Source: Tomocerus qinae
Lineage: Eukaryota; Arthropoda; Collembola; Entomobryomorpha; Tomoceridae
DNA: 64,000 nucleotides
Direction of reading: 5' to 3'
NCBI GenBank assembly: GCA_020055645.1
Contig: JAECZT010000034.1
Location: 1-64,000, forward strand
Every line of letters begins with the position of its first letter. Positions within the stretch are counted from its first letter, which is position 1. Shown here piece after piece: positions 1-64,000 of this stretch. Made by a program: the position numbers and the translations under genes. The notes under the pieces are model-generated. The model saw nothing but the letters and a program-made list of their open reading frames with translations, did no database searches and was not told where the DNA came from.

Positions 1-872
1 AATTAAATTCTGTTGTTCTAGTTCCCACTTAGAATTAATTAATTTTTGATCGAAACTATAAAACTGTTTGAAACTATTTTTATCAACTACCTACTAGCCC
101 TATTAACAACCTCCAAGCCTCATTTGGATTAAATGGCAAGGTTTAAGGGCCCACAAAATTGTTGTTTTTTGGTAAATTAAATTTTGTTGTTCTAGTTTCC
201 ACTTAGAATTAAATAATTTTTGATCGAAACTATAAACCTGTTTGAAACTATTTTTATCAACTACCTACTAGTCCTATTAACACCCTCCTAACCTCATTTG
301 GATTGAATGGCAAGGTTTAAGGGCCCATAAAATTGTTGGTGCTTGAAAAACGAAATTCTGTTGTTCTAGTTTCCACTTAGAATTAAATAATTTTTGATCG
401 AAACTATAAAACTGTTTGAAACTATTTTTATCAACTACCTACTAGTCCTATTAACATTCTCCAAGCCTCATTTGGATTGAATGGCAAGGTTTAAGGGCCC
501 ACAAAATTGTTGGTTCTTGATAAATTAAATTTTGTTGTTCAAGTTTCCACTTAGAATTAAATAACTTTTGATCGAAACTATAGAACTGGTTGAAACAATT
601 TTTATCAAATACCTACTAGTCCTATCAACCACCTTCAATCCTAATTTGGATTGAATGGCAAGGTTTAAGGGCCCATAAAATTGTTGGTGCTTGAAAAATG
701 AAATTCTGTTGTTCTAGTTTCCACTTAGAATTAAATAATTTTTGATCGAAACTATAAAACTGTTTGAAATTTTTTTTATCAAGCACCTACTAGTCCTTTT
801 AACAGCCTGCAAGCCTCATTTGTATTGAATGGCAAGGTTTAAGGGCCCACACAATTGTTGGTTCTTGATAAA

Positions 873-3800
873 TTAAATTCTGTTGTTCTAGTTCCCACTT
901 AGAATTAATTAATTTTTGATCGAAACTATAAAACTGTTTGAAACTATTTTTATCAACTACCTACTAGCCCTATTAACAACCTCCAAGCCTCATTTGGATT
1001 AAATGGCAAGGTTTAAGGGCCCACAAAATTGTTGTTTTTTGGTAAATTAAATTTTGTTGTTCTAGTTTCCACTTAGAATTAAATAACTTTTGATCGAAAC
1101 TATAAAACTGTTTGAAACTATTTTTATCAACTACTTCTAGTCCTATTAACATCCTCCAAGCCTCATTTGGATTGAATGGCAAGGTTTAAGGGCCCACAAA
1201 ATTGTTGTTTCTTGGTAAATTAAATTTTGTTGTTCTTGTTTCCACTTAGAATTAAATAACTTTTGATCGAAACTATAGAACTGGTTGAAATAATTTTTAT
1301 CAACTACCTACTAGTCCTATTAACAACCTCCAAGCCTCATTTGGATTGAATGGCAAGGTTTAAGGGCCCATAAAATTGTTGTTTCTTGGTAAATTAAATT
1401 TTTGTTGTTCTAGTTTCCACTTAGAATTAAATAACTTTTGATCGAAACTATAGAACTGGTTGAAAGAATTTTTATCAAATACCTACTAGTCCTATCTATG
1501 ACCTTCAATCCTAATTTGGATTGAATGGCAGGAGTTTAAGGGCCCATAAAATTGTTGGTGCTTGAAAAATGAAATTCTGTTGTTCAAGTTTCCACTTAGA
1601 ATTAAATAATTTTTGATGGAAACTATAAACCTGTTTGAAACTATTTTTATCAACTACTTACTAGTCCTATTAACACCCTCCTAACCTCATTTGGATTGAA
1701 TGGCAAGGTTTAAGGGCCCACAAAATTGTTGGTACTTTGAAAATGAAATTTTATAGTACTATTTTCTACTAAGACTTAAGTAAATTTTGATCGAAACTAT
1801 AGAATTGTTTGAAATTAATTTTATTAAGTACCTACTAGTCCTATCAATCACAATCCATCCTCATTTGGATTGAATGGCAAGGTTTAAGGGCCCACAAAAT
1901 TGTTGGTTCTTGATAAATTAAATTTTGTTGTTCAAGTTTCCACTTAGAATTAAATAACTTTTGATCGAAACTATAGAACTGGTTGAAACAATTTTTATCA
2001 AATACCTACTAGTCCTATCAACCACCTTTAATCCTAATTTGGATTGAATGGCAAGGTTTAAGGGCCCATAAAATTGTTGGTGCTTGAAAAATGAAATTCT
2101 GTTGTTCTAGTTTCCACTTAGAATTAAATAACTTTTGATCGAAACTATAAAACTGTTTGAAACTATTTTTATCAAATACCTACTAGTCCTATCAACCACC
2201 TTCAATCCTAATTTGGATTGAATGGCAAGGTTTAAGGGCCCATAAAATTGTTGGTGCTTGAAAAATGAAATTCTGTTGTTCTAGTTTCCACTTAGAATTA
2301 AATAACTTTTGATCGAAACTATAGAACTGGTTGAAATAATTTTTATCAACTACCTACTAGTCCTATTAACAACCTCCAAGCCTCATTTGGATTGAATGGC
2401 AAGGTTTAAGGGCCCACAAAATTGTTGTTTCTTGGTAAATTAAATTTTGTTGTTCTAGTTTCCACTTAGAATTAAATAACTTTTGATCGAAACTATAGAA
2501 CTGGTTGAAACAATTTTTATCAAATACCTACTAGTCCTATATATGACCTTCAATCCTAATTTGGATTGAATGGCAGGGTTTAAGGGCCCATAAAATTGTT
2601 GGTGCTTGAAAAATGAAATTCTGTTGTTCTAGTTTCCACTTAGAATTAAATAATTTTTAATCGAAACTATAAAACTGTTTGAAACTATTTTTATCAACTA
2701 CTTCTAGTCCTATTAACATCCTCCAAGCCTCATTTGGATTGAATGGCAAGGTTTAAGGGCCCACAAAATTGTTGTTTCTTGGTAAATTAAATTTTGTTGT
2801 TCTAGTTTCCACTTAGAATTAAATAACTTTTGATCGAAACTATAGAACTGGTTGAAACAATTTTTATCAACTACCTACTAGTCCTATTAACAACCTCCAA
2901 GCCTCATTTTGATTGAATGGCAAGGTTTAAGGGCCCACAAAATTGTTGTTTCTTGGTAAATTAAATTTTGTTGTTCTAGTTTCCACTTAGAATTAAATAA
3001 TTTTTGATCGAAACTATAAACCTGTTTGAAACTATTTTTATCAACTACCTACTAGTCCTATTAACACCCTCCTAACCTCATTTGGATTGAATGGCAAGGT
3101 TTAAGGGCCCACAAAATTGTTGGTTCTTGGTAAATTAAATTTTTGTTGTTCTAGTTTCCACTTAGAATTAAATAACTTTTGATCGAAACTATAGAACTGG
3201 TTGAAAGAATTTTTATCAAATACCTACTAGTCCTATCTATGACCTTCAATCCTAATTTGGATTGAATGGCAGGGTTTAAGGGCCCATAAAATTGTTGGTG
3301 CTTGAAAAATGAAATTCTGTTGTTCAAGTTTCCACTTAGAATTAAATAATTTTTGATCGAAACTATAAACCTGTTTGAAACTATTTTTATCAACTACTTA
3401 CTAGTCCTATTAACACCCTCCTAACCTCATTTGGATTGAATGGCAAGGTTTAAGGGCCCACAAAATTGTTGGTACTTTGAAAATGAAATTTTATAGTACT
3501 ATTTTCTACTAAGACTTAAGTAAATTTTGATCGAAACTATAGAATTGTTTGAAATTAATTTTATTAAGTACCTACTAGTCCTATCAATCACAATCCATCC
3601 TCATTTGGATTGAATGGCAAGGTTTAAGGGCCCACAAAATTGTTGGTTCTTGATAAATTAAATTTTGTTGTTCAAGTTTCCACTTAGAATTAAATAACTT
3701 TTGATCGAAACTATAGAACTGGTTGAAACAATTTTTATCAAATACCTACTAGTCCTATCAACCACCTTTAATCCTAATTTGGATTGAATGGCAAGGTTTA

Positions 3801-5915
3801 AGGGCCCATAAAATTGTTGGTGCTTGAAAAATGAAATTCTGTTGTTCTAGTTTCCACTTAGAATTAAATAACTTTTGATCGAAACTATAAAACTGTTTGA
3901 AACTATTTTTATCAAATACCTACTAGTCCTATCAACCACCTTCAATCCTAATTTGGATTGAATGGCAAGGTTTAAGGGCCCATAAAATTGTTGGTGCTTG
4001 AAAAATGAAATTCTGTTGTTCTAGTTTCCACTTAGAATTAAATAATTTTTGATCGAAACTATAAAACTGTTTGAAATTTTTTTATCAAGCACCTACTAGT
4101 CCTTTTAACAGCCTGCAAGCCTCATTTGGATTGAATGGCAAGGTTTAAGGGCCCACACAATTGTTGGTTCTTGATAAATTAAATTCTGTTGTTCTAGTTC
4201 CCACTTAGAATTAATTAATTTTTGATCGAAACTATAAAACTGTTTGAAACTATTTTTATCAACTACCTACTAGCCCTATTAACAACCTCCAAGCCTCATT
4301 TGGATTAAATGGCAAGGTTTAAGGGCCCACAAAATTGTTGTTTTTTGGTAAATTAAATTTTGTTGTTCTAGTTTCCACTTAGAATTAAATAACTTTTGAT
4401 CGAAACTATAAAACTGTTTGAAACTATTTTTATCAACTACTTCTAGTCCTATTAACATCCTCCAAGCCTCATTTGGATTGAATGGCAAGGTTTAAGGGCC
4501 CACAAAATTGTTGTTTCTTGGTAAATTAAATTTTGTTGTTCTAGTTTCCACTTAGAATTAAATAACTTTTGATCGAAACTATAGAACTGGTTGAAACAAT
4601 TTTTATCAACTACCTACTAGTCCTATTAACAACCTCCAAGCCTCATTTGGATTGAATGGCAAGGTTTAAGGGCCCATAAAATTGTTGTTTCTTGGTAAAT
4701 TAAATTTTGTTGTTCTAGTTTCCACTTAGAATTAAATAATTTTTGATCGAAACTATAAACCTGTTTGAAACTATTTTTATCAACTACCTACTAGTCCTAT
4801 TAACACCCTCCTAACCTCATTTGGATTGAATGGCAAGGTTTAAGGGCCCATAAAATTGTTGGTGCTTGAAAAATGAAATTCTGTTGTTCTAGTTTCCACT
4901 TAGAATTAAATAATTTTTGATCGAAACTATAAAACTGTTTGAAACTATTTTTATTAACTACCTACTAGTCCTATTAACATTCTCCAAGCCTCATTTGGAT
5001 TGAATGGCAAGGTTTAAGGGCCCACAAAATTGTTGGTTCTTGATAAATTAAATTTTGTTGTTCAAGTTTCCACTTAGAATTAAATAACTTTTGATCGAAA
5101 CTATAGAACTGGTTGAAACAATTTTTATCAAATACCTACTAGTCCTATCAACCACCTTCAATCCTAATTTGGATTGAATGGCAGGGTTTAAGGGCCCATA
5201 AAATTGTTGGTGCTTGAAAAATGAAATTCTGTTGTTCAAGTTTCCACTTAGAATTAAATAATTTTTGATCGAAACTATAAACCTGTTTGAAACTATTTTT
5301 ATCAACTACTTACTAGTCCTATTAACACCCTCCTAACCTCATTTGGATTGAATGGCAAGGTTTAAGGGCCCACAAAATTGTTGGTACTTTGAAAATGAAA
5401 TTTTATAGTACTATTTTCTACTAAGACTTAAGTAAATTTTGATCGAAACTATAGAATTGTTTGAAATTAATTTTATTAAGTACCTACTAGTCCTATCAAT
5501 CACAATCCATCCTCATTTGGATTGAATGGCAAGGTTTAAGGGCCCACAAAATTGTTGGTTCTTGATAAATTAAATTTTGTTGTTCAAGTTTCCACTTAGA
5601 ATTAAATAACTTTTGATCGAAACTATAGAACTGGTTGAAACAATTTTTATCAAATACCTACTAGTCCTATCAACCACCTTCAATCCTAATTTGGATTGAA
5701 TGGCAAGGTTTAAGGGCCCATAAAATTGTTGGTGCTTGAAAAATGAAATTCTGTTGTTCTAGTTTCCACTTAGAATTAAATAATTTTTGATCGAAACTAT
5801 AAAACTGTTTGAAATTTTTTTTATCAAGCACCTACTAGTCCTTTTAACAGCCTGCAAGCCTCATTTGTATTGAATGGCAAGGTTTAAGGGCCCACACAAT
5901 TGTTGGTTCTTGATA
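873..5915. repeat. Higher-order repeat copy 1 (29 monomers)
   Basis: A 5.04-kb unit bounded by monomers that begin aattaaattctg and contain the rare ctactagcccta variant. It matches the following unit monomer by monomer. Small differences are visible, such as a one-base insertion near 1527 (ggcaggagttt against ggcagggttt near 6573). Confidence 0.85.
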
Positions 5916-8900
5916 AATTAAATTCTGTTGTTCTAGTTCCCACTTAGAATTAATTAATTTTTGATCGAAACTATAAAACTGTTTGAAACTATTTTTATCA
6001 ACTACCTACTAGCCCTATTAACAACCTCCAAGCCTCATTTGGATTAAATGGCAAGGTTTAAGGGCCCACAAAATTGTTGTTTTTTGGTAAATTAAATTTT
6101 GTTGTTCTAGTTTCCACTTAGAATTAAATAACTTTTGATCGAAACTATAAAACTGTTTGAAACTATTTTTATCAACTACTTCTAGTCCTATTAACATCCT
6201 CCAAGCCTCATTTGGATTGAATGGCAAGGTTTAAGGGCCCACAAAATTGTTGTTTCTTGGTAAATTAAATTTTGTTGTTCTTGTTTCCACTTAGAATTAA
6301 ATAACTTTTGATCGAAACTATAGAACTGGTTGAAATAATTTTTATCAACTACCTACTAGTCCTATTAACAACCTCCAAGCCTCATTTGGATTGAATGGCA
6401 AGGTTTAAGGGCCCATAAAATTGTTGTTTCTTGGTAAATTAAATTTTTGTTGTTCTAGTTTCCACTTAGAATTAAATAACTTTTGATCGAAACTATAGAA
6501 CTGGTTGAAAGAATTTTTATCAAATACCTACTAGTCCTATCTATGACCTTCAATCCTAATTTGGATTGAATGGCAGGGTTTAAGGGCCCATAAAATTGTT
6601 GGTGCTTGAAAAATGAAATTCTGTTGTTCAAGTTTCCACTTAGAATTAAATAATTTTTGATGGAAACTATAAACCTGTTTGAAACTATTTTTATCAACTA
6701 CTTACTAGTCCTATTAACACCCTCCTAACCTCATTTGGATTGAATGGCAAGGTTTAAGGGCCCACAAAATTGTTGGTACTTTGAAAATGAAATTTTATAG
6801 TACTATTTTCTACTAAGACTTAAGTAAATTTTGATCGAAACTATAGAATTGTTTGAAATTAATTTTATTAAGTACCTACTAGTCCTATCAATCACAATCC
6901 ATCCTCATTTGGATTGAATGGCAAGGTTTAAGGGCCCACAAAATTGTTGGTTCTTGATAAATTAAATTTTGTTGTTCAAGTTTCCACTTAGAATTAAATA
7001 ACTTTTGATCGAAACTATAGAACTGGTTGAAACAATTTTTATCAAATACCTACTAGTCCTATCAACCACCTTTAATCCTAATTTGGATTGAATGGCAAGG
7101 TTTAAGGGCCCATAAAATTGTTGGTGCTTGAAAAATGAAATTCTGTTGTTCTAGTTTCCACTTAGAATTAAATAACTTTTGATCGAAACTATAAAACTGT
7201 TTGAAACTATTTTTATCAAATACCTACTAGTCCTATCAACCACCTTCAATCCTAATTTGGATTGAATGGCAAGGTTTAAGGGCCCATAAAATTGTTGGTG
7301 CTTGAAAAATGAAATTCTGTTGTTCTAGTTTCCACTTAGAATTAAATAACTTTTGATCGAAACTATAGAACTGGTTGAAATAATTTTTATCAACTACCTA
7401 CTAGTCCTATTAACAACCTCCAAGCCTCATTTGGATTGAATGGCAAGGTTTAAGGGCCCACAAAATTGTTGTTTCTTGGTAAATTAAATTTTGTTGTTCT
7501 AGTTTCCACTTAGAATTAAATAACTTTTGATCGAAACTATAGAACTGGTTGAAACAATTTTTATCAAATACCTACTAGTCCTATATATGACCTTCAATCC
7601 TAATTTGGATTGAATGGCAGGGTTTAAGGGCCCATAAAATTGTTGGTGCTTGAAAAATGAAATTCTGTTGTTCTAGTTTCCACTTAGAATTAAATAATTT
7701 TTAATCGAAACTATAAAACTGTTTGAAACTATTTTTATCAACTACTTCTAGTCCTATTAACATCCTCCAAGCCTCATTTGGATTGAATGGCAAGGTTTAA
7801 GGGCCCACAAAATTGTTGTTTCTTGGTAAATTAAATTTTGTTGTTCTAGTTTCCACTTAGAATTAAATAACTTTTGATCGAAACTATAGAACTGGTTGAA
7901 ACAATTTTTATCAACTACCTACTAGTCCTATTAACAACCTCCAAGCCTCATTTTGATTGAATGGCAAGGTTTAAGGGCCCACAAAATTGTTGTTTCTTGG
8001 TAAATTAAATTTTGTTGTTCTAGTTTCCACTTAGAATTAAATAATTTTTGATCGAAACTATAAACCTGTTTGAAACTATTTTTATCAACTACCTACTAGT
8101 CCTATTAACACCCTCTAACCTCATTTGGATTGAATGGCAAGGTTTAAGGGCCCACAAAATTGTTGGTTCTTGGTAAATTAAATTTTTGTTGTTCTAGTTT
8201 CCACTTAGAATTAAATAACTTTTGATCGAAACTATAGAACTGGTTGAAAGAATTTTTATCAAATACCTACTAGTCCTATCTATGACCTTCAATCCTAATT
8301 TGGATTGAATGGCAGGGTTTAAGGGCCCATAAAATTGTTGGTGCTTGAAAAATGAAATTCTGTTGTTCAAGTTTCCACTTAGAATTAAATAATTTTTGAT
8401 CGAAACTATAAACCTGTTTGAAACTATTTTTATCAACTACTTACTAGTCCTATTAACACCCTCCTAACCTCATTTGGATTGAATGGCAAGGTTTAAGGGC
8501 CCACAAAATTGTTGGTACTTTGAAAATGAAATTTTATAGTACTATTTTCTACTAAGACTTAAGTAAATTTTGATCGAAACTATAGAATTGTTTGAAATTA
8601 ATTTTATTAAGTACCTACTAGTCCTATCAATCACAATCCATCCTCATTTGGATTGAATGGCAAGGTTTAAGGGCCCACAAAATTGTTGGTTCTTGATAAA
8701 TTAAATTTTGTTGTTCAAGTTTCCACTTAGAATTAAATAACTTTTGATCGAAACTATAGAACTGGTTGAAACAATTTTTATCAAATACCTACTAGTCCTA
8801 TCAACCACCTTTAATCCTAATTTGGATTGAATGGCAAGGTTTAAGGGCCCATAAAATTGTTGGTGCTTGAAAAATGAAATTCTGTTGTTCTAGTTTCCAC

Positions 8901-11132
8901 TTAGAATTAAATAACTTTTGATCGAAACTATAAAACTGTTTGAAACTATTTTTATCAAATACCTACTAGTCCTATCAACCACCTTCAATCCTAATTTGGA
9001 TTGAATGGCAAGGTTTAAGGGCCCATAAAATTGTTGGTGCTTGAAAAATGAAATTCTGTTGTTCTAGTTTCCACTTAGAATTAAATAATTTTTGATCGAA
9101 ACTATAAAACTGTTTGAAATTTTTTTATCAAGCACCTACTAGTCCTTTTAACAGCCTGCAAGCCTCATTTGGATTGAATGGCAAGGTTTAAGGGCCCACA
9201 CAATTGTTGGTTCTTGATAAATTAAATTCTGTTGTTCTAGTTCCCACTTAGAATTAATTAATTTTTGATCGAAACTATAAAACTGTTTGAAACTATTTTT
9301 ATCAACTACCTACTAGCCCTATTAACAACCTCCAAGCCTCATTTGGATTAAATGGCAAGGTTTAAGGGCCCACAAAATTGTTGTTTTTTGGTAAATTAAA
9401 TTTTGTTGTTCTAGTTTCCACTTAGAATTAAATAACTTTTGATCGAAACTATAAAACTGTTTGAAACTATTTTTATCAACTACTTCTAGTCCTATTAACA
9501 TCCTCCAAGCCTCATTTGGATTGAATGGCAAGGTTTAAGGGCCCACAAAATTGTTGTTTCTTGGTAAATTAAATTTTGTTGTTCTAGTTTCCACTTAGAA
9601 TTAAATAACTTTTGATCGAAACTATAGAACTGGTTGAAACAATTTTTATCAACTACCTACTAGTCCTATTAACAACCTCCAAGCCTCATTTGGATTGAAT
9701 GGCAAGGTTTAAGGGCCCATAAAATTGTTGTTTCTTGGTAAATTAAATTTTGTTGTTCTAGTTTCCACTTAGAATTAAATAATTTTTGATCGAAACTATA
9801 AACCTGTTTGAAACTATTTTTATCAACTACCTACTAGTCCTATTAACACCCTCCTAACCTCATTTGGATTGAATGGCAAGGTTTAAGGGCCCATAAAATT
9901 GTTGGTGCTTGAAAAATGAAATTCTGTTGTTCTAGTTTCCACTTAGAATTAAATAATTTTTGATCGAAACTATAAAACTGTTTGAAACTATTTTTATTAA
10001 CTACCTACTAGTCCTATTAACATTCTCCAAGCCTCATTTGGATTGAATGGCAAGGTTTAAGGGCCCACAAAATTGTTGGTTCTTGATAAATTAAATTTTG
10101 TTGTTCAAGTTTCCACTTAGAATTAAATAACTTTTGATCGAAACTATAGAACTGGTTGAAACAATTTTTATCAAATACCTACTAGTCCTATCAACCACCT
10201 TCAATCCTAATTTGGATTGAATGGCAGGGTTTAAGGGCCCATAAAATTGTTGGTGCTTGAAAAATGAAATTCTGTTGTTCAAGTTTCCACTTAGAATTAA
10301 ATAATTTTTGATCGAAACTATAAACCTGTTTGAAACTATTTTTATCAACTACTTACTAGTCCTATTAACACCCTCCTAACCTCATTTGGATTGAATGGCA
10401 AGGTTTAAGGGCCCACAAAATTGTTGGTACTTTGAAAATGAAATTTTATAGTACTATTTTCTACTAAGACTTAAGTAAATTTTGATCGAAACTATAGAAT
10501 TGTTTGAAATTAATTTTATTAAGTACCTACTAGTCCTATCAATCACAATCCATCCTCATTTGGATTGAATGGCAAGGTTTAAGGGCCCACAAAATTGTTG
10601 GTTCTTGATAAATTAAATTTTGTTGTTCAAGTTTCCACTTAGAATTAAATAACTTTTGATCGAAACTATAGAACTGGTTGAAACAATTTTTATCAAATAC
10701 CTACTAGTCCTATCAACCACCTTTAATCCTAATTTGGATTGAATGGCAAGGTTTAAGGGCCCATAAAATTGTTGGTGCTTGAAAAATGAAATTCTGTTGT
10801 TCTAGTTTCCACTTAGAATTAAATAACTTTTGATCGAAACTATAAAACTGTTTGAAACTATTTTTATCAAATACCTACTAGTCCTATCAACCACCTTCAA
10901 TCCTAATTTGGATTGAATGGCAAGGTTTAAGGGCCCATAAAATTGTTGGTGCTTGAAAAATGAAATTCTGTTGTTCTAGTTTCCACTTAGAATTAAATAA
11001 TTTTTGATCGAAACTATAAAACTGTTTGAAATTTTTTTTATCAAGCACCTACTAGTCCTTTTAACAGCCTGCAAGCCTCATTTGGATTGAATGGCAAGGT
11101 TTAAGGGCCCACACAATTGTTGGTTCTTGATA
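5916..11132. repeat. Higher-order repeat copy 2 (about 30 monomers)
   Basis: Collinear with copy 1 at a constant offset of 5,043-5,045 bp up to about 10,430. The end of the unit then comes one monomer late (offset 5,217), so one extra monomer was gained or lost. The rare gatgga variant of the gatcga block occurs in both copies (near 1615 and 6658), supporting duplication of the whole block. Confidence 0.8.
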
Positions 11133-14100
11133 AATTAAATTCTGTTGTTCTAGTTCCCACTTAGAATTAATTAATTTTTGATCGAAACTATAAAACTGTT
11201 TGAAACTATTTTTATCAACTACCTACTAGCCCTATTAACAACCTCCAAGCCTCATTTGGATTAAATGGCAAGGTTTAAGGGCCCACAAAATTGTTGTTTT
11301 TTGGTAAATTAAATTTTGTTGTTCTAGTTTCCACTTAGAATTAAATAACTTTTGATCGAAACTATAAAACTGTTTGAAACTATTTTTATCAACTACTTCT
11401 AGTCCTATTAACATCCTCCAAGCCTCATTTGGATTGAATGGCAAGGTTTAAGGGCCCACAAAATTGTTGTTTCTTGGTAAATTAAATTTTGTTGTTCTAG
11501 TTTCCACTTAGAATTAAATAACTTTTGATCGAAACTATAGAACTGGTTGAAACAATTTTTATCAACTACCTACTAGTCCTATTAACAACCTCCAAGCCTC
11601 ATTTGGATTGAATGGCAAGGTTTAAGGGCCCATAAAATTGTTGTTTCTTGGTAAATTAAATTTTGTTGTTCTAGTTTCCACTTAGAATTAAATAATTTTT
11701 GATCGAAACTATAAACCTGTTTGAAACTATTTTTATCAACTACCTACTAGTCCTATTAACACCCTCCTAACCTCATTTGGATTGAATGGCAAGGTTTAAG
11801 GGCCCATAAAATTGTTGGTGCTTGAAAAATGAAATTCTGTTGTTCTAGTTTCCACTTAGAATTAAATAATTTTTGATCGAAACTATAAAACTGTTTGAAA
11901 CTATTTTTATTAACTACCTACTAGTCCTATTAACATTCTCCAAGCCTCATTTGGATTGAATGGCAAGGTTTAAGGGCCCACAAAATTGTTGGTTCTTGAT
12001 AAATTAAATTTTGTTGTTCAAGTTTCCACTTAGAATTAAATAACTTTTGATCGAAACTATAGAACTGGTTGAAACAATTTTTATCAAATACCTACTAGTC
12101 CTATCAACCACCTTCAATCCTAATTTGGATTGAATGGCAAGGTTTAAGGGCCCATAAAATTGTTGGTGCTTGAAAAATGAAATTCTGTTGTTCTAGTTTC
12201 CACTTAGAATTAAATAATTTTTGATCGAAACTATAAAACTGTTTGAAATTTTTTTTATCAAGCACCTACTAGTCCTTTTAACAGCCTGCAAGCCTCATTT
12301 GGATTGAATGGCAAGGTTTAAGGGCCCACACAATTGTTGGTTCTTGATAAATTAAATTCTGTTGTTCTAGTTCCCACTTAGAATTAATTAATTTTTGATC
12401 GAAACTATAAACCTGTTTGAAACTATTTTTATCAACTACCTACTAGCCCTATTAACAACCTCCAAGCCTCATTTGGATTAAATGGCAAGGTTTAAGGGCC
12501 CACAAAATTGTTGTTTTTTGGTAAATTAAATTTTGTTGTTCTAGTTTCCACTTAGAATTAAATAACTTTTGATCGAAACTATAGAACTGGTTGAAACTAT
12601 TTTTATCAACTACCTACTAGTCCTATTAACAGCCTCCAAGCCTCATTTGGATTGAATGGCAAGGTTTAAGGGCCCACAAAATTGTTGTTTCTTGGTAAAT
12701 TAAATTTTGTTGTTCTAGTTTCCACTTAGAATTAAATCACTTTTGATCGAAACTATAGAACTGGTTGAAACAATTTTTATCAACTACCTACTAGTCCTAT
12801 TAACAACCTCCAAGCCTCATTTGGATTGAATGGCAAGGTTTAAGGGCCCACAAAATTGTTGTTTCTTGGTAAATTAAATTTTGTTGTTCTAGTTTCCACT
12901 TAGAATTAAATAACTTTTGATCGAAACTATAGAACTGGTTGAAACAATTTTTATCAAATACCTACTAGTCCTATATATGACCTTCAATCCTAATTTGGAT
13001 TGAATGGCAGGGTTTAAGGGCCCATAAAATTGTTGGTGCTTGAAAAATGAAATTCTGTTGTTCTAGTTTCCACTTAGAATTAAATAATTTTTAATCGAAA
13101 CTATAAAACTGTTTGAAACTATTTTTATCAACTACTTCTAGTCCTATTAACATCCTCCAAGCCTCATTTGGATTGAATGGCAAGGTTTAAGGGCCCACAA
13201 AATTGTTGTTTCTTGGTAAATTAAATTTTGTTGTTCTAGTTTCCACTTAGAATTAAATAACTTTTGATCGAAACTATAGAACTGGTTGAAACAATTTTTA
13301 TCAACTACCTACTAGTCCTATTAACAACCTCCAAGCCTCATTTGGATTGAATGGCAAGGTTTAAGGGCCCACAAAATTGTTGTTTCTTGGTAAATTAAAT
13401 TTTGTTGTTCTAGTTTCCACTTAGAATTAAATAATTTTTGATCGAAACTATAAACCTGTTTGAAACTATTTTTATCAACTACCTACTAGTCCTATTAACA
13501 CCCTCCTAACCTCATTTGGATTGAATGGCAAGGTTTAAGGGCCCACAAAATTGTTGGTTCTTGGTAAATTAAATTTTTGTTGTTCTAGTTTCCACTTAGA
13601 ATTAAATAACTTTTGATCGAAACTATAGAACTGGTTGAAAGAATTTTTATCAAATACCTACTAGTCCTATCTATGACCTTCAATCCTAATTTGGATTGAA
13701 TGGCAGGGTTTAAGGGCCCATAAAATTGTTGGTGCTTGAAAAATGAAATTCTGTTGTTCTAGTTTCCACTTAGAATTAAATAATTTTTGATCGAAACTAT
13801 AAACCTGTTTGAAACTATTTTTATCAACTACTTACTAGTCCTATTAACACCCTCCTAACCTCATTTGGATTGAATGGCAAGGTTTAAGGGCCCACAAAAT
13901 TGTTGGTACTTTGAAAATGAAATTTTATAGTACTATTTTCTACTAAGACTTAAGTAAATTTTGATCGAAACTATAGAATTGTTTGAAATTAATTTTATTA
14001 AGTACCTACTAGTCCTATCAATCACAATCCATCCTCATTTGGATTGAATGGCAAGGTTTAAGGGCCCACAAAATTGTTGGTTCTTGATAAATTAAATTTT

Positions 14101-16160
14101 GTTGTTCAAGTTTCCACTTAGAATTAAATAACTTTTGATCGAAACTATAGAACTGGTTGAAACAATTTTTATCAAATACCTACTAGTCCTATCAACCACC
14201 TTTAATCCTAATTTGGATTGAATGGCAAGGTTTAAGGGCCCATAAAATTGTTGGTGCTTGAAAAATGAAATTCTGTTGTTCTAGTTTCCACTTAGAATTA
14301 AATAATTTTTGATCGAAACTATAAAACTGTTTGAAACTATTTTTATCAACTACCTACTCGTCCTATTAACATTCTCCAAGCCTCATTTGGATTGAATGGC
14401 AAGGTTTAAGGGCCCACAAAATTGTTGGTTCTTGGTAAATTAAATTTTGTTGTTCTAGTTTCCACTTAGAATTAAATAACTTTTGATCGAAACTATAGAA
14501 CTGGTTGAAAGAATTTTTATCAAATACCTACTAGTCCTATCTATGACCTTCAATCCTAATTTGGATTGAATGGCAGGGTTTAAGGGCCCATAAAATTGTT
14601 GGTGCTTGAAAAATGAAATTCTGTTGTTCAAGTTTCCACTTAGAATTAAATAATTTTTGATCGAAACTATAAACCTGTTTGAAACTATTTTTATCAACTA
14701 CTTACTAGTCCTATTAACACCCTCCTAACCTCATTTGGATTGAATGGCAAGGTTTAAGGGCCCACAAAATTGTTGGTACTTTGAAAATGAAATTTTATAG
14801 TACTATTTTCTACTAAGACTTAAGTAAATTTTGATCGAAACTATAGAATTGTTTGAAATTAATTTTATTAAGTACCTACTAGTCCTATCAATCACAATCC
14901 ATCCTCATTTGGATTGAATGGCAAGGTTTAAGGGCCCACAAAATTGTTGGTTCTTGATAAATTAAATTTTGTTGTTCAAGTTTCCACTTAGAATTAAATA
15001 ACTTTTGATCGAAACTATAGAACTGGTTGAAACAATTTTTATCAAATACCTACTAGTCCTATCAACCACCTTTAATCCTAATTTGGATTGAATGGCAAGG
15101 TTTAAGGGCCCATAAAATTGTTGGTGCTTGAAAAATGAAATTCTGTTGTTCTAGTTTCCACTTAGAATTAAATAATTTTTGATCGAAACTATAAAACTGT
15201 TTGAAACTATTTTTATCAAGCACCTACTAGTCCTTTTAACAGCCTGCAAGCCTCATTTGGATTGAATGGCAAGGTTTAAGGGCCCACAAAACTGTTGGTT
15301 CTTGGTAAATTAAATTTTGTTGTTCTAGTTTCCACTTAGAATTAAATAACTTTTGATCGAAACTATAGAACTGGTTGAAAGAATTTTTATCAAATACCTA
15401 CTAGTCCTATCTATGACCTTCAATCCTAATTTGGATTGAATGGCAGGGTTTAAGGGCCCATAAAATTGTTGGTGCTTGAAAAATGAAATTCTGTTTTTCA
15501 AGTTTCCACTTAGAATTAAATAATTTTTGATCGAAACTATAAACCTGTTTGAAACTATTTTTATCAACTACTTACTAGTCCTATTAACACCCTCCTAACC
15601 TCATTTGGATTGAATGGCAAGGTTTAAGGGCCCACAAAATTGTTGGTACTTTGAAAATGAAATTTTATAGTACTATTTTCTACTAAGACTTAAGTAAATT
15701 TTGATCGAAACTATAGAATTGTTTGAAATTAATTTTATTAAGTACCTACTAGTCCTATCAATCACAATCCATCCTCGTTTGGATTGAATGGCAAGGTTTA
15801 AGGGCCCACAAAATTGTTGGTTCTTGATAAATTAAATTTTGTTGTTCAAGTTTCCACTTAGAATTAAATAACTTTTGATCGAAACTATAGAACTGGTTGA
15901 AACAATTTTTATCAAATACCTACTAGTCCTATCAACCACCTTCAATCCTAATTTGGATTGAATGGCAAGGTTTAAGGGCCCATAAAATTGTTGGTGCTTG
16001 AAAAATGAAATTCTGTTGTTCTAGTTTCCACTTAGAATTAAATAACTTTTGATCGAAACTATAGAACTGGTTGAAACAATTTTTATCAACTACCTACTAG
16101 TCCTATTAACAACCTCCAAGCCTCATTTGGATTGAATGGCAAGGTTTAAGGGCCCACAAA
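11133..16160. repeat. Rearranged satellite segment, partial third higher-order copy
   Basis: The same 174-bp monomers, but the order no longer follows the 29-monomer pattern. A marker monomer expected near 11,818 is missing and the next one is at 13,905. At the right end the marker recurs every 870 bp (five monomers: 13905, 14775, 15645), so shorter local amplifications have occurred. Confidence 0.75.
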
Positions 16161-16274
16161 ATATTTGGTTATTGAAATATGAAATTCCGTTTTTTTAGTT
16201 TTGCTAATAATGAAACAGCAAATATATAAATAGCTTTTATCGAAGCTATAAAACGGTATGAAACTATTGTTAGA
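16161..16274. repeat. Degenerate terminal satellite monomer
   Basis: The last monomer loses similarity progressively. Traces such as atgaaattccg, tatcgaagctataaaacgg and tgaaactatt can still be aligned to the consensus, and the sequence then changes to the next array. This marks the edge of the 174-bp array. Confidence 0.7.
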
Positions 16275-17600
16275 AGCGTCCTTTACACTTGGAATAACGT
16301 TTGGAATTAGTTCTGAAATCTCCCTTATGCAGAAGCATTTTGGGATATGTTTTGGAAGCCACCAACGAATTGCTGCACCGTTTTGAAAATTGTGTTGTAA
16401 CTCTCCTCTACACTTGGAACATTGTTTGGATTTAATTCTGAAATCCCCCCTTATTTAGAATCGTTTTGATATTAGTAGTAGCATTTTGGTATATATTTTC
16501 GAAGCCTCTAACTTATGCCGCACCGTTTTGGAATTTGTGTTGGAAGCTTCCCCTACCCTTGGAATAACGTTTGGAATTAGTTCTGTAATCTCCCCTCACG
16601 TAAAAGTATTTTGGGTTATGTTTTTGAAGTCTCCTACATATGGTGCAACGTTTTGGGATTTGCGTTGGAAGCCTCCTTTACCCTTGGAACGACTTTTGGA
16701 ATTGGTTCTGAAATCCCCCCTCATGTGGTAGCATTTTATGACATGTTTTGGGAGTCTCCCACTTATGCTGCACCGTTTTGGAATTTGTGTTGGATGCCTC
16801 TTTGGAATTAGTTCTGAAATCCCCCCTCATGTAGTAGCATTTTGGGTTATGTTTTTGAGGTCTCCCACTTATGCTGCAACGTTTTGGAAATTGGCATTGA
16901 AAGCCTCCTTTACCCTTGGAACGACTTTTGGAATTAGGTCTGAAATTCCCCCTCATGGAGTAGGATTTTATGATATGTTTTGGAAGTCTCCCACTTATGC
17001 TGCATCGTTTTGGAATTTGTGTGGGATGCCTCCTCTACACTTGGAATAACGTTTGGAATTAGGTCTGAAATCCCCCCTCATGTAGAAGCATTTTGGTTTA
17101 TGTTTTTGAGGTCTCCCACTTATGCTGCACCGTTTTGGGATTTGTGTTGGATACCTCTTTGGAATTAGTTCTGAAATCCCCCCTCATGTAGTAGCATTTT
17201 GGATTATGTTTTTGAGGTCTCCCAATTATGCTGTAACGTTTTTGAAATTTTGTTGGAAGCCTCATGTACCCTTGGAACAACGTTTGGAATTAGTTCTGAA
17301 ATCCCCCCTTATGTTGAAGCGTTTTGGGATATGTTTTCGATGTCTCCCACTTATGCTGCACTGCTTTGGAAATAGCGTTGGCAGCCTCCTCTACGCTTGG
17401 AACAACTTTGGAATTAGTTCTGAAATTTCCCCTCATGTGGAAGCATTTTGGGGAATGTTTTGGAAGTCTCCCACTTATGCTGCACCACTTTGGAATTTGT
17501 GTTGGAAGCCTCCTGGAAGCCTCGTCTACCCTTGTTTGACCGTTTGTAATAGGTTCTGATATCCCCCCTCATGTTGTATTTTGTGTTGCCCATCTTTGGC
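16275..17600. repeat. Second tandem array, about 125-bp unit with about 359-bp higher-order period
   Basis: About eleven imperfect units containing ggaattagttctgaaatcc, cattttgggttatgtttt and tctcccacttatgctgc. The phase word ttctgaaatc recurs with intervals of about 104 to 146 bp. The segment near 16,788-16,880 (short unit with cctctttggaattag) recurs nearly unchanged near 17,143-17,237, which shows a three-unit block of about 359 bp. It has no similarity to the 174-bp satellite. Open frames on both strands here overlap one another and reflect the repeat only. Confidence 0.88.
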
Positions 17601-17628
17601 AAGATTCTGGATTTGGGTTTGGGTCTAA

Positions 17629-18366
17629 CTTAACACGCCTTTGCATACAATGGTTATACTGTTTAAGGCATTTGTTATATCTATAATTGAATATGGTATT
17701 ATAATCTACTCTGCTACCTCTGATACAAACATAGCTAGAATTCAATCTATAGTTGACAACTTTTTATTAAACTATTTTTATAGTAAAAAGAAAGTCGCTC
17801 GTATGAAGGCACGTAACCTGCCTTATCCTAACATGAATTCTTTATATGAAACTTTTGATATCCTCTCTGTAACAGAACATAGTCATTATGTAATACTTAC
17901 TACACTCTATCCTTTAATTATGCATAAATGTTTGTATCCTAAGCAAATTACCGATCTCTGGAGCTATGATGTTAATAGCAAATCTAGTAGGCTTAAAAAT
18001 ATACCCATACCTACTTTTCATACTGAATTCTTTAAAAAATCGTTTCAGTATCGTTCTATTGTGTTATGGAATTCTCTACTAGGTGAAGTTAAATCAAAGG
18101 ACTCGTTGAACTCATTTAAAATCGCTGTTAAGCAACACATTGTTAACTCACGTGTTTAAAAACTAGATTATTTTTCCTTTTTGTCAGTCATCTTCCCTAA
18201 TGTAATATTTGTATTTATATTGTACACTAAACTGACTGACTTTACATTGATATATTTATTTGTTGCTATTTGGTGTTTTTTGTCCTCTATTGGAAATCAG
18301 TTTCATGTAACAATGAATCTGTGTAGTGTTTGACAATAAAGCTATTACAATTACAATTACAATTAC
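17629..18366 (+). mobile_element. 5'-truncated non-LTR retrotransposon (LINE), 3' end
   Basis: The open frame from about 17,629 to 18,159 encodes the region behind the reverse transcriptase fingers and palm of jockey/CR1-type LINEs. It starts inside the conserved block with FKAFVISIIEYG, followed by an IQSIVDNFL-like helix and ending with FQYRSIVLWNSL and an SLNSFK motif, as is usual at LINE ORF2 C-termini. About 200 bp of 3' untranslated sequence follow, with an aataaa-like signal and a tail of attaca hexamers to 18,366. The catalytic core is absent, so this is a dead 5'-truncated insertion. Satellite-type sequence lies directly upstream. I see no target-site duplication. The family assignment beyond non-LTR is uncertain. 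Confidence 0.85.
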
Positions 18367-19200
18367 AACCCAATGTCATTTCGGGCAGAGTTCCATCGTA
18401 GTATTTCTTTGACTGTATCTATGGACAGGCGGAAGAAATCGGATGATTTGTATTTGACCACATTTGGATGATCTAGTTTTGCAAGATTGCGGGATTCTCG
18501 TAATTGTATTTCTGTACACGATCCCTCTTTTCTGTCCGGGATCATCTTCACAGCGTACATCTGCTTGTCCACATTGTCCGTCACAGATATGACAATCCCA
18601 AAAGACCCACTACCCAGAATTTTATTTGTTGTGTAAGTCCAACGCTCAAAAAAAATAATGTCAGCAGAAACTCGATTCCTTGCAGTTTTAATAATCTTGG
18701 ATATTTTTTCCTCATCTGCTCCAAGATTTTTCAGAGCAGCTTCAACTTTAGTACAGTGAGTATGGAACTTCGACTCCACGGCATCGTTCGACGTTGCTTT
18801 ATGTTTTGTTTCATTCCGAATATCCCTCAGATTTCTAAGAGCCTGTTTTTCCTCCTCTGTTGGGTTTGTTACGTGGGGCTCCCATTGGAATTCTAAAAGC
18901 CATTTCACGCAAAGAGGGGTGTCCCACTTTTTAATGTCTCTGCTACTTATTTTTTCTTCTTCATCTTTATTCCAGCGCTTATGATTGTGGGACGTAAAGA
19001 AATCTTGATTTGATCTTTCTCCCCAAGCATTGCTTCGTTTAATCAATGTTTTCTGTAGATATTCAGTAAATCCGTCAACCAAAGTATCTTCTTTTACTCC
19101 AAATGTCTTCATAAGATCTAAAAATTCAAATTCTCAATCTATTTGGAAAAAGTGAAAAACAGCAATATAATTTTATTTTACCTAAATTAAAGTTGTCCAT
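18363..19200 (-). CDS. HEPN-like domain fused to truncated protein kinase N-lobe
   Basis: Two exons: 19182-19200 (start ATG at 19200) and 18363-19117, joined across a 64-bp intron with GT-AG ends that keeps the frame (257 aa). Residues about 70-155 resemble a HEPN domain of the DZIP3-like kind: WDTPLCVKWLL, then LRDIRNETKH, which contains an R-N-x3-H motif (R107, H112) like the catalytic motif of HEPN ribonucleases. From about residue 165 a kinase N-lobe follows: glycine loop GSGSFG, AVK lysine (K197), likely helix-C glutamate E214 and LAKLDHPNVVKY, closest by eye to eIF2-alpha kinases (PKR/PEK). The frame then turns unkinase-like and stops in the hexamer tail of the adjoining LINE, so the catalytic loop and C-lobe are missing. 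Known families: HEPN domains often cut RNA; the fusion's role is unknown. It is probably a truncated gene. Confidence 0.7.
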
Positions 19201-20640
19201 TGGTGTAACTAGTGCAAGTGCAACAATTTTAGTAGTATAAACTTAAACGACAGAGATGTATTGTGGAACTGCCAAGTGATGGGGCTTAATTAACATAATG
19301 TTTTGTAATAATTAAGCGTATTACACTAATACTTAAATACAGTTAGAAAAGAGTATTTGTTTAAGCTTCTATGATATAGGCATATGAAGATTTCAACAGG
19401 AAGATAATAAGCATTTTTCGAGAAACGAATTTTTCAGAATGTAAAGTGAATATGAATGAGCAATACGCCGATGCAGGGTTACATTTAATCAGTCAATCAC
19501 ATTCTGTCGCACTATCAGTCCAAAACTCAAAGTGCTATTTGGCTGACGCTGACGGCTCTCGCTCGATTCATTCATATCTTTTAATTAAAAAGCGAAGTTA
19601 GGAAGTCATATGTATGTACATGTAGTGAATAAAATGGCTTGTATTGATGATTAAATTTTAGTCATATAAGACGCTAGATGGTAATAAATTAGTAGAACAC
19701 AGTATTCAATACTATTCATCAGGCAAGTAGAAGAGAAAGTCCAACAATAGAAAATTAGAACTCGTTTAAAGATCACTAAAAAAAAGCTACATGCAAATTT
19801 TAGAAATCCAGTAACAATTAATTATTTTCATTAACATAAATAATGTATGAAGCATTATATATTTACTGAAGTTTTTGCACAAACTTCATTGTTCCCTTTT
19901 GGCTGACTTGTTTTGGACTGATAATAAGTTTGCTTCGTTTTTACATTATTACTGTAGCCTGCAAATGAACTTGAAATAACCCAAAGGTTTATCAAAGCGT
20001 TAGACTGTAGCAGACTGACCGATAAAGCATACAAGGTCAACATGGCATGTTGCAGAAATTTAGATAAAGCCATTCCAATACTTTGATCTGACTTCAGTGA
20101 AAATACTTAAAACGTGCCGCAAAATTATCATATTATTTTACCTAACACTTTCTGTCTGTGGTGATCTAACTCAAATTCAACACTGTATTTGATTATTAAG
20201 CTTTAAATATTGGCATCAACTTAATAAAATATTACATTATTAGGAAAGTTTGATTTTTTTCTGAAACTTGAGTGAGTATAGTAATGATAGAATCACTGCG
20301 TTTGTCAGTTAATTCGTCCTCGGAGAACATTCCTGTAGTAATTGTAGGATGATAACAAAAAAGAATGGATAATTAATTGTAGACATGTTTATACGATGAA
20401 ATTATTTATCATTTTATTGATGAACTAATTTCTAGTATTAACTAGTAATGTTTGGCAGACTCAGTTACTTGGTTTACATACATTTACATTACTATTACAT
20501 AAAGAAATAAAAGCAGAATTGAAATGTTATACATATTATTACTATTTGTAGTCAAAAAAGTATTGCAGTTACTAGTTCTATTTACTGCTAAACAAAATAA
20601 ATATTCTGCGAAAGCATTTTATTTAATTACAAATTATTTA
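19201..20640. other. Intergenic, no gene recognised
   Basis: AT-rich DNA with no long frame. A 72-codon minus-strand frame at 19,855-20,073 has one hydrophobic stretch but no recognisable domain, no splice context and no similarity to its neighbours, so I do not call it a gene. Confidence 0.6.
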
Positions 20641-20661
20641 AGAATTGTAAACCATTTAACA

Positions 20662-22210
20662 TTATTTATTCAGACCCCAGATGCATAATCTGCCTAAACT
20701 TATGAGTAATGTACTGCAAACTGTAACGACAGTAAAACGTTTGAAATGATAGAAAGAGCCAACCTTAATCTGAATAGATACACAAGATCGATAAACAGAC
20801 ATTGCTCTCAGTCTCTCCTCTCTACTAGTGCCAATATCCATGTGTAAATAAAACTTTGCAAAGCCCTGTGACAATTCGAACACTCTCGCAGTCATTACAC
20901 AAAATAGCAACAGATAGATCATACAGATTATGCAGATTGGTACTAAAAGCGTATAAATCCAAACAGGTATCGATGGGTCTTTTAAAAATTTGATGCAAGT
21001 GAAGCCACTGCCGATAACGATTATAAGAAGCATGAATTTATGTAGCGGCTGGAATATTGTTGAACAGCATTCATTGTATTGATTGTGCAGGATTTGAATC
21101 GTCCTGTAGGAAGTAAGAAAATCGGATGGGCTACAAAGTTTTGCTTTCGCTCTAAATAAAAACAAACATCTAATATTGAAATCAATGTAAATAGCAAATG
21201 ATATGTAAAATCTCTAAAAATACCTGAGAATTCGTAAATAGGAACAACAACAATAAGTGTAACCGATGTGAAAAAGAAAGCTATATAAAAAGAAGATCCA
21301 GTCCCAAAATACAGTAATGGTTTCCAAAGTCACGAAAGCTAAAAGAACCCAAATGCTTGCGTCTTCAATCTTTTCATAAAATAGGGTATGAAAATAGTAA
21401 TGACGATTGGGATACACCAAGAAAAGAATGACACTTAGTGGAGTGTTTTAATAAAATCGTCGATACACATCCGATGAAAATCAATCTTAATTTCTTTTCA
21501 GACTCTAGATGAATTTCCCCATTGGCTGTAGAATTTTAAAAAAAACACTATTTTGTTATGAAAGCAGATACTTTTGGTTTCACACCTATTGGTTGAAGTA
21601 AGGCAGTGGTTGCACAAATACCTATCAATGTTATTGTTTTAATTGGGTTAGATTAGGTCATAGGTCCCTTGAAAGTGGATCTTGGCCCTGTGTATTTCAT
21701 GGCGCAATTTTTAAAATGTGCAACCACTGTCTTACTTCAACCCATTTATTATTTAGTGAAACTTTTAATATTAATAAAAACAATGGAAATTTAATCTATA
21801 AAACCTTGAAGAGTAGAAAGAAGTTGTATAAATTGATTGGCGCAGGATCGAATCTCATTTTTGTTCAAAAATGTGTTAATTTGAAGAACACTAATTCCTG
21901 CATAGCAAGCAGCAAAAATGAAATGCATAACTTGATGAAAAACTTCTCCTTTCACGTAACGAATCGAATTGTAGAATCGTATCAAGAGTACAGTAGCTTG
22001 GAAGACTTGAAATAGAAAAGTGAAATTGTAGAGATAAACTGAACACTTTGAAGATTTTCCAACCAAACGACGTTTTTTGCGATTCCATTTGTAAGGGATA
22101 CAGATTTGAGCTGAAATACAATCTAGCTGAGTGTTCAAATCAAATATTTTTGGTAACTGATCAAAAAATATCTGTAAAGCTTTTCTAAATTTACTAAAAA
22201 TTAATTCCAT
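20662..22210 (-). CDS. 7TM chemoreceptor-like protein, copy A (one frameshift)
   Basis: Three exons: 21805-22210, 21224-21525 and 20662-21151, all with GT-AG ends and phases 1 and 2, as in copies B and C. The product would be about 398 aa, the usual length of arthropod gustatory-receptor-like proteins. It has several long hydrophobic helices, a QFIQLL block at the end of exon 1, PNRHYYFHTLF in exon 2 and SYRTIQILHNQYNECC in exon 3. The classical TYhhhhhQF signature of insect receptors is not evident, so the family call is an inference. Exon 2 is one base longer than its counterpart in B: an extra base in the run at 21446-21449 breaks the frame. Exons 1 and 3 are open. A MITE (21591-21742) sits in intron 1. 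Either a recent pseudogene or a sequencing error. Confidence 0.55.
21591..21742. mobile_element. MITE family 1, copy 1 (152 bp)
   Basis: Terminal inverted repeats starting ggttgaagtaaggcagtgg and ending in the reverse complement, about 25 bp long. It lies in intron 1 of chemoreceptor copy A. Copies of the family also lie at 28206, 33588, 56974, 60206 and 61340. There is no coding capacity. I could not settle the target duplication. Confidence 0.85.
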
Positions 22211-22839
22211 ATTCTCTTGGGTTATTATTTTCTTTAGTTTTCAGCCAGGTATCCCTGAGAATTGTTTCCAATCACTAAGTATTTCCTAATTTTCGCTAAA
22301 TAACAATAAAATTTAATAATCAAGTATTTTCGAAGTTCTGGTAATGTTTAAAATTGGTTTTATGTAGCTATAATTAAATACGTAATCAGAGTTCGCTATT
22401 TATTTGCGAAATTGACAGCTAAAATCAGAATCCATTTATATTGTGAAGGTTAAATTTGTACTGAGACAAACTGTAAATATACTCGGTTACCTTTTAGCAT
22501 ATACTAGTATTGATTTTATTGATTTAGTAAGTACAGGGTCATTACTTACAATATTTTCTCCACTCATCCCCCACAAATAAGTGTCATAAAGGGTCATTAT
22601 AACATTATAAAATTAGTAATTTACTTTTGAAAATGAAATGGGTTCCAAGAAAGTTATGACTGTGTGTGCAGGTTTGTTATTGTTGGACTGATTCAATTTG
22701 CAAAATAAACTTCAAATGATTTCAAAGCTTACTGACGCCTTGTCTGTTCTGTGGAGGTATATAATATAGTAGGGAGGAATATTATAAGCAATGGCCCTGT
22801 ATATATGTTCAGAAATTATTTCTTCTCTCACATTCCATG

Positions 22840-22985
22840 AAATTACCTACATTGATTTATTAATGATGATTTGATTTACTTATGACTGTCTTGAGGCCAG
22901 TATATCTATTTATTCAAAAAACCGAAATATCTTTATGTACTCTTAACCCTACAATACCTCAAGATATTCTTGAACGACATTAAGT
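22840..22985. repeat. Duplicated upstream block of chemoreceptor copy A
   Basis: About 640 bp upstream of the copy A start. Shares a run with a tttattaatgatgat-like segment, ttattcaaaaa, ccgaaat and cttaaccctacaatacct with blocks at 29220, 31610 and 34990. This shows that flanking DNA was copied together with the receptor genes. Confidence 0.6.
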
Positions 22986-23174
22986 TTAAAAGTCTACATA
23001 TCAAAAAGCATTGTAACTTAAAAGAATTTAAAAATCCATTCATTTTTGCAATTATTAAATTTATAACTTTTAGTTCTTTTACAATGTATAAAAATATTTA
23101 GAACAAGATATTTGTTCCATTTGTACCTTCATTGGGCTACGCAAACGCATATGGGATTGAATTTGTAATCTGCC

Positions 23175-23253
23175 AATTAATGTTTTCAATAATGTACCCC
23201 AAGGCATACCTTCATGTGGTATGCGTTGGGGAACATTGTCGAAAACATTAATT
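23175..23253. mobile_element. MITE family 2, short internally deleted copy
   Basis: About 79 bp whose ends are inverted repeats (aattaatgttttc at the left, gaaaacattaatt at the right), followed inward by aatgtacccca-like arms. The same arms occur in the larger copy at 26869-27022. Confidence 0.7.
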
Positions 23254-23299
23254 CTTACAAAAAGAGAGCAGATCCTTTTTGCAAGAAATTTGCAGAAAT

Positions 23300-23700
23300 G
23301 GAGCTTTTGCTTGGTCAACCAAAAGTCTAAGAATTGTACATAGCTAAATGGCAACACCAGGAATAGTAGGGTTAATTTTGTTCTAAAATGCGAAGGTGGG
23401 GTCTGCGTCAAGGAGAGAGAATGGTCATGCATGATTTAGGAAGTGATTCTAAGAAATTCATATTCCTTCATTCCCATTCAAGGAAATGGGGAAAAGCTGT
23501 CACATTTGAGTGTGTATTGTGTATGCAGATTCCTTATCTTACACAGAGCGAGAGTCGTGTCGTCAATAACGAAATTTACTTTCTGAAGAGCTACAAAGCA
23601 CCTGTTTAGGCATAATTTAGAGCCCCGTGCCAATGACAAATGTGTTAAAAGCATATAGCAGTGATAAACAACTTCAAATGGGAACAATGACTACATTTTG
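23300..23700. repeat. Intergenic block shared with 32,040-32,440
   Basis: Several collinear similarities with the B-C interval: gtacatagct...accaggaat..agtagggttaa at 23,335-23,375 against 32,050-32,120; ggtcatgcatgatttagg against gtaatgcatgatttagg; and cataatttagagccccgtgcc against 32,360-32,390. It belongs to the duplicated receptor-gene unit. No coding function seen. Confidence 0.55.
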
Positions 23701-23991
23701 TGATACAAGATCTTTAAACTGCTCGAGAATCAATGCCCGTTGTGAATATTAAATTATCTGTCTTCGATTACAAGGTTGCTATAAGAATGTTTGTGGTATA
23801 AGGTTAGCCGCGGAGTAAGGAGTTAACAAGTTGAAAATTCACTATTTTTTCACCTGTATGTCCACCTACGTGGAAAACCATGATAATGAGTAGCGAACTA
23901 TTATCACGCTTCGTCTAACCTCTTCCCAAATGGACCATCTCTATAGCAACCTTGTTTCGATTACTATGTCATACTCTTTACATTTTTTTAT

Positions 23992-24867
23992 TTATAAATG
24001 TCTGCTGAAGCTTTCGTTTACATTTTTTGAATTTGTGGGCCATAAAGTTAGCGAATCTGCCAAATTTAGATTGTAGCTCTTTGCTTCCCTCGACATATTT
24101 AAAAGTGTTGCCACCCCATCCTCGTTATGACTGTTTGTAATATTAACTTGGTTAAATGTATTTGATTTAAAAGTGTTTCCAGACCCCGTTACCACAACTG
24201 GACAGTCTTGAGCCACGTTAGTGGTGATTGTCAAATCCTTTCCTGAGATAGTCACAGGACCGCTTAAAACATTTGAGATTAAAGCTCCGGACTTGACATT
24301 CTTTAGGATATTCACACTTGATTCGTTGCCTGAAATTACGTTGCTTTTCATTAAGAAGTCTTGGCCAGAAATGATAATCCCATTCCCTCTGACAGAGACT
24401 TGACAATTCCCTATCGAAGCCTCTTTCCCTTCCAACTGGAATCCATTCACACAGTTGTCAATCACCAGAGAGCTGAATACGTTGCCTCTACCTTGCACTA
24501 CAATTGCCGTATCAAAACCATTCATGGCCAGATTCTGGATTACCCAGTTGTCTCCCTTCACCAGGAATGCCGTAGTGTTGTCCCCATTGCTCTCCTTCCC
24601 GGGATACAAAATTGTGCTGTTTTTTGTGTCGTTGTTTGAAGACCCGCAGATATTTACAGTCTTCTCTCTCGAAACATTTCCTAAAGTAAAGCTACCATAG
24701 TATGCTTGTGGAAGTAATTGAATCTTATCTCCTGCCGCGGCTTTGTCAATTGCCGATTGAAGTTCTTCAGAAGTGCCTACCGTCACAACTTCCGACTGGC
24801 AAGATTTTATCACTGAAGCAATCAGCAAAAACCTAAAATTCGGATATAATGATCCCATTTTCACCAT
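23992..24867 (-). CDS. Secreted parallel beta-helix (pectin-lyase-fold-like) protein
   Basis: Single uninterrupted frame of 291 codons. I chose the ATG at 24867 (or 24858) because a signal peptide follows at once: FRFLLIASVIKS, with likely cleavage after SCQS. The mature protein begins EVVTVGTSEELQSAIDKAAAGDKIQL, the usual opening of right-handed beta-helix proteins. After it come many short turns rich in N, G, V and I (for example GDNWVIQNLAMNGFDTAI, GNTFKSNTF) of roughly 20-25 residues, typical of beta-helix rungs. At least eight N-x-S/T sequons support secretion. No catalytic residues of pectate lyases can be recognised, so enzyme activity is not claimed. The frame is intact, unlike several neighbours, and has no introns in the coding part, which fits a retrocopy or horizontal acquisition. 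A good donor site on the minus strand (AAATG|GTAAGAATT, near 25,040) could end a 5' untranslated exon. Confidence 0.7.
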   Translation of the reverse strand: MVKMGSLYPNFRFLLIASVIKSCQSEVVTVGTSEELQSAIDKAAAGDKIQLLPQAYYGSFTLGNVSREKTVNICGSSNNDTKNSTILYPGKESNGDNTTAFLVKGDNWVIQNLAMNGFDTAIVVQGRGNVFSSLVIDNCVNGFQLEGKEASIGNCQVSVRGNGIIISGQDFLMKSNVISGNESSVNILKNVKSGALISNVLSGPVTISGKDLTITTNVAQDCPVVVTGSGNTFKSNTFNQVNITNSHNEDGVATLLNMSREAKSYNLNLADSLTLWPTNSKNVNESFSRHL

Positions 24868-25243
24868 GAGAATAAGGTTATATAGGTACGCTGGTCTGAA
24901 TTTTTTATGCAAATCCATTAGAGTATTTATTAGTGTATTTATTAGTAATAATATGATAGGACTTTGTGTCTGAACCAAAGAAGATAATAAGTATAATAAG
25001 TATTTTACTAAAACCATATGCATAGATGTTAAAAATTCTTACCATTTTAGATGATACTTGTTTTGGAAGGAGATCGTCATTTCCTAAGGAGACTGTAACG
25101 TACACTACAATACGTGATTAGTAAAGAGTGAATTGAATGCTATTTGCAAATTTTGAGAAGTGAGAGGTAATATTCACGTTTATAAGTACTTATTGTAGTA
25201 ATTGTACCATAAAGACGCTGTGAACTGCTACTAGACATGTAAT

Positions 25244-25842
25244 CAGTGTACAAAATACCATTTACCACTTACCAGTGGTAAGTGGTTTTTAATGGTATTT
25301 AACGTTAAATACCACTACCTAAAAAGTAGTGGTAAGTGGTATAAATGGTAAAAATGGTAAAAAATAGTTTAATTTAAATTTCGTGTTTGAATTTTGAATA
25401 AAATTCGGTGCCAAAGTATGAAATAGCTTAGCAGATGATCATTGTTGTCACAAATTGATAAGTGTTCATCAATCAGAGTAGGATTCAACCAATGGGGGCG
25501 CTAACAACCCTTGCCGATTGAGAAATTAATTGCAATTAAATTAGCATCAATTTTAAATGGGCGATACCAAATACAATCTTTTTTTCGTCATTTTTTTATA
25601 ATTTTTGGTGTACAATCAAATAAATATGATTAATTTAATTGATTAAGGGGCTAATTTGAAATGTTTCATAGAAAATAAAGTTTTTAAACTTATATTTTAG
25701 GAAGTCTAGTGTATTTGTACTCAGCTGTCTAATCAATCGCTAAAATTTACCATTTTTACCATTAAATGCATTTTTACCATTAAGTGCATTTTTACCACTG
25801 TGATGGTAAAAAAGGCTAAAAAGTGGTAAATTTTGTACACTG
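25244..25842. mobile_element. hAT-like non-autonomous element (599 bp) with 8-bp target duplication
   Basis: Ends CAGTGTACAAAAT and ATTTTGTACACTG are inverted repeats. The element is flanked by the direct repeat CATGTAAT (25236-25243 and 25843-25850), exactly 8 bp as for hAT transposons. Both ends hold many subterminal copies of tttacca/tggtaaa (ccacttaccagtggtaagtgg at the left, three at/tttttaccatt units at the right), possible transposase-binding sites. The interior is AT-rich without a transposase frame. The perfect duplication suggests a fairly young insertion. Confidence 0.88.
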
Positions 25843-25850
25843 CATGTAAT

Positions 25851-26680
25851 ACAAGGGATTTCAATTAATAAGCAGCGGAGCTGCTTTATAGGTATGCTGG
25901 ATCTGTCTGTCTGTCTGGTAGCACGATAACACGAAAGAGCGATTTTAGATAATCAATTCTAACTTTCTGTACGTAATCTAGAGCTTAGAGAAAAGGTGAG
26001 GTCGAGTTTGAAATTGGACAAAATGGGACTTACCCTCTGCCTTTGGTGTTGTTCAAAAACTAAAAATTGGTGCAACTTTAGTTCTTTCTTCACACCGTAG
26101 AACATCAAACGTAATGAGATGGCTAATTCCAAAGATTCGAAAGGTCAAAGGTAAAGTCATACAGATTCAAATGGTCATTGGAAAAATACACTGAAAAGTG
26201 CCATGTAACGTCGTAAAAGTATGATTATCTCCGCTACTTTTTACATACGCACTTGATATGTTTTATTATCTATTAATTTCCATTATGGCCATGAATGATA
26301 CTACAATAGATACTTATTACAAATATTTTAATTGTATCATTATAGTAATCATAATATCACTCATGCTATATATCGATACTCATGCTATTATGAGTATCGA
26401 GTGTGCCGTAAATGGCGCACAATAATATTTTTGGGCATGCTGTAAACTCATTGAACAACGTTTTAGCTTATGCATATCAATTTAATTTAATAAGCAAAAC
26501 ATTAAAAATAGTAAACAATCATCATCTGACAGGTTATTTCTCCCACACTACCATTTTAAATATCATATTTCTGCTTGCACATTCTCGTCCTCATCACTAA
26601 TTTTGTAAAAGTTTCGACTATGAAAATCAAAATTTGGAAATACTGTACGAAAATGTTGTTGTCCAGCCTTTGAAATGACA
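25851..26680. other. Intergenic DNA, no gene recognised
   Basis: Contains a short ctgt microsatellite (near 25,906-25,918), the compact gcagcggagctgc palindrome near 25,873 and a perfect 10-bp-arm hairpin at 26,373-26,400. A 62-codon plus-strand frame at 26,412-26,600 shows nothing recognisable. Confidence 0.6.
26373..26400. repeat. Perfect inverted repeat, 10-bp arms
   Basis: tcgatactca, 8-base spacer, tgagtatcga. Could form a stable hairpin. No terminator or regulatory role can be assigned. Confidence 0.8.
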
Positions 26681-26684
26681 TCAA

Positions 26685-26775
26685 TAAAGGTAAAAAGGCA
26701 AAAAAGACTATTCTAAAAAACTTAATCCTACCTTTTTTTATGAAGAAGGCTAAAAAGATCATTTTCCCTGCTTAG
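26685..26775. mobile_element. Partial copy of the caggga-type MITE
   Basis: Shares aaaggtaaaaaggcaaaaaa, ctacctttttttat and the terminal ttttccctg with the elements at 45513-45754 and 58724-58983. Only about half of the element is present. Confidence 0.55.
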
Positions 26776-26868
26776 AGCTGCTGATTTGAACGTAAATGTC
26801 AAGGCTTGAAAATGAAATCCATCATGACTAAAGTATAAAGATAAACTGGCGCATGCGTATTGAATAAT

Positions 26869-27022
26869 TAATGTTTTTAATAATGTACCCCAAAGCAGTT
26901 TACCCGATGTCCACCACACGCAACGTGCATTTGTCTGATGCCTTCTGAAGTTATCTGACAAAGGCACTTTGATTACAGTGGAGTTCGGGTCAACTGCTTT
27001 GGGGTACATTATTAAAAACATT
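26869..27022. mobile_element. MITE family 2, 154-bp copy with long inverted repeats
   Basis: Terminal inverted repeats of about 35 bp, near perfect: aatgtttttaataatgtacc at the left and its reverse complement at the right, then ccaaagcagtt arms and acccga/tcgggt. A 97-codon frame crossing it is only the element read through. The short relative lies at 23175-23253. Confidence 0.85.
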
Positions 27023-27710
27023 TGTATGTACGTACTAGTTGAATCCTAGCACACAAAGTGTGCTAGAAAATGTTGCAATCAGTAAATTTCTAGCGACTGC
27101 GCATTGGCCCGAATTTCATAGACCGTTGATTGGACTCAGTAGTCTAGTCATTGCTCATTAATACAAAATATTACCCTTACTCATTAATTACAAAATATTA
27201 CGGACATAGATACAAACATTTATTCAAGAATAATGAAAGAATCCCGTGCGCATGCCCCACTTTATGTTTATGTAGAGTAAAGATGTTTGTATGTGTCTAT
27301 ATGTATTTATGAGAATAGGGCAAGCCATGTAACGTTTCAAAACAGAATGGTCTCTTGCTTAATTTATGCATACACGCTTGCGCCTTTTTAAAGGCAAAGT
27401 ATGATAAAATTATTAAATTTAAATACACCGTTGTGTGACGTGGTAGTAGAAATTTCTTATTTCAATTAAGTATACCGTTTGTTGGACTTATTAATTTTCA
27501 CTCGCATCTTGAAGTTTTGTTGTGCTATTGTGACAAGAAAGTTTTGGACTCATTGACTTTTGGGATTCTATATATAATATGATAGAATTTGTTGATACAT
27601 TTCACAATTATTTTATTTTATTATTCAAAGAACAGCTTTTTGAAAGCTAACTAAACATTCTTCACATTAATACTACCATAAAACATTTATTTGACCGTTT
27701 TAACGGCTCT
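27023..27710. other. Intergenic DNA, no gene recognised
   Basis: AT-rich, no frame of note, no repeat shared with the rest of the window. Confidence 0.6.
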
Positions 27711-28115
27711 TTGCCAAATAAGGCAGACTTGACCATTTGTTTGTCCATTGCCGATGAGGCAGACTTTACCATTCGTTGGTCCATTGTCAATAAGGCAGAC
27801 TTGACTATCTGCTGGTCCATTGCTAATACGGCAGACTTGACCATTTGTTGGTCCACTGCTAATACGGCAGACTTGACCATTTGTTGGTTCATTGCCAATA
27901 AGACAGACTTCACCTTTTACGGGTCCATTGCCAATAAGGCAAACTTGACCTTTTACTTTTACTGGTCCATTGCCAATAAGGCAGACTTAACCTTTTACTG
28001 TGGTCCATTGCCCATAGGGGACACTTGGCCATTAGCTATAGACGAAAGCGCAGACTTGACAATCAGCTGATCCTTTGTGACTCAAGGCAGACTTGACCAC
28101 TTCCTGGTCGTTTGT
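27711..28115. repeat. 39-bp minisatellite, about 10 copies
   Basis: Unit of roughly 39 bp with core aaggcagacttgaccatttg, then ttggtccattgcc. Because 39 is divisible by three, both strands stay open: the minus strand reads 13-residue repeats with core MVKSAVLAMDQQ, the plus strand repeats with ADLTICWSIAN. No splice sites, signal or conserved flanks support a gene, so I treat it as a non-coding minisatellite. Confidence 0.85.
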
Positions 28116-28205
28116 TCAGAGTACCGTAGATCCTTAGCCAAGTGAACATGGTGGGCGACCGGAGTAAGTTTCCAATGTCCATATTTCAATTTAATAACAA
28201 AAGTT

Positions 28206-28262
28206 GGTTGAAGTAAGACAGTGGTTGTCCAAGTATCTATCACAATCACTCTTACTTCAACC
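28206..28262. mobile_element. MITE family 1, 57-bp internally deleted copy
   Basis: Both ends of the family are present (ggttgaagtaagacagtgg and cttacttcaacc) but almost the whole interior is missing. Confidence 0.8.
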
Positions 28263-28439
28263 CAAAAAGTTGATTCGGTCTTAGTAAGAAGTTTTAGAAT
28301 TATTTTTGACTATCTTTCAATGTTAATTCTCTACCTCTGGCCCACTAAAAGTAGAAACCGTGATAAGGTCAATTGGAATTAATATAAAACATCTTTGCAT
28401 CTGAATTACATTCTACTTAAATCGGAATACGTTAAAAAA

Positions 28440-28866
28440 TATCCCGTATTAGAAAATCTTCACTATTAAAAAAACTCCCGTTAGACAATCTCCCTATTAG
28501 AAAATCTCCCCGTTAAACAATCTCCCAATTAGAAAATCTCCCCTTTTGAAAAATCTCCCCGTTACGCATTCTCCCTATTAGAAAATCTCCCCGTTAAACA
28601 ATCTCCCCGTTAAACAATCTCCCTATTAGAAAATCTCCCTATTAGAAAATCTCCCTATTAGAAAATCTCCCCTATTAAAAAATCTCCCCGTTTGACAATC
28701 TCCCTATTAGAAAATCTACCCATTAAACAATCTCCCCATTAAACAATCTCCCTATTAAGAAATCTCCCCGTTAGACAATCCCCCTATTAGAAAATCTCCC
28801 CGTTATACAATCTACCTATTAGAAAACCTCCCCGTTAGTCAATCTCCCTATTAGAAAATCTCCCGG
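28440..28866. repeat. 20-bp minisatellite, about 21 copies
   Basis: Variants of aatctccccgttaaac and aatctccctattagaa follow each other with a period near 20 bp, in an alternating pattern of cccgttaaac and cctattagaa units. There are no unique spacers, so it is not a CRISPR array. Confidence 0.88.
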
Positions 28867-29219
28867 TATGAGAAATAAGAAGAAACGGCAGAACGAAAAT
28901 CAAACTATAAAACTTAGTAATTTGAGACGTGGAGCGTGGAGGTGGATCGGACATGGGAATGATGAGACTGTAAGATTCCAATAATGTAATGGAAAACTGC
29001 ACACTGTTTACCTGTACTTGAAGTAAACTGTTTGTCAATCCGGAATACACACTAGCTTTATTTCTAACAGGGCCTGGGCCCTGTGACCGCCTAGTTTAGT
29101 ATATAGCCTATTGTTATTTGTTCGACGGCAGTTTCTAAACTTTTTAGGTAGGCTTAACGTCCTTGTTGTTGGTAAGTATTGATTTAGTTAGTAAATGTGG
29201 CCAAACATTCTGGCTTCTT
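28867..29219. other. Intergenic DNA, no gene recognised
   Basis: A 71-codon minus-strand frame (28,835-29,050) starts in unique sequence and runs into the minisatellite. No recognisable domain. Confidence 0.55.
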
Positions 29220-29380
29220 GTACATAGTACGTAGCATTACGTTTATGTTCCTGCCTGAATGGTATTTTATTGATGATCATGATGATTTAGTTAGTAATAT
29301 GCCGTGAACAGGGCTTGTATGTCTTGAATTATTCAAAAAGCCAAAAATATACTTAACCTCACAATACAAGTCGCTGTCCA
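29220..29380. repeat. Orphan copy of the receptor upstream block
   Basis: Similar to 31,610-31,765 (tacgta/tggcatt...cgtttatgttcct, gtgaacagggcttgtat, ttcaaaaagcc, cttaacc) but with no receptor gene in the expected place towards lower coordinates. This suggests that another receptor copy between A and B was lost. The stretch 29,750-29,840 likewise resembles 32,180-32,275 (ctacgaagacaataatatgataaaa). Confidence 0.6.
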
Positions 29381-29935
29381 TAATTGGGATTTTAAAGCTT
29401 GAGAAATCAGAAGTAAATAATTGCGACGATCTTCTACTTTACAAAAATTGTAATTTAAAATTACACCCATAAAATAGACTTTTAATCCAAATTTGCTTTT
29501 CAGAATTGATATAGCACACCATAGGAAATTGTAATTTATTAGTTTTACTGCTTAAAATTGTTTTCCTTTCACCTAATAAAAATTTTTATTAGTGCTCATC
29601 CATGGAGGACTCTCAAAATCAAATGGGGTCCAAAAGTTTACCATCTTTCAAGATACAAGCTTTCTTTCAAGCTGGACCACAATTACATATAGGGAGCTAC
29701 TCCTCGTTGGGTAAACCGGGTTTATGAACTTGTAATGCATAACGCCGTGTTGGAAAGAGTGGAAAGATTTAAAATCCCATCTACGAAGACAATAATATGA
29801 TAAAAGAGGTAAAAGCTTTCTCATATTGGTGTATATATTTATTTGTTTTTAATTATTCATTGTTATAGTTATACAATATAGAATATCCAATAATACATAC
29901 ACACCGTTTTAAAAATAATCTTTACACGTTGTACA

Positions 29936-31327
29936 TTAATGTTTCAGTCCCCAAATACATATTTTACCCAGCCCAATTAATATTGTGCTAGAAACTGTAA
30001 CAACAGTGAAGCGTTTAAAATGATAGAAAGAGCCAACCTTGACTTGAATTGGCACACAAGATCGATAAACTGGCATAACTCTCAACCTGTCCTCTCTACT
30101 GGTGCCAATATCCAGATGTAAATAAAATTTAGCAAAACCCTGTGACAGTTCGAACACTCTCGCAGTCATTACACAAAAAGAGCAACAGATAGATCGTGCA
30201 GACTATGAAGAGTGGTACTAAAAATCCATAAATCCAAACGGGTATCGTTGGATCCTTCAAAAACTTGATGCAGGTGAAACCGCTACCAATGATGACTACC
30301 ATAAGCATTAATTTATGCAGCGGCTGGAAAATTCTGGCACAACACTCATTGTATTGGTTGTGCAGGATTTGAAGTGCCCTGTACGAAGTAAGGAAGTCGG
30401 ATGCGAGACAATGTTTTGCTTTCATCCTACAGGAAAAAAATATGCTATTAAAGTAAATTTAAATTCCAAATAAATCTTTAATCCTGAATTACCTGAGAAT
30501 TCTTAAATAGGAAGAGGCACAGTAAGTGTACGCGAAATGGAAAAGGGCGCTGTATAGAAATACGACCCAAGCCCAAAATATAGTAATGGTCTCCACTGTC
30601 CCAAAAGCCAAAAATATGTAAATATTTGTCTCTTCAATCTTTGGGAAAAATAGAGTATGAAAATAGTAATTGCGATTGGGAAACACCAAAAACATGAAGA
30701 CAGATAGTGGAGTATGTAACATAATTGTAATTACACATCCAACCAAAACCAATCTTAATTTCTTTTCAGACTGCATCCGAATTTCTCCGTTTTCTGTAAA
30801 AATATTTCAGGTTTGCAATGATAAGTCAATCTATTTCTTAAAAATTATAATTTTAATTATAGAAAATCAATTAAATGTAATAAAAACACAAATTATTGTG
30901 ATTTAAGACCTTGAAGAGGTAAGAAGAAGTTGGATGAACTGATTGGCGCAGAATAGAATCTCATGTTGATAAAAAAATGTGTTGATATGCACAACGGCAA
31001 TTCCTGAGTAACAAGCAGTCCACATAAAATGCATAACTTGATGAAAAACTTCTCCTTTCAGGTAGCGAATTGAATTGTAAAATCGTATAAGGAGTAAGCT
31101 CGATTGTAAAATGTGAAAGTAGAAGGTGAAATTGAAGAGATAAACTGAACACTTTGAAGATTTCCAATCACACGACGTGTTTGGCGATTCCATTTTGTAA
31201 GGAACACATGGTTGAGTAGAGAGCATATCCAATACTGTATTCTACTCAAAACATTTTGACAACTGATCAATTACTTTCTGAAAAAAATCTTGTAAAATTT
31301 ACTCAAAATTACTCTTAATTTAAGCAT
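29936..31327 (-). pseudogene. 7TM chemoreceptor-like copy B, multiply broken
   Basis: Same three-exon plan as copies A and C: 30910-31327, 30493-30793 (301 bp, the undamaged length) and 29936-30426, all splice sites kept. Exon 2 is open and reads VGCVITIMLHTPLSVFMFLV then PNRNYYFHTLFF. Exon 1 carries a TAG at 31242-31244 where A and C have leucine, and at least four indels relative to A and C (near 31,280, two flanking the KWNRQTRR segment near 31,165-31,195, and one near the exon end at about 30,920). Exon 3 has an extra base in the run at 30175-30179, splitting the segment around LLLFCVMTARVFEL. The nonsense change cannot be explained by a homopolymer error, so this copy is a true pseudogene. 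Confidence 0.75.
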
Positions 31328-32974
31328 TTTGTCAAATGTTACTTTTATTTGATTTTCAATCAGATTAAAAATGACTCACTGAATGTACTCAACTCTAAGA
31401 CAATATTTTGTAACTGAAAAAAATGATGTAGTTTTCCTTAGAGCTGCCACTTTTGAATGTGAATTGGGAAGCTGTAAAATATAATCCATTAATAAGGGTC
31501 GTAGTAGTTGTGTTTGTTGTTAGACTCGTAGTCTGTACTGTACACGTAGTCTTAACTGCTTTGCGTATTGATTAAGTTAGGTATACGTGCAAAAATTGTG
31601 GCTTGTTATATACGTGGCATTTCATTTACGTTCCTATAATATGATTTTTTATTAATGACAATGATTTTTTATTAATATGACGTGAGCAGGGCTTGTATAT
31701 CTTTACCTAATCAAAAAGCCGAATTGTGTATACTTCAGTTTACTTAACCCTCTAATACCTGGGGCTGACCATGAAATTTGGAGGTTCACACGCACATTCT
31801 GAATCGAGTGGTCGTCGAATCAAATTTATAGCATTTTTCAAAAATTCAACCGTTTTGGCCTAAATTTATCTTTCAATCTTTTAAAAATCGTAGGAATATT
31901 CAACGCATGATGACAATTAGTTCATTTGTACCTGTGGCCTTGGACCAAAATTTAATCTTAAAGTTGCGTAATTGGCTAATCCACGCAAAACGATCTCGAT
32001 TCAACAAAAATAGACTTTTTCTGGTGGATGCAACGTTTGAAAATTATTGTACATAGCTTGACTACAATTACATATTGGATATTTCTGTTCTTTGGGAATA
32101 CCAGGTATGTTAGGGTTAACTATTTGCTGAATATGAATGCGTGGGTTGGTTCCTGTGATGGAGAGATGTGGTTGTAATGCATGATTTAGGCCGCCTCGGA
32201 AAGAATTCCTTCTACGAAGACGATATGATAAAAAGTAAATGGCTTTCACCTATATTGGTTTATACGTACACAACTTAATATTATTACATATACATAAAGT
32301 TGTTTGCGTCACTACAAGAAGGTTAAAACCTTTACAAGAGTTTCAAAGCATGTATTTATGCATAATTTAGTGACCCATGCCAATGATAATTTATTAAAAG
32401 CAGGGATAACATAGAATACTGTCTAAAATGAGAATAAGTGACTATTTTTACCGATCCCAAGAACGAGCGACTAAATATTACATGTATAGCGTCACCTATG
32501 TCACATTTTAAACTTATTAAGACACAAGTGATGAAAAATTGCAAAGTAAATAAATATACCAAGGTTGGCTGTTTTGCTGCCCCTATTTCATTACTATTAC
32601 TGTTACCACTGTCAATAGCTACAAAGAAACGTGTAAAACATAATATATTAACCATGATGCTAAAGTTTTATGTAACGCTCAAACTCGTGAATACTGTCGA
32701 ACTTGATCTCATGACCGGCGCTAACTAAAATTGCCAAATAAAGACCCTATGACACATCTAAAATGAATTTCTTTGTTATTCAATGACTCACTTCAAGAAA
32801 TAATGCTACTAAATAATAAGAAAACAGCTTGCATTCGTATTACACTTTATTAAAATATTTTAAAATAATTTTAGTCATTATTACAAAACAATATAAATAT
32901 TCAATCGGGATATTAAAGTCGGTTTTGAAATAAAGTTAGGAATACATTAGTTACCCGATTGCTTAATTTCTACA
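31328..32974. repeat. Duplicated intergenic unit between copies B and C
   Basis: Contains the upstream block (31,610-31,765) of copy B and blocks shared with 23,300-23,700 and 29,750-29,840. A short downstream segment (32,285-32,370, gcgtcactacaa...) is shared with 35,880-35,960. No coding function. Short frames at 32,001-32,249 and 32,356-32,728 show nothing recognisable. Confidence 0.55.
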
Positions 32975-34682
32975 TTATTGTTTCAGTCCCCAAATACATA
33001 TTTTACCCAACCCAATTAATATTGTGCTAGAAACTGTAACAACAGTGAAACGTTTGAAATGATAGAAAGATCCGACTTTCACCAGAATTGGCACACAAGA
33101 TCGATAAACCGGCATAACTCTCAGTCTCTCCTCTTTACTCGTTCCAATGTCCAGGTGCAAATAATATTTGGCAAAACCCTGTGATAACTCAAAAACTTTG
33201 GCAGTCATTACACAAAAGAGCAACAGATAGACCGTGCAGAGGATGCCGATTAGGAGTAGTATTGCATAAATCCATAAGGGAATAGATTTGTCTTTTAAAA
33301 ATTTGATGCAAGTGAAGCCACTGCCGATGATGATTACAAGGAACATGAACTTATGCAGCGGCTGGAAAATTTTTGAACAACATTCATTGTATTGATTGTG
33401 TAGGATTTGAATCATCCTGTAGGAAGTGAGAAAGTCGGATGCACTGCACGTTTTCACTCTTGCTCTATAGAAAAATTAATAAACCTTTGTAAGGTACAAG
33501 TTGTAATAAAGTCATTTAAAACCTGAATTAAAGGTTTATTTCGATAGTATTCAAGTTTTAAGTTTTTAACTACATAATTAGTTTCTCGGTTGAAGTAAGG
33601 CAAATATTGCACATTTTAAAAATCGCGCCATAAAATACACAGGGCATACCAGGACCCTCTTTCGAGAGACCTAACCTTCTGACCTAATTAAAACAATAAC
33701 ATTTAAAGATATTTGTGCAGCCACTGCCTTACTTCAACCATTGACCCTATATGTAACAATTGAGAAGTTGGTTCTCACAAAAAATCAGTAGATATTGAAT
33801 AAAATGTTTTAAATAAAATGTTAGATTTTTAGTACTTGAGAATTGTTAAGTAAGAACAGGAACAGTAAGTGTAGCCGATATGAAATAAGGCTGTGCATAA
33901 AAACACCATCCAGCTCCAAAATATAGTAATGGTTTCCAGACATCCAAAAGCCAAAAGTATGTAAACGTTTGTTTCTTCGTCGCTTCAAAAAATAGAGAAT
34001 AAAAATAATATTGGCGATTTGGAAACACTAAAAATAAAATGACAGTTAGCGGAATGTGTTCTGAAATTGTTAATATAAATCCGATAAAAATCACTCGTAA
34101 TTTCGTTTCAGCTTCTAAATGAATTTCCCCTTTAGCTGTAAAAGTAAATTACAATAATTAATTAATCCATTTATTTTTTACTGTAAAACATTATTTAAAT
34201 TAATTAAATTCAGCCACATAGTAAATTAGAAACAGAAGATTAAAATTGTTTTGTGCTTTAAAACCTTGAAGAGTAGAAAGAAGTTGTATAAATTGATTGG
34301 CACAGGACAGAATCTCATTTTTGTTCAGAAATGTATTGACGTGTAGAACAGCGATCTGAGCATAGCAAATAGCCCATAGGAAATGCATAATTAATGGGAA
34401 AATTTCACCTTCTACTAGATTACCAATCGAAATGTAAAATCGTACTAAGAGTAGCATAGTTTGGAACATGTGAAAGTAGAATGTGAAATTGTAAAGGTAA
34501 ACTGAACACTTTGACGTTTTACCAACTAAACGAAGTTTATGACGATTCCATTTAAAAGGAACACAGATTTGGGCAGAAAGAAAACCCAGCAGAGTATTCA
34601 AATCAAACAGTTTTAACAACTTTTCAAATAATATCGGTAAAACTTTTCTAAATTTACTTAAAATTAGTTTCAGGCGGAGCAT
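32975..34682 (-). CDS. 7TM chemoreceptor-like protein, copy C (one frameshift)
   Basis: Exons 34265-34682, 33836-34135 and 32975-33464 with conserved splice sites and phases; full product about 402 aa. It begins MLRLKLILSKFRKVLPILFE and shares with copy A the FDLNT, CSVYLYNFTF, CANQFIQLLSTLQG, QILHNQYNECCSKIFQPLHK, IGSGFTCIKFLKD and KVGSFYHFKRFTVVTV blocks. Exon 2 is 300 bp, one base short of copy B: a deletion near 33978-33985 (cgtcgcttc on the plus strand) breaks the frame before the ETNVYILLAFG-type helix. Unlike most lesions here it is not in a homopolymer. Intron 2 holds a MITE family 1 copy. The least damaged member with A; it could be functional if the indel is an error. Confidence 0.55.
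33588..33739. mobile_element. MITE family 1, copy 3 (152 bp, inverted relative to copy 1)
   Basis: Identical length to the copy at 21591 and the same ends, but the internal ttattgttttaatt segment lies in the opposite orientation. It sits in intron 2 of chemoreceptor copy C, so the two insertions are independent events and not part of the gene duplication. Confidence 0.85.
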
Positions 34683-35400
34683 TTTCTCCAGTGGTAATAT
34701 TTTCTTTAATTTTCAAAGGAATATCTTCCCAAAAAAATTGTTTCAAATCACTAAATTGAATTTGTTTTAGGTAACTGCTTATGATGATCAATATAATGTT
34801 TACAGAAACTGCTTAAATAAGTTGTTCTACAATTTTTATTTACAATGGAGTCAAAAAACTTTAAAATAAAATCTTAATATAATTAACAAATATATTTTCA
34901 CTGCGGTATACTCTAAACTGCATGCACATTGGTCTTACTTCGTAATGATTTACTTTTTCTCAAGTGGCTTTCCATTTACAGTATGTATGTCGCAAGAGTT
35001 CTTTTATTGATCATAATGATTTACGTATGGTTATTAAGAGCCAGGACTGGTATATTTATTTATTCAAAAAGCCGAAATCCGTATCTTTATTAAGCTTTCA
35101 ATACATAACGTTGTTTATAAAGGGAATTCACTTAATATCTCTTGAACTGTTCAATTTTTGTACTATTTGTTAGGAATTTACTATTTTAGTTTACATTTGA
35201 TGTTTAATTAGGCAATTTTTGACCATTTCCAAAAAGTAACCACTACAAGTATTTCAGTTTTGTATGGTTTGGACCATACGAGGAACGAAGGCTAATCCAA
35301 ACGGAACAAGAGCAGAAACTACAAAAACTGGACTTGTGGCAGGACAAAGAAATGTTGTCCATGGCTAGTCCGCGTCCGGTCTATCAATGATTCAATCATT
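34683..35400. other. Upstream region of copy C
   Basis: Holds the upstream block at about 34,990-35,110 (tttattgatcataatgattta, tttattcaaaaagccgaaat) shared with copies A and B. Otherwise AT-rich with no gene. Confidence 0.55.
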
Positions 35401-35520
35401 GGATCCGAGCTATGTTATGTTATGTTATATGGGGTGTACTGTCTCACTACAAAGTGATAGTACTGGGCGCAGGCCTCATTACGGGCCTATTGCCAAGTAA
35501 GCTTATGGATCCGAGCTAAG
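35401..35520 (-). mobile_element. Short non-LTR retroelement fragment with target duplication
   Basis: A segment of about 92 bp lies between direct repeats tggatccgagcta (near 35,401 and 35,506). On the minus strand it ends in a tandem tail (ataacataacataacata), as expected of target-primed insertion of a SINE or a very short LINE 3' end. Inside are two small stems (gtact...agtac and aggcc...gggcct). Confidence 0.6.
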
Positions 35521-35963
35521 TACGTGCTAAGCACTAGAATGACATATGTTTACATGTACTAAGTTATACAGCATAAATGTTGACTATTGACCTTATAAAT
35601 TTTAATTTGCTGTGGTTGAGCTTTAAAGCAGGCTTTGACAAACATGTTTAATTAATTCCTCTAGATACATACTCCATAATAAACGTCACTATAAGGGTAC
35701 GAGTAAAGTGTAAAGCGTATAAGGATTTATAAATGTGTATAACGTAAGTATGCGTCAGAGATATATGTTGTGCATGATTTCTCTTGCTTGTCTGAAAGGA
35801 ATACTCGTCCAAGTTGATATTGCAAATGGGAAGGACACTCAACTTTAAGCTGATGATTTAATCTTACATGAGCATCGTTTGCGTCACTACAAACATAGTT
35901 AAAGGCTTGAAATGCCAATTTAGCCGTGACATAGTACATTATTTAGGCTTATAAGCATAATTA
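35521..35963. other. Intergenic DNA downstream of relic D
   Basis: The part at 35,880-35,960 is shared with 32,285-32,370 upstream of the copy C 3' end. No gene recognised in the rest. Confidence 0.5.
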
Positions 35964-36150
35964 AGTAATCTGTACAAGTGATAGCTATTAAGAACATAGA
36001 CAACAGTAAAGTGTTTAAAATGAAATTGGAAAGTCGAGTTTTACTGGCACATACTAAATGAATGGTCGCAGCTTTTCCTCAGTTCATCTTGTTCCTCCTT
36101 TGTAAATGATGCCAAATATTAAGAAAAGTCGAACTCATATTATTATGTAT
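35964..36150 (-). pseudogene. Chemoreceptor-like relic D (C-terminal fragment)
   Basis: Minus-strand reading gives traces of the last exon of copies A-C: TEEKLRPF aligns with SKEERLRVMPVY, YVPVKLDF with SCVPILVKVGSF, and in another frame KHFTVVYV with KRFTVVTV. Stop codons and a frame change interrupt it. The rest of the gene is gone; the ABC transporter gene begins shortly beyond. Confidence 0.65.
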
Positions 36151-36324
36151 AGAGTATAGTAGGTCAACTACAAATTTTTAAATATATTTTATATGGTCAG
36201 GACTAGTAAACGTAAAGATTCTTTTTTTTCCACGTAATTTGAAAATAGTTTGAATTTCTAGAGATACGAAAACAAGGAAAATGTACATACAAATATTTGT
36301 TTTTTATTCAGCCTTATTAAAAAA

Positions 36325-44352
<8,028 letters not shown>

Positions 44353-45512
44353 TACTATTTCAATATGAAGTTGAAAGCTGCCACCTCATTTTGATATGAT
44401 ATTGCAAGACAGCATTTTTAATTTCTGCTAAATTAAAGCTGAGATTTTAATTGGATCAATAGTAGTTATTTTCGCTCCTTATCTTCTTCCCTTATCAAAA
44501 TGTACTTCATGGATGACTGACCTAGTGATACGTAGTAGAAACCGAACCTACGCAGACAGATTAATAAATGTCCATTCTGCAAACGTATAATTAATTGTGA
44601 CTTATCCATATCTGCATTCAATATCGACTGTGCTCTTTAATAAGGACATAAATTCATTGCTTATATTTCAAAATTTCGCACATTCCTATCACAAGATCTT
44701 TTAAAAATCTCAAAAGTAAGCCAAATTAAAGTAATATTTTTAATCACAAATTTTTTAGTATTTTGAGTAAATAAAAATAAGCCAAATAAAAATAAGTTTT
44801 TAATAACAGATTTTTTGATTATTCTGAATGCCATTTAGAGAATTTAAAAATAATCCAAATTTTAGTTAAATAATAATAACAGATTTTTTAAAATTTCGAA
44901 ATGCAATTTTGAGAAATAGTATCTTGTCAAATACATGACATTGAAAGCTTTATGGGGTTAAGTTCGTTTTGAATATCACTGTCGATATTGTCGAATGCCA
45001 ACTTGTAATTTCACAAGTTAAATTTGTCTTGTTTGATTTTAGTCAATACTTTATTATAGCTGTAGTTACGTGATATCTGGTAAAGTTATAATTCTTTTAT
45101 GCAATTTTCTGCCTTTCTACTATTGCTAAGATATAAACCATAATTAGGTTCCTAATTAGGTCATAAGGTGTTATATGTAAGTTAATGTTATTTATATCAT
45201 TTATATATTTTAAATTGTGACCATGCTTTAAAATCATAAGTCTTTAATACTTAATAATGCACTATATAATAATATATGCAAATTATAATGTGATAGGTAC
45301 CTTAATATAATGTTTATATATTATTATATGGCACATGTTGTTCATTATTTCCACGTAGAGTGAAATGAGATCAAGATTCTCGACTTGCTCAGCGACCTTC
45401 ACAACTGCACTTTGATAAGCTAAATCAACTTTGAGTTGACTCTCTACATTGCCTGCCTGATACACATACCTATATGATTACATAATAACAAGCGAATTAC
45501 TGCGTCAAAGGC
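44353..45512. other. Upstream of the ABC transporter gene
   Basis: AT-rich. A minus-strand segment at 45,283-45,470 reads GNVESQLKVDLAYQSAVVKV followed by an acidic, leucine-rich stretch. Its composition looks coding, but I do not recognise it and find no convincing partner exons. Confidence 0.4.
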
Positions 45513-45754
45513 TATGACAGGGAACAAAAAGGGACCTTTATTATCTTTTTTGCCTTCTTTATAAAAAAAAGGTAGGAATAAGTTTTAAAACAGCAGTCCT
45601 CTTTTGCCTTTTTATCTTTTTTAGTGTATCAGCGTGCCCCATTTACTTTACATGTAAATAGGGTAAAAAGAATAAAAAGGACTGATTTAAAAAAAGTAGT
45701 ACCTTTTTACTTTTTTGTAAAAAAGGAGTGCTTATTTGTTCCTGGGCTATTATA
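45513..45754. mobile_element. hAT-like MITE with caggga ends (about 242 bp)
   Basis: Ends cagggaacaaaaagg and cttatttgttcctg are inverted repeats, with further inverted arms of cctttttta/taaaaaaaggtagg and ttttacttttttg inside. The flanks ggctatga and ggctatta match at 7 of 8 bases, in line with an 8-bp duplication. Relatives lie at 26,685 and 58,724. Confidence 0.7.
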
Positions 45755-46023
45755 ACGTAGAGATATTATGAAAATCTATGTTACAGGTGATGGATATAAT
45801 ATCTGCTTATATTAAATGTATTGGTCGATCTTTATCATTAAGTTCACAATTTGCGGTATCTTTTACACAGCTACATTAATAATTAATTGCATTCCTATTT
45901 CAGTAGAAATTGAAGATATAAAAGTCGATGGCGTAACTTCTTAAGCCAGGCTTTTAATTACAGATATTCATTTACGTAGAACTGTCATGCCTGTACCAAA
46001 GTACGAAAACATGCACACTATAT
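45755..46023. other. Intergenic DNA, no gene recognised
   Basis: AT-rich; nothing recognisable. Confidence 0.5.
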
Positions 46024-46078
46024 AACTACGAGAAACGCAGCCCGTCCTACGGACGGGAAATAACTGTTGGCTAGCGAT
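46024..46078. repeat. Copy of the cccgtcc hairpin repeat, 5' part
   Basis: acgagaaacgcagcccgtcc, then tacggacggg, forming a CCCGTCC-GGACGGG stem, and aactgttggctagcgatcag. The same block starts the repeat at 52327, just downstream of the paralogous zinc-binding gene. Confidence 0.8.
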
Positions 46079-46265
46079 CAGGAATTTATTTAATTCTTAA
46101 AATGTTTGAATCCGTTAATGTACTGTTTTAAAAAACCGCAGCGTAATTATTTCTAGCAATCAAGACTTTGAAAACCGCAATTTAGCTATTTAATGTTTAT
46201 TCTACTAAAGCAAAGACAAACATTTAAAAATTAGGAGTAATAGATTGCATGTATTTCTCTACATT

Positions 46266-46963
46266 TTACTTATCACCACCCAATTCCATATTTTCATCCA
46301 AAAGAGCCAACTCATCGTCAGTCACATATCCATCATTAGGCTTCCTATTGGAGTCTATGGGAGGAGACAACGGCTGCTTCGGCCAACTTTCCTTTCTTTG
46401 ACTCTGAACCTTCTTCGCTGAGTGTGGGTTGAAACGACTTGAAAAGTTCAAGTTTCTCGGCATGTTGCTTAGCATTCAGACTCCAATTGGCTTTTTGAAA
46501 CCGCTTTCCTATAGTAGACACACCATTGCAAATGATACATCGAAAGTATCCCGGCCGAACTGGAGCTATTTTGCATTGTTCGCACCATTGCCAACATTCA
46601 GGGAGCTCTGGTAGTGCATGGTTATATTCTTTTCCACACTGTTCGTGGGGGCACTTGTCTAGAAAAGGTAATGAAATAAAATTACCATCACAGAAGAAAA
46701 CAAAAAAGAATTACTAATAATTTTGTTTACAAATTAAAACATTGTACTTACCTTTCTGATAGAAGTCACTCACTTTTCAGGGAACAGAACGGACAAAATC
46801 TATCAACCAAAGAGATAGGGAGCCACCCTGATTCGTTAGCATTATTTTTATTTGTACTGGAAGCTGACCCATTTGAAGTTATGTTTCTTTTCGGAATCCT
46901 GAATTGTCCAGAGTTTGGCGTAGTATTACCACTACCACCTTGAGAACCACCACGGGGATTCAT
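46266..46963 (-). CDS. Small zinc-binding protein, copy 1 (four CxxC-type pairs)
   Basis: Two exons, 46752-46963 and 46266-46657, with GT-AG ends. Exon 1 begins MNPRGGSQGGSGNTTPNSGQ, a low-complexity start, then GSASS and DRFCPFC. Exon 2 continues KCPHEQC, WCEQCKIAP and YFRCIICNG, then a basic AEKLELF helix. Eight cysteines in four pairs suggest two cross-braced zinc sites of treble-clef or RING-like style; I do not recognise the family. Exon 1 is one base longer than in copy 2 (run at 46774-46777), which shifts the last codons before the donor. The acidic end DDELALLDENMEL lies one base forward (+1) of the frame holding the cysteines, and the same offset is needed in copy 2. Role unknown; nucleic-acid binding is only a guess. 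Confidence 0.6.
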
Positions 46964-47007
46964 TTTCTAAAAAATTAAAAAGAAGCATTAAATATCTTAA
47001 CCGAAAG

Positions 47008-47178
47008 CTTCAACTGTTGGTTAGCGATCAGGAAATTAATATCATAAAAGATAAAAGTCTGTGATGTCCTAGGGAGAAATTAAAAAGTTACAGTAGACAC
47101 ATAATATTATACTGCAGGGAGACAGAAAGGGTTACGCACCACGCTACGGTGTTTGGTAGCAATCAGTACTTTTTATTA
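47008..47178. repeat. Copy of the hairpin repeat, 3' part
   Basis: From aactgttggttagcgatcag to ggtagcaatcagtactttt it matches 52,360-52,535 closely, including gtgatgtcctagg, actgcagggagacagaaagg and caccacgctacggtg. It lies upstream of the copy 1 zinc-binding gene and suggests that another gene unit once lay to the right. Confidence 0.8.
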
Positions 47179-47488
47179 TTTTTTTATTGCGATTGCGGCG
47201 GCTGGCCTTAGTGGCAGTCGGAGCTGGCTGCTAATTATTCCGAAAGCCATTCTGTAAAACGGCCGTTTATGTCGCATGGAATTCATTTTATTATCGACTT
47301 GATAGAATCTTGTCTATCAATTGCACTGCCAAAATTTACTTCCCCTTGAGGTAGTGGAATAGCCGGACAGAGGTTAACTATGAGGGGTTTCGGCTGTGAA
47401 AATTGAGCACAATTTTCGGGGGCCTTTTTCAAATAATAACCACGCAGTGAGGAATTTGCTAAAATGTTCCCACCGAAACCACTAAATA
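47179..47488. other. Unassigned, relatively GC-rich stretch
   Basis: Contains gcggcggctggccttagtgg and ggaatagccggacagaggtt; no frame, tRNA fold or repeat partner found in the window. Confidence 0.5.
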
Positions 47489-47668
47489 AGACTGTACAAT
47501 AAGACTGCTATTGACGTATTATCCCCATGCCATGGGTGCAGATTTATATACCCACGTGTTAGGGTAACAGCCAATAACCAAGGGTAACAAAAAATAGCCA
47601 AGGGTAAAAACCAATAAGGAAGTTGCAACTATATCTCAATAGCATTAGCAGTCTTATTGTACAGGGAC
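47489..47668. mobile_element. MITE with tgtacaataagactgctattg ends
   Basis: Inverted ends of about 25 bp (actgtacaataagactgc at the left, gcagtcttattgtacag at the right) around about 130 bp with repeated caagggtaac motifs. No coding capacity. Confidence 0.7.
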
Positions 47669-47714
47669 ATGTTTTTAGTCTGTATGAAACCTGTCCCCAT
47701 TTGGGTAAATCTAT

Positions 47715-48062
47715 AGTCTGGGGTCTATTGCTTTTCCCTCATTTTTTTCCCCTCCCCATCTTTTCCGAATAAAAATTGTAACTGTTGACTTTGTTACCGG
47801 AGGTGACTTGGCCGCTAATCCCTTCCATACTAAATTACCACACGGTTAGATCTGGTGTGTGCTAAAAGTGAGTTTTACATGTGAAAGCCAAGTCACGCCC
47901 TAGTCTAAGGGGTCTTTTCCCACTCATTTTCCCCTCCCCTTCTTTTCAGAATAAATTGGCCAACCTAAAATATTCTTCCTATAGTGATTATCACTTATGT
48001 ACCACTGTAAGGTATACAGTTTTGTGTCCAATTTATTCCAAGGAGAAAAGGGGAGGGATTTT
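47715..48062. repeat. Direct and inverted repeats around ccctccccttctttt
   Basis: ctcatttttttcccctcccc near 47,738 recurs at about 191 bp (47,918-47,945). The second copy also pairs with ccaaggagaaaaggggaggg at 48,036-48,057 to form a hairpin with about 28-bp arms. Confidence 0.7.
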
Positions 48063-48104
48063 GCCTAATTAAAATACCTCGTATCCAAAAGTGATTTTCA
48101 AAAC

Positions 48105-49578
48105 ATTTTACTCCAGATTCTTGATTCTCTTATTACTGTCGTAACCATTAGTTCTGATAGTGATTCAAATTCTGACTACATTTTTTGCCCCTCTCTGATT
48201 GGTCCAAATTTTTTGTAATCAGCCAATGAAATTGCAGATTTCATTTACATAAATCTATATGATTTCCAAAATGAATCTTAAGGGGTAGAATTACCGTGAA
48301 TAGCTTAAATAATAATGGACTCTTGATAAAGAAATAATATTGGGTTGGGACTGACGGATGAATACTAAATCCGAATCTCATTACAACGTCTATTCACCAT
48401 GAACATAGTGGAGTTTGTTGGAAGTGTTTGTGAATTAAACCTTTGGAATAAATCTTATTTGTTATACATTATCAGAAATTATTTGGAAGGTATAGTCTTT
48501 GTAAACCGGAGAACAGAGATACGAAAGAGTACATTTTAAGACATAAAATGTTTTATTTTACTGAATATAATTTCTGATAAGTGCATATCATATGCATAAG
48601 ACTTATTCCATGCATAATTTTTTATCCACAGGTATACTTCCAACAACTCGACTATGCTCCCATGCGAATGAGGAGGTTGCAATGAAGATTCGGATTTCGT
48701 ATTCATCCTAATAACCATTTTCTTTATCATGAGTGCATAACAACATTCAATATTCACGGTATTTGTTTCATTAAATTCTACCCGCTTAACCTTTTGGCTA
48801 CCAACTAACTGGGAAATATTTGGTCCCCAAATCCCCCTGTTACTGAGGTAATAGAAAAGTGCAATCTACCAACATAGGCTAGTGAATTGAATTTATTTAC
48901 TCATTGGTTTCACTGTTAGGAGAAACAAAAACAAATGCCATTTCAAAATTCTTTACCAATGCCACTTTGATCCCGAATATTTTTGTTCAAGATTTTTGAA
49001 AAATTATTGCCGCTAGAATTGTAAGAAGTAATTTAAAAATTTTTAAAGTAAAAATTTATTTTCAGCAGAAATGAAAAGGCAAACCTTAGGGGTACACTAC
49101 CGGTTGCCTACAGGTGCGCTTACAATTGCCGAATTTTGTATAATATTATGCACTGACGGGTTCGGGCATAGTAGAATCTAGGAATACATCTATGTCATGT
49201 ATTTGGGAACTGTGACAATATGTTTATATGACTACATGTATGTCATGTATTTGGGAACAGTGACTTGTTTATATAACTACATGACATACACATGTATTTG
49301 GCTAGCCAAAAGGTTAAAATACATTTTGGAAATCATATAGATTTATGTATCATGAGTGCATAATATTCGCTATGCACAGTTTCACTATGGAAATCATATA
49401 GATTTATGTAAATGAAATCTGCAATTTGCTTTGGCTGATTACAAAAAATTTGCAGATCAATCAGAGAGGGGCATAAATGTAGTCAGAATTTGAATCACTG
49501 TCCAGAACTAATGGTTACGACAGTACGAAGTAATAAAGAGAATAGAATACAGGAAATCTTGATTAGAGTAAAGAAGTG
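48105..49578. mobile_element. Nested foldback element
   Basis: Outer arms at about 48,105-48,277 and 49,385-49,578 are inverted copies (ctgtcgtaaccattagttct against its complement, and aaatctatatgatttcc). Inside lies a second foldback, about 48,278-48,795, whose arms pair gatgaatactaaatccgaat with attcggatttcgtattcatc. A third segment at 48,789-49,314 has ends aaccttttggcta and tagccaaaaggtt. Short direct repeats of atgtcatgtatttgggaac occur at 49,193 and 49,240. No transposase frame. Confidence 0.75.
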
Positions 49579-49604
49579 TTTCATCTTTGCCTCCCCCTTA
49601 TATG

Positions 49605-51315
49605 GTGGAAGCAGAATCGACCCTTTCAAACTCAATTGGGCGGAAAATAGTAGGAATTTACATTGAAAAGAATAAGGGATTTTTTTAGAAAACTGTCTGT
49701 AACTTCGGATCTAAAAGAGTAAAGTGGCAAATGTCAGCGAGTGGAAGTTGGCAAATTTGCCATCAGTTTCGCAAGAATCTGTAAAGCACGACTTTCTACG
49801 ATTAGGGCATCCAGTCCCGGGAAATCCAGTCTCGAGGAATTCCCGGGAGTCTCGAGACTTATTTCCCGAGACTGGAAACAGCCAGTCTCCGGGAAATTCT
49901 CGAAAATTTAAACATTTTAGAGAACAACAATTTTTGCATAAAAATTTGTTTTGAAAATTTTTACGCTACAGACTATTAGTATATGAGTGTAGCAGAAGAT
50001 ATTATTATATAAGTAGCGTATGTTTCTACTCCCGAATTTTATTTAATTTATTATTTGCCAAACCTTTATCGAAATATTTATATGTCTTAACTTTACAATT
50101 CTCCATTTGAGAGGTTTATATACTAACCTAGAGAGCTTGTCCCGTTCCATCAAATTGTAGGTTTACCTTGCCAGTCAATTACAAACCTTAAAATTTAACT
50201 TTTATCAGAATTTAAATGACTCAAAAGCACAGTGAAAATTTGAAAAGGACCCACTAATATCCTATTTCTTTGAAATCAAAAATATACTGACACGCTTGCA
50301 TCACGTAGGCAAACCCAGCCATTGAAATCTTATACGACACATCGATAAAAATGGCAAAAAAGAAGAAATTCCTCCAAACCACTTGATAATGATCACAGTC
50401 TTATATGTTAGCTATTAAATATGTATTTAAGATTTAGTCCTAGAAGAGACAGAAACATTATATTTAATGGAATTTCTGCAAGTAATCTACCCACACAAAA
50501 TAATAATTGTATCTAATGATCAATCTAATACACATCTAACACCCGACGATTAGTATTAGATAGTATGCCTTTGGTGGTAGCCGTAGCGTATTTAGGATGT
50601 GCCTAGTCGTGGTTCTGTAATGTCATTTAAAGTGTACAACACGCCATAAGAACCAGCTGGATAAGTGAGATTTCTTTTTTCGTTTCTGGAATAAATTGTT
50701 GGGTATAGAATTGAAATTTATTGCATTAAAGATTAGCCTCTTTATTGCAATGAAAATTTTATTCCAAGTTTTGTTGACGGCATTAAAATATATAAAATAT
50801 TCACTATTTTTAAATAAAAATTTGGAAATTTTTAGAGCTAAATGTAGAATTTCTCCAGTCCCGGGAAATTCCCGGGAAGTCTCATTTCCCGGGACTGGCC
50901 AAAACTACCCGAGACTGGATGCCCTATCTACGATGTCCCTATAACTCAAGAATTATTGTCATTTTACTAAAAACACCTTTTTTCACATGGGGGAGAATAG
51001 CCAATTTTCTATTATTCATTATGCTGTAGCTTCCTATCTTATTAATTCCAATGTAATTCCAATATTCTCCCCCCATATGAAAAAAAGGTGTTTTAGTAAA
51101 ATGACAATGAATTTGAGTTATAAGACATCGTAAGAAAGTCACGTAAACTTCTGCTGATAAAATTTGCCAACTTCCACTCGCGCTGACATATGCCACTTTT
51201 TTTACTCTTTTAGGGTCCGAAGTTACAGACAGTTTTTTCTAAAAAATCCCTACCCTTTCAATGTAAATTCCTACTATTTTCCGCCCAAATGAGTTTCTCT
51301 GAAAAAGGGTCAATT
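49605..51315. mobile_element. Large foldback element interrupted by a hAT insertion
   Basis: Left arm about 49,605-49,802, continuing after the insertion at 50,935-51,020; right arm about 51,040-51,315. Paired blocks include gggcggaaaatagtaggaat, gtctgtaacttcgg, agtggaagttggcaaattt and cattttactaaaaacacctt. Without the insertion the element would be about 580 bp, nearly a perfect hairpin. No coding capacity. Confidence 0.85.
49803..50926. mobile_element. hAT-like non-autonomous element, 1,124 bp, TSD TCTACGAT
   Basis: Inverted ends TAGGGCATCCAGTC and GACTGGATGCCCTA, exactly flanked by TCTACGAT at 49795-49802 and 50927-50934. Subterminal GC-rich palindromes (cagtcccgggaaattcccgg type) stand out from the AT-rich interior. 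No transposase frame, so it was mobilised in trans. Confidence 0.9.
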
Positions 51316-51329
51316 AAAAAATACCCTTA

Positions 51330-52075
51330 CTTAGTTTTGGTCCAGATGACAAAGACAGGCAGATGACCAATGACGAATGGCAGATGACCAATGAGCAGGC
51401 AGACAGCAGATGACCAATGACAGGCAGATGACCAATGACAGGCAATGACCAATGACAGGCAGATAACCAATGACCGGCAGGAAATGACCAACAGCCACTG
51501 ACGACAGCTACCACGGTGCAGTCGTAAGACACGATGAAACGTAGTTTTTTGGCTTGAGAAAATAAAACTGCCGCAAGAATCAAAAGTTGGTGCAAGGATG
51601 GATTGCACGAGAGCAGAGAAGAAATGAGACGGCAAGCAGAGTGCTTGTCTTCTCATCTCAGTCCAGCCAGCCAGCAGCCGCGAGTGAGTAGGGTAGTAGA
51701 AGGCAGAAGCACGGCAAGCAGGCATAAGCACTACATACACTGCTTATGCCTGGCTCCGCCAAGAGATGAGAAAGGCAAGCAGAGTGCTTGTCTTCCTCCT
51801 CATCTCGATCAATCAGCCAGCCAGCCGCGAAGTGAGTAGAGGTAGGGTATAGTAGAAGTCAAGCAGGCATAAGCACTACACTGCTTATGCCTGGCTCCTC
51901 CAAGGGTAAACCGTCTCACATTGTTTTTAGCAATGTGTTGCGACACCAGAGTACATTTTTGGTTGACGAAACGAACACACGAACGAACTTACATGGACTC
52001 TCTCTTTTCTATTATTCAATAGTGCATATAAGAGAGGAATTTATCATTAAATTACTTGTTGCACCATTTAATTGA
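51330..52075. repeat. Hairpin-rich repeat block, copy 1
   Basis: Starts with a short tandem repeat of agatgaccaatgacaggc, followed by caacagccactgacgacagc, ccgcaagaatcaaaagttgg, several hairpins (caagcaggcataagcactac with tgcttatgcctggctc; agcagagtgcttgtcttc), then gttgacgaaacgaacacacg. The same order occurs at 55,575-56,370. Open frames on both strands are repeat-derived. Confidence 0.85.
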
Positions 52076-52320
52076 TATGATTTACTAATACCCTAGATAT
52101 CATTCCAGAGACAATAAATAATCTAAGTTAATACTACTCCACCTATTTAATTATTTTTTGTTTTGTATCCTTATCATTATCATACTAAAGGTATGTACAT
52201 CAATCATGCACTATATAGAAATCAAAAAAACAACTGTAAGTAAGGCTAGGTTAGTTACTTCTACATAAATGTCAACACCAAGGACTTCGGACGTATTTAA
52301 GAATGGGTCTACGTTAATTT
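52076..52320. other. Intergenic DNA, no gene recognised
   Basis: AT-rich; nothing recognisable. Confidence 0.5.
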
Positions 52321-52321
52321 A

Positions 52322-52535
52322 TTCTATACGAGAAACGCAGCCCGTCCTACGGACAGGGGAAATAACTGTTGGTTAGCGATCAGGACTTTAGAAATTAATA
52401 TCATAAAAGATAAAAGTATGTGATGTCCTAGGAAGAAATTATTCAAGTTACAGTAGAGCACATGATACTATACTGCAGGGAGACAGAAAGGGTTACGCAC
52501 CACGCTACGGTGTTTGGTAGCAATCAGTACTTTTA
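52322..52535. repeat. Complete copy of the cccgtcc hairpin repeat
   Basis: Contains both parts found separately at 46,024 and 47,008. It sits immediately 3' of the copy 2 zinc-binding gene, as its 5' part does about 190 bp 3' of copy 1. May be 3' flank duplicated with the gene. Confidence 0.8.
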
Positions 52536-52571
52536 TTTAAAATCTCATAGTATAAAATTCACAATATTTCT

Positions 52572-53344
52572 TTAAAGCATTTGCTTATCTTCCTCAATTA
52601 ATGCCATCTCCGCATCACTAACTAAATTAGATTCAGGTAGCAATAAATTCTTTCCTTCCGAAATGGTGGCACCAGTTATAGAAGTGTCGCTATTTGCGGA
52701 GCTAAGTAAAGCATTGTCTTCCTCAACAACGTTACCATTAGAATCCTTGGTCCTTTTTTCTACAGGATGAGTCCATCTCCGACGATTTTTGATACTTCGG
52801 AAAAAGATCATCTTTTTCAGCAAAATGTTTTCGATTTAGATCTTTGTTAGCCTTATAGTAGGCTGTACCAATCGTCGTTGGAGAATTGCACACCAAACAG
52901 CGAAAATGACCGGGGGCGAATAAGGTGCAATTTTGCATGCCTTACACCATTCCCAACCATTGGCTAAAATTGCTTGCAAATCGTGTTTCAATGATTTTTT
53001 GCACTGTGCATGGACACATTCATCTGCAATAAACAAAATCCAAAAATTACAATTTTTGCATTCTTCTCTGAAACTTATTTAATATTTTAATAAAAAAATA
53101 TTTAATTTAAACATTTTTAAAATTTACCCTTACCTTTATCATAATAGTCTCGAATTGTTCTTGAACAGTAGGGGCAAAATCTATCATTGAGAAGTGATAA
53201 AGAAACTTGCCAAGTTCATGTTTATCCTCAGGAGTTTTGGAAGCTGACCCACTTGGCTGTAAACTGCGTTTAGGAATAACAAAATTGGCTCGAAGTGGGT
53301 GTGGAGCCCTGATTAGGATTACTTCCCCGACGTTTATTACTCAT
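52572..53344 (-). CDS. Small zinc-binding protein, copy 2 (frameshifted)
   Basis: Paralog of the gene at 46266-46963 with the same two-exon plan: 53134-53344 and 52572-53033. The shared order is a low-complexity start (MSNKRRGSNPNQGSTPTS), IPKRSLQPSGSAS, RFCPYCS, the exon junction, ECVHAQC, WCKACKIAP, HFRCLVCN, AEKDDLF and an acidic end (SDAEMALIEEDKQ). Frames change in exon 1, at the g/c run at 52912-52916 between CKIAP and GHFRC, and before the acidic tail (+1, as in copy 1). With several lesions, including in exon 1, this copy is more damaged than copy 1. The conserved cysteines show it once encoded the same zinc-binding fold. Confidence 0.55.
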
Positions 53345-53399
53345 TATTAGGCCTAAAAATACAAAAAAATGTTATGAGGCATTTTCAAATGCAATGATT

Positions 53400-54880
53400 G
53401 GTGAATGCAGATTACATAGTTGAAGTTAATCCAATATAATTTTAATTACATCATAGAGTTGGTACAGTGTATTATTTTGCGATGATGCTAAAAGTGTTAG
53501 TCCGTATTTTCCTATCACATGTCTGTAGTTCAAAGTTCAGTGTTGAAATAAATATTTCCCTGAGGAGGATTTATGAAAATCATTGACCAATTTTCCAATA
53601 TAACTTTAATTACATCATAGAGTTGGTACGGTGTATTATTGTGCGATTATGCTAAAAGTGTTGAGTCCGTATTTTCCTATCACATGTCTGTAGTTCAAAG
53701 TTCAGTAGTTGAAATAAATATTTCCCCTGGGAGGATTTATGAAAATCATTGGCCAATTTTTCAATATAATTTTAATTACATCATAGAGTTGGTACAGTGT
53801 ATTATTTGCGATGATGCTAAAAGTTATTTAGTCCGTATTTTCCTATCACTATCTCATGTCTGTAGTTCAAAGTTCAGTGTTGAAATAAATATTTCCTCTG
53901 GGGAGGATTTATGAAAATCATTGGCCAATTTTAAAAATGCCATCCACCAATCAGAAGCAATTTTCCAATATAATTTTAATTACATCATGAGAGTTGGTAC
54001 AGGTGTATTAGTTTGCGATGATGCTAAAAGTTTTAGTCCAAATATTTTCCTATCATATCACATGTCTGTAGTTCAAAGGTTCAGTGTTGAAATAAATATT
54101 TCCCCTGGAGGAGGATTTGTATGAAAATCATTGGCCAATTTTAAAAATGCATCCACCAATCAGAAGCAATTACTCCAATATAATTTTAATTACATCATAT
54201 AGTTGAGTACAGAGTGTATTATTTTGCGATGATGCTGAAAGTTTTAGTCCGTATTTTCCTATAACATGTCTGTAGTTCAAAGTTCAGTGTTGAAATAAAT
54301 ATTTCCCCTGGGGAGGATTTATGAAAATCATTGACCAATTTTCCAATATAACTTTAATTACATCATAGAGTTGGTACGGTGTATTATTGTGCGATTGTGC
54401 TAAAAGTGTTAGTCCGTATTTTCCTATCACATGTCTGTAGTTCAAAGTTCAGTGTTGAAATAAATATTTCCCCTGGGGAGGATTTATGAAAATCATTGAC
54501 CAATTTTCCAATATAACTTTTAATTACATCATAGAGTTGGTACGGTGTATTATTGTGCGATTATGCTAAAAGTGTTAGTCCGTATTTTCCTATCACATGT
54601 CTGTAGTTCAAAGTTCAGTGTTGAAATAAATATTTCCCCTGGGGGAGGATTTATGAAAATCATTGACCAATTTTCCAATATAATTTTAATTACATCATAG
54701 AGTTGGTACAGTGTATTATTTTGCGATGATGCTAAAAGTGTTAGTCCGTATTTTCGTATCACATGTCTGCGGATTCAAAGTTCAGTGTTGAAATAAATAT
54801 TTCCTCTTGGGAGGATGCCTTATGAAAATCATTGAGTCAATTTTAAAAAATGCATCCACCAATCAGAAGCAATTTTCACT
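53400..54880. repeat. Tandem array, about 167-bp unit, 8-9 copies
   Basis: Units contain acatcatagagttggtacag, gatgatgctaaaagtgttag, tcacatgtctgtagttcaaa and gaggatttatgaaaatcatt. Intervals are about 162-172 bp. Two or three longer units (about 200-210 bp) carry the extra segment aaaatgcatccaccaatcag. Located upstream of the copy 2 zinc-binding gene. Confidence 0.9.
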
Positions 54881-54929
54881 GCGATTATTATTTGGTAATT
54901 CGGTTTCTTGCGAATTGATAATTCTAACA

Positions 54930-55235
54930 GTAAAACCCTAGGTTATGAGTGTCACTTCCTTTTCACTTCACGCGCAAAGGAACATTCATAAAGCTAGGTT
55001 TTGAGTTTCACTTCCTTTTCACTTCACGCGCGCAAAGGAACATTCATAAAGCTAGGTTTTGAGTTTCACTTCCTTTTCGCTTCACGCTTTCAAAGCAACA
55101 TTCATAAAGCTAGGTTTTGAGTTTCACTTCCTTTTCACTTCACGCGCAAAGGAATATTAACTAAAGCTAGGTTTTGAGTTTCACTTCCGCTTTTCACTTC
55201 ACGCGCAAAGGAACATTGACAAATATAACATTGCC
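54930..55235. repeat. About 58-bp tandem array, 5 copies
   Basis: Unit: cataaagctaggttttgagt, then ttcacttccttttcacttca, then cgcgcaaaggaa. Copies at about 54,940, 54,990, 55,049, 55,107 and 55,164. Confidence 0.85.
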
Positions 55236-55550
55236 GTTACCCCAGTTGAGGGGATTTGGAATTTTAGGCGAATAATGTAACTGCATGGTCCTTTTTCCGT
55301 TAATGAAGTGAAAGAGAAACTCAAACAGCCTAGCTTCAATACGCCCCTTGGGTGAGGGGATTTGGAATTTTAGGCAGAATAAGTAACTGCATGGTCCTTT
55401 TTCCGCGTGAAGTGAAAGGGAAACTGAAAACCTAGCTTAAATAATCCCCAGGTGAGGGGATTTGTAATTAAGGTAAGAAAAAGTAACTGAATGGTCATTT
55501 TTCCGCGTGAAGTGAACGGGAAAGTGACACTCAAAACCTGAAAGCTTATC
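55236..55550. repeat. About 100-bp array, 3 copies, inverted relative to the preceding array
   Basis: Units start with gaggggatttggaatttt and carry actgcatggtcctttttccg. Each ends with gtgaagtgaaagggaaact and aaacctagctt, the reverse complement of the 58-bp unit, so the two arrays meet head to head. Confidence 0.8.
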
Positions 55551-55574
55551 TTTGCCCCCCCCCCCACTTACTTC

Positions 55575-56400
55575 AGTAGTTTGGTCCAGATGACAAATGA
55601 CAGGCACCGGAGATGACTTGACGGGCACAGATGACTTCGACGGGCACAGATGACTTGACGGGCAGAAAAGACAACAGCCAGAGATGACCAAAGACGGACA
55701 GAGATGACCAAAGACGGACAGAGATGACCAAAGACGGACAGAGATGACCAAAGACGGACAGAGATGACCAAAGACGGACAGAGATGAGTCCAAAGATGAC
55801 CAAAGACAGACTAGAGATGACCAAAGATGACCAAAGACGGACAGAAATGACAACAGCCACTGACGACAGCAACCACCATGCAGTATGCAGCCATAGCACG
55901 ATGAAACGTAGATTTTGGCAGATTTCTGTATCTGCCGCAAGAATCAAAAGTTGGTGCAAGGATGGCTTGCACTAACGAAAGAAATCAGATGAGAGATGTC
56001 TTCTCATCTCAGTCCAGCCAGCCAGCAGCCGCGAGTGAGTAGGATAGTAGAATAGGCAGAAGCACGGCAAGCAGGCATAAGCACTACATACACTGCTTAT
56101 GCCTGGCTCCGCCAAGAGATGAGAAGGCAAGCAGAGTGCTTGTCTTCTCATCTCAGTCCAACCAGCCAGCAGCCGCGAGTGAGTAGAGTAGGGTATAGTA
56201 GAAGGCAAGCAGGCATAAGCACTACACTGCTTATGCCTGGCTCCACCAAGGGTAAACCGTCTCACATTGTTTTTAGCAATGTGTTGCGACACCAGGTACA
56301 TTTTTGGTTGACGAAACGAACACACGAACGAACTTACATGGACTCTCTCTTTCTATTATTCAATTTAACACAGAAGATAACATAATGTACGTAGATTCAT
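55575..56400. repeat. Hairpin-rich repeat block, copy 2
   Basis: Collinear with 51,330-52,075, but the internal tandem repeat has a different unit here: gatgaccaaagacggacaga, about six copies, instead of agatgaccaatgacaggc. A C-run precedes it at about 55,555-55,565. It ends with the same cgaacacacgaacgaactta segment. Confidence 0.85.
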
Positions 56401-56973
56401 CCAGTTTCGGGCTTCAGTGGACGGTCCTGCCAGAAATGCCACTACTTACAAACCCATGCTATACTAATTGTTATCTAGAAAGCATTTGGGTTGTTCAATG
56501 TACCCAATTCATTAAATAAAAATGATTCATTGATTGATTCTCAATCTTAACCTTTGGTTTTGGAATTTCCGAGGTATCAGGTGATACGAGATAGCAACAA
56601 TGTATCATTTTAAAAAACATTATCATTCCAGGAATAATGTTTATGTCCAACTCCTTTCAAGTTTTATTCAATGCAGTTATAATTCTCGTTTGAAAAGCTG
56701 AATAATAGATAATGACATGTTATCTATGTTTTGACACATTGTAGATTGTATAAGCATTCTATTTTGTGGAGGAAATACACATCCAAGTACTATGTACAGT
56801 ATGGTATCAACCTAATTTAAAATCAAGGTACTTATTTTTTGTTGGAAAATAAATAAGCAATTCAGTATTACAATCTATTGTTGAATAAATCTAGGTTTCG
56901 TTTAATATGGGAGTTTAAAATTAAAATTGGATTAAAAAGTTTTGAGCTTAATTCCTGTTGATGGGTGCTTTTT
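56401..56973. other. Intergenic DNA, no gene recognised
   Basis: AT-rich; nothing recognisable. Confidence 0.5.
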
Positions 56974-57126
56974 GGTTGACGTAAGACAGTGGTTGCACAT
57001 TTTAAAAATTGCGCCATGAAATAAACAGGAGCATACCAGGAGCCGATTTCGGAGGACCCTAACCTAACCTCAATTAGAAACAATAACATTCATAGGTAAT
57101 TTTGCTACCACTGCCTTACTTCAACC
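56974..57126. mobile_element. MITE family 1, copy 4 (153 bp)
   Basis: Ends ggttgacgtaagacagtgg and cactgccttacttcaacc; internal taccagga and cctaacc blocks match the other copies. The 73-codon minus-strand frame here is part of the element. Confidence 0.85.
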
Positions 57127-58384
57127 CGCTTTTCCATTATGTATATACAAATACCATGAGCTGGGAGGACAAAAAGTGTGTACCCCAAAGTTATAAATAA
57201 TATTATACTGTTGGGGACATTTTTGCATTTATCAGCAACGGAAACGTTGACATGATGACATTGGCACATGTCAGGGCAAGAGATTTGCTCAACTTTCCAA
57301 TATGATATTATTTAAAATTATTTGTACACAGTTGTACCCATATACTACACGTGCAAAGCGAAGGACGAGTGCACTGTCCTTAGAGAACACGGGAAACAAT
57401 TTTATCTACTACATACCGTAGTAGTAGTCGTAGTTGTAAATTGTACATTTAGTGCAATAGTGCTTGTAAACATTGTACTTGAATCTAACAACGGGATATA
57501 ATTTCATTCCTTTACAACTGCATAGTATACAGGAATTATAATTGCATAGTAAATAAGAATTATTTTCATATAGGATCTTACACACCCTTATCGCTGCGCT
57601 ATCGTCGGCTTTATATTGAGAATAATATAGGCTAATCCGAAAGGAAATTATAAATTAAGTATTATTATACTGATGACTGAAAAACGACTGGCTATATCCA
57701 CAAAGTAAACACCCAACTGATAATTTGTCCAGGAACAATATTTTTGTCTCTTGATGAAAATACGGAACAAAAATTGTGGGTATGCATTTGAATAATAATT
57801 GGAGTATACTAGCTGTAAGTTGTGACACTTACACCCAAAGTTGTAGCTCAATCAATAATAATTTTTCTACGGAACGAATTGGAAAATGTTTTTCACTTAA
57901 AGTCGCTTTAAATTACATGAAAATTGTATTTTTATAGCGCTTAAGCCATTTTTATTACCAGGAGTGAATGGAAATGAACTCTAATAACACCTTTTTTGGC
58001 TTAACTTTTAATTTAATTACTATTAACATGTTACGTTATCGTAAAAAGAGTCCTAGCATCTTAAACAACTCTAAGTCACGCTTATAATTTTTAACACCAT
58101 ATTGACACTACGACTGACTAAATTGGAAAAAAATTCTATTCAAATCTTTTTCAAAAAATGAACTTTTAGTTTCGATCTGAAAATGGTAAGACTACTATTA
58201 CTAACGTGAAAAATACCAACTTGTGCTTAAATGTGAGAAATTCAGAAATTCAACTAAAATGAAGACAGCATTATATGACAGCATTCGGGCGGTGTTGGTT
58301 CTTCTATAAGTCTGAGAAAGGACAAAGCCAATGTTTCAATTTTTAGTAAATAACTAAACATTTCTCCTATGTAGTATTCATGTA
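57127..58384. other. Intergenic DNA, no gene recognised
   Basis: AT-rich, no convincing frame, no repeat partner in the window. Confidence 0.5.
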
Positions 58385-58560
58385 TAGGCGCGTATCCAGA
58401 AATTTGGTCAAGTGAGGCGCAACCAAAAATATTGTCAAAAATGAGACATATTTGCGTAACAAAAGTTTTTACAATTTTTGGACTTTGGGGAAAAATCTTC
58501 TCTTTTTCACACAGATTTAGGGGCGCTGCACCCCCTCTATTGGATACGTGCTTGTTTGTT
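58385..58560. mobile_element. Possible short element with ggcgcgtatcca ends
   Basis: Left ggcgcgtatccagaaattt and right tattggatacgtgcttg are imperfect inverted repeats about 170 bp apart, with gcgccc-rich subterminal parts. No target duplication seen. Confidence 0.4.
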
Positions 58561-58723
58561 CATGTACTAATTTTATTAATACCAGGATGCTTTTTTCTGG
58601 AAGAATATTGAAAACTTAAATTAGCTTGGTAATTACTATATTATTACATTAAAATTCATAGATATAAAAATGCTTTTGCCACATGCAGTCACATGCCTCA
58701 TGAACATTTAGCGCACTAGAGTC

Positions 58724-58983
58724 GGGGAGCAAAAAATGACCTTTTCTCCCGTTTACCTTTTTTATAAAAAAGGTAGGAGAGTTTTAAAAAAGCTAGTTTG
58801 TTTTTCCCTTTTTTGATGTATCAGTGTGCCCCATTTACTTCATATTTGCATGTATATGTATATGTACGCCACGAGGGCAGTACTCATATTTTCAAACAAG
58901 GTAACCAAGGACTGCTTTAAAAAAGTAAGTATTTTTATTTTACTTTTTGTAAAAAAGGAGTGCCTTTTTTGTTCCCTGGTTAC
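58724..58983. mobile_element. Copy of the caggga-type MITE (about 260 bp)
   Basis: Shares ccttttttataaaaaaggta, gatgtatcagtgtgccccat and agtgccttttttgttccctg with 45,513-45,754. The left end is degraded, so no target duplication is evident. Confidence 0.7.
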
Positions 58984-59138
58984 CAGTAAATGTATTGGAT
59001 CTAACTTCTTGCATTTCTGCGTCGTCGTTTTTAACATTTTTTAAAGCAAGTAGTCAATGTATAGCAGTTTCTTAGTCACATCGCAAACAATATCGTGTTA
59101 GAATGCTAGGTAATATTATACTAACGTTGTTCAGAATA

Positions 59139-59830
59139 ATGTTTAACTGGGGTAATTTGACTGGAGGTTTACCCTTTCAAATCGACAGGTCGGGCCACCA
59201 TTTCTGTTGTGAAAACTGGACCAAAAATATTTCTTTGGAAGCTGAATCTTACATTTAGTAGTTTGAACACAATTTATTTAATTACGAGGTCGCTTTACGA
59301 GGTGAAATTTGGAGAAAGTTCAAATACTGTTTGGTGCATGCCTCTTGCTTTCTCGTGGTTTGCAGCGACAAGTCTTCTAATTCATCATTGTAGATTTTTC
59401 TGATGAATTGGTTCAAGTTGTAAATTCCCTTTTCAAGTTTGCATTCAGGTTCAAAGGTAAGTGGCTTAAAATATTATACTTCTCTCAGAAAGTTTTTGTT
59501 CCTATTTTTTCTTATTTTCATTGCAGATTCGCATTACCTGAAAAAACTGTTTTGTCGGCTATGGTTCATGTCAGGTAGTTATGATGTTATTTCTAATCGC
59601 CGCTAAGACTTTATCCACCACTGTATGGTATCCACGCTGCGATGAATTCAAGGAGTGCGTTTTGCATAACTTCCCTGGTTCCCGAAGTATATTTCGGATA
59701 TTCTATGCAGATTTGCAACTTCCTATGGAATCTGTGGATGTACTGGAATTCTCGGACCGCCGGAACATTTTTACTCTTTCCTTTTCTTGTGCTACGTTAC
59801 CACCAACAGAATAGTCACCAGTCAGATCAG
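59139..59830 (+). pseudogene. Plus-strand chemoreceptor-like gene E, N-terminal half, broken
   Basis: Start MFNWGNLTGGLPFQIDRSGH at 59139, then (after a shift at the run 59223-59227) LWKLNLTFSSLNTIYLITRS, a second hydrophobic helix, and (after a shift near 59,397-59,402) DELVQVVNSLFKFAFRFK up to a good donor at 59456. Exon 2 at 59527-59830 continues with LKKLFCRLWFM, MMLFLIAAKTLSTTVWYP and, in a third frame, FLWNLWMYWNSRTAGTFLLF. The order PF-(D/N)R, W-LN, helix, NQ/V-V-N-L agrees with exon 1 of copies A-C, so it is a distant member of the same superfamily. At least four frame changes are needed, and no matching C-terminal exon was found downstream. Confidence 0.5.
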
Positions 59831-60205
59831 GTACAAATACTAGTTTTGCTAATTATCTACAATTTTCAAAATACGATTCAGCTTTGGTTTAAAAATTCTA
59901 TAAACCATAAATATTTATTAAATTCCATGCAAAATGAAATGCATTTAATAATAACATAATTTGAACCAATTTGTTTTCAAAATTGGTGAAAAACTTTAAA
60001 ATGTATGGTAATATTTTATAAAAATATGTTTTTTAGTTGAGGATAATAAAATAATAATAAATACATTTTATTTTTTTACATTTCATTTTAAATACAATTT
60101 TAAAGAATAAAAGTATTTAATCAATGTTAAAAAAATAGAACCAAATATTTTGACAGTAAATATACAGAAGTCTAACAATTTAAATCATCTCCAATGCCTA
60201 AAAAG
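59831..60205. other. AT-rich spacer
   Basis: No gene or repeat recognised; the expected last exons of gene E are not visible. Confidence 0.5.
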
Positions 60206-60357
60206 GGTTAAAAGTAAGGCTGAAATTATCTCAAATACCTATCAATGATATTGTTTTAATTAGGACGAGTTCAGATCCCTCAAAAGGGGGTCCTGGTATA
60301 CTTTGTTTATTATGGCAGGATTTTTAAAATGTGCAATCTCTTCAGCACTTCAATCCT
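60206..60357. mobile_element. MITE family 1, degraded copy 5
   Basis: The interior (tacctatcaatg, ttattgttttaatta, aatgtgcaa) matches copy 1 well; the ends are mutated (ggttaaaagtaagg, acttcaatcc). Confidence 0.65.
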
Positions 60358-60767
60358 AAAATACATCATTTAGGAACTTTATTGCTTTTAGTTTACCGAA
60401 GTTAATTATGCTGCTTTTGTTAGAATGGGGGGCGCAGAAAGTACATAACAAAGCCAACCTTACGAAAAACGAAAAACATCAGCGTGACTTATAAAAAGTT
60501 TGAAAATGTTGAACACAATGCTGAATGAATGTCACTCAACATTACTGATTGTGTTTGACATAGCCATTACCAAATTGTGTTTGCTTTGGAACGTGATGAT
60601 CTTCAAAAGTCATCAAGACACTCATTGTTAGTGGCTGCTTATGTCGTATGCTCAGTCATTCTTTCCGGGTTCTGGTTCTACCTCCTGCGACATTCATCAT
60701 TTTGTCTTTACACGCTCCATGGGGGTGCATCAAATCCTGGAGACTCTTTTATCGGTTAAAAACAAAT

Positions 60768-61822
60768 GGGTGCTATTTAATGTGTCCCTGAAAAAATTTA
60801 AAGAAGTCCCTGAAAAATGGTAGAAGCGGTCAATTGCTGGCTATGTCCCTTCGTTTTATTAATGGGTCCCTATGGAATTATTTAAAAAGTCCCTACAAAT
60901 GCTTAAATGGTACATGGACCAAGGCTGGTGTGGGTATTGTCAACGTCATTTTCTAGTATAAGACTACAAGGAAATGAATATTGTGTTAAGATTGAGAACT
61001 TGGAGGTACAATCAGATAAGCTGAAATAAACGATTAGGTTCACTATGGCTAGAATCTCACATTTGTCTCTCAACTCTCTGCACAGTTAAGATATTGACGC
61101 GTTTTTCTGTTCTATTACTTCATAACTAACATAATATAAGCTCCGACCTAGAGGAAACAACCATTGATATTTCAAAATTCAGCTGAAAAAAGATTTTTTT
61201 AAAAAAATACGAGACCTAAGAAGAATCTAATGAAGCCCTTCTTACTTTCTGGACTCAAAGATCTGTGAATTTAAGCAGCAGTGTGGAAGTGTGCTACTGT
61301 TAGTGCAAACAGAGTAAAATGTCCATGTAAGCCAAATTTGGTATGCAATTAAGGCAAAGGTTGCCTATTTTAAAAATCTTATAATTCAAATACACAGGGC
61401 ATACCGGACCCAGATTTTGAAGGGAACTAACTTAATTAAAGCAAGCGCATTAAGAGGTATTTGCGTAACCTCTGCCTTACTTCAACCTAAAATTTGGTTT
61501 TCGATGAAGGGGGATGCGTTTTTATTTTTCCAACAAGTGTTCACTTCCACCTTTAAAAAATTATTTGAAGCTAAGGAAGGAATTAAAAAACTTTCTAAAA
61601 ACATTTCTAGTAATGACATTTCAGAGTCAACGGAACTGCATTATTTTAAGTAAGCAAGACAACTATTTGACCATGTACGATTTCAACATTTGCAGGGACT
61701 TTTTAAATAATTCGCATAGGGATACATTAATAAAACGATATGACAAAATCCAGCAATTGACACGTTTCAATTATTTATCAGGGACTTTTAGAATTTTTTC
61801 AGGGACCCATTAAATATATCCC
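60768..61822. mobile_element. Mutator-like foldback element, 1,055 bp, 9-bp target duplication
   Basis: Inverted arms of about 135-150 bp with repeated gtccctgaaaaa motifs (60,768-60,915 against 61,690-61,822). The element is flanked by AAAACAAAT at 60759-60767 and 61823-61831. A 9-bp duplication with long inverted arms fits the Mutator superfamily. No transposase frame; a MITE family 1 copy lies inside. Confidence 0.85.
61340..61487. mobile_element. MITE family 1, copy 6, nested in the Mutator-like element
   Basis: Right end cctctgccttacttcaacc is intact; the left end is decayed (ggtatgcaattaaggcaaag). Internal acacagggcataccgga matches copies at 33,588 and 56,974. Confidence 0.7.
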
Positions 61823-61831
61823 AAAACAAAT

Positions 61832-64000
61832 ATCTACCAACAAAAGATGATGAAAATGATCAAAAGGTCAAGAGTCCAACCTAATTTTGCCAAACTTGGC
61901 ATATTTTATTTAATCCGAAAACGACATTCTCTGAAATTCGTACGATTACGTTATGTCGAGGCACAATTAAGGCAATTATTACCGTTCAAAAAAGTTTGTA
62001 ATAATGAAAAGCAAATATAAATTATGATTTCATCCTTTAATTTCACTATTTATTTCTACTAATCAGAATTGCCAACAACTGTGTATTAAATTGTTACAAT
62101 AAGTTAAGTCAGAATTTTATCTGATCTGGGGAGAATATTATTTTATGCATACTTGTACTAAAAAGCTTGATAATAAATTACGGGCTCAAGAAATTTTTGT
62201 AAATTGGATATTTTTTAAGTCAATAGGTCACTGAGTGGGTAGAGGTTAAAAAACTAAAAATTCATTTAACTGTAAAGTAACACTTCAAGTTCAAGTCAAT
62301 AATGATTCTTTACAGTGAAAACGGCACAATTTATGTATATGACTATATGAAATTAGCCAAATCCAAAAGCGAAATCATCACCAATTTCATTTAGGAAATT
62401 GCTTTACACTTCAAGAAGTTTATTAATATTATCACAACTTGTTCAATAACAGTAACAATATTATAGGTATACATCCTGTCTGTAATCAATAGGTAACTAT
62501 AATAGCGGGTGTAATCACGGATTTTTGTTGCAAACATTTATTGGAAAAAACGGAAAATCAAATATTTTTTCTAGTATTATTTTCATATTTATTGTGATAA
62601 TAGTCAAGATAGGATTACACTCTCCAGTTGACAATACCTTTCTGGCAATTCCATAAAAGGTGTCAATATTTTGGCAAAACAAAAGTAGCAAAATAGTTTC
62701 TTAATATAGATAATGTTGAATGTTTAGAAATAATCTGCTAAAAAGTTTTAATAAAGTTGGGATTATTCTCTTTCGAGTGCTTGAAAATATAATGCAGATG
62801 TAAATAAAATAATATAGATTTAAGTTTTAAAAAATTTAATGTACGTAATTTTTAAGTTTATGTAAAAGTTCCGTTATTATTTAGTGAAAATATAGAGTTG
62901 TAAATTGATGCATGCCATTGTTGGTAATCTCATGTTCTTGTTGTGGAAGTGTTATAAAGATACTACTGAATATTTTATTTAATGTAGTTTAAAGCCCAAA
63001 ACAAAAAATTACTTGCAACCATTTCTATAGAGTACCTACCCCATAATCTGACTACTGATTTGAAATTGTCAATTTTAAAATGCCAAGAAACTATTGCCAC
63101 AAAAAAGGCCTTTGATTTTGAACATACCATAAAAAATGAATTCTCTGGCGGACTGATTCACATTATTTGTCCTGTTTCGATATAAAATGAAGTTGAGTTT
63201 GTATTTTTAAAGCCAAACATTTTGTTAGGATATATGACTGGCTATCCACGAAATCAAATGTTAAAGCATTAGTCATCCAGTGAATGCTACGAAGTTGCGC
63301 AACAAATACCCAATATAATCTGAACACCCAGAACTATATTTATTATTTTTCCTATTACATGTTGAACTAGCAAAGATAACATTGTTTGGCTTTTCCAAGT
63401 TGTGACTTTATTTTGACATCTATGTCTGCCGTTTTGCATATCTGAATTCATGTTTAAAATAACAAAAGAACAACAACGATGTACTGTAACAAACTGTAAT
63501 AATAATCGCCAGCCATACTTATGTCTTGGAACAATTCAATAGCAATTTTGCACTTGCCATCCTTAAATTGTAGAGAGAACATCAATAGTTTACTGCATTT
63601 ACCCAAGTGTCCACTAGAAATGTGTATCGTATGTTGTATTACACTAAGATGTATAAATTCTGGATGTAAGTTCCTAATTAGTGCATTAAATATATTTATA
63701 CATACAGTAAATTTAAATGAAGATAATTCTAAATGAAAATTAATATTTTACAGAAAATGTTGTACTCTTATATCCTTTATCCAATGTTTGGTGTTAATAG
63801 ACAGTGAAAGTATTTATTTTGACGACTCTGGAAAACAAAAGAAAGTTACAATAAAAAGATGTTGTGATCTAACGGAAAGGGTAAAGCGAAACAGCAGAAG
63901 GAATATACAATTGTGTACCCTCGCTTCCAGACATTTTTCATCAGATGCAATCCAATTCAGACATTCCAAATTTCCAAATTGTTCGTATCGAATTTTGAAA
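61832..64000. other. AT-rich DNA, no gene recognised
   Basis: More than 2 kb without a convincing frame, splice pattern or repeat. A 71-codon plus frame at 63,521-63,736 contains five cysteines but nothing recognisable. Confidence 0.55.

What the first reader, a model, noticed from the sequence alone, without database searches (positions are those of the whole stretch)
1..16160. 29-monomer (5.04-kb) higher-order repeat in a 174-bp satellite
A diverged marker monomer and several private point variants recur with spacings 10+11+8 monomers, then 10+11 again, so whole 29-monomer blocks were copied. Such multi-monomer higher-order structure at about 170 bp is best known from primate alpha satellite; in an arthropod it would be a noteworthy centromere candidate.
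Basis: partly seen in the sequence, partly recalled or inferred. Interest (0 to 1): 0.72.

Follow-up and report, generated by a model that had tools for sequence, protein, structure and literature searches.

The report
Recently block-duplicated 174-bp satellite array
A stretch of repeated DNA built from about 17 variants of a 174-base unit has grown by copying whole blocks of units, including one 29-unit block copied once; this looks like a clean example of a well-known way in which such repeats grow, and nothing here shows a centromere or a new kind of structure.

Summary
Window 1-16201 is a head-to-tail array of a 174-bp monomer (93.1 copies). Positions 466-5814 match 5511-10857 with 2 substitutions and 2 one-base indels. 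The marker spacing 10+11+8+10+11 is correct but continues 20+5+5. Both ends of the 29-monomer period lie inside the window, so it is one tandem duplication (two copies plus about 0.3 kb), beside an 11-monomer tandem copy and shorter shared blocks, not a repeatedly copied higher-order repeat (HOR). About 17 monomer types differ by 17.8 bases on average, copies of one type by 0.7, and several types are in-register mosaics. This fits an old monomer library plus recent unequal exchange. In a toy model, runs of 29 or more monomers arise in 31-67% of arrays when the mean event is 10-25 monomers, but in 2-4% when it is 2-5. HORs are already reported in beetles, Drosophila and 76 of 171 surveyed species (passages). 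A centromere role is untested. Reads and the rest of the genome were unavailable, so assembly error is not excluded.

The parts
1..16201 (+). Head-to-tail array of the 174-bp satellite (cut by the window's left end)
   Evidence: TRF period 174, 93.1 copies, 89% matches; 92 anchored monomers of 173-176 bp
16202..16282 (+). Degenerate last part-monomer, after which a different satellite begins
   Evidence: 16227-16272 matches the consensus at 87% over 47 columns, E 3e-10; gapped alignment to about 16282
466..5510 (+). First copy of the 29-monomer block (5,045 bp)
   Evidence: 466-5814 aligns to 5511-10857 with 2 one-base indels and 2 substitutions; 30-monomer run at lag 29
5511..10553 (+). Second copy of the 29-monomer block (5,043 bp)
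   Evidence: Against the first copy, within the unit: two one-base indels and no substitution
10554..10857 (+). Partial third repeat (304 bp); the 29-mer period ends here
   Evidence: 2 substitutions against 5511-5814, then dense mismatches from 5815/10858
8313..10224 (+). First copy of the 11-monomer tandem duplication (monomers 47-57; it lies partly inside the second 29-mer copy)
   Evidence: 1 difference in 11 monomers against monomers 58-68
10225..12137 (+). Second copy of the 11-monomer duplication (monomers 58-68)
   Evidence: As above; 11033-12000 identical to 9120-10087
13529..16139 (+). Three successive 5-monomer rounds (monomers 77-91): four constant types O, P, J, C and a changing fifth (B, D, L)
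   Evidence: Type string; the constant four differ by 0-1 base per monomer between neighbouring rounds, the fifth by 7 and 9
1704..1877 (+). First of nine copies of the diverged marker monomer, type J (others start at 3444, 5356, 6748, 8487, 10399, 13878, 14748, 15618)
   Evidence: 25-37 differences from the other type consensuses; eight of nine copies identical; positions

Best explanation
A non-coding satellite array in which an older set of about 17 diverged 174-bp monomers was recently expanded by in-register unequal exchange (unequal sister-chromatid crossing over, or template-switching repair between misaligned monomers). Each event copied a block of monomers in tandem: one copied 29 monomers, another 11, others fewer. 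Exchanges inside monomers had made mosaic types. No function is shown, and I think the structure is a by-product of recombination between near-identical repeats. Shown by sequence: the block copies, the edges of the 29-mer period inside the window, preserved register, near-zero divergence of the 29- and 11-monomer copies, and mosaic types. Inferred: the recombination pathway, the number and order of events (not counted), and the lack of function.
For: Register is kept: the 92 monomers are 173-176 bp. Divergence is split: 285 same-type pairs average 0.73 differences and 3,901 between-type pairs 17.8; types come from clustering, which builds in part of the contrast, but the raw histogram has 325 of 4,186 pairs at 0-4 differences, 13 at 5 and 3,848 at 6 or more. 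Copied blocks have different sizes: of 30 same-lag runs of four or more monomers (each differing by 4 or fewer), one is 30 long, two are 11, two 8, five 5 and twenty 4, at 23 different lags. Mosaic test: splitting each type into a prefix and a suffix parent saves 60 differences over 17 types, against a mean of 31.5 and a maximum of 40 in 40 column permutations; types F and G are exact two-parent mosaics. Random tandem duplication/deletion from 18 founders gives a same-lag run of 29 or more in 31%, 41% and 67% of 150 runs each at mean event lengths of 10, 15 and 25 monomers. Longest stop-free stretch 43 codons on +, 85 on -.
Against: No raw reads, second haplotype or rest of the genome could be examined. 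The simulation is a toy with chosen founder number, bias and lengths; at mean event lengths of 2 and 5 the run of 29 arises in only 2% and 4%. In its terms of strict type identity the observed longest run is 23, and 30 only if types I and P (4 differences apart) are merged. Long-event simulations also have fewer different neighbour pairs (medians 20-22) than the array (29, or 27 merged), so events of mixed length are needed. In the mosaic test types can be parents of each other, so it shows exchange but does not count events. Gene conversion could make some of the same copies.
Confidence: 0.8

Rival explanations
1. A genuine 29-mer higher-order repeat array, in the cascading sense (monomer types repeated within the unit), of which this window holds only the edge, possibly part of a centromere.
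For: The 29-mer holds 16 types in 29 monomers (15 in the second copy), like the cascading HORs defined in PMC11050224 (passages); the array runs off the window's left end; the copies are over 99.9% identical.
Against: The 29-mer period stops at 466 on the left and at 10857 on the right, both inside the window. Marker spacing after the two copies is 20, 5, 5. No CENP-B-like box above chance in the consensus.
Confidence: 0.08
2. An assembly artefact: the second 29-mer copy (and perhaps the 11-mer copy) is a false duplication made by the assembler or by joining two haplotypes.
For: Within the unit the two copies differ by two one-base indels and no substitution, as long-read errors or allelic differences might; the 11-monomer copies differ by one base.
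Against: The sequence outside the copies differs on both sides; shared blocks of many other sizes and lags occur and are somewhat more diverged, so block copying went on here in any case; the partial third repeat carries two substitutions. Assemblers more often collapse such arrays (general knowledge).
Confidence: 0.1
3. Rolling-circle amplification of an excised circle followed by reinsertion.
For: Near-identity of copies and sudden expansion are compatible with it.
Against: It should give a regular run of one unit length; here shared blocks occur at 23 different lags.
Confidence: 0.02

Closest known systems
Primate alpha-satellite cascading HORs (e.g. 15mer and 20mer of human chromosome 15, PMC11050224, passages)
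   Same: About 170-bp monomers; a long unit in which monomer types recur; sub-periods inside the unit (here 8, 10, 11; there 4, 7, 11)
   Different: There 429 and 164 copies of the unit; here two copies and a fraction. Sequence relation to alpha satellite was not tested.
HORs of beetle satellites, Tribolium castaneum (Vlahovic et al. 2017, not held, seen only as a reference; described in passages of PMC5615363 and PMC7598501)
   Same: Arthropod satellites with multi-monomer units reported
   Different: TCAST monomers are about 360 bp and abundant at centromeres; its HORs mix subfamilies with extraneous sequence. Abundance here is unknown and the array seen is uninterrupted.
Drosophila ananassae-subgroup pericentromeric satellites with HORs (PMC11917152, passages)
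   Same: Arthropod complex satellites (monomers 99-411 bp) forming HORs
   Different: Stretches up to 2 Mb; here 16 kb is seen, next to gene pieces
Monomeric (unordered) satellite arrays with local segmental duplications (general knowledge)
   Same: Block copies of varying size, no single period running through the array
   Different: I see no difference of substance: this is where the array fits best

Membership tests
Satellite DNA | Long head-to-tail array of a fixed-length monomer | tested here: met
   93.1 copies of 174 bp
Satellite DNA | Non-coding | tested here: met
   Longest stop-free stretch 43 codons on +, 85 on -
Satellite DNA | High copy number in the genome | not tested
   The genome search gave no answer in 13 attempts
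Higher-order repeat | Multimer copies much more alike than the monomers inside them | tested here: met
   Over 99.9% identity between the two 29-mers against a mean of 16.7 differences per monomer pair
Higher-order repeat | The same multimer itself tandemly repeated through the array | tested here: not met
   Two copies plus about 304 bp, both ends inside the window; marker spacing elsewhere 20, 5, 5
Higher-order repeat | Tandem Repeats Finder reports a multimer with higher score than the monomer (test used in PMC4053949, passages) | tested here: inconclusive
   No multimer of 174 bp reported up to 2000 bp; 5,043 bp lies beyond that limit
Cascading HOR | Monomer types repeated within one unit | tested here: met
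   16 types at threshold 3 in the first 29-mer, 15 in the second
Centromeric satellite | CENH3 occupancy or centromeric location | not testable with these tools
   No ChIP, FISH or chromosome position available
Centromeric satellite | CENP-B box (optional feature; motif typed from recall) | tested here: not met
   Consensus: best site has 3 mismatches, and 383 of 500 shuffled consensuses do as well or better. The 92 monomers singly: best site 2 mismatches in 1, 3 in 70, 4 in 21

The most novel reading that the evidence does not exclude
The array is the edge of an arthropod centromere whose core carries very long cascading HOR units (29 monomers or more), so that primate-like HOR evolution can be watched at its first step, from one block duplication towards a homogenised array.
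Probability: 0.06. Interest if true: 0.55.

Novelty: new member of a known kind. Interest (0 to 1): 0.22.

Why it matters
It is a readable snapshot of how satellite arrays grow: an old set of monomer variants, mosaic monomers from in-register exchange, then near-identical copies of a 29-monomer and an 11-monomer block. It also warns that a strong long-period peak can come from one duplication and need not mean an HOR array. If more copies were found to the left, it would bear on how HORs start.

Tried and rejected
Regular 29-mer HOR: rejected for this window because the period is bounded on both sides. Chance: rejected by monomer-order shuffles. Coding repeat: 174 is divisible by 3, but no frame in the array is open for more than 85 codons. 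CENP-B box: not above chance in the consensus. AA/TT ten-base periodicity: no clear signal in the autocorrelation. Dispersed copies of the monomer in the rest of the window: apart from the degenerate monomer at the edge, the best BLAST match had E 0.16. Rfam families at gathering score and tRNAs: none in the window. An exact 25-position monomer pattern had 0 matches in the bacterial/archaeal contigs and 0 in the viral contigs; neither collection is one of animal genomes, so this says little. A run of 13 invariant bases in the monomer was not pursued: it overlaps the anchor used to cut monomers, and I judged it only slightly longer than expected (rough estimate, no call). Naive base-by-base autocorrelation was misleading because of one-base indels and was replaced by monomer alignment.

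Literature: eight searches of the held library; I saw listings only, and no listed title names this satellite. The search for 'cascading' + 'higher order repeat' + 'insect' gave 0 papers. Seen by passages only: PMC4053949, PMC11917152, PMC13194869, PMC11050224, PMC11157248 (one reference entry), PMC5615363, PMC7598501. PMC5737470 is not held.

Full report
What is there. Window 1-16201 is a single-orientation array of a 174-bp, 31% GC monomer (TRF: 93.1 copies, 89% matches; GC of the consensus). I cut it into 92 monomers at a shared anchor; lengths are 173-176 bp. The first 136 bases, before the first anchor, and the last part-monomer were not used in the monomer counts. A degenerate part-monomer continues to about 16272-16282, after which a different satellite begins. 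The left end is cut by the window.

Is the 29-monomer period real? Yes. After alignment of the 92 monomers, pairs 29 apart differ on average by 9.1 bases against 16.7 for all pairs, the lowest mean of the 89 lags listed, and 30 of 63 differ by 2 or fewer. The longest run of monomers matching at one lag (4 or fewer differences each) is 30: monomers 2-31 against 31-60, 6 differences in all. In 300 shuffles of monomer order the longest run was 6 and the lowest mean at any lag from 1 to 62 was 11.8.

How far does it go? Base-level alignment puts the match at 466-5814 against 5511-10857, with two one-base indels (near 1533 and 3071) and two substitutions (5681 and 5784). Left of 466 and right of 5814/10857 mismatches become dense at once. 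So there are two copies (5,045 and 5,043 bp) and 304 bp of a third. Positions 5511-5814 are identical to 466-769 but differ twice from the third partial repeat, which would place the exchange before 5681 if the two differences are older than the duplication (inference). This is what one in-register unequal exchange leaves, not a homogenised HOR array.

The rest of the array. With types defined at an average distance of 3 there are 17 types. Monomers 47-57 and 58-68 form an equally fresh tandem copy, with one difference in 11 monomers. Thirty same-lag runs of four or more monomers were found in all: one of 30, two of 11, two of 8, five of 5 and twenty of 4, at 23 lags; many are somewhat more diverged (98.9-99.9% identity). 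The last 15 monomers are three rounds of four constant types plus a changing fifth. Same-type pairs (285) average 0.73 differences and between-type pairs (3,901) 17.8. Because types come from clustering this contrast is partly built in; the raw histogram is nevertheless split, with 325 of 4,186 pairs at 0-4, 13 at 5 and 3,848 at 6 or more. The array looks like an old library of variants expanded recently.

Mosaic monomers. Several types are better explained as a prefix of one type and a suffix of another: F and G exactly, and A, L, M, O and P with one difference left. The total saving over 17 types is 60 differences; 40 column permutations gave a mean of 31.5 and a maximum of 40. Types can serve as parents of each other, so this shows exchange within monomers but does not count events. 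J is not a mosaic of the others (23 of 25 differences remain).

Mechanism and how ordinary it is. In a toy model of random tandem duplication and deletion from 18 founders, without mutation, a same-lag run of 29 or more arose in 2%, 4%, 31%, 41% and 67% of 150 runs each for mean event lengths of 2, 5, 10, 15 and 25 monomers. By the model's strict type identity the observed run is 23, and 30 if the close types I and P are merged. The long-event models have fewer distinct neighbour pairs (medians 20-22) than the array (29, or 27 merged). So long events are needed for the block, short ones for the scrambling, but no special process. I take unequal in-register exchange as most likely (0.8).

Function. 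Nothing points to one. The array has no long reading frame and no CENP-B-like box above chance in its consensus. Gene pieces begin about 2 kb beyond it: a protein-kinase fragment at 18.4-19.1 kb, a 7tm_7 chemoreceptor match at 21.8-22.2 kb (22.6 bits, below the cutoff of 26.6) with similar DNA near 31 and 34 kb, and pieces of an ABC transporter of the MRP (ABCC) kind at 38-44 kb. The corresponding pieces near 31 and 34 kb gave no 7tm_7 match. The array thus borders genes; this neither proves nor excludes a pericentromeric position. The host is probably an arthropod on that one weak match; a springtail is my impression from recall only.

Known context. HOR structure was found in 76 of 171 species with Sanger data (PMC4053949, passages), in beetles and other insects (PMC5615363, passages) and in the Drosophila ananassae subgroup (PMC11917152, passages). 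Units in which monomer types recur are called cascading HORs in human chromosome 15 (PMC11050224, passages). The Folsomia candida springtail genome paper reports centromeres found by repeat software, with no monomer in the passages seen (PMC13194869).

Limits. The own-genome search did not complete in 13 attempts, so copy number, the array to the left and the species are unknown, and no reads were available. Assembly duplication stays at about 0.1.

Noticed in passing
window 16252-17567: A second satellite directly beside the array: subunits of about 125, 125 and 106 bp form a 357-bp unit (2.9 copies, 83% matches, score 1442, against 65% and score 586 at 125 bp), so it looks like a small three-part higher-order repeat. 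Apart from the edge piece it shows no BLAST similarity to the 174-bp monomer better than E 0.2.
   Followed up: partly
window 20659-22209, 29933-31315, 32972-34672: Three diverged tandem copies (62-81% identical over the pieces listed) of a gene that by eye has several membrane segments; one piece matches 7tm_7 chemosensory receptor below its cutoff, the other pieces scanned do not.
   Followed up: partly
window 53430-53932 and 54174-54844: Two short arrays of one 166-bp repeat (3.0 and 4.0 copies, 91% and 93% matches); no meaningful BLAST match to the 174-bp consensus.
   Followed up: no
window 28430-28864: Minisatellite of a 16-bp unit (26.9 copies, 75% matches) with a longer period of 129 bp (3.4 copies, 83%), a small higher-order pattern of its own.
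   Followed up: no
window 51619-51949 and 55970-56295: Two related segments about 4.35 kb apart, 98% identical over 108 bp (51842-51949 and 56188-56295), suggesting a recent local duplication.
   Followed up: no
174-bp monomer, alignment columns roughly 138-155: Variation within the monomer looks crowded into a short stretch while 109 of 176 columns are invariant in all 92 copies; not tested against chance.
   Followed up: no
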